From Xestospongia bergquistia (taxonomy: Eukaryota; Porifera; Demospongiae; Haplosclerida; Petrosiidae): 64,000 nucleotides of DNA. Within the stretch, counting starts at the first letter, position 1. Every line of letters begins with the position of its first letter. The notes under the pieces were generated by a model. The model made no database searches, was not told the DNA's origin, and worked only from the letters and a program-made list of their open reading frames with translations. The stretch spans positions 5,606,301 through 5,670,300 of the forward strand of contig OZ014423.1 of NCBI GenBank assembly GCA_963965975.1. The letters are read 5' to 3'. A program made the position numbers and the translations under genes. This document shows, piece after piece, positions 1-64,000 of the stretch.

Positions 1-3000
1 TGGTGCTTCTATATTGAGCACAATAATTCTAGCTCTTATTAAACTTGTTATACTAACTGGTATATCAGGTGGACATAACACACTACCCAATCTAATGAAG
101 AGATCAATAGAGTCATACAGAGGAGATACTCACGTTAACTTTGAGTGATCAATACCAGTCAATGTCAATACAACTTGATCTCCAGCTACTGACCATTGAG
201 ATGACTCATCGTTAATAGTTATGTCTATCAAATAACAAAAAGTACTCTCTCTCTCTCTCCTATTTCCTCTCTCTTACTTCTTACAGATGCTAGTTCATTA
301 GCTGGCAACACTAATACACTTTCTCCACATTGTACATAACCGGACTCAATTCTTCCAGCAATATTAACCCCTGAAGCTTGACCTTAAAGAACACTAAATA
401 ATACAACAGTATACAAAGGAGAGAGAGAAGATACCTTTAAAGATATCTGCCACACAACATCTAAAAGGTTTATCTATTGGTCTTTTAGGAGGTCTAAAGT
501 TATCTATAGTGATATGTTATGAACACCTTGAAGTTAATGGACACTAATTACCTATACATTCTATTAGGGTTGGTCCCTTATACCAAGAGTCTGAGAGAGG
601 AACATGAAGATTGTCTCCTGTAATTCCACTACAAGGAACATATGTCACATCTGTTTCCTATATATACAATAGTCATTTATATAATAACTAGTAATGAGGC
701 TTGCCTTAAATCCTGCTTGTTTTAAAAAGGTTTTTAATGTTGTCATAATCTCATTAAATCTGTCTTTAGACCATTCCACCTAATAATATTACAATACTAT
801 AATATATACTTGTGTTATATCACTGACTGTGTCCATTTTGTTAACAGCAACTACTAACTGTGTTACTCCAAGTGAACGTACTAAAATAGCATGTTCCCTC
901 GTCTGACCACCAGACTCAAACCCAGATTCAAATTCACCTGTAGCTGAGTCCACAACGAGTACAGCAACATCAGCCTAAAATAAGAGATAAAGATGGCCGA
1001 ATAAATTAATCTTACTTGTGCAGCTCCTGTTATCATATTGGGAATAAAGTCACGATGACCAGGCGCATCAAGAAGATTAATTTTGAGACGATGTGTTTCA
1101 AATTGTTGCTGTGCTATGTCCATAGTAATACCCCTGTTAATGACGATAATTATTATAGTATTAATATTGATATACCGATTTCTCTCTTCTCCTGTCTCGT
1201 CCAAAACCCAAGCATATAAAAATGAAGCTTTGCCAAATTTTTGAGACTCTACTTCATACCTTAATTAAAGGGAGTGGCTATGATGTCATTATTTGTAATG
1301 ACTAACTTGTGCATTGCCTTCTTTGAAACACAACCCAATAGATATAATAAATGTCCCATCAACGTACTTTTACCAGCATCAACATGACCTAAGAGATAAG
1401 GATGTAAATATATCTATCTACATCCATCCATCCATCCATCTGTCTATTCATCTGTTTATTCATCCTTTTGTCTGTCAATCTATTATCAATTTTGTCTTTA
1501 CCAATTACTACTAAATTAATTTGTGGTTTTTCCACTTGTTCTCTCTTCTTGTATTCAGTTAAAACATCAATCTAAAGTTTGAAGATAACAAACAGTTTAA
1601 TAAAAAGATTTGATTACCAATTGTTTGCCCTTAGATGAACTTCGTAATAATTGAGGTTGTCGAGAAGGTGTAACTGTAGAAGTTGGCGTACCTCGACCAG
1701 ATGAGGGTGAAGGAGAACGAGCAGGACTGGACCCTCGGCTAACAAAGTAGAGACAATATACAACAAGTACATATTATTATTCATACCTCCAGTTATCATG
1801 AGGAGTTATAAATCCCATCTTTGGATTTGAGGAGGAGGACTTAACAAGTACTGTTGGAGAGCTTTCAACTACACAAGAAACATGTAATAATTATGTTAGA
1901 ATAAAAGGACTAACATTTATTTTCTTTTGTCAATGTTTAAAATATATATATATATAAATAATATTTATAAATAAATATTTATTATTATTATTGTTTAAAT
2001 CCTTTCTGTTGTTTGGAGGTCACATGATCATCAGGTGATGGAGTAGAGAAATTAAAACGAGGACTAGAAAAATAAGAGTTAGCTATCTTTTGAAAAACTT
2101 TGCTTTTACGCTTTTCAATTATTTTTAAAACTTTAGTATCAATGCAAGATTTACGAGTTAAAACCACGCTTATCATAGACAGAGATCTTTTATCATTACT
2201 GACGGTCACTTTGTGATGAGAGTCTGAAAAAGAACGTTGGCTTTCATTGGTTGCTATGGCAACATCTTTGACCAAATTAGCCTGTGGTTGTATTGAAAGT
2301 GATCTACTCATTAAACTAGAAAGAGTTGCCAAAGACTGAGACCCAGGTTGTGTGGTATGGGCATTAGTCTTGGATAGAGTTACAAGATCAGCTAATGATG
2401 GTTGCTTCACAAATGGAGAACTTTGTTGAGCAACAAGATCTGCTAAGGATGGTTGTTGACTAACTATTCCAGTAGATCTGTCTAATAAGGATTGCTCAGC
2501 AGTTACAGTATTAGATATTTTAAAGTTATTAAAACCTGGAGGAGGTTGTACCTTAGCTCTGATCAGACTACAGCTATTATTACTAGCCACTGCTGTTGGT
2601 CGCTTTGTTATTGTGTGATGCTGTATCAAGTCATCTAAAGAAGTTCGATTTGTAGGAACTAGTGGTGATATTGTTGGAACTAGTGGTGATATTGTTGGTT
2701 CTTTTACTCCAAAAGGTTTATGATTATGTAACAGCTCAGTTAATGATGGCAGCTGTTCTTTGGAACTATTGAACTGTGAGATTGGTTTGAAAGAAGGAAA
2801 TGTAGTTTGAGATACCATCTCTCCTAATGTTGGTTGACTTGACAAAGTAGCATTACTATCAGTAGTTGTGTGATGTGACTGCACTAACTCTCCTAGTGTT
2901 GGTCCACTTGACAAAGCAGCATTACTACCAGTAGTTGTGTGATGTGACTGCACTAACTCTCCTAGTGTTGGTCCACTTGACAAAGCAGAAGTACTACCAG

Positions 3001-3845
3001 TAGTTGTGTGACGTGACTGCACTAACTCTCCTAGTGTTGGTCCACTTGACAAAGCAGCATTACTATCAGTAGTTACACGATGTGACTGCACTAACTCTCC
3101 TAGTGTTGGTCCACTTGACAAAGCAGCATTACTACCAGTAGTTGTGTGATGTGACTGCACTAACTCTCCTAGTGTTGGTCCACTTGACAAAACAGCATTA
3201 CTACCAGTAGTTGCACAATGTGACTGCACTAACTCTCCTAGTGTTGGTCCACTTGACAAGGCAGCATTACTATCAGTAGTTGCACAATGTGACTGCACTA
3301 ACTCTCCTAATGTTGGTCCACTTGACAAGGCAGCATTACTATCAGTAGTTGCACGATGTGACTGCACTAACTCTCCTAGTGTTGGTCCACTTGACAAAAC
3401 AGCATTACTACCAGTAGTTGTGTGATGTGACTGCACTAACTCTCCAAGTGCTGGTCCACTTGACAAAGAGGGAACATCAGTAGTATGTTGGCCTACTGAA
3501 GATTGTTTGCAAACAAGTCTTTCCAAAGCAAGATGGTTAACATCTCTAGCAACCAAGGAAAGTGATGAATGTTCTTTCTTATCCACAAGTCCAGCCATAG
3601 GATAGTAAGTAGATTCATTAAGTAGATCTAGCAATGAAGGTCCAGATGTACTACTATATACATTACGAGGGGTTAGTATAATATTGGTACCACGTGTCTG
3701 AGTGCTTGGTTTCAAGGAACCACACCCACTTTCTGACATTACATTGTGTGCATGTGTAAATAAATCACTTGTAAATGTAATATGAGATAGAGAATCTTAC
3801 CTTGCCAAAATTGAATGAGAGAAATAAATGGTTGTGTAAGTGTGA

Positions 3846-3877
<32 letters not shown>

Positions 3878-4458
3878 TCAGTAAGATCTACTCTATAACA
3901 ACTAACTTACCTTGTGCTGACGTAATCTTGATACTTGTACTATTATGTGATGGGACTTGCTGAGAAGTAGTCTTTTTAACTTCAGTACTTATAAACCCAG
4001 CTGTATCTATAACACATACCAATACAATAGATACAATAGTACATACATTACTATATAAAAGAGCCTTACCATGTGACACAACAGACGGAGGAGCATCGAC
4101 TCTTGAACTCTGTACAAGCCCACTAGTTCCACCAGCTGCTAGTTTCTTTGGTTTAGCAGTCTCTAAAGTTGTATGAGGTGATGTAGACTTCATGTAACTA
4201 CTTAAATATATTCCTGATTGAGTATCTCGTGGATAGAGAAATTGAGCTGAACAAAGGGAAACAGAAATCTACAAATAAATCAGTACTATCTACTTACAAG
4301 CAGTAGCTGGTGATATAGCGACATCTTCGTCGTATGAGCGACCATAGACATCATCAAAATCTCTCTCTGGTATAAAAGATAGTCACATGATCATTGAGCG
4401 CCTAATAATGCTAACCTTCATTAAAGTCTAGTCTTCTCACATTTCTATGTCTCGCCAT
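1..4458 (-). CDS. HBS1L: HBS1L-like translational GTPase (spliced, 3' end beyond window)
   Basis: Ribosome-rescue GTPase of the eRF3/EF1A family that works with Pelota on stalled ribosomes in the cytosol. The start codon is at 4456-4458 and the N-terminus reads [14 protein letters not shown], closely matching animal HBS1L. Exons read by eye: 4458-4416, 4366-4298 (acidic [13 protein letters not shown] then ISPATA), 4246-4070, 4006-3911, 1868-1787, 1738-1618 (Ser/Arg-rich linker), 1571-1502, 1388-1307 (P-loop HVDAGKST), 1259-1176 ([10 protein letters not shown]), about 1130-1017 (switch I GITMD, switch [10 protein letters not shown]), then about 975-835 (NKMD box) and further exons of the beta-barrel domains down to base 1. 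Introns are mostly 45-100 bp. The C-terminal end is missing only because the window ends. Family assignment is near certain; the exact borders of the last exons are approximate. Confidence 0.93.
1412..1485. repeat. CATC-type tetranucleotide microsatellite in HBS1 intron
   Basis: ATCCATCCATCCATCTGTCT-type run in the intron between the P-loop exon and the exon before it. Confidence 0.85.
1988..3732 (-). CDS. SKI7-like alternative terminal exon of HBS1
   Basis: A single open exon of about 580 codons lies inside the HBS1 gene between the N-terminal exons and the GTPase exons, and ends in its own TAA at 1988-1990. A plausible 3' splice site is at 3733-3734, within the TGTCAG of an in-frame ATG context; the true acceptor may be further upstream. 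The protein has no GTPase motif. It is built of short leucine motifs of the form S/T-L-x-x-L-V/L/I ([36 protein letters not shown]) and ends with [12 protein letters not shown]. In mammals and plants a short HBS1L splice form using such an exon acts as SKI7, bridging the exosome and the SKI complex, and a TPSPDD-type motif is, as I recall, a hallmark of that region. Inference: this exon makes the SKI7 form. If spliced to exons 4458-3911 it shares the HBS1 N-terminus. Confidence 0.82.
2843..3463 (-). repeat. Nine tandem 69-bp repeats (23-residue unit) in the SKI7-like exon
   Basis: Nine consecutive copies of a 23-residue unit, consensus [20 protein letters not shown] plus A-A/V-L, keep the reading frame; a degenerate tenth ([12 protein letters not shown]) follows. 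Variation is concentrated at the two or three residues after QSH. The core PTLGELVQ is itself one of the leucine short linear motifs seen elsewhere in the exon. Confidence 0.95.
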
Positions 4459-4660
4459 TACTTAAATGTTAGAATGAGTAACCCAAGAAATAAGAAAAGA
4501 GATGAAAATTGAGGAGGAATATTTCACCAAATGATCTCGAGTCAACATGGTTGGTGTGATCACCTGTTGCCACGCCCATAACCACGCCTTAAACGCGCCC
4601 CTCATTTTTAAAATCGTCGCGTAAGGGTCAAAGTCCAAGTCTCAAGACATCTGTCAAAGG
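4459..4660. promoter_or_regulatory. Divergent promoter between HBS1 and TMEM86
   Basis: The HBS1 start codon (4458, minus) and the probable TMEM86 5' exon (donor near 4661, plus) are about 200 bp apart. The interval holds the most GC-rich patch of the area (CACGCCC and CGCGCCCC near 4570-4600), fitting a shared bidirectional promoter. No TATA box is evident. Position is inferred from gene layout. Confidence 0.5.
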
Positions 4661-4763
4661 TATTATCTTCTTTTTATTAACAATTTTATATAATCTATCA
4701 ATTAATTATTTTTAAATGCAGGCGAGAATTATTTGCATTCATCAACCACAATTTCAAATCATC

Positions 4764-5456
4764 ATGTCTCCTTTCTTCTTTGCACTAATGTACATAGCAG
4801 TATGTCTTATGTACCTCATCTATATGCGCAAGAGTATTGAGAAGCCAAACCGAGTTATCTTTAAGGCATTACCCATTGGTTTGTTATTTGGTGGAACTGT
4901 CAGTTTTCTTCAAGACAGCAAAGTACTAGCTATCAAAAATATGAGCTTTCTTCCTCGAGTTTACACACTAGGAGGTGGTCTCATATTCTCTTGCCTTAGC
5001 AATGTCTACTCTGAGTTCTCATCTCTCTCTGTTTATGGAATGATCAGCTATGCTATTTCACTAGGGATATACATTTATGGGTTTAGCGGTAGTATGACCC
5101 TATTCTTTGATCTTAATATCAATGATATTGTAATTTTAGCTGCCATCTTTATTATATCAGGAATCATCTATCTGTATCTTCTACCAAACTTATCAAAGTT
5201 ACTAGCACTCTTTGTTGCTGTGTATACTATCCTAGACAGTCTGTTTCTCTCTGTCATGATATTGATATCATTCAAAGTCTCGTTCCCTCTTCTTTATTTG
5301 GGTGCAGCTGGTGCCACCATTTTGTATGTTTCTGATATATTGCAGGCAATACATTTGTGGCGTCGTCCCTTACCTAATGCTCAGGTTATTATTATGAGTC
5401 TGTATTACATGGCACAACTAATGATAGCTGGATCAGTACTTTTAGTTATTGCTTAG
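4764..5456 (+). CDS. TMEM86/YhhN family membrane protein, divergent copy
   Basis: Predicted 230-residue polytopic membrane protein of the YhhN/TMEM86 family, whose known animal members are lysoplasmalogenases that split the vinyl-ether bond of lysoplasmalogens in ER membranes. About eight hydrophobic segments; the C-terminal GAAGATILYVSDI and YYMAQLM motifs match the family. An earlier in-frame ATG (4716) lies just upstream of a good 3' splice site (TTTTTAAATGCAG, 4706-4718), with a donor near 4661, so I prefer ATG 4764; the resulting N-terminus aligns with the paralogues at 5896, 13901 and 29786. The segment equivalent to their MIGDIYL reads CLSNVYS: the family's conserved Asp is Asn here, so activity may be altered. 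Encoded in one coding exon. Confidence 0.85.
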   Translation: MSPFFFALMYIAVCLMYLIYMRKSIEKPNRVIFKALPIGLLFGGTVSFLQDSKVLAIKNMSFLPRVYTLGGGLIFSCLSNVYSEFSSLSVYGMISYAISLGIYIYGFSGSMTLFFDLNINDIVILAAIFIISGIIYLYLLPNLSKLLALFVAVYTILDSLFLSVMILISFKVSFPLLYLGAAGATILYVSDILQAIHLWRRPLPNAQVIIMSLYYMAQLMIAGSVLLVIA

Positions 5457-5895
5457 TTTGTTTGGTGTTAGTTTTTAAAGTTAACTTTGTAATTTAGTTT
5501 TGGTTTCTTTTTTCACTAATAACAAAATTAAATAATTAATAATTATTAATAGTTTTATTATTCATTGATTATATTCACCACACCTATTTTTGGACTTATC
5601 AAATACAAACATTATACTTTTGACGAGCCGGTAGTTAGACTCTTACCTCTCTCTCTCTCTTCTATTGAACTTGTTAATTCATAAGAAAGTAAGTGGATAT
5701 ACTTAGATTACTATTCTATGAAATTACCGTCAGTAGTGTGAGTCACACCCCTTTATTGCTAAACCAGACTACATTATATTATTAGTGCTTATTAGTTTCG
5801 TCAAGGTTGTATTGTAATATGTGATTGTATTATGAATCAAATAACTGTGCATTTATCTCATGCTTATCATCCTCCTTTCACAGAGTCTGATCAAC
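5457..5895. other. Intergenic and 5' leader of the second TMEM86 gene; left edge of the duplicated unit
   Basis: No coding sequence seen. From about 5738 (GTGAGTCACACC) the sequence is shared with the regions upstream of the TMEM86 copies at 13901 and 29786, so this is the left edge of the duplicated block. A strong acceptor (CCTCCTTTCACAG) ends at 5883, so the following gene probably has a noncoding first exon here; its donor is not certain. Confidence 0.5.
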
Positions 5896-6594
5896 ATGGA
5901 GCTATTCCATCAAGTAGCTGCACTTGTTTACGGAATCCTCAGCTGTTTTTACATGTTCTTTATGATGAGGAGTAATCGGACACACCTCAAAGCGTTCACC
6001 AAGATTTTGCCACTAATAGTAGCAGCTGTTTGTGTTATGTACACAGTAACAAGGAATATTGCTCCATTTGATATAAAGTCTCCATTTTACATGCCTAAAA
6101 TGAACATGACCCTATGGGAACTCCTCTTCTCCATGATTGGAGACATATATCTTGTTTATTCCCGTCTGTTTATCTATGGGCTTTTGTCTTTTTGCATAGC
6201 TCAATGTTTTTTAATATTCACTTTGTCTGATGATGGATTTCTTTTTTTTCAAGTTCGGACACCAGAACTGATGTCTCTCCTTTGCATCAGTATTATCTCC
6301 TTAGCAGTTTATTTTTATTTGCTTCCTAAGCTCAAATGTGCTATGGCTATCCCAGGTTTTATTTACTGTTTCCTGATTACCATTATGTTTTGGAGTGCTG
6401 TCATGCAAGTGCAGAAACACATCTCTATTGTCTCAGTGTCTGGAGCATTTGGTGCTGGAGTGTTTTACATCTCTGATTTGGTGTTGTCTATTAATAAATA
6501 TGGAAAGCAAATTCCAATGGCTGATGTTATCATTATGACAACATACTATATTGCTCAACTTGTTATTCCATTGTCTGTTATATATTCTGAATAA
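5896..6594 (+). CDS. TMEM86-like lysoplasmalogenase family protein (unit A)
   Basis: 232-residue polytopic membrane protein of the TMEM86/YhhN family. Seen motifs: SMIGDIYLVYSRL in the middle (family LGD-type motif), GAFGAGVFYISDLVLSINKY and IIMTTYYIAQLVI near the C-terminus. Start chosen at MELFHQ because the 12 codons before it lie across a polypyrimidine tract and CAG acceptor (5883). The coding part is intronless. It is the plus-strand member of a convergent pair with ANTXR copy A, and it is almost identical to the copies at 13901 and 29786. Catalysis on lysoplasmalogen is inferred from the family only. Confidence 0.87.
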   Translation: MELFHQVAALVYGILSCFYMFFMMRSNRTHLKAFTKILPLIVAAVCVMYTVTRNIAPFDIKSPFYMPKMNMTLWELLFSMIGDIYLVYSRLFIYGLLSFCIAQCFLIFTLSDDGFLFFQVRTPELMSLLCISIISLAVYFYLLPKLKCAMAIPGFIYCFLITIMFWSAVMQVQKHISIVSVSGAFGAGVFYISDLVLSINKYGKQIPMADVIIMTTYYIAQLVIPLSVIYSE

Positions 6595-6907
6595 GAACAC
6601 TTATAGTAATTATAAAACATTGTTTTATTAGTATTGACTTTATTCTACATTCCTTGAAGACTAGTTAAATTATGTATACTCTCTTTATAGTCATGACATA
6701 TGGAAATAATTTTTTTTAAATTGCTGAGAAAAATGACAAAACCATATGTGATCATCATCTGTTACAATGATATGATAAAGGTATTATACACAAAAAAATC
6801 CTTTAAAACATCATTACACACTTCACTAAAGTATTATTAATAATATTATTATGTTATTAGTATTATATTGTAGGACAAACTAAACATTGCAGCATTACTT
6901 TAAAGTA
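6595..6907. other. Convergent 3' intergenic spacer
   Basis: AT-rich spacer between the stop codons of TMEM86 and ANTXR-A, repeated almost unchanged at 14597-14938, 21893-22226 and 30485-30768. It contains the 3' UTRs of both genes; no further gene seen. Confidence 0.6.
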
Positions 6908-9900
6908 TCACTTCTTAGTTGCAGCAGCTCTTCTAGGAGTTGGACGAGGCACTCTTCCAGATGAAAGAGTATTAGATCTTAAAGGAGTTGGACGAGGGGA
7001 AGGCTCTGTTCCAGATGAAAGAGTATTAGATCTTAAAGTAGTTGGACAAGGGGGAGGCTCTGTTCCAGATGAAAGAGTATTAGATCTTAAAGTAGTTGGA
7101 CGAGGAGAAGGTTCCTTCCCAGATGAGAGAGTTTTTGATTTTAAAGAAGGGGGACAAGAAGGAGGTTCCTTACCAGATGATGGAGTATTAATTTTAAGAT
7201 GAGAAGGAGGTTTTCTGTCATATGAGATGGTATTAGCACTTATAGGAGATGGATGAAGAGAAGGTTCCCTACCAGACAAGAGGGTATTAGCTTTTGAAGT
7301 ACGTAAAGGACGAGAGGGAGGTTCTCTATTAGATGAGATGGTATTAGACCTCGTATTAGGTGGAAGACGACTACTACTAAAGTAGGAAAGATGACATCAT
7401 ATACAATATCTTGTAAATATTATTATTTGATCACTTACTTGTCAGTTTTAGATAGGGTACTATTTTGTTGTGTACTCTTCTATCAATTAAACAATTTATT
7501 ATAGTTATATTAAAAAATCATTTTACATCTTACCAGTTGGGTTATTAATGTTGTCCTTGTTGTTTCAAGTTTGGATCTTATCTGTCTGGAAGGAGTTTCA
7601 TATTGATTTGCAACAGTATCTTGTTGTCGGAATGGAAACCATATGATAGTTCTCTGAAACAAGCATACAATAAAATGTTATTGATCATAAGAAAGTCATA
7701 TAACATACATCAGCTCCTCTTACTGGCCTAAAAAGTGATAATTTTGAATAAAATGATGAAGTTGTTTCCTATAAAACAAAAGCCAGATTTCACAAATGTA
7801 CTGGTTATTAAATAGAGTTTCTATATGCTGTCCATGTGATATCCACATGTCAAGTTGTCATTGTTATGTATTTTAAAGCATACCTTAACATATCTCCATG
7901 ATGTACTGATACATGATGATTTGCGATTTTTCGTTCTTGGAGGTCTAGAAGGTCTTAAAAGTCTTGGAGGTCTAGAAGGTCTTGAAGATGAAGAAGACTC
8001 CACATCTTCTCCCATTTCAATTATATTAGCATCCTATAATTTCAAACAGATCTGTACCACAATGGTGATGTATAATATACCTTAGTTGCAGTTAGCTTAT
8101 TGCCTTCTTTGGTAGCTCCCTTGTCACCCCAGTATACCTAAAAATTCAAGTATAACTGTTTCTGTTATAATTAGGTGGGTTTGTGACATACTGGTAAAGG
8201 TCTAATGCCACCTGCACCTCTACCACCATAATATGAGGCATCTACTGTTGCCCATTTCTTTGGACCTGGGTTCTCTTCAGGCTATATGAGTTAATTAAAA
8301 TTACAAAATTAATATGAATTCCAATACACAGGCTTTTATATATTAGGTACCTGTTTAGGTTCTGGTTCAGGTTTAGGTGGTTTAGGTTCTGGTTCTCGTT
8401 TAGGTTCAGGTACAGGTTTAGGAGTTGACAAAGTTTTCTAAATAAAGATATACATTAGAAGAGCTGCACATGTGTCTACTAACTCCAGTTAGAAGAGGAA
8501 AGAAAAACCAGATGAGTAACAGCACTATCAATATTATTAGTCCCAATAGACCAAATGTAAGTCCAGCTGCTAATCCAGCTTTAACAGGCTGATAAAAGTA
8601 AACAATCGTAATGATTATACTAATGGTTTGGTTAATGTAAGTATAGACATAATAATATATTTAGACAACCTTACCTTAGTTGTACAGTCATTTACATACA
8701 TTGTGACATTACTAGAGATATAGGAGATACCATTGAGAGTGACCTGTAGTAGAACTTGTCTTTATATAAATAAAGAAAAACACTTAGATAACAGAGAATG
8801 TAGAAGTGTCAAACACTCACTGGCTTTTTTTAAATTGTGGGACAGAACAAGTTATTTTATCATAAGATATATCCCCAACAGTGCTAGTAACTAGTACATA
8901 ATATGTATTGAATTTAGGTATCTTATTAACTAATGTGTACTTTGAAATTCTGTCTCATTAAATAGAAATCGACATGCTGTCATGTTTGGATTAGGTGTGT
9001 TGGTAAAACCTTGTCCTGTGAGTGTTGTAGTCAAACCATCTTGATTAATACAAACATTAACAAGATCAGCTGATATTATCTCAATACATGTATCATTAAT
9101 AACCTGATATTATGAAGAGTATCATCTTATATTATGACAGTCATTGTATACCTGATTAATAATTGATGTAAGGTATTGAAAATCACTACCAATAAATAAT
9201 TCATTATCATTTTGTACAAGTGCTCTTAACTATAATAACAAAAAGAATTATCAACTGTTGTTTGTGTTATTACTTTACCTGTTTTCTGTCGGCATTAGCT
9301 ACTCCAATAGCAAATATGGATGCCCCTTTCTGACGAGCAATTTGAGTCTGTCAGTAATCATAGATACAATACATTAAATGCTTAATTGTGGTTAAAATAT
9401 TCTGCTATAATACCTGATTATCTGCTTCAGCATTATCTGATAATACTCCATATGTTAATATTAGGATAACACTAGCAGTATCTCCTCCCAATCTATCAAT
9501 CTGTTCATTAACCTGAAAAGTATGTCATTTCTCATATATATCATGTGATATTAATTAAAGCATAATATAACATTATATATTTTACAATTAATATGATATA
9601 TATATATACCTTTTGTAGTCCAGTGGCTAAGTTAGTATAACCTCCAACAGAATGATTTTGAAGATTTACAATGCCCTTAGCAATCTGTTGCCTAAATAAG
9701 ATTAAAAAAATAATTAATAAAACTTTGCAATACCATGTATGGGTTTATCATATTTTACATGAATATACTCAATATATTAACTATTCATGAATATTTTAAA
9801 TTACAACATCAAGTAATTGTTAAATCATTATTATTGATATTAATAATACCTGTCAGATGTTAGGTTGAGGTGTACAACTCCTTTATCAGCAAAAGTGATG

Positions 9901-10934
9901 AAAGATAGTCGAAAATTAGGACTAAAATATATGAAAAGGTAATATAGTTATATGCATATTAAAATAGATTGTTTACTGTTGTTTTAGGTTGCATTGAAAA
10001 CAATATATTGTTTTGATATGAATTAGTAAACTTTATGTAGCTCAATAAATAACTCATCAAAAAAGATATATGTTTTTTCATAAATTCAATAGTGACAGCT
10101 CTCATACAAAAGTATAACACTGACTTGTGTAATTTTGCAATACTATGTATAGTAATGAACCTTCATGCACTGATCAGGCAATTAACTGTACAACTGGCAA
10201 TTAACTGTACAATCAATGTTGCATACTTGACAAAATTTACTGTGACATTCTGCACAAATGGTATAATTTCTGTTCCAAAGTGACCTCTAACACTACCGGA
10301 ACTAAAAAAAGGTAAAAACTTATAACATTAATTTTTTTGGTCATACAAAGACAAGCTGTCCAGACACTAATGACATACATGTACAGATACAGGCACATAC
10401 AAATACAGGTACAAACATCATAATAATTCATATGATTCATATATACATATACAGTTAATCACAGGATGTGATTAACTGTATATGTAATGAGGATGTGGTA
10501 ATAAAGAAGGAGTGTCTTGTGGGTCATTAACTTAAATGCACAAACTAATAGCAATTGAGGGAATATTTTACCAACTGGGCAATCTTGGTTGTAAATGCAC
10601 CTATGCATAATGTACAAGTTACAAAACAATATAATGACAGTATTATATATAAGACAGGGTTATTGTTAATAATAATTTGAAACCATATGTCTACACATTG
10701 AATAGTATGGCTTTGTAATTAGAAGAATCATAGATAAATAAAAAGTTTATTATCTATAGCAGTAGTTATTGCTATTATATACCATAGTTCTGTCACGGTA
10801 TACAGATCAATATCATACCTGTCTAATACAAAGTAGAAATCAAATACTCCTCTGCATTGAGGTACACTGCTTTGCACTTGTCCACGCACAAATCCAATAC
10901 CAGCAAAAAAAAGTAAGAGAAAAGGACAAAACAT
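6908..10934 (-). CDS. ANTXR-like VWA receptor, copy A (MIDAS Asp changed to Tyr)
   Basis: Spliced gene of about 19 exons for a type I membrane receptor related to animal ANTXR1/2 (collagen/ECM receptors). Order: signal peptide ([16 protein letters not shown], start 10934), VWA domain beginning [12 protein letters not shown] then [20 protein letters not shown], a Thr in GGYTNLATG, then the membrane-proximal Ig-like domain ([11 protein letters not shown]), transmembrane segment near 8510-8590, a short Pro-Glu-Pro-Lys linker, the family's most conserved cytosolic motif ([23 protein letters not shown]) and a repetitive Ser/Pro-rich tail ending at 6908. The MIDAS has DxSxS and Thr, but the LTDG aspartate is Tyr (LTYG, about 9450), so metal-dependent ligand binding may be impaired. 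The tail ends AAATKK, unlike B-D, because of a small deletion. Otherwise reading frames look open. Confidence 0.85.
10446..10484. repeat. 18-bp hairpin palindrome, 3-nt loop
   Basis: Arms 10446-10463 and 10467-10484 are perfect reverse complements (CATATACAGTTAATCACA and its complement) around GGA. It lies in the large first-intron region of ANTXR-A and is not found in copies B-E. Confidence 0.9.
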
Positions 10935-11603
10935 GTTCACTTGCAGTCAGAGCACCTCAACCTGCTGTCCATTATTTATATATATATATATAATTATACC
11001 AAGCCCCGCCCTCACCTATGAGGTAATTTTTGCATACATGCAGTACGTAGGCGCCGATTACTAAAAATGCACATTAACTATGAGAGCGTTTAATGTCTCT
11101 TTAGTTTATTTTCAGTCTTTGCGCGGAGACTGTCGTTATGTAATCTGTGGTAGCTTGCTGTGTAAGTGCTGTCACTGCTATCTACTGCTTTTTTTGTTAT
11201 ATACACTAACTTCGAAGGTAATCAAAACACTTTATATTGTTAATGCACGTATCATGTAACTATGATTCTATCAAAACAACCAATCTATACACGTTAACAA
11301 TATGAGTAAATGTCATTTTAAGCAGTATCATAGCCTCTAGTAGTTTTCCAGTCTTAAAGTTAGCAATAATGAGTGAGTCCCTTAATTACAACAACAATTC
11401 TACAATCAAAATAATCAGGACAATTTTTACAATAATTATTAAATTATATGTAATCTTGTTTGCATGTGAAAAATTATTAGATTAATTTTTATAATTATAT
11501 TATATAATAAAAACTACTTACCATTATATACAGAACTATTTCCATTAAAACATCAATGAGCTATAGCTATTGTACAATCCTTTTTAGCATATACTATTTT
11601 AAT
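10935..11603. promoter_or_regulatory. Upstream region of ANTXR-A, conserved among copies
   Basis: No gene seen. Upstream of the start codon is a TATATATA run followed by AAGCCCCGCCCTCAC, GGCGCCGATT and TGCACATTAACTATGAGAGCG. The same blocks recur at 20640-20800 (B), 28305-28440 (C) and 36290-36440 (D), but not before E, so A-D share a proximal promoter. The GC box resembles an Sp/KLF site; function inferred. Confidence 0.5.
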
Positions 11604-11797
11604 TAGTAATGTAAAAGTAATGGATTAGTATTTTAGTTATTGTTATTGTTATTGTAAAGCATTTGTAATAATTATTGTTTTAGTTATTAATTGTTCACAA
11701 AAACTCCAAGAATTTTAGTTTTAGTTATAGTAATAGGTTTTTAGTTATTGTTATTACAAATCAATAAACCAAAGAAGTTAATAAACTTAACTACATG

Positions 11798-12634
11798 CTA
11801 AATATGCAAGTAATCCTTGTTATTTTTGATCAATACTTCTCTTTCAAGGTTATTGCCAATTAGCCTATTTCTTTTTCCGATACATGCATTTTCAACAATT
11901 GAAAAAATCCTTTCTACAGGTACTAAAGAGGCTGGCACAACTAGTACATCACATGCTAACTTAGAGAGTATTGGAAATAGTGACTCTGATTTGACCCAGA
12001 AGTTCAAAGCGTCCATCGCATCTGGAGGGTTGCTCTTTCTTTGTTGAATGAAAAATTTCTTCTTGTTCTTCAGAGGTAGTTGATGCAATTTCTTTATTCT
12101 GCTTAGAAACCAGCTTTGACAAATGCCAAAACTTTTTAAGTGGTGGCTCAATGACCAGTTCTTTGGTATTTTCTTGGGTGGTAATGTCTTTTTCATCTCT
12201 GGTTTTGCTGTGACTTTGTACTTGTGTATCAATGAAATACTTGACAAGTTCCTTTAAGTAGCATATTCCTTCGTCTAGCTGTTCATTGGAAAGAATCAAA
12301 GAATATTGTGGGTCAAGTAGTGTGGAAACAATATGGAAACCATCAAATAAGCAGAAAGGGAGGTGTAATCTTCTCCACAACACAACGTTGTGTATTCAGC
12401 AAATGGTTGGAGGAAGTCAACGATATTATTGATCTTTTTCCATTTGCTGGTTTGTAAGCCATTCCACTCAAGCACTTCAGTTAATAGGCAGACACTCTCT
12501 TTGCTTTCCAAAAGCCAATGTTTACCATTTACATCAATTTGGCACACAGTCTTTCCTAGACTCACATCATATTTAAAATAGTCCCAAACTGGGCTGGTTT
12601 TTGGCCTTCCAGGTTGTACTGCTGCTATAGCCAT
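11798..12634 (-). pseudogene. hAT transposase, broken (BED finger to dimerisation domain)
   Basis: Minus strand: the N-terminal piece (12634-12296) begins with a BED-like finger start (SPVWDYFKYD, GKTVCQI) and a transposase stretch (VDFLQPFAEYTTLCCGEDY, approximate). The C-terminal piece (12247-11798) has the hAT dimerisation domain: DALNFWVKSESLFPILSKLA, then VPASLVPVERIFSIV and KRNRL. The pieces are in different frames and most of the catalytic middle is absent, so this copy is nonautonomous. It is shorter than an intact hAT transposase (about 600-700 residues). Confidence 0.85.
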
Positions 12635-12651
12635 CTTGATCAGAATGCCAG

Positions 12652-12765
12652 ATACTGTATGTCACACGGCAAGCAGCAGTCTGAGACAGCTGTTTGCAAT
12701 GTGACATACAGTATGGTCAAAAGAAAGTTGTGAGACAGCCTGTCTCACAACTTTCTTTTGACCAT
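12652..12765. repeat. Two adjacent inverted repeats inside the hAT element
   Basis: Outer pair: ATACTGTATGTCAC at 12652-12665 and its complement at 12701-12714. Immediately next to it, arms 12713-12738 and 12740-12765 are 26-bp perfect reverse complements around a single base. They lie just upstream of the transposase start and may be subterminal hairpins or a replication snap-back. Confidence 0.9.
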
Positions 12766-13106
12766 TCAGCTTGATCATTCACTTAATTGATTGTTATTTT
12801 AGTTTGTGTTTAACTGTTTACACATTTGAAATTTTGAATGGTTAACTGATCTGATTGTGTGAAATCTAGAAATGAAATAACTAAAATTCACAACTACTTT
12901 CATGCAATTTTAGTTTTTGTTATTAATTGTAAATCAATGGCTGGTTAATTTTAGTTATAGTTTGTTATTGTTAACAATAATGATTTGGCAATTACAAAAA
13001 TAGTTTTAGTTTTAGTTATTGTTAAACAATTACAACACTAATTTTAATGTATTACTTTATAGTATTAGCTAAGTCTAAGTGATAGTGTCAGTAAGAAGGT
13101 TAGCTC

Positions 13107-13743
13107 TTAATTGTAGGAGGTAGGTAGATAAGGGCCAGACTCCCTACCAGACATGAGACTATTAGCTCTTTTAGGAGGTGGACGAAGGGGAGCTTCCCTA
13201 CCAGATGAGAGAGTATTAGCTTTTGAGGGAGGTTCGCTATTAGATGAGATGGTATTAGACCTCGTATTAGGTGGAAGACGACTACTACAAAAGTAGGAAA
13301 GATGACATCATAAACAATTCTTGTAAATATTATTTTTTGATCACTTACTTGTCAGTTTCAGATAGGGTACTATTTTGTTGTGTACTCTTTTATCAATTAA
13401 ACAATTTATTATAGTTATATTAAAAATCATTTTATATCTTACCAGTTGGGTTATTGGTGTTGTCCTTGTTGTTTCAAGTTTGGATCTTATCTGTCTGGAA
13501 GGAGTTTTATATTGATTTGCAACATTATCTTGTTGTCGGAACGGAAACCATATGATGGTTCTCTGAAACAAGTACACAATAAAAAATTATTGATCATAAG
13601 AAAGTCATATAACATACATCAGCTCCTCTTACTGATAATTTTGAATAAAATGATGAAGTTGTTTCCTATAAAACAAAAGCCAGATTTTACAAATGTACTG
13701 GTTATTAAATAGAGTTTCTATATGCTGTCCACATGTCTAGTTG
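13107..13743 (-). pseudogene. ANTXR 3'-end fragment (last four exons) at the A/B junction
   Basis: Contains the tail exon in its short E-type form (stop at 13107), the [14 protein letters not shown]-type exon, the [12 protein letters not shown] exon and the YSKLSL exon, matching 37054-37700 of ANTXR-E. It ends abruptly in intronic sequence at about 13743, where unit B's TMEM86 leader (GTGAGTCACAC) begins. There is no promoter or upstream exon, so it is a non-functional relic of the duplication. Confidence 0.85.
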
Positions 13744-13900
13744 TGAGTCACACACCTTTATTGCTAAACCAGACTACATTATATTATTAGTGCTTATTAG
13801 TTTCGTCTAGGTTGTATTGTAATATGCGATTGTATTATGAATTAAATAACTGTGCATTTATCTGATGCTTATCATCCTTCTTTCACAGAGTCTGATCAAC

Positions 13901-14596
13901 ATGGAGCTATTCCATCAAGTAGCTGCACTTGTTTACGGAATCCTCAGCTGTTTTTACATGTTCTTTATGATGAGGAGTAATCGGACACACCTCAAAGCGT
14001 TCACCAAGATTTTGCCACTAATAGTAGCAGCTGTTTGTGTTATGTACACAGTAACAAGGAATATTGCTCCACTTGATATAAAGTCTCCATTTTACATGCC
14101 TAAAATGAACATGACCCTATGGGAACTCCTCTTCTCCATGATTGGAGACATATATCTTGTTTATTCCCGTCTGTTTATCTATGGGCTTTTGTCTTTTTGC
14201 ATAGCTCAATGTTTTTTAACATTCACATTGTCCGATGATGGATTTCTTTTTTTTCAAGTTCGGACACCAGAACTGATGTCTCTCCTTTGCATCAGTATTA
14301 TCTCCTTAGCAGTTTTTTATTTGCTTCCTAAGCTCAAATGTGCTATGGCTATCCCAGGTTTTATTTACTGTTTCCTGATTACCATTATGTTTTGGAGTGC
14401 TGTCATGCAAGCCCAGAAACACATCTCTATTGTCTCGGTGTCTGGAGCATTTGGTGCTGGAGTGTTTTACATCTCTGATTTGGTGTTGTCTATTAATAAA
14501 TATGGAAAGCAAATTCCAATGGCTGATGTTATCATTATGATAACATACTATATTGCTCAACTTGTTATTCCATTGTCTGTTATATATTCTGAATAA
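13901..14596 (+). CDS. TMEM86-like protein (unit B)
   Basis: 231-residue copy almost identical to the one at 5896. Differences seen: Phe to Leu in NIAPLDIKS, Ile to Thr in QCFLTFTLS, loss of one Tyr codon (VFYLLPK against VYFYLLPK), Val to Ala in MQAQKH and Thr to Ile in IIMITYY. SMIGDIYL and YISDLVLS motifs are kept. All changes are in frame, so the gene looks functional. Start chosen at MELFHQ after the CAG acceptor, as for the other copies. Convergent with ANTXR-B. Confidence 0.87.
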   Translation: MELFHQVAALVYGILSCFYMFFMMRSNRTHLKAFTKILPLIVAAVCVMYTVTRNIAPLDIKSPFYMPKMNMTLWELLFSMIGDIYLVYSRLFIYGLLSFCIAQCFLTFTLSDDGFLFFQVRTPELMSLLCISIISLAVFYLLPKLKCAMAIPGFIYCFLITIMFWSAVMQAQKHISIVSVSGAFGAGVFYISDLVLSINKYGKQIPMADVIIMITYYIAQLVIPLSVIYSE

Positions 14597-14938
14597 GAAC
14601 ACTTATAGTAATTATAAAACATTGTTTATTAGTATTGACTTTATTCTACATTCCTTGAAGACTAGTTAAATTATGTATACTCTCTTTATAGTCATGACAT
14701 ATGGAAATAATTTTTTTTAAATTGCTGAGAAAAATGACAAAACCATATGTGATCATCATCTGTTACAATGATATGATAAAGGTATTATACACAAAAAAAT
14801 CCTTTAAAACATCACTACACACTTCACTAAAGTATTATTAATATTATTATTATGTTATTAGTATTAGTATTATTATATTGTAGGACAAACTAAACATTTC
14901 AGCATTACTTTAAAGTATCACTTCTTAGCATTTTAAGT

Positions 14939-17900
14939 TCAAGCATTAGTATTAGAAAGAGTATTAGCTCTTCTAGGAGTTGGACGAGGCACTCTTCCAG
15001 ATGAAAGAGTATTAGATCTTAAAGTAGTTGGACAAGGGGGAGGCTCTGTTCCAGATGAAACAGTATTAGATCTTAAAAGAGTTGGATGAGGAGAAGGTTC
15101 CTTCCCAGATGAGAGAGTTTTTGATTTTAAAGAAGGTGGACAAGAAGGAGGTTCCCTACCAGATGATGGAGTATTAATTTTAAGATGAGAAGGAGGTTTT
15201 CTGTCATATGAGATGGTATTAGCACTTTTAGGAGATGGACGAAGGAAAGGTTCCCTAACAGACGAGAGGGTATTAGCTTTTGAAGTACGTAAAGGACGAG
15301 AGGGAGGTTCTCTATTAGATGAGATGATATTAGACCTCATATTAGGTGGAAGACGACTACTACTAAAGTAGGAAAGATGACATCATATACAATATCTTGT
15401 AAATATTATTATTTGATCACTTACTTGTCAGTTTTAGATAGGGTACTATTTTGTTGTGTACTCTTCTATTAATTAAACAATTTATTACAATTACATTAAA
15501 AAATCATTTTACATCTTACCAGTTCGGTTATTAATGTTGTCCTTGTTGTTTCAAGTTTGGATCTTATCTGTCTGGAAGGAGTTTTATATTGATTTGCAAC
15601 AGTATCTTGTTGTCGGAATGGAAACCATATGATAGTTCTCTGAAACAAGTACACAATAAAATGTTATTGATCATAAGAAAGTCATATAACATACATCAGC
15701 TCCTCTTACTGGTCTAATAAGTGATAATTTTGAATAAAATGATGAAGCTGTTTCCTATACAACAAAAGCCAGATTTCACAAATGTACTGGTTATTAAATA
15801 CAATACTTTGAGTTTCTATATGCTGTCCATGTGATATCCACATGTCGAGTTGTCATTGTTATGTATTTTAAAGCATACCTTAACATATCTCCATGATGTA
15901 CTGATACATGATGATTTGCAATTTTTCGTTCTTGGAGGTCTATAAGGTCTTAAAAGTCTTGAAGGTCTTGAAGGTCTTGAAGATGAAGAAGACTCCACAT
16001 CTTCTCCCATTTCAATTATATTAGCATCCTATAATTTCAAACAGATCTGTATCATAATGGTGATGTATAATATACCTTAGTTGCAGTTAGCTTATTGCCT
16101 TTTTTGGTAGCTCCCTTGTCACCCCAGTATACCTAAAAATTCAAGTATAACTGTTTCTGTTATAATTAGGTGGGTTTGTGACATACTGGTAAAGGTCTAA
16201 TGCCACCTGCACCTCTACCACCATAATATGAGGCATCTACTGTTGCCCATTTCTTTGGACCTGGGTTCTCTTCAAGCTATATGAGTTAATTAAAATTACA
16301 AAATTAATATGAATTCCAATACACAGGCTTTTATATATCAGGTACCTGTTCAGGCTCTGGTTCAGGTTCAGGTTCAGGAGTTGACAAAGTTTTCTAAATA
16401 AAGATATACATTAGAAGAGCTGTACATGTGTCTACTAACTCCAGTTAGAAGAGGAAAGAAAAACCAGATGAGTAACAGCACTATCAATATTATTAGTCCT
16501 AATAGACCAAATGTAAGTCCAGCTACTAGTCCAGCATTAACAGGCTGATAAAAGTAAACAATTGTTATGACAATACTAATAGTTTGGTTAATGTAAGTAT
16601 AGACATAATAATATATTTAGACAACCTTTACCTTAGTTGTACAGTCATTTACATACATTGTGACATTACTAGAGATAAAGGAGATACCATTGAGAGTGAC
16701 CTGTAGTAGAACTTGTCTTTATATAAATAAAGAGAAACACTTAGATAACAGAGAATCTAGAAGTGTCAAACACACACTGCCTTTTGTTAAATTGAGGGAC
16801 AGAACAAGTTATTTTATCATAAGATATATCCCCAACAGTGCTAGTAACTAGTACATAATATGTATTGAATTTAGGTATCTTATTAACTAATGTGTACTTT
16901 GAAATTCTGTCTCATTAAAGAGAAATCGACATGCTGTCATGTTTGGATTAGGTGTGTTGGTAAATCCTTGTCCTGTGAGTGTTGTAGTCAAACCATCTTG
17001 ATTAATACAAACATTAACAGGATCAGCTGATATTATCTCAATACATGTATCATTAATAACCTGATATAATGAAGAGTATCATCTTATATTATGACAGTCA
17101 TTGTATACCTGATTAATAATTAGACAACCTTACCTTAGTTGTACAGTCATTTACATACATTGTGACATTACTAGAGATATAGGAGATACCATTGAGAGTG
17201 ACCTGTAGTAGAACTTGTCTTTATATAAATAAAGAAAAACACTTAGATAACAGAGAATGTAGAAGTGTCAAACACTCACTGCCTTTTGTTAAATTGTGGG
17301 ACTGAACAAGTTATTTTATCATAAGATATATCCCCAACAGTGCTAGTAACTAGTACATAATATGTATTGAATTTAGGTATCTTATTAACTAATGTGTACT
17401 TTGAAATTCTGTCTCATTAAAGAGAAATCGACATGCTGTCATGTTTGGATTAGGTATGTGGGTAAATCCTTGTCCTGTGAGTGTTGTAGTCAAACCATCT
17501 TGATTAATACAAACATTAACAAGATCAGCTGATATTATCTCAATACATGTATCATTAATAACCTGATATAATGAAGAGTATCATCTTATATTATGACAGT
17601 CATTGTATACCTGATTAATAATTGATGTAAGGTATTGAAAATCACTACAAATAAATAATTCATTATCATTTTGTACAAGTGCTCTTAACTATAATAATAA
17701 AAAGAATTATTAGCTGTTGTTTGTGTAATTACTATACCTGTTGTCTGTCATCATTACCTACTTCAATAGCAAATATGGATGCCCCTTTCTGACGAGCAAT
17801 TTGAGCCTGTCATTAATCATAGATGCAATACATTAAATGCTTAATTGTGGTTAAAATGTGACATGTGTATATTTAATGTTTATCTAGAGAAAGGGCTAGC

Positions 17901-20605
17901 CCATTGCCTTTCATTCTTATATGTACTGGTACATTGATTGGGTTATAGGAAGTGTTCCTAATAGAAGGTTGATATATAGAACATGTACTATATGTAGATC
18001 TATACCCAGAACATCAGTGTCATTCTTTAAAACATGTCTTTTTGGGACCACTTTCCTCTAAAGAATACCTCAAATTTATATCAATTTACATATATATATA
18101 TAATTTTAAATAGATGTTCTAATACCTGTTTATTTGCTTCAGCATCATCTGATATTATTCCATCTGTTAATATTAGGATAACACTAGCAGTATCTCCTCC
18201 CAACCTATTAATCTGTTCATTAACCTGAAAAGTACATCATTACTCATATATATCATGTGATATTAATTAAAGCATAATATAACATTATATATATTACAAA
18301 TAATATGATATATATATATATACCTTTTGTAGTCCAGTGGCTAAGCTAGTAAGACCTCCAACAGGATGATTTTGAAGATTTATAATGCCCTTAGCAATCT
18401 GTTGCCTAAATAAGATAAAAAATACAATTAATAAAACTTTGCAATACCATATATGGGTTTGTCATATTTTACATGAATATACTCAATATATTAACTATTC
18501 ATGAATATTTTAAAGTACAACACCAAGTATTTGTTAAATCATTATTATTGATATTAATAATACCTGTCAGATGTTAGGTTGAGGTGAACAACTCCTTTAT
18601 CAGCAAAAGTGATGAAAGATAGTCGAAAATTAGGACTAAAAGATATTAAAAGGTAATATAGTTATATACATATTAAAATAGACTGTTTGCTGTTGTTTTA
18701 GGTTGCATTGACAACAATATATTGTTTTGATATGAATTAGTAAACTTTATGTAGCTCAATAAATAACTCATCAAAAAAGATATATGTTTTTTCATAAATT
18801 CAATAGTGACAGCTCTCATACAAAAGTATAACACTAACTTGTGTAATTTTGCAATACTATGTATAGTAATGAATCTTCACTGTTCAGGCAATTAACTGCA
18901 CAATCGTCAGCTAAAATGTTATTTTAATAATAAAACAGTGTGATGTTTCCTATTTTCAGTATCTCATATTATATACATATCTTAATTAACAACAGATTAG
19001 TTAAGTCAATTTTACAGTGACAAACAAACTCAGGAGATGGTTTACAAGTATTTCTATAATATTCATTGTATAATTAATACATCCTTAACTTTACACTGGA
19101 TCAATTATGTAAGTTTGCCATCAAAGTCAGAAATTTCACTAACATTGCAATGCAATCAATGCAACAACAATGTATTGACAAGCTAAGATAAGATCAAGAC
19201 TCAGTAAAAACAGGATTAATAAAACAAACTATGAAACACCAAACCAAGGTGCATAATTGAATGCTACTATATTGATTGATTTGATTTTAAAAGGTTTGTC
19301 AACAGCTTATCAGCCAGTATTCAGTTTCTCTTCTGAGAGGAACAAACAGCAATTGTACAACTAACTCACTTGACTTTCAAGCAACATCAAAGTATAATAA
19401 TATAACTTATACATTATATCTGTCTAACTCAAACTTGTTACTGAAGCTGAAATTTTTTAATTGTATTATCAACTGAAAAGGTAAGAATTGAGCATTTTTT
19501 ATTAGTTTTAACAGCTGCTGTGATTGTATTATTTGAAAATGATGTTTAATATTGAGTCTTTTGAGGAGGTTTGACAAATTATTTTATCACTTCATTGTAA
19601 GCAATCTGATTGGTCAATTACAGACAAGCATGACAGAAAAATCAGTTACACACCACTATACCAGTATAGTGGTGTGTAACTGATTTTTCTGTAGAGTACC
19701 ATTGGGATTAAAATAATTTAATTTTCTTCCTATAGTTGTATAACTTATACAACTAGTGACCATCAATGTTGCATACTTGACAAAATTTACTGTGACATTC
19801 TGCACAAATGGTATAAATTCTGTTCCAAAGTGACCTCCAACACTACCAGAACTAAAAAAAGGTAAAAACTTATAACATTAATTTTTTGGTCATACAAAAA
19901 TAAGCTATCCAGACACTAATGACATACATGTACAGATACAGGTACATACAAATATAGGTACAAACATCATAATAATTCATATAATTTATTAATTGATTAG
20001 TCAAATAAATTGTTAATAACTGGAGAACTGCAGAGGATATGGTTAACTGCAAAACTGAAAGCAGTGAGTTCAGAGGATATGGTTAACTGTAAAACTGAAA
20101 GCAGTGAGTTCAGAGGATATGGTTAATGGGAAAACTAGCATTGAGTTCAGAGGATGTGGTAATAAAGAAGGAGTGTCTTGTGGGTCATTAACTTACATCC
20201 ACAAACTAATAGCAATTGATTTTTAAGGGAATATTTTACCAACTGGGCAATCTTGGTTGTAAATGCACCTATGTATGATGTACAAGTTACAAAATGATAT
20301 AATGACAGTATTATATATAAGACAGGGTTATTGTTAATAATAATTTGAAACCATATGTCTACACATTGAATAGTATGGCTTTGTAATTAGAAGAATCATA
20401 GATAAATAAAACGTTTATTATCTATAGCAGTAGTTATTGCTATTATATACCATGATAGTTCTGTCATGGTATACAGATCAATATCATACCTGTCTAACAC
20501 AAAGTAGAAATCAAATACTCCTCTGCATTGAGGTACACTGCTTTGCACTCGTCCACACACAAATCCAATACCAGCAAAAAAAAGTAAGAGAAAAGGACAA
20601 AACAT
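14939..20605 (-). CDS. ANTXR-like VWA receptor, copy B, with duplicated Ig-like domain
   Basis: Same layout as copy A: signal peptide (start 20605), VWA domain with DSSGS split over exons 1 and 2, Thr in GGLTSLATG and LTDG all present, so the metal site is complete. Two copies of the three-exon membrane-proximal domain follow (about 17560-17123, then 17060-16621), then the transmembrane segment, a short PEPEPEP linker, [23 protein letters not shown] and a Ser/Pro-rich tail (stop at 14939). The exons bounding the duplicated block are phase 0 at both ends, so the duplication preserves frame. An extra approximately 250-bp intron block lies around 17858-18110, and an approximately 850-bp block with a palindrome around 18905-19760, both absent from copy A. 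Confidence 0.84.
16621..17560 (-). repeat. Direct duplication of three exons (Ig-like domain) in ANTXR-B
   Basis: Sequence from AGACAACCTTACCTTAGTTG onward occurs twice with a period of about 500 bp (16619 and 17121). Each copy holds the exons for [11 protein letters not shown], the short [17 protein letters not shown] exon and the [14 protein letters not shown] exon, with splice sites intact (GISFISS in the first copy). A matching duplication is in copy C at 24317 and 24824. Confidence 0.88.
19633..19692. repeat. 29-bp perfect palindrome, 2-nt loop, in ANTXR-B intron
   Basis: Arms 19633-19661 and 19664-19692 (start ACAGAAAAATCAGTTACACA) are perfect reverse complements around CA. The identical structure is in ANTXR-C at 27336-27395; copy D has only one arm (about 35347-35376). 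Confidence 0.93.
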
Positions 20606-21317
20606 GTTCACTTGCAGTCAGAGCACCTCAACCTGCTGTGCATTATTTATATATAATTATACCAAGCCCCGCCCTCACTTATGAGATAATCTTTTGCATG
20701 CAGTACGTAGGCGCCGATTTTACTAAAAATGCACATTAACTATGAGAGCGTTTAATGTCTCTTTAGTTTATTTTCAGTCTTTGTGCAGAGGCTGTCGTTA
20801 TGTAATCTGTGGTAGCTTGCTGTGTAATTGCTGTCACTGCTATCTACTGCTTTTTTTGTTATATACACTAACTTCGAAGGTAATCAAAACACTTTATATT
20901 GTTAATGCACGTATCATGTAACTATGATTCTATCAAAACAACCAATCTATACACGTTAACAATATGAGTAAATGTCATTTTAAGCAGTCTCATAGCCTCT
21001 AGTATCTTAAAGTTAGCAATAATGAGTGATTCCCTTAATTACAACAAACAATTCTACAATCAAAATAATCAGGACATTTTTTACAATAATTATTAAATTA
21101 TATGTAATCTTGTTTGCATGTGAAAAATTATTAGATTAATTTTTATAATTATACTATATAATAAAAACTACTTAGCATTATATACAGAACTATTTCCATT
21201 AAAACATCAATGATCTATAGCTATTGTACAATCCTTTTTAGCACATATACTATTTTAATGTATTACTTTATAGTATTAGCTAAGTCTAAGTGATAGTGTC
21301 AGTAAGAAGGTTAGCTC
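20606..21317. promoter_or_regulatory. Upstream region of ANTXR-B
   Basis: Same promoter blocks as ANTXR-A (CCCCGCCCTCAC, GGCGCCGATT, ACTATGAGAGCG at 20665-20755), then AT-rich DNA. The hAT empty site is at about 21249-21270. No gene seen. Confidence 0.5.
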
Positions 21318-21681
21318 TTAATTGTAGGAGGTAAGTAGATAAGGGGCAGACTCCCTACCAGACATGAGACTATTAGCTCTTTTAGGAGGTGGACGAAGGG
21401 GAGCTTCCCTACCAGATGAAAGAGTATTAGCTTTTGAGGGAGGTTCTCTATTAGATGAGATGGTATTAGACCTCGTATTAGGTGGAAGACGACTACTACT
21501 AAAGTAGGAAAGATGACATCATAAACAATATCTTGTAAATATTATTATTTGATCACTTACTTGTCAGTTTTAGATAGGGTACTATTTTGTTGTGTACTCT
21601 TCTATTAGTTAAACAATTTATTATAATTATATTAAAAAATCATTTTACATCTTACCTGCTGAGTTATTGATGTTGTCCTTA
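21318..21681 (-). pseudogene. ANTXR 3'-end fragment at the B/C junction
   Basis: Short E-type tail exon (stop at 21318), the next exon, and the beginning of the RTIIWFP exon, which is cut at GATGTTGTCCTT and joined directly to the middle of a TMEM86 gene. The break differs from the A/B and C/D junctions. Confidence 0.82.
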
Positions 21682-21892
21682 CCATTATGTTTTGGAGTGC
21701 TGTCATGCAAGTGCAGAAACACGTCTCTATTGTCTCAGTGTCTGGAGCATTTGGTGCTGGAGTGTTTTACATTTCTGATTTGTTGTTGTCTCTTAATAAA
21801 TATGGAAAGCAAATTCCAATGGCTGATGTTATCATTATGACAACATACTATATTGCTCAACTTGTCCATTGTCTGTTATATATTCTGAATAA
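21682..21892 (+). pseudogene. Truncated TMEM86 copy (unit C)
   Basis: Only the last third of the gene survives, from ACCATTATGTTTTGGAGTGC (IMFWSAVMQVQKH) to the old stop. A 5-bp deletion just after IAQLV shifts the frame and replaces the normal IPLSVIYSE ending. Both the missing 5' end and the frameshift mark it as dead. Confidence 0.9.
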
Positions 21893-22226
21893 GAACACTT
21901 ATAGTAATTATAAAACATTGTTTATTAGTATTGACTTTATTCTACATTCCTTGAAGACTAGTTAATTTATGTATACTCTCTTCATAGTCATGACATATGG
22001 AAATAATTTTTTTTAAATTGCTGAGAAAAATGACAAAACCATATATGATCATCGTCTGTTACAATGATATGATAAAGGCATTATACACAAAAAAATCCTT
22101 TAAAACATCACACTTCACTAAAGTATTATTAATATTATTATTATGTTATTAGTATTAGTATTATATTGTAGGACAAACTAAACATTTCAGCATTACTTTA
22201 AAGTATCACTTCTTAGCATTTTAAGT

Positions 22227-25200
22227 TCAAGCATTAGTATTAGAAAGAGTATTAGCTCTTCTAGGAAATGGACGAGGCACTCTTCCAGATGAAAGAGTAT
22301 TAGATCTTAAAGTAGTTGGACAAGGGGGAGGCTCAGTTCTAGATAAAACAGTATTAGATCTTAAAGGAGGTGGATGAGGAAAGGTTCCTTCACAGATGAG
22401 AGAGTTTTTGATTTTAAAGAAGGTGGACAAGAAAGAGGTTCCCTACCAGATGATGGAGTATTAATTTTAAGATGAGAAGGAGGTTTTCTGTCATATGAGA
22501 TGGTATTAGCACTTTTAGGAGATGGACGAAGGAAAGGTTCCCTAACAGACGAGAGGGTATTAACTTTTGAAGTACGTAAAGGACGAGAGGGAAGTTCTCT
22601 ATTAGATGAGATGGTATTAGACCTCGTATTAGGTGGAAGACGACTACTACTAAAGTAGGAAAGATGACATCATAAACAATATCTTGTAAATATTATTATT
22701 TGATCACTTACTTGTCAGTTTTAGATAGGGTACTATTTTGTTGTGTTCTCTTCTATTAATTAAACAATTTATTACAATTATATTAAAAAATCATTTTACA
22801 TCTTACCAGTTGGGTTATTAATGTTGTCCTTGTTGTTTCAAGTTTGGACCTTATCTGCCTGGAAGGAGTTTCATATTGATTTGCAACAGTATCTTGTTGT
22901 CGGAATGGAAACCATATGATAGTTCTCTGAAACAAGTACACAATAAAATGTTATTGATCATAAGAAAGTCATATAACATACATCAGCTCCTCTTACTGGT
23001 CTAACAAGTGATAATTTTGAATAAAATGATGAAGTTGTTTCCTATAAAACAAAAGCCAGATTTTACAAATGTACTGGTTATTAAATAGAGTTTCTATATG
23101 CTGTCCATGTGATATCCACATGTCAAGTTGTCATTGTTATGTATTTTAAAGCATACCTTAACATATCTCCATGATGTACTGATACATGATGATTTGGTGA
23201 GTTCAGTTCCCGAAGGTGTTGAAGGACTTGAAGGTCTTGAAGATGAAGAAGACTCCACATCTTCTCCCATTTCAATTATATTAGCATCCTATAATTACAA
23301 ACAGATCTGTACCACAATGGTGATGTATAATATACCTTAGTTGCAGTTAGCTTATTGCCTTCTTTGGTAGCTCCCTTGTCACCCCAGTATACCTAAAAAT
23401 TCAAGTATAACTGTTTCTGTTATAATTAGGTGGGTTTGTGACATACTGGTAAAGGTCTAATGCCACCTGCACCTCTACCACCATAATATAAGGCATCTAC
23501 TATTGCCCATTTCTTTGGACCTGGGTTCTCTTCAGGCTATATGAGTTAATTAAAATTACAAAATTAATATGAATTCCAATACACAGGCTTTTATATTTTT
23601 CGTTCTTGGAGGTCTAGAAGGTCTTAAAAGTCTTGATGGTCTTGAAGGTCTTGAAGATGAAGACTCCACATCTTCTCCCATTTCAATTATATTAGCATCC
23701 TATAATTACAAACAGATCTGTACCACAATGGTGATGTATAATATACCTTAGTTGCAGTTAGCTTATTGCCTTCTTTGGTAGCTCCCTTGTCACCCCAGTA
23801 TACCTAAACATTCAAGTATAACTGTTTCTGTTATAATTAGGTGGGTTTGTGACATACTGGTAAAGGTCTAATACCACCTGCACCTCTACCGCCATAATAT
23901 GAGGCATCTACTATTGCCCATTTCTTTGGACCTGGGTTCTCTTCAGGCTATATGAGTTAATTAAAATTACAAAATTAATAAGAATTCCAATACACAGGCT
24001 TTTATATATCAGGTACCTACCTGTTCAGGCTCTGGTTCAGGTTCAGGCTCTGGTTCTGGTTCAGGTACATGTGTAGGAGTTGACAAAGTTTTCTAAATAA
24101 AGATATACATTAGAAGAGCTGTACATGTGTCGACTAACTCCAGTTAGAAGAGGAAAGAAAAACCAGATGAGTAACAGCACTATCAATATTATTAGTCCCA
24201 ATAGACCAAATGTAAGTCCAGCTATTAGTCCAGCATTAACAGGCTGATAAAAGCAAACAATTGTAATGATTATACTAATAGTATGGTTAATGTATGTATA
24301 GACATAATAATATATTTAGACAACCTTACCTTAGTTGTACAGTCATTTATATACATTGTGACATTACTAGAGATATAGGAGATACCATTGAGAGTGACCT
24401 GTAGTAGAACTTGTCTTTATATAAATAAAGAGAAACACTGAGATAACAGAGAATGTAGAAGTGTCAAACACTCACTGGCTTTTTTTAAATTGAGGGACAG
24501 AACAAGTTATTTTATCATAAGATATATCCCCAACAGTGCTAGTGACTAGTACATAATATGTAGTCAATTTAGGCATCTTATTAACTTATGTGTACTTTGA
24601 AACTCTGTCTCATTAAAGAGAAATCGACATGCTGTCATGTTTGGATTAGGTGTGTTGGTAAATCCTTGTCCTGTGAGTGTTGTAGTCAAACCATCTTGAT
24701 TAATACAAACATTAACAGGATCAGCTGATATTATCTCAATACATGTATCATTAATAACCTGATATAATGAAGAGTATCATCTTATATTATGACAGTCATT
24801 GTATACCTGATTAATAATTAGACAACCTTACCTCAGTTGTACAGTCATTTACATACATTGTGACATTACTAGAGATATAGGAGATACCATTGAGAGTGAC
24901 CTGTAGTAGAACTTGTCTTTATATAAATAAAGAGAAACACTGAAGTAACAGAGAATGTAGAAGTGTCAAACACTCACTGGCTTTTGTTAAATTGAGGGAC
25001 AGAACAAGTTATTTTATCATAAGATATATCCCCAACAGTGCTAGTGACTAGTACATAATATGTATTGAATTTAGGTATCTTATTAACTTATGTGTACTTT
25101 GAAACTCTGTCTCATTAAAGAGAAATCGACATGCTGTCGTGTTTGGATTAGGTGTGTTGGTAAATCCTTGTCCTGTGAGTGTTGTAGTCAAACCATCTTG

Positions 25201-28200
25201 ATTAATACAAACATTAACAGGATCAGCTGATATTATCTCAATACATGTATCATTAATAACCTGATATAATGAAGAGTATCACCTTATATTATGACAGTCA
25301 TTGTATACCTGATTAATAATTGATGTAAGGTATTGAAAATCACTACCAATAAATAATTCATTATCATTTTGTACAAGTGCTCTTAACTATAATAACAAAA
25401 AGAATTATTACCTGTTGTTTGTGTTATTACTATACCTGTTTCCTGTTAGCATTAGCTACTCCAATAGCAAATATGAATGCCCCCTTTTGACGAGCAATTT
25501 GAGCCTGTCATTAATCATAGATACAATACATTAAATGCTTAATTGTGGTTAAAATGTGATATGTGTATATTTAATGTTTATCTAGAGAAAGGGCTAGCCC
25601 ATTGCCTTTTATTCTTATATGTACTGGTACATTGATTGGGTTATAGGAAGTGTTCCCAATAGAAGGTTGATATATAGAACATGTACTATATGTAGATCTA
25701 TACCCAGAACATCAGTGTCATTCTTTAAAACATGTCTTTTGGGACCACCTTCCTCTTAGGGAGAGACCTCAAATTTATATCACTTCACATATATATCCAA
25801 CTTTAAACAAATATTCTGCTATAATACCTGATTATCTGCTTTAGCATTATCTCCTAATGCTCCATCTGTTAATATTAGGATAACACTAGCAGTATCTCCT
25901 CCCTATCTATTAATCTGTTCATTAACCTGAAAAGTACATTATTTCTCATATATATCATGTGATATTAATTAAAGCATAATATAACATTATATATATTACA
26001 AATAATATGATATATATATACCTTTTGTAGTCCAGGAGCTAATAAAGTACCACCTCCAACAACATGATTTTGAAGATTTACAATGCCCTTAGCAATCTGT
26101 TGCCTAAATAAGATAAAAAATATATTTAATAAGACTTTGCAATACTATGTATGGGTTTATCATATTTTACATGAATATACTCAATATATTAACTATTCAT
26201 GAATATTTTAAATTACAACATCAAGTAATTGTTAAATCATTATTATTGATATTAATAATACCTGTCAGATGTTAGGTTGAGGTGAACAACTCCTTTATCA
26301 GCAAAAGTGATGAAAGATAGTCGAAAATTAGGACTAAAAGATATTAAAAGGTAATATAGTTATATGCATATTAAAATAGACTGTTTGCTGTTGTTTTAGG
26401 TTGCATTGACAACAATATATTGTTTTGATATGAATTAGTAAACTTTATATAACTCAATAAATAACTCATCAAATTGGATATATGTTTTTTCTATTCTATC
26501 ATAAATTTAGTGACAGCTCTCATACAAAAGTATAACACTGATTTGTGTAATTTTGCAATACTATGTATAGTAATGAATCTTCACTGCTCAGGCAATTAAC
26601 TGCACAACTGTTAGTATATTATTTTAATAATAAAACAGTGTGATGTTTCCTATTTTCAGTATCTCATATTATATACATATCTTTATTAACAACAGATTAG
26701 TTAAGTCAATTTTACAGTGACAAACAAACTCAGGAAATGGTTTACAAGTGTTTCTATAATATTCATTGTATAATTAATACATCCTTAACTTTGCACTGGA
26801 TCAATCATGTAAGTTTGCCATCAAAGTCAGAAATTTCACTAACAATGCACTGCGATCAATGTAACAACAATGTTTTGACAAGCTAAGATAAGATCAAGAC
26901 TCAGTAAAAACAGGATTAATAAAACAAACTATGAAACACCAAACCAAGGTGCATAATTGAATGCTACTATATTGATTGATTTGATTTTTAAAAGGTTTGT
27001 CACCAGCTTATCAGCCAGTATTCAGTTTCTCTTTTAAGAGCAACAAATAGCAATGGTACAACTAACTCACTTGACTTTTAAGCAACATCAAAGTATAATA
27101 ATATAACTTATAACTAATATAACTGTCTAACTCAAACTTGTTACTGAAGCTGAAATTTTTTTATTGTATTATCAACTGAAAAGGTAAGAATTGAGCATTT
27201 TTTATTAGTTTTAACAGCTACTGTGATTGTATTATTTGAAAATGATGTTTAATATTGAGTCTTTTGAGGAGGTTTGACAAATTATTTTATCACTTCATTG
27301 TAAGCAATCTGATTGGTCAATTACAGACAAGCATGACAGAAAAATCAGTTACACACCACTATACCAGTATAGTGGTGTGTAACTGATTTTTCTGTAAGGT
27401 ACCATTGGGATTAAAATAATTTAATTTCTTCCTATAGTTGTATAACTTATACAACTAGTGCATTACATGACCATCAATGTTGCATACTTGACAAAATTTA
27501 CTGTGACATTCTGCACAAATGGTATAATTTCTGTTCCAAAGTGAGTTCGAACACTACCAGAGCTAAAAAAAGGTAAAAACTTATAACATTAATTTTTTTG
27601 GTCATACAAAGATAAGCTGTCCAGACACTAATGACATACATGTACAGATACAGGCACATACAAATACAGGTACAAACATCATAATAATTCATATAATTAA
27701 TTAATTGATTAGTCAAATAAATTGTTAATAACTGGAGAACTGCAGAGGATATGGTTAACTGTAAAACTGAAAGCATTGAGTTCAGAGGATATGATTAATG
27801 GGAAAACTAGCATTGAGTTCAGAGGATGTGGTAATAAAGAAGGAGTGTCTTGTGGGTCATTAACTTAAATGCACAAACTAATAGCAATTGAGGGAATATT
27901 TTACCAACTGGGCAATCTTGGTTGTAAATGCACCTATGCATGATGTACAAGTTACAAAATGATATAATGACAGTATTATATATAAGACAGGGTTATTGTT
28001 AATAATAATTTGAAACCATATGTCTACACATTGAATAGTATGGCTTTGTAATTAGAAGAATCATAGATAAATAAAACGTTTATTATCTATAGCAGTAGTT
28101 ATTGCTATTATATAACCATAGTTCTGTCACGGTATACAGATCAATACCATACCTGTCTAACACAAAGTAGAAATCAAATACTCCTCTGCATTGAGTTGTA

Positions 28201-28267
28201 CTGCTTTGCACTTGTCCAAACACAAATCCAATGCCAGCAAAAAAAGTAAGAGAAAAAGACAAAACAT
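22227..28267 (-). pseudogene. ANTXR-like receptor copy C, frameshifted and rearranged
   Basis: Contains the full exon set, including a VWA domain with SSGSV, GGGTLLAPG and LTDG, and a duplicated Ig-like domain (24824-25260 and 24317-24757) as in copy B. However, the signal-peptide exon has lost one A from the AAAAAAAA run (near 28240-28247), throwing the start (28267) out of frame with the VWA domain, and no in-frame ATG replaces it. The tail exon has a second 1-nt deletion near 22381. The cytosolic exons are also duplicated: one E-type set (23128-23540, [14 protein letters not shown]) and a truncated A-type set (23590-23950). Most likely a pseudogene; a sequencing or assembly error is the alternative for either single-base gap. 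Confidence 0.75.
27336..27395. repeat. 29-bp perfect palindrome, 2-nt loop, in ANTXR-C intron
   Basis: Identical in sequence and placement to 19633-19692: arms 27336-27364 and 27367-27395. Both arms have stayed perfect in both units. Confidence 0.93.
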
Positions 28268-28971
28268 GTTCACTTGTAGTCAGAGCGCCTTACCGTGCAA
28301 AAAGAATTTATATATAATTATACCAAGCCCCGCCCTCACTTATCCTTTTGCATGCAGTAGGCGCCGACGCAAATTATTACTAAAAATGCACATTAACTAT
28401 GAGAGCAATATTCTGTCTCTTTAGTTTATTTTCAGTCTTTGTGCAGAGGCTGTAATCTGTGGTAGCTTGCTGTGTAAGTGCTTTCACTGCTATCTACTGC
28501 TTTTTTGTTATATACACTAACTTTGAAGGTAATCAAAACACTTTATATTGTTAGTGCACGTATCCATGTAACTATGATTCTATCAAAACAACCAATCTAT
28601 ACACGTTAACAATATGAGTAAATGTCATTTTAAGCAGTCTGATAGCCTCTAATAGTTTTCCAGTCTTAAAGTTAGCAATAATGAGTGATTCCCTTAATTA
28701 CAACAACAATTCTACAATCAAAATAATCAGGACAATTTTACAATAATTATTAAATTATATGTAATCTTGTTTGCATGTGAAAATTATTAGATTAATTTTT
28801 ATAATTATATTATATAATAAAAACTACTTACCATTATATACAGAACTATTTCCATTTAAACATCAATGAGCTATAGCTATTGTACAATCCTTTTTAGCAT
28901 ATACTATTTTAATGTATTACTTTATAGTATTAGCTAAGTCTAAGTGATAGTGTCAGTAAGAAAGTTAGCTC
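28268..28971. other. Upstream region of ANTXR-C and hAT empty site
   Basis: Shortened version of the A/B/D promoter: CCCCGCCCTCAC is kept, while the AGTACGTAGGCGCC segment is altered. The uninterrupted hAT target ACTATTTTAATG lies near 28905. No gene seen. Confidence 0.5.
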
Positions 28972-29627
28972 TTAATTGTAGGAGGTAGGTAGATAAGGGG
29001 CAGACTCCCTACCAGACATGAGACTATTAGCTCTTTTAGGAGGTGGACGAAGGGGAGCTTCCCTACCAGATGAGAGAGTATTAGCTTTTGAGGGAGGTTC
29101 TCTATTAGATGAGATGGTATTAGACCTCGTATTAGGTGGAAGACAACTACTATTAAAGTAGGAAAGATGACATCATATACAATTCTTGTAAATATTATTA
29201 TTTGATCACTTACTTGTCAGTTTCAGATAGGGTACTATTTTGTTGTGTACTCTTCTATTAATTAAAAAATTTATTATAATTATATTACAAAGTCATTTTA
29301 CATCTTACCTGTTGAGTTATTGGTGTTGTCCTTGTTGTTTCAAGTTTGGATCTTATCTGTCTGGAAGGAGTTTTATATTGATTTGCAACAGTATCTTGTT
29401 GTCAGAATGGAAACCATATGATAGTTCTCTGAAACAAGCATACAATAAAATGTTATTGATCATAAGAAAGTCATATAACATACATCAGCTCCTCTTACTG
29501 GCCTAAAGTGATAATTTTGAATAAAATGATGAAGTTGTTTCCTATAAAACAAAAGCCAGATTTTACAAATGTACTGGTTATTAAATAGAGTTTCTATATG
29601 CTGTCCGTGATATCCACATGTTAAGTT
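28972..29627 (-). pseudogene. ANTXR 3'-end fragment at the C/D junction
   Basis: Four terminal exons in E-type form, ending at the same breakpoint as the A/B junction (TTGTGAGTCACACCCC, about 29625-29641), so these two junctions are copies of one recombination event. Confidence 0.85.
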
Positions 29628-29785
29628 GTGAGTCACACCCCTTTATTGCTAAACCAGACTATATTATATTATTAGTGCTTATTAGTTTCGTCTAGGTTGT
29701 ATTGTGATATGTGATTGTATTATGAATCAAATAACTGTGCATTTATCTCATGCTTATCATCCTTCTTTCACAGAGTCTGATCAAC

Positions 29786-30484
29786 ATGGAGCTATTCCAT
29801 CAGTTAGCTGCACTTGTTTATGGAATCCTCAGCTGTTTTTACATGTTCTTTATGATGAGGAGTAATCGGACACACCTCAAAGCGTTCACCAAGATTTTGC
29901 CACTAATAGTAGCAGCTGTTTGTGTTATGTACACAGTAACAAGGAATATTGCTCCGTTTGATATAAAGTCTCCATTTTACATGCCTAAAATGAACATGAC
30001 CCTATGGGAACTCCTCTTCTCCATGATTGGAGACATATATCTTGTTTATTCCCGTCTGTTTATCTATGGGCTTTTGTCTTTTTGCATAGCTCAATGTTTT
30101 TTAATATTCACTTTGTCTGATGATGGATTTCTTTTTTTTCAAGTTCGGACACCAGAACTGATGTCTCTCCTTTGCATCAGTATTATCTCCTTAGCAGTTT
30201 ATTTTTATTTGCTTCCTAAGCTCAAATGTGCTATAGCTATCTCAGGTTTTATTTACTGTTTCCTGATTACCATTATGTTTTGGAGTGCTGTCATGCAAGT
30301 GCAGAAACACGTCTCTATTGTCTCAGTGTCTGGAGCATTTGGTGCGGGAGTGTTTTACATCTCTGATTTGGTGTTGTCTATTAATAAATATGGAAAACAA
30401 ATTCCAATGGCTGATGTTATCATTATGACAACATACTATATTGCTCAACTTGTTATTCCATTGTCTGTTATATATTCTGAATAA
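29786..30484 (+). CDS. TMEM86-like protein (unit D)
   Basis: 232-residue intact copy, nearly identical to 5896-6594; changes include HQLAALV, CAIAISGF and QKHVSIV. The SMIGDIYL, GAGVFYISD and YYIAQLV family motifs are intact. Convergent with ANTXR-D. Start chosen as for the other copies, after the TTCTTTCACAG acceptor. Confidence 0.87.
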   Translation: MELFHQLAALVYGILSCFYMFFMMRSNRTHLKAFTKILPLIVAAVCVMYTVTRNIAPFDIKSPFYMPKMNMTLWELLFSMIGDIYLVYSRLFIYGLLSFCIAQCFLIFTLSDDGFLFFQVRTPELMSLLCISIISLAVYFYLLPKLKCAIAISGFIYCFLITIMFWSAVMQVQKHVSIVSVSGAFGAGVFYISDLVLSINKYGKQIPMADVIIMTTYYIAQLVIPLSVIYSE

Positions 30485-30768
30485 GAACACTGATAGTAAT
30501 TATAAAACATTGTTTATTAGTATTGACTTTATTCTACGTATGGAAAGATATTTTTTTAAATTGCTGAGAAAAATGACAAAACCATATGTGATCATCATCT
30601 GTTACAATAATATGATAAAGGTCATTACACACAAAAAAATCCTTTAAAACATCATTACACATTCACTAAAGTATTATTAATATTATTATTATGTTATTAG
30701 TATTATATTTTAGGACAAACTAAACATTGCAGCATTACTTTAAAGTATCACTTCTTAGCATTTTAAGT

Positions 30769-33700
30769 TCAAGCATTAGTATTAGAAAGAGTATTAGCTC
30801 TTCTAGGAGTTGGATGAGGCACTCTTCCAGATGAAAGAGTATTAGATCTTAAAGGAGTTGGACGAGGGGGAGGCTCTCTTCCAGATGAAAGAGTATTAGA
30901 TCTTAAAGGAGTTGGACGAGGGGGAGGCTCTCTTCCAGATGAAAGAGTATTAGATCTTAAAGCAGTTGGACGAGGGGGAGGCTCTGTTCCAGATGAAAGA
31001 GTATTAGATCTTAAAGTAGTTGGACGAGGGGGAGGCTCTGTTCCAGATGAAACAGTATTAGATCTTAAAGGAGGTGGACGAGGGGGAGGCTCTGTTCCAG
31101 ATGAAACAGTATTAGATCTTAAAGGATATGGACGAAGGGAAGGTTCCCTACCATACGAGAGGGTATTAGCTTTTGAAGTACGTAAGGGACGAGAGGGAGG
31201 TTCTCTATTAGATGAGATGGTATTAGACCTCATATTAGGTGGAAGACGACTACTACTAAAGTAGGAAAGATGACATCATAAACAATATCTTGTAAATATT
31301 ATTATTTGATCACTTACTTGTCAGTTTTAGATAGGGTACTATTTTGTTGTGTACTCTTCTATCAATTAAACAATTTATTATAATTATATTAAAAAATCAT
31401 TTTATATCTTACCAGTTGGGTTATTGATGTTGTCCTTGTTGTTTCAAGTTTGGACCTTATCTGCCTGGAAGGAGTTTCAAATTGATTTGCAACAGTATCT
31501 TGTTGTCGGAATGGAAACCATATGATAGTTCTCTGAAACAAGCATACAATAAAATGTTATTGATCATAAGAAAGTCATATAACATACATCAGCTCCTCTT
31601 ACTGGTCTAACAAGTGATAATTTTGAATAAAATGATGAAGTTGTTTCCTATAAAACAAAAGCCAGATTTTACAAATGTACTGGTTATTAAATAGAGTTTC
31701 TATATGCTGTTCATGTGATATCCACATGTCAAGTTGTCATTGTTATGTATTTTAAAGCATACCTTAAAATATCTCCATGATGTACTGATACATGATGATT
31801 TGTGATTTTTCCTTCTTGGAGGTCTAGAAGGTCTTAAAGGTCTTAAAGGTCTTAAAGGTCTTGAAGGTCTTGAAGGTCTTGAAGATGAAGACTCCACATC
31901 TTCTCCCATTTCAATTATATTATCATCTGGGTTCTCTTCAGGCTATATGAGTTAATTAAAATTACAAAATTAATATGAATTCCAATACACAGGCTTTTAT
32001 ATATCAGGTACCTGTTCAGGCTCTGGTTCAGGTTCAGGCTCTGGCTCTGGTTCAGGTTCAGGCTCTGGCTCTGGCTCTGGTTTAGGTTTAGATTCTGGTT
32101 CATGTTTAGGTTCAGGTTCAGGTTTAGGTTCAGGTTCTCGTTTAGGTTCAAGTTTAGGTTCAGCCTCTGACTCTGGTTTAGGTTTAGATTCTGGTTCAGG
32201 TTTAGGTTCAGGTTCAGGCTCTGGCTCTGCTTCATGTTTAGGTTCAGCCTCTGGCTCTGGTTTAGGTTTAGATTCTGGTTCATGTTTAGGTTCAGGTTCA
32301 GGTTTAGGTTCAGGTTCTCGTTTAGGTTCAAGTTTAGGTTCAGCCTCTGGCTCTGGTTTAGGTTTAGATTCTGGTTCATGTTTAGGTTCAGGTTCTCGTT
32401 TAGGTTCAAGTTTAGGTTCAGCCTCTGGCTCTGGTTTAGGTTTAGATTCTGGTTCATGTTTAGGTTCAGGTTCTCGTTTAGGTTCAGGTTTAGGTTCTGG
32501 TTCTCGTTTAGGTTCAGGTTTAGGTTCTAGTTCTCGTTTAGGTTTAAGGTCAATTTCAGGTGTAGGATTTGGCAAAGTTTGCTAAATAAAGATATACATT
32601 AGAAGAGCTTTACATGTGTCAACTAACTCCAGTTAGAAGAGGAAAGAAAAACCAGATGAGTGACGGCACTATTATTAGTCCCAATAGACCAAATGTAAGT
32701 CCAGCTGCTAATCCAGCTTTATCAGACTGATAAAATCAAACATTTGTAAATATTATACTAATAGTATGGTTAATGAAGTATAGACATAATAATATATTTA
32801 GACAACCTTACCTTAGTTGTACAGTCATTTATATACATTGTGACATTACTAGAGATATAGGAGATACCATTGAGAGTGACCTGTAGTAGAACTTGTCTTT
32901 ATATAAATAAAGAGAAACACTGAGATAACAGAGAATGTAGAAGTGTCAAACACTCACTGGCTTTTTTTAAATTGTGGGACAGAACAAGTTATTTTATCAT
33001 AAGATATATCCCCAACAGTGCTAGTGACTAGTACATAATATATAGTGAATTTAGGTATCTTATTAACTTATGTGTACTTTGAAATTCTGTCTCATTAAAG
33101 AGAAATCGACATGCTGTCATGTTTGGATTAGGTGTGTGGGTAAATCCTTGTCCCGTGAGTGTTGTAGTCAAACCATCTTGATTAATACAAACATTAACAA
33201 GATCAGCTGATATTATCTCAATACATGTATCATTAATAACCTGATATAATGAAACGTATCATCTTATATTATGACAGTCATTCTATACCTGATCAATAAT
33301 TGATGTAAGGTATTGAAAATCACTACCAATAAATAATTCATTATCATTTTGTACAAGTGCTCTTAACTATAATAACAAAAAGAATTATCAACTGTTGTTT
33401 GTGTTATTACTATACCTGTTTTCTGTTAGCATTACCTACTCCAATAGCAAATATGGATGCTCCCTTTTCGCGAGCAATTTGAGCCTGTCATTAATCATAG
33501 ATACAATACATTAAATGCTTAATTGTGGTTAAAATGTTGACGTATGTATATTTAAGGTTTATCTAGAGAAAGGGCTAGGCCATTGCCTTTCACTCATATA
33601 TGTAGTAGAGTACAGAAGTGTTCCTAATAGAAGGCTGATAGAACATGTACTATATGTAGATCTATACCCAGAACATCAGTGTCATTCTTTAAAACATGTC

Positions 33701-36256
33701 TTTTGGGACCACCTTCCTCTTAGGGAGAGACCTCAAATTTATATCACTTCACATATATATCCAACTTTAAACAAATATTCTGCTATAATACCTCATTATC
33801 TGCTTTAGCATTATCTGCTAATGCTCCATCTGTTAATATTAGGATAACACTAGCAGTATCTCCTCCCAATCTATCAATCTGTTCATTAACCTGAAAAGTA
33901 CATCATTTCTCATACATATCATGTGATATTAATTAAAGCATAATATAACATTATATATATTACAAATAATATGATATATATACCTTTTTTAGTCCAGGAG
34001 CTAAGTAAGTACCACCTGTAGCACGATGATTTTGAAGATTTACAATACCCTTAGCAATCTGTTGCCTAAATAAGACAATTAATAAAACTTGCAATACCAT
34101 ATGTGGGTTTGTCATATTTTACATGAATATACTCAATATATTAACTATTCATGAATATTTTAAAGTACAACATCAAGTAATTGTTAAATCATTATTATTG
34201 ATATTAATAATACCTGTCAGATGTTAGGCTGAGGTGAACAATTCCTGTATTAGCAAAAGTGATGAAAGATAGCCGAAAATTAGGACTGAAAATATATAAA
34301 AAGGATATATAGTTATATGTATATTAAAATAGTGTTTGCTGTTGTTTTAGGTTGCATTGAAAACAATATATTGTTTTGATATGAATTAGTAAACTTTATG
34401 TAACTCAAAAATAACTCATCAAAAAAGATATATGTTTTTTCTATTCTGTCATAAATTCAATAGTGACAGCTCTCATACAAAAGTATAACACTGATTTGTG
34501 TAATTTTGCAATACCATATATAGTAATGAATCTTCACTGCTCAGGCAATTAACTGCACAACTGTTAGTATATTGTTTAAATAATAAAACAGTGTGATGTT
34601 TCCTATTTCAGTATCTCATATTATATACATATCTTAATTAACAACAGATTAGTTAAGTCAACTAATATAATTTTACAGTGACAAACAGGATGATTTACAA
34701 GTGCTTCTATAATAGTCTCTGTATAATTAATACATGCTTAACTTTACACTGGATCATTATGTAAGTTTGCCATAACTAGGTGTTAGTATTTAATGAGTGA
34801 TTAAAATCCTGCTCCATTCTAAGACAAAGTGAGAGATTTCACTAACAATGCACTGCAATCAATGCAACAACAATATTTTGACAAGCTAAGATAAGATCAA
34901 GACTCAGTAAAAACAGGATTAATAAAACAAACTATGAAACACCAAACCAAGGTGCATAATTGAATGTTATTATATTGGATTGATTTTATTTTTAAAAGGT
35001 TTGTCACCAGCTTATCAGCCAGTATTCAGTTTCTCTTCTGAGAGCAACAAACAGCAATGGTACAACTAACTCATTTGACTTTTAAGCAACATCAAAGTAT
35101 AATAATATGACTTATACATTATATCTGTCTAGCTCACACTTGTTACTGAAGCTGAAACTTTTTTGTATTGTCAAGTTTGAAAGCTATGCTTCAACTGAAA
35201 AGGTAGCAATTGAGCGTTTTTATGAGTTTTAACAGCTGCTGTGATTGTATTATTTGAAAATGAGGTTTAATATTGAATCTTTTGAGGAGATTTGACAAAT
35301 TATTTAATCACCTAAGCAATCTGATTGGTCATTACAGACAAGCATGACAGAACAATCAGTTACACACCATTATACCCTTGGGATTAAAATAATTTAGTTT
35401 CTTCTAATCATTATATAACTTATATAACTAGTACTAGTGCATTACATAACCATCAATGTTGCGTACTTGACAAAATTCACTGTGACATTCTGCACAAATG
35501 GTACAATCTCTGTTCCAAAGTGATATCTAACACTACCAGAACTAAAAAAGGTAAAAATATTAATTTTTTTGGTCACACAAAGATAAGATGTCTAGACACT
35601 AATGACATACATGTACAGATACAGGTACATACAAATACAGGTACAAACATCATAATAATTAATATAATTAATTAATTGATTAGTCAAATAAATTGTTAAT
35701 AACTGGAGAACTGCAGTGAGTTCAGAGGATGTGGTTAACTTTAAAACTGAAAGCAGTGAGTTCAGAGGATATGGTTAACTGTAAAACTAGGAAAACTAGC
35801 ATTAGGATGTAGTAATAAAGGAGAAGTGTCTTGTGGGTCATTAACTTACATGCACAAACTAATAGTAATTGATTTTTAAGGGAATATTTTACCAACTGGG
35901 CAATCTTGGTTGTAAATGCACCTATGCATGATGTACAAGTTACAAAATGATATAATGACAGTATTATATATAAGACAGGGTTATTGTTAATAATAATTTG
36001 AAACCATATGTCTACACATTGAATAGTATGGCTTTGTAATTAGAAGAATCATAGATAAATAAAACGTTTATTATCTATAGCAGTAGTTATTGCTATTATA
36101 TAACCATAGTTCTGTCATGGTATACAGATCAATATCATACCTGTCTAATACAAAGTAGAAATCAAATACTCCTCTGCATTGCGGTGTACTGCTTTGCACT
36201 CGTCCACACACAAATCCAATACCAGCAAAAAAAAGTAAGAGAAAAGGACAAAACAT
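30769..36256 (-). CDS. ANTXR-like VWA receptor, copy D, remodelled cytosolic side
   Basis: Start 36256 ([18 protein letters not shown]); the VWA domain has a complete metal site ([18 protein letters not shown]), followed by one Ig-like domain and a transmembrane segment. The linker exon (32012-32581) is greatly expanded to about 190 codons of [13 protein letters not shown] repeats. Downstream, a deletion fuses the start of the [11 protein letters not shown] exon to the middle of the MGEDVESS exon: the protein reads [19 protein letters not shown] (about 31935-31895), in frame, so the conserved cytosolic motif present in A, B and E is gone. The tail (stop 30769) has seven SNTLSSG-x-EPPPRP-type repeats. 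All joins keep frame, so the gene may well be expressed as an altered receptor. Confidence 0.82.
32012..32581 (-). repeat. Expanded Pro-Glu-Pro-Lys coding repeat in ANTXR-D
   Basis: 570-bp exon of nested 6-bp and longer repeats (GGTTCA, GGTTTA and GGCTCT hexamers on the plus strand), coding [20 protein letters not shown] units in register. Copies A, B, C and E have only about 15-30 such residues at this site. Exon borders GTACCTG (donor) and TTTAG (acceptor) are retained. Confidence 0.92.
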
Positions 36257-37053
36257 GTTCACTTGCAGTCAGAGCACCTCAACCTTCTGTGCATTATATA
36301 TATATATATATATAATACTACCAAGCCCCGCCCTCACTTATGAAATAATCTTTTGCATGCATGCAGTACGTAGGCGCCGATTACTAAAAATGCACATTAA
36401 CTATGAGAGCGTTTAATGTCTCTTTAGTTTATTTTCAGTCTTTGTGCAGAGGTTGTCGTTATGTAATCTGTGGTAGCTTGCTGTGTAAGTGCTGTCACTG
36501 CTATCTACTGCTTTTTTTGTTTAACAAAAAAAAGCAGTAGATAGCAGTGCATTAACAATATAAAGTGTTTTGATCTTAGTGTATATAATATATACACTAA
36601 CTTTGAAGGTAATCAAAACACTTTATATTGTTAGTGCACGTATCCATGTAACTATGATTCTATCAAAACAACCAATCTATACGCGTTAAAAATATGAGTA
36701 AATGTCATTTCAAGCAGTCTCAGAGTCTCTAGTAGTTTTCCAGTCTTAAAGTTAGCAATAATGAGTGATTCCCTTAATTACAACAACAATTCTACAATCA
36801 AAATAATCAGGACAATTTTTACAATAATTATTAAATTATATGTAATCTTGTTTGCATGTGAAAAATTATTAGATTAATTTTAATAATTATATTATATAAT
36901 AAAAACTACTTACCATTATATACAGAACTATTTCCATTAAAACATCAATGAGCTATAGCTATTGTACAATCCTTTTTAGCATATACTATTTTAATGTATT
37001 ACTTTATAGTATTAGCTAAGTCTAAGTGATAGTGTTAGTAAGAAGGTTAGCTC
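36257..37053. promoter_or_regulatory. Upstream region of ANTXR-D
   Basis: TATATA run, CCCCGCCCTCAC and GGCGCCGATT blocks as in A and B, then a copy-specific pair of inverted repeats (36496-36640) and the hAT empty site near 36984. No gene seen. Confidence 0.5.
36496..36640. repeat. Nested inverted duplications upstream of ANTXR-D
   Basis: CACTGCTATCTACTGC... at 36496 is followed at once by its complement (to 36549). Then the reverse complement of the ATCAAAACACTTTATATTG segment precedes its normal copy (about 36547-36575 against 36611-36640). Units A-C have only the direct copies, so the inverted pieces were added here. Confidence 0.88.
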
Positions 37054-40000
37054 TTAATTGTAGGAGGTAGGTAGATAAGGGGCAGACTCCCTACCAGACA
37101 TGAGACTATTAGCTCTTTTAGGAGGTGGACGAAGGGGAGGTTCCCTACCAGATGAGAGAGTATTAGCTTTTGAGGGAGGTTCTCTATTAGATGAGATGGT
37201 ATTAGACCTCATATTAGGTGGAAGACGACTACTACTAAAGTAGGAAAGATGACATCATATACAATATCTTGTAAATATTATTATTTGATCACTTACTTGT
37301 CAGTTTCAGATAGGGTACTATTTTGTTGTGTACTCTTCTATCAATTAAACAATTTATTACAATTACATTAAATATCATTTTGTATCTTACCAGTTGGGTT
37401 ATTGGTGTTGTCCTTGTTGTTTCAAGTTTGGATCTTATCTGTCTGGAAGGAGTTTTATATCGATTTGCAACAGTATCTTGTTGTCGGACTGGAAACCATA
37501 TGATAGTTCTCTGAAACAAGCATACAATAAAATGTTATTGATCATAAGAAAGTCATATAACATACATCAGCTCCTCTTACTGGTCTAACAAGTGATAATT
37601 TTGAATAAAATGATGAAGCTGTTTCCTATAAAACAAAAGACAGATTTCACAAATGTACTGGTTATTAAATAGAGTTTCTATATGCTGTCCATGTAATATC
37701 CACATGTCAAGTTGTCATTGTTATGTATTTTAAAGCATACCTTAACATATCTCCATGATGTACTGATACATGATGATTTGGTAAGTTCAGTTCCCGAAGG
37801 TGTTGAAGGACTTGAAGGTCTTGAAGATGAAGAAGACTCCACATCTTCTCCCATTTCAATTATATTAGCATCCTATAATTTCAAACAGATCTGTACCACA
37901 ATGGTGATGTATAATATACCTTAGTTGCAGTTAGCTTATTGCCTTCTTTGGTAGCTCCCTTGTCACCCCAGTATACCTAAAAATTCAAGTATAACTGTCT
38001 CTGTTATAATTAGGTGGGTTTGTGACATACTGGTAAAGGTCTAATGCCACCTGCACCTCTACCGCCATAATATGAAGCATCTACTGTTGCCCATTTCTTT
38101 GGACCTGGGTTCTCTTCAGGCTATATGAGTTAATTAAAATTACAAAATTAATATGAATTCCAATACACAGGCTTTTATATATCAGGTACCTACCTACCTG
38201 TTCAGGCTCTGGTTCAGGTTCAGGCTCTGGTTCTGGTTCAGGTTCAGGAGTTGACAACATTTTCTAAATAAAGATATACATTAGAAGAGCTGTACATGTG
38301 TCGACTTACTCCACTTAGAAGAGGAAAGAAAAACCAGATGAGTAACAGCACTATCAATATTATTAGTCCCAATAGACCAAATGTAAGTCCAGCTGCTAGT
38401 CCAGCATTAACAGGCTGATAAAATCAAACATTTGTAATTATTATACTAATAGTATGGTTAATGAAGTATAGACATAATATATTTAGACAACCTTACCTTT
38501 GTTGTACAGTCATTTACATACATTGTGACATTACTAGAGATATAGGAGATACCATTGAGAGTGACCTGTAGTAGAACTTGTCTATATATATATATACAAA
38601 GAGAAACACTGAGATAACAGAGAATGTAGAAGTGTCAAACACTTACTGGCTTTTTTTAAATTGTGGGACTGAACAAGTTATTTTATCGTAAGATATATCC
38701 CCAACAGTGCTAGTGACTAGTACATAATATGTAGTGAATTTAGGTATCTTATTAACTAATGTGTACTTTGAAATTCTGTCTCATTAAAGAGAAATCGACA
38801 TGCTGTCGTGTTTGGATTAGGTGTGTTGGTAAATCCTTGTCCTGTGAGTGTTGTAGTCAAACCATCTTGATTAATACAAACATTAACAGGATCAGCTGAT
38901 ATTATCTCAATACATGTATCATTAATAACCTGATATAATGAAAAGTATCATCTTATATTATGACAGTCATTGTATACCTGATTAATAATTGATGTAAGGT
39001 ATTGAAAGTCACTACCAATAAATAATTCATTATCATTTTGTACAAGTGCTCTTAACTATAATAACAAAAAGAATTATCAACTGTTGTTGTTTGTGTAATT
39101 ACTATACCTGATTTCGGTCAGCATTACCTACTCCAATAACAAATATGGATGCCCCCTTTTGACGAGCAATTTGAGCCTGTCATTAATCATAGATACAATA
39201 CATTAAATGCTTAATTGTGGTTAAAATGTGACATGTGTATATTTAATGTTTATCTAGAGAAAGGGCTAGCCCATTGCCTTTCATTCTTATATGTACTGGT
39301 ACATTGATTGGGTTTACAGGAAGTGTTCCCAATAGAAGGTTGATAGAACATGTACTATATATATTCTATAGCCAGAACATTAGTGTCATTCTTTAAAATA
39401 TGTCTTTTGGGACCACCTTCCTCTTAGGGAGAGACCTCAAATTTATATCACTTCACATATATATCCAACTTTAAACAAATATTCTGCTATAATACCTGAT
39501 TATCTGCTTTAGCATTATCTGATAATACTCCATCTGTTAATATTAGGATAACACTAGCAGTATCTCCTCCCAATCTATTAATCTGTTCATTAACCTGAAA
39601 AGTACATTATTTCTCATATATATCATGTGATATTAATTAAAGCATAATATAACATTATATATATTACAAATAATATGATATATATATACCTTTTGTAGTC
39701 CAGTGGCTAAGTAAGTACCACCTCCAACAACATGATTTTGAAGATTTACAATACCTTTAGCAATCTGTTGCCTAAATAAGACAATTAATAAAACTTTGCA
39801 CTGCCATATATGGGTTTGTCATATTTTACATGAATATACTCAATATATTAACTATTCATGAATATTTTAAAGTACAACATCAAAGTAATTGTTAAATCAC
39901 TATTATTGACCTGTCAGATGTTAGGTTGAGGTGAACAAATCCTTCAGTAGCAAAAGTGATGAAAGATAGCCGAAAATTAGGACTGAAAATATATGAAAAG

Positions 40001-40694
40001 GAATGTAAAGAACAATATAAATGAATTAACTTAAGTTTTTGGCTAAGGTACCAGTTGATATTATGAAGAGGTTATTGAGGAAGAATTAATAGACATTCCT
40101 TTTTCTTTTGTTATAAAAACTTCTAAGTCTGCTTTAATTTGCAAGTAGTTCTAACAGTCAATACTCATAATATACACAAATACAATCTATATGCTTTGAG
40201 ATGGCTACTGGGACAGGATTAGTCCTCGATAATGTTAGTTTGGTATGTAGGATGCATTATTTAATGCATTATATTTCCATCAATGTTGCATACTTGACAA
40301 AGTTTACTGTGACATTCTGTACAAATGGTATAATCTCTGTTTCAAAGTGACTTCCAACACTACCGGAACTAAATAAAGTATAACAAATCATAACAATATT
40401 GATAATTTGAAACTGTAGCATATAACTTGCCTCCTATTACATATCACTCAGGTTTATTTCCATGTGCTATGTCAGAAGTATGGCTACACAATCTGGAATA
40501 GCACATGGAAGTAATCTCTCTAACGTTAGTTTTTTAAATGCTTAGACATTGCATGCTAAAATTTCAGGTACAATATCATACCTGTCTAACACAAAGTAGA
40601 AATCAAATACTCCTCTGCATTGAGGTACATTGCTTTGCACTTGTCCACACACAAATCCAATACCAGCTGAAAAAAGAAGAAAAAGACAAAGCAT
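37054..40694 (-). CDS. ANTXR-like VWA receptor, copy E
   Basis: The most complete copy and the best model for the family. Exons: 40694-40582 (signal peptide [17 protein letters not shown], then [12 protein letters not shown]), 40368-40294 ([10 protein letters not shown]), 39982-39911, 39771-39690 (GGGTYLATG), 39594-39496 (LTDG), 39176-39108 ([10 protein letters not shown]), about 39056-38980, about 38932-38770 ([15 protein letters not shown]), then [31 protein letters not shown], the transmembrane exon ([20 protein letters not shown]), a PEPEPEP linker, [33 protein letters not shown] with [18 protein letters not shown], and a short Ser/Pro tail ending at 37054. DxSxS, Thr and Asp of the MIDAS are all present. 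Animal homologues bind extracellular matrix. Its promoter differs from A-D, and it has no adjacent TMEM86. Confidence 0.87.
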
Positions 40695-40870
40695 ATTGAC
40701 TTTCAGGAAAGATGGGTGGAGCTGGTACTAGTATAGATATAGAGTTGTATACACTACGTATACGTAAAGTTACGTATAGTTTGTCACGAGGAAATATCAA
40801 GGTGTGTCTCCAAGAAACTAACTCTTAAGCTTACTACGTTGTTATCTTGTGTATCCAGTATATCTTTATA
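40695..40870. promoter_or_regulatory. Short divergent promoter
   Basis: Only 176 bp separates the start codons of ANTXR-E (minus) and the orphan membrane protein (plus), implying a shared control region. It contains TACGTATACGTA-like repeats near 40755-40780; no further motif is claimed. Confidence 0.45.
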
Positions 40871-42404
40871 ATGTTCTTCACTAAAAGATGGACTTTGCAC
40901 CTGTTGTTTGTTTTACTGCTTGTGTCAGGGCGCCATTGTGTAGATCACTGGATCGACTGGAACTTGTCAGGTGTTCAAGCTATAAAGTAAGTCCATTAGA
41001 AGATAATACCAAATTAAAAAGCTCAAAAGTTACTAGTTAGCCTTTTAAGCTTACCAATTTACACAGAGTAGTAAGTTTAGCTTAATCAAATAAGACCAAT
41101 TATCAATGCATTGTTTTCTCATCGAACTCCATGCAAATTTTAATATCTTTACGTATAATTAAATTAAAGGTCAATAGTCGGTGCAGATCACTACTTTGTA
41201 TGTTTGTAGAAATTGTCTTTCAATTCCTTTCTGAAACATTTCCTTTATAATACTTACATACAAATGTGTTCATACATCTTTCTGACCTGCTATATTGTTA
41301 TTGTCTTTTTATTTACATAATGTTTGCCATCATCTGGAGTCTTTCTCATCTATATTGTTGCACCATTTCTTCCAAATATAGTATGTTAATATTTGTGCTA
41401 AGACATGATATCCACCTGGTGCTAACTAAATTTGTTACCTGTCCAAAATTGTTAGCGAGTACCTTTCACGTTTTTTGATGTTGATAGTGAGATTGGATTG
41501 TGCCCCTATATTATTCCCCTGTGCCTATTAAGAATTATTTTTCCCTTTTCAGGTGGTCACAAGATCAGGTAATGTTTCTGATATTGTTGACACCTGGTTC
41601 TTAACGCAATATCTTTTATAATGTTATCGTTGAGTACAACCTTATCTATTTAAAAATAGTTATCTGTTGTAATCAATACTATTGTTATTAATCAGTTGTC
41701 CATCTACATTATTTATAATGTAGATGGACAACTAACAATTAGAAGCTATGTACTTCAGTAACTATATTATAGTTACTGAAGTACATAGCTTCTAATTAAA
41801 CTACACATAACAGCTACAGTGTTTTACATGTACCGGTATGACATGTTTTAAATGTATGACAGCTATCGTCTTATTGTTTACACTTAAACACTTAATGTCA
41901 ACATCACTTGTTTTCATACTTGTCAACATCTTTTTATGAAATTGATTAACTAGAGACAAAACTAGCACTTTAGACAATGATGCTCTTCATATATAATAGA
42001 TAATAGTAGATGACCTTATTATAAAGAAAATATTACAAAAATTCCCTGAGCCCTGACAGTATTACTTTTCTCATTAATAGTAATACACAATATAATTAGT
42101 AGTAGTAGTAGTAGTATGATGAGCATCGTTACTATATATAGTAGCAATAGTTACATTGTTACTATATATAATTACAATGTTATCTTATGAGAATTTGAAA
42201 ATCAACTAAAAGTTATTGTAATGAGTAACTTATCACAGTTTGTTGATACTTTCAGTTCTTTCAGCTGTCAATGGTAGTATTGGCTTTATCCTTATATGGA
42301 TGTATCTATATATAGAATAGAACTATCTATTTATAGAATTATTATTAAACATTAAAACAGGAAACTGTAGAATAATATTGTAATATGTAACATGTACCCA
42401 ACTG

Positions 42405-42445
<41 letters not shown>

Positions 42446-44433
42446 CTTTCTTAGTCATAGGGTTGATGTCAACCTGAAAGACACTGTTAGACTAAATTGC
42501 TTTAACAACCAAAGCACTGTAACTTATTTTTCTTCATCATCTGATTTCATTGGTTGTGTTGTTAATTCCAACAACACCTTAGAAAGAGGTCAGTAGAAGA
42601 TATAATAAAATAAATAAAGTGAATAAAGAGACATGTTGTTATATTATAGGTCACTGTGGTAATGCTGTAATAGGAGGAGTAGTGACATTAACAATACATG
42701 GAGTTTCTTTACCTGGAAATGTTCCCTATGCTGTAAATGGCAGTTATAACTTCACAAGTGTCAATAGTGAGTGCTATTTTAAAAATGAACACTGTATGAG
42801 AAAATAGTTTTGTAATAAAATATATTTCAATAATTTTATATAAGTAAAAATTTTAATGCAAAAAATTTGCAACATTAATCCTTCACTCACATACATAATA
42901 TTATACTTCATGATAAATTGTTTTTGAAAAATAAGTGCAATTCACAAAAATCATGAAATAATTTTACCACAAAAATAGTCACACATTGCTATATCTTTAA
43001 ATGTTTTTGTATACTAATAGATGGTGAGTGCGCCAATGGTCTCTGGTTGACTGTTAGAGTAGTTGGTATGTGGTTTTCTTGATATTTGCAAGATATTATT
43101 TTTCTATCACTCTGTAGAGCACCCTCCCTCGATCACACCAATCACACCAACACATACATTCACAGCAACATTACCCACAGCAACATTACCCACGTCAACA
43201 TCGTCAATCACATCCACTACAAGCCTTGAAACTTCAGGTACTGGGGCAACAGATAATAGCATGACAGACATATTAGTTTCAGCTGTTAAGACTACTACCT
43301 CTACTGATTATGCTACAAGTGAGGCACAGTGTGCCAATTATTAATTAATTAATTAATTAATTAATTAATTAGGATAAATAATGTATTGTAGGTATTTGTT
43401 GTTCTAAATTGTTAAATTGTAATCGCAACATTTATATTGATGTAGTGATGGTTTGTTTTCATACAGATACTCAAAGACCTACTCCTACTGTTGGTGGAAA
43501 AAAAGAAGGAAATTATAACTTTTTTTCGAGTTGGCCCCTTGGAGCTCAAATTGGATCATTAGCTGGAGTTATTGCTGTTTTTAGTTTAGCATGTTTGGTT
43601 TGTTTAGTTGGAGTTGGTTTAGTTCTGTATCACTCCAAGAAAAGACGAAAGGAATTTAAAACAGGTACCAATAATAGTATACTAATGGATAGTCTACAGA
43701 TAAAGTAGTAACTTATTAATTTGTTTTTGTAATAATAGGTTCACCTAGTCCAGAGGAAAGTATTCGTCCTTTATTTTATGATGATATTGATTCCAAGGGG
43801 GGAAGAGTTGCTTTAGATGGTACAAAAGAGACAGAGTTGACTAATAACAATATGAAGACAATTTCATCAGAACAAACTAGTAAAGAGAATAATTCTACTG
43901 AAAGTTTGGAGATAAAAAACTCAGCTTATAGTAAAAATGTAACTAATGGACATACTGTCTCAAGTCCTAGTCGTCCACCACCCAAACCACCAACCAGTGG
44001 TCCATTGCGTCCTCCACCACATAAGCCAACTAACTCTGTCAAAGAACTTAAATCTCTTCCTGCATCTTCTAAACCACTTCCTGCATCCTCCAAACCAACT
44101 AACACTGGTCCTGCTTCTCTCCCTGCTGTTAGAAACTCTCCTAAAGCTACTGCTACAGTGACTCCACCACATAAGCCAACTAACTCTGTCAAAGAACTTA
44201 CATCTCTTCCTGCATCTTCTAAACCATCTTCCAAACCAACTAACACTGGTCCTGCTTCTCTCCCTGCTGTTAGAAACTCTCCTAAAGCTACTGTTACAGC
44301 GACTTCCTTATCAGTACAATATAAGTCAAGAAGACAAGCACCAGCACCTCCTCCTTCTTTAAATAACAAATCTAATAACAAAACAAAACCACCCACTAAT
44401 AAACCCACTAATAATGCATTAAGAAGTATATAG
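40871..44433 (+). CDS. Single-pass membrane protein with proline-rich tail, family unrecognised
   Basis: Exons: 40871-40986 (signal peptide, hydrophobic LLFVLLLVSG), 42461-42588 (or from 42455), 42650-42766, 43021-43065, 43118-43318, 43467-43664, 43739-44433; together about 499 codons, in frame. The ectodomain has a small Cys-containing region (VRLNCFNNQ, FIGCVVN, HCGNAVIGG, GECANGLW), possibly Ig-like but not recognised, then a Thr/Pro stalk, a transmembrane helix (AGVIAVFSLACLVCLVGVGL) with KKRRK stop-transfer, and a cytosolic tail rich in PxxP motifs with a duplicated stretch (PPHKPTNSVKEL ... PASLPAVRNSPKAT). The tail suggests SH3 or WW ligands; the function is unknown. A possible 16-nt microexon at 41553-41568 would break the frame and was left out. 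Confidence 0.7.
41694..41797. repeat. Two adjacent perfect palindromes in an intron
   Basis: First: arms 41694-41712 and 41715-41733 (19 bp, 2-nt loop). Second: arms 41737-41766 and 41768-41797 (30 bp, 1-nt loop). They are 3 bp apart and unrelated to each other in sequence, inside the first intron of the orphan membrane protein gene. Confidence 0.94.
42409..42442. repeat. (TC)n dinucleotide run
   Basis: About 34 bp of uninterrupted TC/CT just before the acceptor of the exon at 42461; it extends that intron's polypyrimidine tract. Confidence 0.95.
43340..43371. repeat. (ATTA)n tetranucleotide run
   Basis: About eight ATTA units in the intron after the Thr/Pro stalk exon. Confidence 0.9.
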
Positions 44434-44821
44434 CTTTGATCCATACAGGTTTAGATCCTTTTTAATAGCATTGAATGGAGTAATGATTGACCGAAGTGAT
44501 AATTATTTTCTGCATGTCTATATCTCATGATTGGTATTTGTTATATAGATTTATTATAGCTGATGTCTTCATTGATCCCTGTCATTATATTTATGTAATA
44601 TACTATTAACTATTATATTATACTTATTTTAAATGATCTGCTTATTAAAATGTGACTGCTTGATGACTTTTATTACACACAGAGATAGATATAAAGAACT
44701 CAGTAGTCATATATAACCAATGTTTGACTTGTAAACTGTGAGCAGAAATATTAACAAACTTAAACAGAATAGTGCAATCATTAATTAACTTATTAATTTA
44801 TAAATAATTAATAAACAATTG
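44434..44821. other. Convergent 3' spacer
   Basis: AT-rich 3' UTR region between the stops of the orphan membrane protein gene (plus) and the first kinase-less receptor gene (minus). No other feature seen. Confidence 0.5.
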
Positions 44822-45505
44822 TTACGTAAATGTCATGCTCCTATCTATGTAATCTATAGATTGTTCCCTATAGACTTGATGTCTCCTCTTACAACACATT
44901 AATATTGCAATAATTAATATAATAAACAGTCCAATGTTAACTATTACGATTATTGGAGTAACAGTCCACAATAATATTAGCCATAGATTAGTAGAAGAAG
45001 CTGTGATGATAATAAAACATTTTATTGCTATATTATTAGTAGCTCTCATACTACTTACTGGATGGTGTTAATGTAGGTGATATAGATGGTGTTGGTATGG
45101 AAGTCACATACAGTAAACTAGGAGGGATTGTAGGTTGGTAGTCCTTGTTACAGAGGTCACTGATGTTGCAGCATTTATATACAAATGCAATATTATCATG
45201 TGTCTTGTGGACATTACCATTACATAAGCCACTTGAATTACTTTTACTAAGTCCTAGTCTAACATCTAATTTAGTGAAGCATCCAAAAGCAAAATCATGT
45301 ATCTTTGTGTCAATATGAAGTATTAATCTTGCATAACACAGTACTCCTGTGCAATTTGTTGCAAAACACTCGTTATCACAGTAACAAGTAATAGCATAAC
45401 CTACAAGCAATATATATTAAACATTTTTATATAATGTCACTATTTACCTCTGGTAACCAAGAAATGAAGGAGCAGAAACAAGGTTGTCAATACAGTAGTT
45501 CTCAT
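44822..45505 (-). CDS. Kinase-less TGF-beta receptor-like protein 1 (pseudoreceptor-type)
   Basis: Exons 45505-45448 (signal peptide MRTTVLTTLFLLLHFLVTRG), 45400-45059 and 45000-44822; total 579 nt, 192 residues, in frame. The ectodomain has the Cys pattern of type I TGF-beta family receptors (CYCDNEC, NCTGVLCYARL, FGCFTKLDVRLGL, KCCNISDLCNKD), followed by a Thr/Pro stalk, one transmembrane helix (LWLILLWTVTPIIVIVNIG) and only about 25 cytosolic residues (CCKRRHQVYREQ), then a stop. There is no GS box or kinase. This is the architecture of BAMBI. The ectodomain is closest in this window to that of the receptor kinase at 55942-55592. Dominant-negative action on TGF-beta signalling is inferred. 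Confidence 0.85.
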
Positions 45506-47040
45506 CATAGACAAGAGAAAGAAATGATGTTGAGGGAGGAGGTGAGATATAAAGGGGAGGAGAAGAGAGGGGATATTCATACACATCAGAGAGTAACTAT
45601 TATCATCATGACATCATCATGGTAACATTTAACCATCACATCCTGTGTGGTGGATTCTAAGAACAACTTTATCAAATAGTTGAGAGGACACATAGTTATA
45701 TCAATCTACTTAAGAAAATAAAAATCTTGACTTATATGTATGTAATGGTGATAATAGCTCACTCTTCTATTATTATATAAGACAATAATTAGTCAACTGC
45801 TGATATGACATATTATTAAAATATTAATATGGATACATATTTTTGAAATAGCTCTCTTTATTTAACTCCTTATTGTCACCATCAATAATAGTATGTATTT
45901 TAAACACTACATAGTAATGGATGTGTTTTAAAGACACTACACTGGAAAGAAATAATTGATATATAATTACTACAGAACATTGACTGCATAAGAATTACTC
46001 CATACTAATTGAATCAGACAGTAATCTTTATTCATATACTATATATGGTTTAATGGTATGGTAAAGGGAAGCTTACAATACCTGATACTCCTATTACTAT
46101 TACAGTGTCTTTGTAGTATAAAATTTGCAAGAGTTGTACTGTTGTAATGTATCCAGTATATCATGACATCATTGCTATAACTTATGTGATTTAACAATCA
46201 ACCTTTGCTGTATTTGATATAGATCTTATTAAAATAATTGTTAATATTATTTTTCTTGTAGAATGTAAGCTATGTCAATAGTTTATTTGACCACTTATGT
46301 ATAAGAATTACAGTAGTTTTTTCATTCTAAACAGGAAGTAAGTATGATTGGTATCAACATATGGAATTGCAATCATGTAATGACAAGGAGATCACAACAA
46401 ATGGTCCACAACAGGAATACTATTACTATCTGGTATATTGTGTGATGACAACATTCCCAGAATTATTATAAATGCATAGACTCCCTCCATATCAAATGAA
46501 TATTGTTACATCAAATTACACCTGTGTCAATATATCATAGAACAGTTTAATTTATAGATTGTATAATTGTTATACACAAGTATCCCAGTGTATTGAACTG
46601 CCACCTGCTCTTTAAATTAGTGAACATAGATGTGATCATTCAGTTAGTCTGAATCATCAAATTGAACATGGCACCAATGGTCATGTTGTGGTTAATAGTA
46701 ACCTAAAGCAAATGCTGTGCTAAATGGATGTTATCATTACAATATAAAAACATAGTCTGAGGTAATTCCATTGTTATCACAACTGACGATTCTACAATTT
46801 GTAAGTAGTACTCCCTTTGTAACAGTTTGGCTCCTCTTAGTCTGAAGCAGCTGTGGTATAGTAACAAACAGATATTCTAGTAATGCTTAGATTAGAAACA
46901 CACAAGGGAAGAAGCCACAGGAAGTCCCTTTCATAACTTGTGTGTCATATATTTCTGTCTCTTTATTCACTTTTGTGTACTATGACACAGTTTTTGTAAC
47001 TACTGAACTCTTTCTCTCTCCCTGTCCCTCTCTGTGAGTG
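45506..47040. other. Intergenic region between two divergent kinase-less receptor genes
   Basis: 1.5 kb without a convincing exon. It should contain the promoters of both genes; apart from a purine-rich stretch at 45465-45600 I see no distinct motif. Confidence 0.45.
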
Positions 47041-47808
47041 ATGAAAGCCATTGCCTTGACTACAACTTTATTTCTATTCTTAATTACCAGAGGTAAGTAA
47101 GGAAGCTGTTGAAACAATAGTGTATGTATAAATACTAATTTACTTTGTTCTTATTGTTTGTTATTACTGTAGTTTATGCTATTACTTGTTACTGTGATGA
47201 TGAGTGTTCTAGCACAAAAAATTGCACAGGAGTGTTGTGTTATGCAAGATTACTATTTCATATTGACACAAAGACACATGATCTTGATTTTGGATGCTTC
47301 ACTAGATCAGATATTAGACTAGGACTTGGTAAAAGTAATTCAAGTGGTGTATGTAATGGTAATGTCCACAAGACAGGTGATAATACAGCAATAGTATATA
47401 AATGTTGTGATAACAGGGACCTCTGTAACAAGGACTACCAACCTACAATCCCTCCTAGTTTACTGTATGTAACTTCCACACCAACACCATCTATATCACC
47501 TACATCAACACCATTGTCAACCAGTAAGTGACCACTTAAAATCATTGTCAATCAGTTACTGCACTAATAACTAAAATTTTTGTATACTTGTTCTAAATGA
47601 GATCAATATTTTCCCTATTACAGCTTCTACTTCAACAAGTCCTAATCTATGGTTAATCCTGTTGTGGACAGTTACTCCAGTAATAATAGCAATTAATTGT
47701 GGACTTTTTATTATTTTAACAATTGAAATTGTGTTATGTTGTAGAAGGAAACGGCAAGTTTATCGTGAACCTTCTTTAAATCATCTCGATAGCGTCACAT
47801 TCATATAA
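47041..47808 (+). CDS. Kinase-less TGF-beta receptor-like protein 2 (pseudoreceptor-type)
   Basis: Exons 47041-47092 (signal peptide MKAIALTTTLFLFLITR), 47173-47523 and 47624-47808; 588 nt, 195 residues, in frame. Exon phases are the same as in the gene at 44822. Ectodomain: CYCDDECSSTKNC, CYARLLFHIDT, GCFTRSDIRLGL, KCCDNRDLCNKD; then PTIPPSLLYVTS stalk, transmembrane LWLILLWTVTPVIIAINCG, and a short tail CCRRKRQVYREPSLNHLDSV with stop. The two paralogues share the tail pattern QVYRE-x-S with a following Asp and TF, suggesting the short tail is under constraint. No GS box or kinase. Clearly a local inverted duplicate of the neighbouring gene. Confidence 0.87.
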
Positions 47809-48497
47809 CGACAAGTGTTATTTTTTTAAAAGCATTATATTTTTGTATTAATATTCTATTTTGTTTGCATCAACAATCTTGAAAATGTACATATCTATCA
47901 TTATTTTATATGGCATTTATAATGATACATTATCAAATTAATAGGATTGATGGAGGAGTGATAGTACTAACAAATTGTGTTACATACCACTATTGTTGCT
48001 AAGGATACCTGACTCCCTCCCCCTCTTGTATTTTTTAAAGTAAGATTCAAATTTAAACAGAATTTTAGTAAATTATAATAACATTGTGTAGAGAAATAAA
48101 TGCAATATTATTAAATAATATTATGAACTTTATAGCGTGCAAACAACTACATAAAACAAATCATGGGTAATAATATACCTATGAAAGAAGAGACAATAAT
48201 AGACGAGGGGACAACCCTCTAATTATAATGGAACAAATGACAACCATATATACACAAATACATATATGTAAAAAAAAAAAACAAAAGGACATATTCCTAC
48301 ATTATTAGATCACTGATAAGTAATAACAATTAAGATAACACAATGAAAAGATGCAGAGGCCAAAACAAACACCCTGAACAAGACAAGAAGGAAATGCATA
48401 AAAGTAGTAATACGTGTGTATACAGGTAATGTCACCTAATAAGACAATTTAAACTACATTGATATATCCAGTTCTTTGCAAAAGAACGTAAATTCTT
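47809..48497. other. Convergent 3' region
   Basis: AT-rich 3' UTR and spacer between pseudoreceptor 2 (plus) and G3BP (minus); a poly-A stretch lies at about 48271. No gene seen. Confidence 0.5.
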
Positions 48498-50389
48498 TCA
48501 TCGCTTTGGAGGTTTGCTCGAAGATACTCGGCTAGATTTGGGAACAAATCCCCCGCCACCACCCATTCCAGTAAGAGGAGGCTTACGATTCCCTATTAAA
48601 GAACCCCCTGGAGGTTTTTGTCCCGAGGGGCGCTTCTCTTCAATGTTAAGCTTACGATCATGTAAGTTAATTTGATGATCTAAACGAAGGCCAATGATTG
48701 TATGAACTGATTCTTCGTTGTCAAAAACAACAAAACCAAAGTTCTTTGGATTTATTCTAACTTCAACGATTTTACCATATTTGTTAAATATATTACGCAA
48801 TTCTTCTTCTGTTGTACCGTTTGGTAAATTTCCAACAAAAATTTGGTGAGAATCAGGAGCTGATCTTGTACTTCCCGACATAACTGAGGTGAGTGGTTTC
48901 TTGTCAAATGAACGCTGATCTGGTTTTCTCAGTGGCTTGGGTTCTCGTTGCGGAAGAGCTTGAGAAGTAGACTAAAGTAAATAAAACAATAAAACAATAG
49001 CACAAAATTACACAAAGCATACCATGTTATTAGGAAGTCTGGTTTGAGTGATGGGTGGAGCTGTACCACTTGTCTTTCCTGCTTGTCCATAAGACTGAGT
49101 CTTAGGATACGACCCACTAACACTCTATGCAATAAACAATATGATAACTTTTATAATTAGAAAGACGACTTGTACCTTTAGTTTTGATGCCCAGGTACCA
49201 GGAGGCTTTGTTTGCTCGACAGCCGTGTAATCTTCTGATGGTAGGGAAGGTCCTCCTTCATTTGTCTCTACAGGAAAACTTGACTCTTCAACGACGTGAT
49301 GAGAATCCTCCAGTAAGCCATTACTTTGTAGGCCTTCAGTAGGCTCTATATATAAAAGGCACACAACAGAGACCAGTATAATGATACATTAAAGTGATGT
49401 ACAATCTTAAACTGTTAGTAGTATCATATTCCATATTATAAAGTGCAAGTTTACTTACCCTCATATTGATCTCCCCAATTACTAGAGGAGGGAGGATCGG
49501 GTTGTCCTGTACTACTACTGGGATCAGGAGAGCTTTTATGAGAATGATCAGACATGTTCCCTTCTTGGTGTCTGTACAAGCCTTCATCAGTCATTGTAAT
49601 ATCCTTAGAGGGCGGTCGTTCTACTGCATCCTGCTCGCTGGTCAAGTCATTCACATCAGTATCACTGGTCATATCTTCATCATAAATTTGATAACGAAAA
49701 ATATCATTGTGTATATAATATTTCTTGGGAGATTCTGGGGCTAGTACAAAGGTTTGAACAAACGGTCTCATTGGTTGACCAGCCACAGAAAGTTCTCCTG
49801 TTACTTGGACAACAATACCAAGACCAATATCATTAGCGATAGTAGCATGGCTATCTACTTGACGTATCTTGGTATGTACTTGTTGTAGTCCCAGTGAAAG
49901 TATCTTCTCATGAATGGCCTGAGAGAAAGAGTACAAATGGAAGGTAAACCAAAACAACGAAACAATTTATTAGTTTATTCTAGTCATAAAGAATTCTACC
50001 CTAGCATTATTTGGCACTTTCAATAATCATGTTAACTACACAATAGTTGGATCAAACAATCCGGCACTAATACCAGAACTATGTTGTCCTCCTACAAGGT
50101 ACTTTTCAGATCTTATGAATATCTTTGTACCTCAAAATTGAGGTTTTATTGTAAAAACATGTTACTGAAGACAATCAACTCAAATTATAGGGTCACGAGA
50201 CAAAATTAGTATAATTACCTTCTGTCCTATGACAGGTTCTTCTGTACCCATTTCATGACCACCACGAGCAAATACTGATTTCTCCAAATAGAATCGATGC
50301 ATTTGAGCAGGATCTTTGTGCATTTGTGTATAATACTGCATGACAAAGAGCTCTCCAATCTTCTGAAAATCTAAGTCACCTTTGTCCAT
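48498..50389 (-). CDS. G3BP: G3BP (Ras-GAP SH3-binding protein, stress-granule scaffold)
   Basis: Exons 50389-50219, 49918-49459, 49345-49176, 49124-49023 and 48971-48498. The N-terminal NTF2-like domain ([71 protein letters not shown]) forms the G3BP dimer and client pocket. An acidic, Ser/Pro-rich middle follows, then an RRM ([32 protein letters not shown]) and a short basic Gly/Pro C-terminus ending KPPKR. The classical RGG box is reduced to GMGGGGGF with few RGG triplets. In animals G3BP nucleates stress granules and binds RNA. A noncoding first exon probably lies at about 50845-50895, as a GTAAGT donor on the minus strand faces the start exon. Confidence 0.93.
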
Positions 50390-51008
50390 TTTGTTTGTTG
50401 GTGGGGACAAGCAATGACAACCAGACCACCTCTTGTGAGACACACAAAGTAACAATTACTAGTACGTTATGTTTGGGCCTATCATAAGAGATGAGAGGGG
50501 AAGAACAGGAAAGTTAAGATATTGGTTCCTGAGGTGATAAATGAAAAAGGGAATTGTTACATAACATTATAACTAGTATGGAATATCAGCATAGAGAATC
50601 AAAGACTGACAGAAACGACAATTTTTAAGTTCTGTTCTCACATACAATTGTTCTTACTAACTACTAAGTTAACGAATACTTTCAGATGCTACAAATGCGT
50701 ATAGCAGTTAAAAAAATTAACAATTCAAAGTATAGGACCAGATATAATATACGAAAAGATAGTTCCTCATTTACAAGACTACATTTATAGGCCAACTCTT
50801 CCCTTTTACAATTAAATATACAGAACACCTATAAAAAGACTTACGAATATTACTTGATAAGAAAACTACTTTCGTCCGTACGCCATTTTCGCCATGTGGT
50901 TATTTGCTTCCTCTAATTGCAAGACTACTGCGCATGTGCAACCGCACCTATTGTCTCCTCCCACAGAATAATTACTCTTTATTACGCGATCCTCATAAAA
51001 GACGACCG
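50390..51008. promoter_or_regulatory. G3BP 5' leader and promoter
   Basis: On the minus strand, a likely 5' UTR exon ends with a GTAAGT donor at 50843-50844. Upstream, GTACGCCATTTTCGCCATG (about 50878-50896) contains the CGCCATTTT core typical of YY1-type initiator sites. This also lies just before the orphan plus-strand exon at 51009, so the promoter may be divergent. Confidence 0.45.
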
Positions 51009-51060
51009 ATGAAAACATTTAGTCTACTGTTTTGCGCCTTGTGTCTGATCGGCGTCGATT
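51009..51060 (+). pseudogene. Orphan signal-peptide exon of a TGF-beta receptor-like gene
   Basis: ATG at 51009 opens MKTFSLLFCALCLIGVD and ends in a GTAAGTTT donor at 51061, in the same phase (1) as the first exons at 56430, 47041 and 45505. Its 3' part (GCCTTGTGTCTGAT...GTAAGTTT) matches the first exon of the receptor at 56430. No cysteine-rich ectodomain exon was recognised downstream. An open stretch at 51924-52135 with a GTAAGTAA donor might be a diverged next exon, but I cannot show this. Either a dead relic or the first exon of a highly diverged gene. Confidence 0.55.
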
Positions 51061-52799
51061 GTAAGTTTCTAGATTCCCACAAATTAATGGATGGTATAAA
51101 TTTAATTATAAAAGTAGAGATCAAGTACAAAAAAACATTACGCAATCAATTCATTATTTCACGTGTTGGAGTTTATATATATGAGCTTAATTGACAAATC
51201 TTTCATTTTGTAGCCTATTTTTGAGGTTGTTTAAAGAAACTAGTTGCATGTCTATAAGATATTATTTCTACAAGAATTTGGACAGACTTAATTAAATTGC
51301 AGAGAATTGTGAGCTAAAATGGATTTTTCTCACTAACAATAAGAAATTAATTATTCTATACTATGCACATTAATTTAAAAATGATGTGATTGCAATATCA
51401 TTAAGTTAAATGTGTATTTTAACAGTTTATCATTTAACAGTTTAACACTAAAAATTAATAAGTTACTGTCTGTCTGTTACAATAGTACAACATTCTAGCA
51501 AATTAATTATGGTAAGTAATATTAAATTCCATAGTAATCCACCCATGATAGTAAGCTACAAAGGTTAAAATAACTCAATTTTTATAGTGAATTTAATTGT
51601 TGTTCTATCTGTGGAACACACACGGTCTAGTTTTGTAATCCTACACAGAAAACATTTTTCTTGCATGGTAGCAGTATATTTGGCTTTACAAGTGGTTGCT
51701 CAACAGTAACACAAGATTCTGTGATGTCTAGTATATCAACGTTGATATTGAAATGTCTATAAAGCGACTCTGAATAGATGTTAATGTTAGTGTTGCATAC
51801 ATATAAGTATATTATATATTGTGATTATAGAGTAATTTAAAACAGCTACTGAAAATATACAGACAATTCAACATAAGGCACAATTAACATCTATAATTAT
51901 CATGAATTTCATAATTTGCTCTAATGAAAACTGAGAATTGTCATTACAAAATTGGTTGTCAATTAAATTTAATATTATCAGTGTGTAATGACAGCACAAC
52001 AAAGACTTCTCTAGATACTGCTCCAATATCTATAGAAACTGATGAAATTTGTAATGACTACATTAGTGATACCAATGGGATTGGTACAAATAAGCAGCTC
52101 AGTACATCTCCTCAAACAGACAAATCTCATGAAGAGTAAGTAATCACAATAACTCATCAGAAGCCAATGACTCAATTCCACTTAAACACACATTCACTGA
52201 CAGTTAACAATGAATGTTATTTAGCAGCCACCAATAATCTTGATAATCATAACAATATCGATAACTATACTCAAAAGAACCTGAGAAATATGACATCCTA
52301 AAAGAATACTTACAACCTTGTTGATAATATCCTGGAAATTGATATAAAGATTTTGTAGTGATTAATGGAATTAAATAAATTGCTCTATCCTGTATATCAT
52401 ATGACACCAATATTGGTTCTCAATACAGGACGGACATTAGAAATTTAGTATGATGTGGGCAAGGGTTAAAAATTTAGTTAGTGGGTTGTATACATAGCCT
52501 ATGATGAGGGAACTTGATTACTACGATACCACCAATCCACCATAGGCACTGCAAAACTGCACCTTTTGAGGTATGAGTAAATACACAATTATCCCTGACC
52601 TCCAACAACAATTATTATTTAAAATTAATTTTATAACAAAAATAATCATGTAATTAATGAGCTGTTTAAGCTCACACAAAATAAGGATACATGATAAATG
52701 AGAGCTAAAAGATACAGAATATTGAACATTAATAAAATGGTCAGTTAGAATTATTGGATCATGAATAGTAATAACATTAAAATGAGATATTAGTGATAG
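51061..52799. other. Region without a recognised gene
   Basis: AT-rich, with no recognisable homology. The only candidate is the open stretch 51924-52139 (several Cys, a splice-donor-like end). 3' UTR of the minus-strand receptor lies at the right end. Confidence 0.4.
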
Positions 52800-55700
52800 T
52801 TATGAAAAACACATTTTTAGTTCACAATTCTCTGCAAGTTTGTCCAATTTCTTGCGAATATAAAATGCTGTAGGTCTGGCAGCTGGATCTCTGTACCAAC
52901 ACTCGCACATAATTTTACTTAATCCTCTTAAAAGCTATAATATCAAAAAAAAGAGTTTGATTTCTAAAATTGCTTGCTTATTCAATTATATTCGTTTCTA
53001 GCATAAATAATATATAAAAACTTTTAATTATGATGTATTTAATTATTAGATAGTCTAGTAAAAACATCTGATTAAATATACATGAATTGTCAACTAATTA
53101 GACATGTCAGAGCACAGCTGGGTTATGATATAATATCAAAGAATTACTACATACACACCTATTATATAATATCAAAGAATTACTATATATATACACACCT
53201 ATTATATAATATCAAAGAATTACTACATACATACCTATTATATAATATCAAAGAATTACTACATACATACCTATTATATAATATCAAACATACACACCAT
53301 TATTAAATACTACTTTCTGATTTTTCATCTATAATTTTGTTGAAAACTAAGAGACTATAACAACATGGTACAATTCTTGTTTTGTTTAAAATTTGTTTGT
53401 GGTTCAAAATATGACATGTGATATCGTAGTAACAGTGTAAGAGGAAATACTGACTATATCAACTTATTTCAATCCAAAGGAAATAGGATTAGTGTACCAG
53501 ATGTCCTTTCCCACAGAGTGAATGACTTGTAGGTAGGTAGGTTTACTTACATCACTATTAGTCCATCTATTTGGAATCTCAGGTATGGCATTCTTGTCAA
53601 CAATGATCTCTTTCATGTCTTCAAAGGATGGATCAGCTGGAACTAGAGAATGGAAAGGCACTTCATAGTCTTCAGCTTCTCCTGGAGATAAAAAAGGGAT
53701 AAAAAATCAAAAAGTATAACTTTTAGTAGATTTTAATTAGATCTTGATTATCTATTCAATGGAACATGTTCTATTGCATGGATATGTAAAAATAAATTAC
53801 GAAACAATTAATCACAACCAGATGATTACAACTAAAATAAATAGCATTCCTAATCAATACTGCAATCCATACTGGGCACACCAGAAACCTGTTAAACAAT
53901 AGAGCAGCTGTTCACTATCTAATCAACTCCACACCTACCAATTAAATATATTAACAAACCCACCATTCATAGAAGAGATGAATTGAATTCTTTAACATCA
54001 AATTAATATGATAATAATACAGCTGCTGATAAACACAATTAACAGTTGTACAACATACTAACAAGTAGACCACCTTCTTTTGTCAAATGTGGGTGTGCTT
54101 ATAGACTAACCATTGTTAAACTATTGTCTATTACATCAACTCTTTAACTGCCTACTTACTTTATCTTGTCAAACAATATACATAATAACTACATTTTTGT
54201 AGAAGGTTAGGCCATGTGACTGCTATGCACTCAACACATGTCACATGATAAGTACAATCTGTTAAACAACTTTGAGAACAAGTGTAAGATAAAAGATCAA
54301 GTAAAATTTATTGCACAATTAAAGGTAACAATTAATTTTGTTGACAAAGACTACCACGTGGAAAAGCAGACAAACTGACAGATAGAATGACAAATGGACA
54401 GCATGCATTATACATATTTATAATACAGCTGTTATGGACGTACCTCCATCTTTACATCTCCTGCATATTTCCCACATCACAAGACCAAATGAATATATGT
54501 CTGATCTTAAAAATGACTCAAAATTACAGGTGTTTATACTCTCTGATAATATCTCTGGTGACATATATCGTTTCGTTCCTTGTCGGAGGTTCTCTAGAGT
54601 ATTAAACGTTGGTCTGTTACTGTTTTTAACAATGGCCAGTCCAAAATCAGCTATACAACATGTGTCATCATTTTTAACAAGAATATTCTTTGATTTGATG
54701 TCTCTGTGAGCAATTGATGGCTTCCCTTGAGTACCAGACAACTCTGTGTGCAGATACGTTATCCCTCGACAAGCTGACAAAATAAGTCTCATGGTATTCA
54801 AGGCTGAAAAAGGCTCTCTATGGAGTTCATCAAACAGGGAACCTCGAGGATAATACTGAGTTATAAGCCACAATTCAGTCACACCATTATTCGAAAGCAT
54901 GTCAGTCGCAAAACAAGATAATATGTTCTCGTGGCGAAGATTGACACTATTGTACATGTCCGACTCATGAAACCATGACTGTTCATCTTTAGAGAAAAAT
55001 TTCTTGACTGCATATTTTTCACCCTGATATTTACCAACATACACTTGTCCAAACCTTCCCCCACCAATGGGATCACCTAGAACAATGCTTCGAGCTATTG
55101 TACGCTTTACAAGAAATGGTAAACCAGAACCTGACCCTGACGTACATGTTAATGATATGTCGGAAACTGTGACTGGCACAGGTTCAATTGAGTTTGAAAA
55201 ATTATATGTTGACGTCTGTGTCAAGCACATTTCTTTAGAGTTTTGAAAATTGGAATTAGGATGATTGTGATGATTATGATGGTTATGGTTAGTGTGATGA
55301 AGGACTCCATTTGAGGGTACCCGTCTAGATTTGCGTTTGTGTTTAAAACAGGCTACAATAATGATTGCAATAATGTTGAATATTATGGCACAGGCACCAA
55401 TGGCGACGATTGGAACTGTAATGATAAAAGTAAAGGAAATACCAGCATCGCCTAAAGAGAAAATATATACCACATCACAATAATATTTTGTTAATTAATT
55501 AATGTGACATTTGGCATAAACAGCAATTAGGTGTACATTAAAAACCACATGTCTATCAATATTATGACTACTTAGTATAAACTCATTTTACCTGGACTGT
55601 TGTTTGAAGGTACAATGGCTAGGATAGTGCTAGATGTAGCATATGACGAGTTAAATGGAATTGTGACATTAATATTTTCATTGCAAAAATGTTTATTGTC

Positions 55701-56136
55701 ACAACACTTGTATCTGAATTTGGTCTGGTCGCTCGGGTTAGGATGAACGTCCCCTTTACAAACTCCAGATGAGTTATTGTTGGCCAAACCCAGCCTTACA
55801 TCTTGTCGAGAAAAACATCCATAATCCCAATCGTGTTTATTTGTATCAGTATGTAATATAAGTCTAGCATAGCATACTGTTCCATTACAACGTGAAGTCC
55901 CTTTCGGACACTCATCGTCACAATAACAAAGTAACGATTTACCTGCATATCAAAGCGAGAGAAAGACAATTGAGAAACATAATCTGCAACTAAGCAATAG
56001 CTTGTATATTATATATAATTATATAAATAATTTTAGTTTTAATATTCTCGTTATTAATATTCAGCTTACTTATTTTCGGTAGCAACACGAATATAACGAC
56101 GACAACGGAGATAACAAAAGAACGTCTAATCAACAT
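52800..56136 (-). CDS. TGF-beta superfamily type I receptor kinase
   Basis: Exons 56136-56070 (signal peptide), 55942-55592 (ectodomain CYCDDECPKG, CYARLILHTDT, GCFSRQDVRLGL, YKCCDNKHFCNEN), 55451-54444 (transmembrane, His/Asn-rich juxtamembrane, GS box, kinase), 53681-53551 and 52934-52800. The GS box reads TSGSGSGLPFLVKR. Kinase motifs: GGGRFGQVY, YAVKK, AHRDIKSKN, IADFGLA, GTKRYMSPE, SDIYSFGLVMWE, then CECWYRDPAARPTA and the C-terminal IRKKLDKL. The beta4-beta5 (L45) loop region is TDMLSNNGVTELWLI, different from the ADNKD form and nearer to the ALK1/2 style. The juxtamembrane segment (HHTNHNHHNHHNHPN, about 55300) is unusually His-rich. Phosphorylates receptor SMADs in the family; the substrate class here is inferred. 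Confidence 0.92.
53129..53290. repeat. Minisatellite, about 37-bp period
   Basis: Four to five tandem copies of TATTATATAATATCAAAGAA followed by TTACTACATACATACC, with small variations, in the intron before the last exon of the minus-strand receptor. Confidence 0.85.
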
Positions 56137-56429
56137 TTTCAACACTATTCCTTCTTGTCGAAAGAAGCATAATCATATAAATAAAACCCAACCTACGGGC
56201 GGTGCAGCTAACGCTCCGCTAATAATTATAATTTCGTCATTAACCTACTACGTTACGTCATGACCTTTCTTCCGTACCACACCTTTTAACGATCGATATT
56301 CCTATCCTCAGGCCAAATTTAAACCCTCTGCTTATCTGACGTTTACTCCGTTCAAGTAGCGCAAACAGAGCGATCTTACCCTGAAGGTTTTGTGCACTCG
56401 ATCTTCTTAAGTAGTCGATTATCACGAAG
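56137..56429. promoter_or_regulatory. Bidirectional promoter of the two type I receptor genes
   Basis: Only 293 bp separates the two start codons (56136 minus and 56430 plus). The interval is richer in CpG than the surroundings (CTACGGGCGG, TACGTTACGTCATGAC). TACGTCA near 56251 resembles a CRE/ATF half-site. Shared control is inferred from the layout. Confidence 0.5.
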
Positions 56430-59400
56430 ATGCCTCGTTTGTTGTCTCTATTGTCTTTTGCCTTGTGTCTGATATGGATCAATAGCGTTGACTGTAAGTT
56501 TGTCAATTACCACATTGACATTATACTATATAATACACATCAATAAACTTTTTTTATTATTTATTTATTATTGTCATCTCTTCTTGTGTAGGTCTGACGT
56601 GTTACTGTAAGAATACAGATTGTAATAATTTAATAACATGTACAAATGATAATCCCTATTCATATTGTGATATCACTATTGATAGTGCAGGAAACGTTTA
56701 TCAAGGCTGTGAAGATGATATCGCTGACTATCAAACATGTACAGGAACGTTACATGTTAATCCTGGTGCAAATTTCCCTTATTATATGTGCTGTAGAACT
56801 AGCAAATGTAATTCACTTGAGGCAATCCAAACTTCATCTCAAATATTTCCTAGTTCATCTTCTTTACCTGTTTCTTTATTAACTTCATCCTTACCTGTAA
56901 CTACTATAACACCAACTAGTTCCATTCTAGCAACCACAGCACTTTTTGCCTCTGTCCAACAAACTACTGGTAAGTTATCTCCCTCTCTTTTTATTATCAA
57001 CAATAACTTACAATTGTTTATTTTGGTATTATTTTATGTCATTGATGATGTCGGTTATTGATGTAATGAACATATAATGTAAAGTTATCATTGACTTCCT
57101 TTCAATACCCTATATACACATTGTTAAGAGCATATGACATTCTCTTATGATGCATTCTATTTTTATTATAGTTACTTCAACTCTAACTATTTCTGGCACA
57201 GACTTTCCTTCCCTTACCACTGACCCAACAGATCAGTCATCTTCGGGTGTAGCCCCGTCATATGCTATTGCTGTCATTGTTGTATTGACCTTCTTATTGG
57301 CTGTATTTATTATCATAATAGTCATTGTCTTTTTCCTACACTTCTATCCAAGACATATCGTAGGTGTTGCTGTTCCTATAGAAAGTGATGGCACACCAAC
57401 ATTATCTACTATTAGCTGTGGTGAATTCTCCAGTGATAAAACTCTACATGATCTGCTTGATGGTACAACTTCAGGTAGTGGTTCTGGGTTGCCGTTACTT
57501 GTCCAACGTTCGGTGGCTACTCAGGTCACTCTTTGTGAGCTTGTTGGAAAAGGTCGTTTTGGTGAGGTCTGGAGAGGAAGTTATAAAGGAGATAATATTG
57601 CTGTCAAGATTTTTCATACCAAAGAAGAGGCATCCTGGTTTCATGAGGTGGACATTTATCAAACTTGTCTTATACGTCATCCCAATATACTCCGTTTTGT
57701 AGCAGCTGACAATAAAGATATTGGCATAGCAACACAGCTTTGGCTGATTACAGAATATTGTAACTTGGGTTCTCTGTATGAGGTCTTGTTAAATCAGACA
57801 TTAGATGAAAAAACACTACTAAAACTTTGCTGCACTGCTGCTAGTGGTCTTGCCCACTTACATTCAGAGATCAATGGTACAGAAGGAAAGCCAGCTATTG
57901 CACACAGAGACATCAAATCACGTAACATTTTAGTCAAACAAGATTACTCCTGTTGCATTGCTGACTTGGGACTTGCCCTTAGATATAATCGAAATACAGA
58001 TACTGTAGAGGAACCACCAACTAAACGAGTTGGAACAAGACGTTACCTCTCCCCTGAGATTTTGGATGACACCATGGATACAAAAAATTTTGACTTCTTT
58101 AAACGGTCAGATATGTATTCTTTTGGACTAGTGCTCTGGGAGATTGCCAGAAGAGGATTGTGTGCTGGTAAGAAGTTTTTACATACTTAGATTTTTATCT
58201 TTACACCACTTTTATAATGTGCTTTTCTCTAATATTGTATACATGTAGTGTATTTAGAGGTTTAAGTTATATGCATGTTACCGATGTAACTGTTGTAATT
58301 ACATAAACTTTGTAACATGGAGGCGTGGATATTAGCACAATACAACAACAAAGTGTATTTTACTATGAGAACCTAGAAGGATTAGTTGAATATCGTAGTA
58401 TGTGTTTTAAAATGGGTATGAGTTTGTTATCAAATGCATACCTGACAGTGAAACATGTTGTCATTGCTTAGTAGAAAAATAGCTTATTAGCTAAAGTGAT
58501 ATTAGTAGTCTAATTTAGGGAAGCCAGTGATACAGACTGTGGCTTAAAACTTCCTCCCTCTCCTGTGGCCATTGTCTCAACTGGCCTAATTTTAAACCAA
58601 CTTGTTGGTGTAGTAAAGGTACAGCTCCTTTTGTGTGGTCAGACATTAATTGTTGTAGGTTTATAAGAAAATTCCATTTGGTGTTTTCAATGTTTTGACT
58701 GTACTTTGTCCTCTCAACACTTGTAAAGGAACTTGACACATTCTATAAAATATTGTTGTATATACAAACATTGCAAAGCTACCTGGTTATTAGTGCACAT
58801 TCCTGTGTAGAATTTTTAACTTCATCAACACTGTTCTTATTAAGGAAGCTGTGACCAAGATGTTAAGGATATGTAATCAACTCTGGTATTCTGTTCATAA
58901 GATTACCCTTTATTTCTATAGCCTCTCTTGGCTATGTATGAGAGCGTGTTAAATACTAAATTTGGAAGCATGTGTATATTAGAGAGATAGAATGATTTTT
59001 ATTGGATGGATGGATGGACACACAAATGTCTATGGGTAATAGTTGGATGAGATTGTTTGTCTGGCTATGATTATAGATTGATAGTTGTTGATTACAAGTT
59101 TGCATTTAGTGTATTCTGTACAAAGTGACATTGTAATGACATTGCAGGTGCATTTCTTCCTTGAAAGCCTCCATAATCATTTGTACCTGCTAAAGATCAC
59201 TCTTGTCATCTCCTTGGCAGCTAAAATCTATCGGAAAAGCATCAATGTCATTGACACTGTTAAACACTTGTAGAACAGGTACACAAGATTTGCTCGAATC
59301 ATCTTAAATTCTACAATAAGGGCATACTAGAAATAACTTAAAATATACTGAGTGAAATGTACTACTATCAGTTGGATTACTATTACAATTTTAACTTAGA

Positions 59401-62400
59401 ATACTTCAGTGCATTTTTGTGTAGGTTATCTTTACTCTAGTTATGTGGAGTGAATCAATTGTCCACCTTTCCTTTACATCATCAGAAAAGTACAATTATA
59501 TGTAGCTAGTTGACTCCTACTGTGTTAAGTAGCTAATGTTGACTGACCACATATTAAGCATATATGTCTGCTCACAGGCTATGTTATACTCCCTTTCTAC
59601 TGAGTATGTGTTTAGAACAGGCTCTACCTACGTTGTTTACAGTTAATATTGCCAACACTCTTATTAGTGTGTGAGTAACCTGAGCCATTACAACAACTCG
59701 TGACATTAGGATCTAACAATAATATATATTTATTTCCTTTGGGTATGACTTCATACAATGATGTGTTAATATTGTAGTGGTGTGTTGCCAAAATGACTTA
59801 GCCACAAAGGAAGTATCACTTGTTTCTTTTCTTACTTGTTCCTTCTATCTTAAATTGGCTAGAGAGAGAGAGAGATAAACACTTGGATTCAGAAAGAATA
59901 CATACATTTGCAGACTTATACAGATCATATTTTGCCTGAGTGGGTGATATGACCTTCTGATAATGCAGTGAATTATACTTTATATGGTCTCTCAATTAAA
60001 ATATTAGAGGTAATAGACTAGTGAATTCAATTGACTCTTTGCACCTGCACCAACTGATAACCACAATGCCAGTTAGCATTGTATGACTTATTAATATGAT
60101 ATAGATAGTAAGCTTTCTTGGCAGCCATCTAATATTGTAACATTATCATGTTAAAATGTCACTCAGGAATGTTGAATATTATTGTTAATTTTGTTAAATT
60201 AAATTTGGTAATCTGTTTTATTAAATAGTAACAAACAATTGTAGGCAGTATGGTCTAAAAAAATTTGGCACAACATTTAATAGATTACCAAGTAAAACCT
60301 CAGTTAAGCTTACTCATTATATTTGGTTGAAGAGACCACTCTATTCAATTTCAGAGGCTTTTGATATCTTTATTAATAGGTGTTGAAGTGTGTCTTATCT
60401 CGTTTGGCTCACAAATCAGAATTAAATAATCTCTTCCCACGAAACAGAATGTGTTAATAATGTAAATATATTCCTGATCTCATAAACCATACCACTCTGT
60501 TTAATGTAATCACTTATTTCATCACTGTGAGAAAGTGTGGTTAGTGTAGGTGTTAAGTGTGCTAGTGTGTGAGTGTGGTTAGTGTAGGTGTTAAGCATGC
60601 TAGTGTGTGAGTGTGGTTAGTGTAGGTGTTAAGCGTACTAATAAGTTTTATATTTTGTATGCCTGATAAGGATTATAATATAGTAGGGGGTTAAGTTAAA
60701 TATAATATAATGACAAGTTATAAACTTGTATAGTCAGCAGTATTCAGAATCATAATCACAGGAATAATTACTATGTATTATGGACATTGTATCATTTTAT
60801 GTTATTATATTGTATATAGAAGTTGTATATGTAAAACAAACAATTGTACTTATGTCAATTCACTCATTGGGGTGTAGTGAACATCAGTATGTACCTGATA
60901 ATTGACTGATAGGTTTACTGGTGCCAGATCAATTACTTACTACAAGCAAAAAAATTAGGACAATTGCTGTGACTTCAATGATTTAAGACTACCTCCTAGG
61001 AGTATTAGCAGTCACTGGTTGCTGTGGTAATTGTGTGGTCACAGTGTTGAATGTGTTGACTTCAGTTAGCTTTGAAAAATATCTTTATCTCTTAACACTA
61101 TATAAATAGTAGGATTGTGTTATATACACATCTGTGACATTATTCTATCGACATCAACAGTAGAACACACACATTAGAGCATTTTTTTGACTATGCATAG
61201 ACAGCTGTAATATTTGACCAATAAGATATCAATAATGAGAACATACCCTGTAAGATTGATATGATATGCAATATATGTCTCAGATTTACCTTACATGTAT
61301 CTGCGTACATCTCCCACATATGGTATTTGTAGTAGATGTCGGAGTAAACGTTTAGAGAAGGGTATCATGTGATCAGATAGGTAGTATCATGTGATGTTTG
61401 TTATGTTGAGACTCTATAACAACAAGAAATTTGAAGCTATCAGTACATATTTCATGCATCAGCAGCTGCCTAACATCAAAGTTGTTGTTGAAAGGAATTT
61501 AATCAAGATAGTGTTTGTTTTACTATTGTTTATGTACTTAAAAGTGATGATGTTTCAAAGATGAACTTATGGTTGTCAAACATGAGACCAAGAAAACATG
61601 TCACTCACTTACTTACTAGCCAATCAGTACCATATGAGGCAGTGCCTTGTTATCTCAATATGATAAGAGCTACATCATGTAGTGTGATTAGGGATTTACA
61701 CATTTTGTAACTATTGAATAGGTTTTATTTCCTTTATGGAGTATTATATAATGTAGTGTGTAATTGTAAACATCCTGAAATCTGATATGGTGAGTGTTTA
61801 CTATATAATATCTAATTATAAACCAATATGATAGAAGGTTATATATAAACACTTTTAGTACCAAGTTTTTGTATTGTGTGTTGACTGTGAGATGAGACAT
61901 AGCTCTCTTTTCTTGATTGTTCTAAGTATGAATTCCTACAAGTTAACTTCTATGATCTATAGTTATCATAGATGTTAACACTATTTTAATCACAAAGAGG
62001 TCAGAAGATTTCTGGCTGGAACACTATTGTCTCATGAGTATGGTTTCAGATATTAATTTCTGACTAGCAATAATAAGATATATATGACACACAACACTTT
62101 GAGGACGCAAGATCAACTTTTGTATGCCAATGCACTAGATTATAGACCAATGCAAAAAGATGATAAAAATTATTGTTTATTTATTAGATATCTCCAGTAA
62201 GACTTCATAAAAATAATCCTCTAATCTTGGACACATACTTAACTTCTAACCACAATTGACTCATTATATCAATACTAACTTATATACAGTCTGTGTATTT
62301 CAGTGTTGCTTGGTGACTTTGTGTGTTCTAAGTTATTTGCTAGCATATTAGAGGTTGACGTGAACTAATGTCTGTTGGCTTCCTTTATCTCTTACCTTAT

Positions 62401-64000
62401 TATATAACTCAACAGAGTTATGCTACATATATTGTTTTGTCTGTGAATACTTTATTATAAAACTAACATTAGTAAATTAACATTAGTGTATTTGGCTAGT
62501 ATTACTGTCTCTAGATACCCTAGTAAGTCAGTTGCATAAAGGTTGCCATAGTTACAATAGACTGTATAATTGGAGGTTTTTATTTTATTATGTAATCAAG
62601 CTGCCAATGTAGTAGTAACTCCATGACAACCAATTTTTATGCTATCCTTACATGTCTTGTGTCAAATCATGAAAGATTTTCCCTTCTCTTTGATATCTTT
62701 GTGCCCTCAATTAGGGAGGGATGTCTAATTTTTTCTTTCTAGTCTCTACAATATCTTTTTTTTTTTATTACAGGCCATGCTGAAGAGTATCAATTACCAT
62801 ATTTCGATTTGGTAACTCCGGATCCTTCTTTTGAGGAGATGAAAAGAGTAGTGGCTATTGACCGAAGAAGACCTGGCTTCCCTAATAGATGGAGTCAATC
62901 AAAAGTAAGAATTTGTCCATTCATTCATTTTATTAGTTAATTAGACTGTCCAATATATGAGTAGTTTGTCTAGTAATTATATCCCTAATGTTATCAGATT
63001 GTTTGCCTACATCACGAGATCAACCAAATACACACACACACACTATTTGAGTTCTTTCCCTGTTAAACCACCAGCTGCTCATTACAAACTGAAAACAAGA
63101 TATTTAATAAATAGTAAACAACAACACATATATATCTTAATTATATAGTTTAGTAATTGTTAACACTTGCATGAATTCCCAATGTAGCAAGGCAAAATAG
63201 GATTATAGAGAGAATATCATGGCTAGGGCGAAGGAATGAAATTTGATATAAAGTGTGGCATTTGCTAGTGACACAAGTTGTAGGAGTTAAGGAAGGACAT
63301 ACATTGCTGTAGTTGTAGGAGTAAAATAAAGTCTAATGTTTTGTTTATACAATAGAATTTGTAACTTGTGTGTTTAATAGTAAGTGATCATAGAAACGCA
63401 ACTTGATAAGGAATGCAACCATTGTAATAATCTAATTTTATAAAAGTTTGTTTTATATTAATATTATGTATTTGTCCTGTCTCAGTTTACAAATTATATT
63501 AGTGGAGTTGATGTCAGTTAATTTGATGTTATCATGTGTAACACCTGCACAAGAGAATGTGAAATGGATATAACAACAAACACTTTACCATATAAAATGA
63601 TATAATGATCACATGCACATTATCAGAACAATTATGGCTACTATAGACTTGATATAATCACCTTTTATGAAGAGAAGTATAAACATTAGATCATTGTTGC
63701 TATGGTTTTGTAGCACCCATATGTTGTTGTGGTCTTATTATAAGAGAATGTGTTATAAGTATGAACTTATTAAATTATATATTGTAAGGCTTTTGTTAAT
63801 TAACAATTTGAGAACAGGTTTGTAAGTCTGGTTTTACTAAATTTTTTATACTAATGTAGAAGGTCAAGAAAACTGAAAGAATAGATGGATGGATGGACAT
63901 AAACTGAATTAGACAGTTGTTAAATAGATAATAGTGAAAAGACGATGATATCAATATAGAATCTGATAGAAATATTTCCCCTAGTATGATTTAGTTCTTT
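56430..64000 (+). CDS. TGF-beta superfamily type I receptor kinase (ALK4/5/7-like), 3' end beyond window
   Basis: Exons 56430-56493 (signal peptide MPRLLSLLSFALCLIWI), 56592-56969 (Cys-rich ectodomain ending MCCRTSKCN, then a Ser/Thr stalk), 57173-58167 (transmembrane, GS box TSGSGSGLPLLVQR, kinase) and 62774-62904 (EEYQLPYFDLVTPDPSFEEM ... PNRWSQSK). The last exon, with the CW-R motif region, lies beyond 64000. Kinase motifs: GKGRFGEVW, IAVKIF, AHRDIKSRN, IADLGLAL, GTRRYLSPE, SDMYSFGLVLWE. The L45 loop region AADNKDIGIATQLWLI matches the ADNKD type of activin/TGF-beta receptors, suggesting SMAD2/3-type signalling (inference). The ectodomain is diverged from the minus-strand neighbour (extra spacing, more Tyr/Asp). 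The 4.6-kb intron 58168-62773 is far longer than the others. Confidence 0.92.
58168..62773. other. Long intron of the plus-strand receptor
   Basis: 4.6 kb of AT-rich intron with no convincing exon on either strand. Small tandem repeats are present (see 60535-60641). The 3' splice site is TTTTTTATTACAG at 62773. Confidence 0.6.
60535..60641. repeat. 38-bp minisatellite, about 2.8 copies
   Basis: Unit GTGTGGTTAGTGTAGGTGTT followed by AAGYRTGCTAGTGTGTGA, repeated head to tail inside the long intron, with one or two differences per copy. Confidence 0.9.
62905..64000. other. Intron of the plus-strand receptor, running off the window
   Basis: Begins with donor GTAAGA after SQSK. No further exon was found before the window end; only AT-rich sequence and GATG tetranucleotides near 63885. 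Confidence 0.55.

Follow-up and report, generated by a model that had tools for sequence, protein, structure and literature searches.

Structure of the Paired Genes

Two small genes, A and B, lie head to head, 1532 bp apart, in the 64,000-nucleotide stretch of the genome of the sponge Xestospongia bergquistia that was analysed here (hereafter, the window). In the gene models, which were built from the sequence, each gene has three exons, and all four introns are of the GT-AG type and in phase 1. The layout of the two products is the same: a signal peptide, an ectodomain with 10 cysteines, a stalk rich in Ser, Thr, and Pro, a single transmembrane (TM) helix, and a short cytoplasmic tail that ends in a stop codon. 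Apart from the hydrophobic N-terminus, each protein has just one further long hydrophobic stretch, with basic residues after it. The tails, of 22 residues in A and 21 in B, have QVYRE in common, and the C-terminal ends are T-F-T in A and T-F-I in B. The two genes share 72% identity over 189 aligned codons, and all coding indels are multiples of three. AlphaFold2, run on the ectodomain alignment (six rows), gave a mean pLDDT of 40.

A preliminary description of this locus had proposed two divergent three-exon genes, and its outer coordinates proved exact to the base, with the stop codons at 44822-44824 (A) and 47806-47808 (B). The common QVYRE and the succession of signal peptide, ectodomain, one TM helix, and stop were also found as described, with a tail of 21-22 residues in place of the approximately 25 claimed. 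Among the ectodomain motifs that it listed, CYARL and RLGL are indeed present in A, B, and the neighbouring receptor R1, whereas its KCC-x-LCN has to be corrected to KCC-x4-LCN in A and B and to KCC-x4-FCN in R1.

Table 1. Genes A and B and the neighbouring full receptors in the window.
Feature	Position	Strand	Description
Gene A	44822..45508	-	three exons, 193 aa
Gene A exon 1	45448..45508	-	signal peptide MMRTTVLTTLFLLLHFLVTR; ends in phase 1
Gene A exon 2	45059..45400	-	10-cysteine type I receptor-like ectodomain and S/T/P-rich stalk; putative gene-conversion tract
Gene A exon 3	44822..45000	-	TM helix, 22-residue tail KRRHQVYREQSIDYIDRSMTFT, stop
AATAAA, possible poly(A) signal	44669..44674	-	~150 nt past the stop of A; consensus match only
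Gene B	47041..47808	+	three exons, 195 aa
Gene B exon 1	47041..47092	+	signal peptide MKAIALTTTLFLFLITR; ends in phase 1
Gene B exon 2	47173..47523	+	10-cysteine ectodomain and stalk; putative gene-conversion tract shared with A exon 2
Gene B exon 3	47624..47808	+	TM helix, 21-residue tail RRKRQVYREPSLNHLDSVTFI, stop
AATAAA, possible poly(A) signal	48095..48100	+	~290 nt past the stop of B; consensus match only
R1, full type I receptor	52803..56136	-	probable parent type of A and B
R1 exons	56136-56070, 55942-55592 (ectodomain), 55451-54444 (TM, GS box, kinase), 53681-53551	-	first four exons
R1 last exon	within about 52934-52803	-	kinase end, assigned by eye
R2, second full type I receptor	56430..62901	+	head to head with R1; traced as far as about 62901
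R2 exons	56430-56493, 56592-56969, 57172-58167 (TM, GS, kinase)	+	first three exons
R2 further kinase exon	near 62773-62901	+	by similarity to R1

When the reading frame of exon 2 is followed into intron 2, it gives SK and then a stop in A, in B, and in the two homologous exons P0002 and P0003 described below (four of four; window positions 45051-45060 and 47521-47531). Retention of intron 2 would yield a secreted ectodomain, and the SK-stop may merely reflect the donor sequence. The plus strand at 42384-44433 carries a neighbouring gene whose product would apparently cross the membrane once and have a long cytoplasmic tail, rich in proline and with an internal repeat; the two frames of it that were tested had no Pfam match over the cut-off.

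Kinship with the Neighbouring Receptor R1

The start codons of R1 and R2 are 293 bp apart, and a Pfam search found a GS motif and a kinase in both. Among solved kinases, that of R1 scores 342 bits with TGFBR1 and 185 bits with the best type II receptor, and that of R2 scores 322 bits with TGFBR1, 309 with BMPR1B, and 304 with ACVR1. The ectodomain exon of R1 is 7.8 kb and its last exon about 5 kb from B; the interval between B and R1 contains a gene on the minus strand that has pieces of NTF2 and RRM domains and that we take to be G3BP-like.

We searched a genome of 146 Mb in 21 contigs, in which the window belongs to contig C13. With the B ectodomain as the query, the search returned only B itself, A (81%), and R1 (56% over 99 residues), that is, three matches among five candidates. 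The claim that the closest full-receptor ectodomain is the R1 exon about 8 kb away was thus borne out. Over the whole ectodomain exon, the identity to R1 is 47% for A and 50% for B; the CYARL, RLGL, and NSSG pieces of R1 and all 10 cysteines are kept in both. Introns 1 and 2 of R1 are also in phase 1, in agreement with the match of exon phases noted previously. In a shuffle test of the TM helix and tail together against R1, B gave p 0.0025 (one of 10 pairs tested) and A gave p 0.20, and the tails alone were not beyond chance (p 0.095 and 0.99). It is plausible that the kinase was lost by truncation of an R1-like gene.

It should be mentioned that the conventional family models perform poorly on these ectodomains. 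The Pfam model PF01064 (Activin_recp), with a cut-off of 20.9 bits, gives 18.8 bits for B (E 0.0032), 16.2 for P0002, 17.9 for P0003, and 16.5 and 19.1 for R2, all below the cut-off, and no match for A (up to E 10) or for the R1 ectodomain. Because R2 falls under the cut-off, though it is a full receptor, the model must be insensitive here. Over the genome, PF01064 found one match, in a gene on contig C9 discussed below, and missed A, B, R1, and R2, so that family searches undercount such ectodomains in this genome. The N-terminal part of R1 has a weak match below the cut-off (E 0.0088) to CD59, which is another three-finger protein. The top PDB match of the ectodomain profile is BMPR1B (E 8.2, non-significant; E 0.78 with B alone), with a similarity that runs through the CC...CNKD..PT.PP end of the ectodomain, and for the R1 ectodomain the PDB gave nothing up to E 10. 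Since the Pfam and PDB matches are weak or absent, R1 included, the type I label of the A and B ectodomain leans on the kinase of R1. In an ectodomain tree of nine rows, which included BMPR1A and BMPR1B and no BAMBI, none of the six inner branches is strong; R1 groups weakly with BMPR1A and BMPR1B and not with A and B (47/59 support), which is evidence neither way.

Beyond this genome, a protein database search with B gave three proteins at E <= 1 (148 candidates). One of them, P0001, is the open reading frame around exon 2 of B itself. The other two, P0002, at 88% to B, and P0003, at 78%, are homologous ectodomain exons on ENA contigs of 17 and 11 kb from other sources. A search with the ectodomain alignment added P0004 alone (E 2.1), which was left unused. 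The alignment of the TM-tail exon had no relative at E <= 10 in the protein database, and scans of the genome-contig and viral-contig databases found none, so the tail can be compared within this genome only.

Absence of a GS Box and Kinase

Neither a GS box nor a kinase is present in the three-exon models of A and B, and a tblastn search of R1 and R2 over 43000-50400 found no kinase remnant around them, which agrees with what had been claimed for the pair. That search returned the ectodomain exons, exon 3 of B (E 0.002, with R1 residues 102-186), and some short stretches of weak similarity. Over the whole genome, the only GS matches are those of R1 and R2 (two matches, four candidates scored). 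With the GS-kinase part of R1 as the query, 150 of 235 candidates in the genome were scored and at least nine reach E <= 1e-10; among those listed, none other than R1 and R2 also has a GS match.

R1 lies upstream of A on the strand of A, which makes ordinary splicing of A to R1 impossible; downstream of A on its strand, the sole kinase match among those listed lies at a distance of 1.1 Mb and lacks a GS match. The third exon of R2 (57172) lies 9.6 kb downstream of B, on the same strand and in the compatible phase 1, so that exon 2 of B could in principle be spliced into it.

Four GS-like matches elsewhere in the window, at 8.3, 16.3, 32.0, and 38.2 kb, were rejected as receptors and are instead Gly-Ser microsatellites, which suggest more units of a repeat. 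Frames of a YhhN-family membrane protein were found at 4716-6591 and 13850-14593 (two tested), and the frame at 13850 is nearly identical to that at 5845.

An Old Pair with a Homogenised Ectodomain Exon

The three exons of A and B have diverged to very different degrees. By the Nei-Gojobori method, dS between A and B is 0.15 for exon 2, 1.0 for exon 3, and 1.25 for exon 1 (17 codons); three other estimators put exon 2 at 0.16-0.18 and exon 3 at 1.09, 1.34, and 0.55. Where both genes encode the same residue, the codons differ silently at six of 91 positions in exon 2 versus 17 of 43 in exons 1 and 3 together (Fisher p 7e-6), and the DNA identity is about 90% across exon 2 and drops in both introns. 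A scan for the tract with the least silent change picked out alignment columns 18-133, where exon 2 occupies columns 20-139, and none of 500 shuffles was as strong. The longest run of silent-identical codons, 27 of 134, is not significant alone (p 0.078), and it is from the tract scan and the Fisher test that the claim of conversion draws its support. Because exons 1 and 3 are strongly diverged and exon 2 is little diverged, A and B are an old pair with a homogenised ligand-binding exon, for which gene conversion between the inverted copies, confined to the ectodomain exon, would most simply account. The idea that the two genes in their entirety are recent duplicates was rejected on the dS of exon 3, which is near 1, and a recent conversion of A or B with R1 was rejected on the exon 2 pS of 0.84 and 0.80. 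The preliminary description saw A and B as local duplicates; the A-B ectodomain likeness is no sign of recent duplication, since exons 1 and 3 reveal an old pair.

Exon 3, which encodes the TM helix and tail, has an omega of 0.158 in a pairwise codon model of A and B (p 1.7e-5 versus 1), and the 21 codons of the tail alone also depart from 1 (p 1.5e-4; the point estimate of 0.008 is saturated and was unused). For exon 2, the same model gives an omega of 0.59, which is not above 1 (p 0.20 versus 1). The Nei-Gojobori omegas with bootstrap ranges are 0.26 (0.10-0.55) for exon 3, 0.29 (0.10-0.75) for the tail, and 0.71 (0.37-1.44) for exon 2. The Biopython maximum likelihood routine is an outlier for exon 3, with an omega of 0.56 and a dS of 0.55, and the other four estimates of omega are 0.16-0.26. 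These values show that the TM helix and tail are maintained by purifying selection and that decay is unlikely, as the preliminary description had argued from the conserved tail. Such selection demonstrates a function, rather than inhibition as that function.

Other Candidate Non-Signalling Receptors

A third kinase-less receptor-like gene lies on the minus strand of contig C9, at about 668.8-667.0 kb. It encodes a signal peptide, an Activin_recp domain (22.3 bits, above the cut-off), a second, weakly three-finger-like domain (13.2 bits, below the cut-off), a TM helix, and a 28-residue tail with a stop. Inspection by eye of about 6.6 kb downstream turned up no frame resembling a kinase, and the locus is absent among the listed matches of the genome search with the R1 GS-kinase. 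Its first ectodomain has its nearest genome matches in B (E 0.019) and A (E 0.075) and its best PDB match in BMPR1B (E 0.05). Two related receptor kinases with EGF-like pieces (by eye) were found at G000:C9:2364000-2373900 and G000:C1:6783000-6792900. They have no GS match, and their VAIK lysine and DFG are unrecognisable (VSIAVYR and ISNF); they are likely pseudokinases and, by inference, type II-like. The kinase-less gene on C9 and the two degenerate-kinase receptors hint at a wider set of non-signalling receptors.

Amphimedon is reported to have three type I and two type II receptors and to lack the diffusible antagonists known from other animals (PMC3169577), and Halisarca to have four type I and two type II receptors, all with a kinase (PMC8235796). 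Sponges are reported to lack noggin, follistatin, CAN-family antagonists, and, Oscarella excepted, chordin; a chordin orthologue in Oscarella is noted in a review (PMC11226491). We speculate, as a possible though doubtful extension, that the sponge lineage built non-signalling TGF-beta receptors repeatedly (A and B from R1, the C9 gene, and the two degenerate-kinase receptors) as a main brake on the pathway. If true, control of TGF-beta signalling by decoy receptors, in addition to that by secreted traps, would have appeared early and been invented repeatedly.

The homeobox complement was also surveyed, with an Antennapedia-type homeodomain sequence as the query. Seven of the 11 matches in the genome lie at G000:C13:145923-186068, on the contig of the window; the best identity to the query is 51%, and several of the C13 homeodomains are, by eye, presumably NK-like. 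Amphimedon has been described as being without Hox/ParaHox-like genes and as having clustered NK-like genes (PMC2515636). On this evidence the genome reads as that of a sponge, probably a demosponge, a placement on which the claim of novelty depends.

Proposed Role and Its Alternatives

In our judgement, A and B are rather probably functional membrane-anchored pseudoreceptors that compete with R1 in a BAMBI-like way and evolved separately. In this view, an R1-like type I receptor gene would have been duplicated locally, within the animal's own lineage, and A and B would retain only the signal peptide, ectodomain, and membrane anchor of the parent. At the cell surface they would most likely have the same binding partners as R1, either its ligands or complexes of ligand and type II receptor; taking the type I seat, and incapable of being activated or of phosphorylating Smads, they would damp the signalling. 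The conserved short tail would probably serve in trafficking or turnover, and gene conversion would keep the two ligand-binding exons alike, with the signal-peptide and tail exons diverging. We infer the expression of A and B, the sharing of ligands, the inhibition, and the role of the tail. The genome has 12 TGF-beta ligand matches as possible targets. Four ligand matches are in tandem at G000:C8:312780-344346, in steps of about 10.4 kb, and three of them are equal in score and frame length, as might be expected of either a recent array or an assembly duplication.

Betaglycan-type co-receptors raise signalling. A and B could likewise be co-receptors or ligand presenters that bind a ligand and pass it to R1 or R2, and a constrained short tail with a TM helix suits a scaffold as well as a decoy. 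The T-F-I end of B, which we take to be of the class I PDZ-binding type, is a candidate contact of this sort, but A ends in T-F-T, so the feature is not common to both; moreover, an ectodomain of the R1 kind would compete for the same site, and no further domain scores above the Pfam cut-off in A or B. We regard this role as unlikely, and still more so a co-option of the ectodomain for self/non-self or microbe recognition or adhesion, in which exon 2 would show conversion and a high non-synonymous share like that of paired immune receptors. The omega of exon 2 is indistinguishable from 1, as such co-option would allow, and an inverted pair with exon-limited conversion resembles the CEACAM paired receptors (PMC2832619); however, this omega is not above 1, the 10 cysteines are kept along with CYARL, RLGL, and NSSG, and the genes adjoin two type I receptors.

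It is very unlikely that A and B are remnants in decay, or that they serve as alternative 5' ends for a kinase receptor, even though the gene models derive from sequence alone and B and R2 share a strand and compatible phases. Frames and splice sites are intact in both copies, with in-frame coding indels; the TM helix and tail are constrained despite about one silent substitution per site; A has, among the matches listed, only the distant downstream kinase match without a GS match; and homologous exons exist in other sources. Slighter still is the chance that A and B are true BAMBI orthologues, retained here from a BAMBI that predates the Bilateria. The overall plan is the same, with a type I-like ectodomain, a TM helix, and no GS box or kinase, and divergence over such depth could mask orthology; the TM-kinase frame of R1, rather than A or B, even has a weak BAMBI_C match (E 0.073, 13.3 bits versus a cut-off of 27), most likely by chance. 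On the other side, neither PF06211 (BAMBI) nor PF19337 (BAMBI_C) matches B at E <= 1 or A at E <= 10. In six-frame searches of the genome without introns, no match to either model is above its cut-off: the sole PF06211 match, on contig C1, reaches 21.9 of 23 bits and contains three internal stops, and both PF19337 matches are on contig C3. With 21-22 residues, the tail is also far shorter than the BAMBI_C model, which has 138 positions, or the cytoplasmic part (residues 189-273) of the pearl oyster BAMBI (PMC5569090), and the nearest relative found is the neighbouring R1.

The case for an origin separate from BAMBI lies in the profiles, the exon phases, and the neighbourhood. BAMBI has been traced to the bilaterian ancestor (PMC2657120) and termed bilaterian-specific (PMC7535936), and it is reported in Nasonia (PMC4218986), the pearl oyster (PMC5569090), and Lingula (PMC13121700). 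Among the literature matches listed, which are partial texts and mostly exclude subscription papers, none describes a BAMBI, pseudoreceptor, or decoy receptor gene in sponges. The preliminary description had taken the pair for BAMBI-type decoys reached by a separate route; the missing BAMBI profile match and the closeness of R1 favour the separate route, and the decoy action is interpretation. What appears to be new here is a BAMBI-independent kinase-less pair that is old and has a young ligand-binding exon. Exon-limited conversion points to selection for, or tolerance of, identical ligand-binding faces with separately evolving tails. If a constrained pseudoreceptor pair did evolve separately, kinase-less decoys would have had more than one origin, and the pair would provide a convenient means of testing how TGF-beta signals are kept in check in sponges.

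Comparison with Known Systems

A and B have the BAMBI-like plan of a type I-like ectodomain and a TM helix with no GS box or kinase. BAMBI itself, the separate gene product that damps BMP/activin signalling in other animals, has, like them, a signal peptide, a cysteine-rich type I-like ectodomain, a single TM helix, and a short cytoplasmic part, and both would be expected to block complexes of type I and type II receptors. Unlike BAMBI, A and B have a much shorter tail and no match to the BAMBI or BAMBI_C profiles, adjoin and most resemble a full type I receptor of their own genome, and are two copies with what appears to be a converted ectodomain exon. With the type I receptor R1 they share the ectodomain exon, the stalk, and the phase-1 introns; unlike R1, they are without a GS box and kinase, and their TM exon ends in a stop. 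The CEACAM receptors have an unrelated fold and an immune role. Their paired and decoy forms resemble A and B in being paralogous membrane receptors with ligand-binding exons kept alike by conversion, which the inverted arrangement is thought to favour (PMC2832619), whereas the conversion proposed here would run between two kinase-less copies, with none involving R1 (exon 2 pS 0.84 and 0.80).
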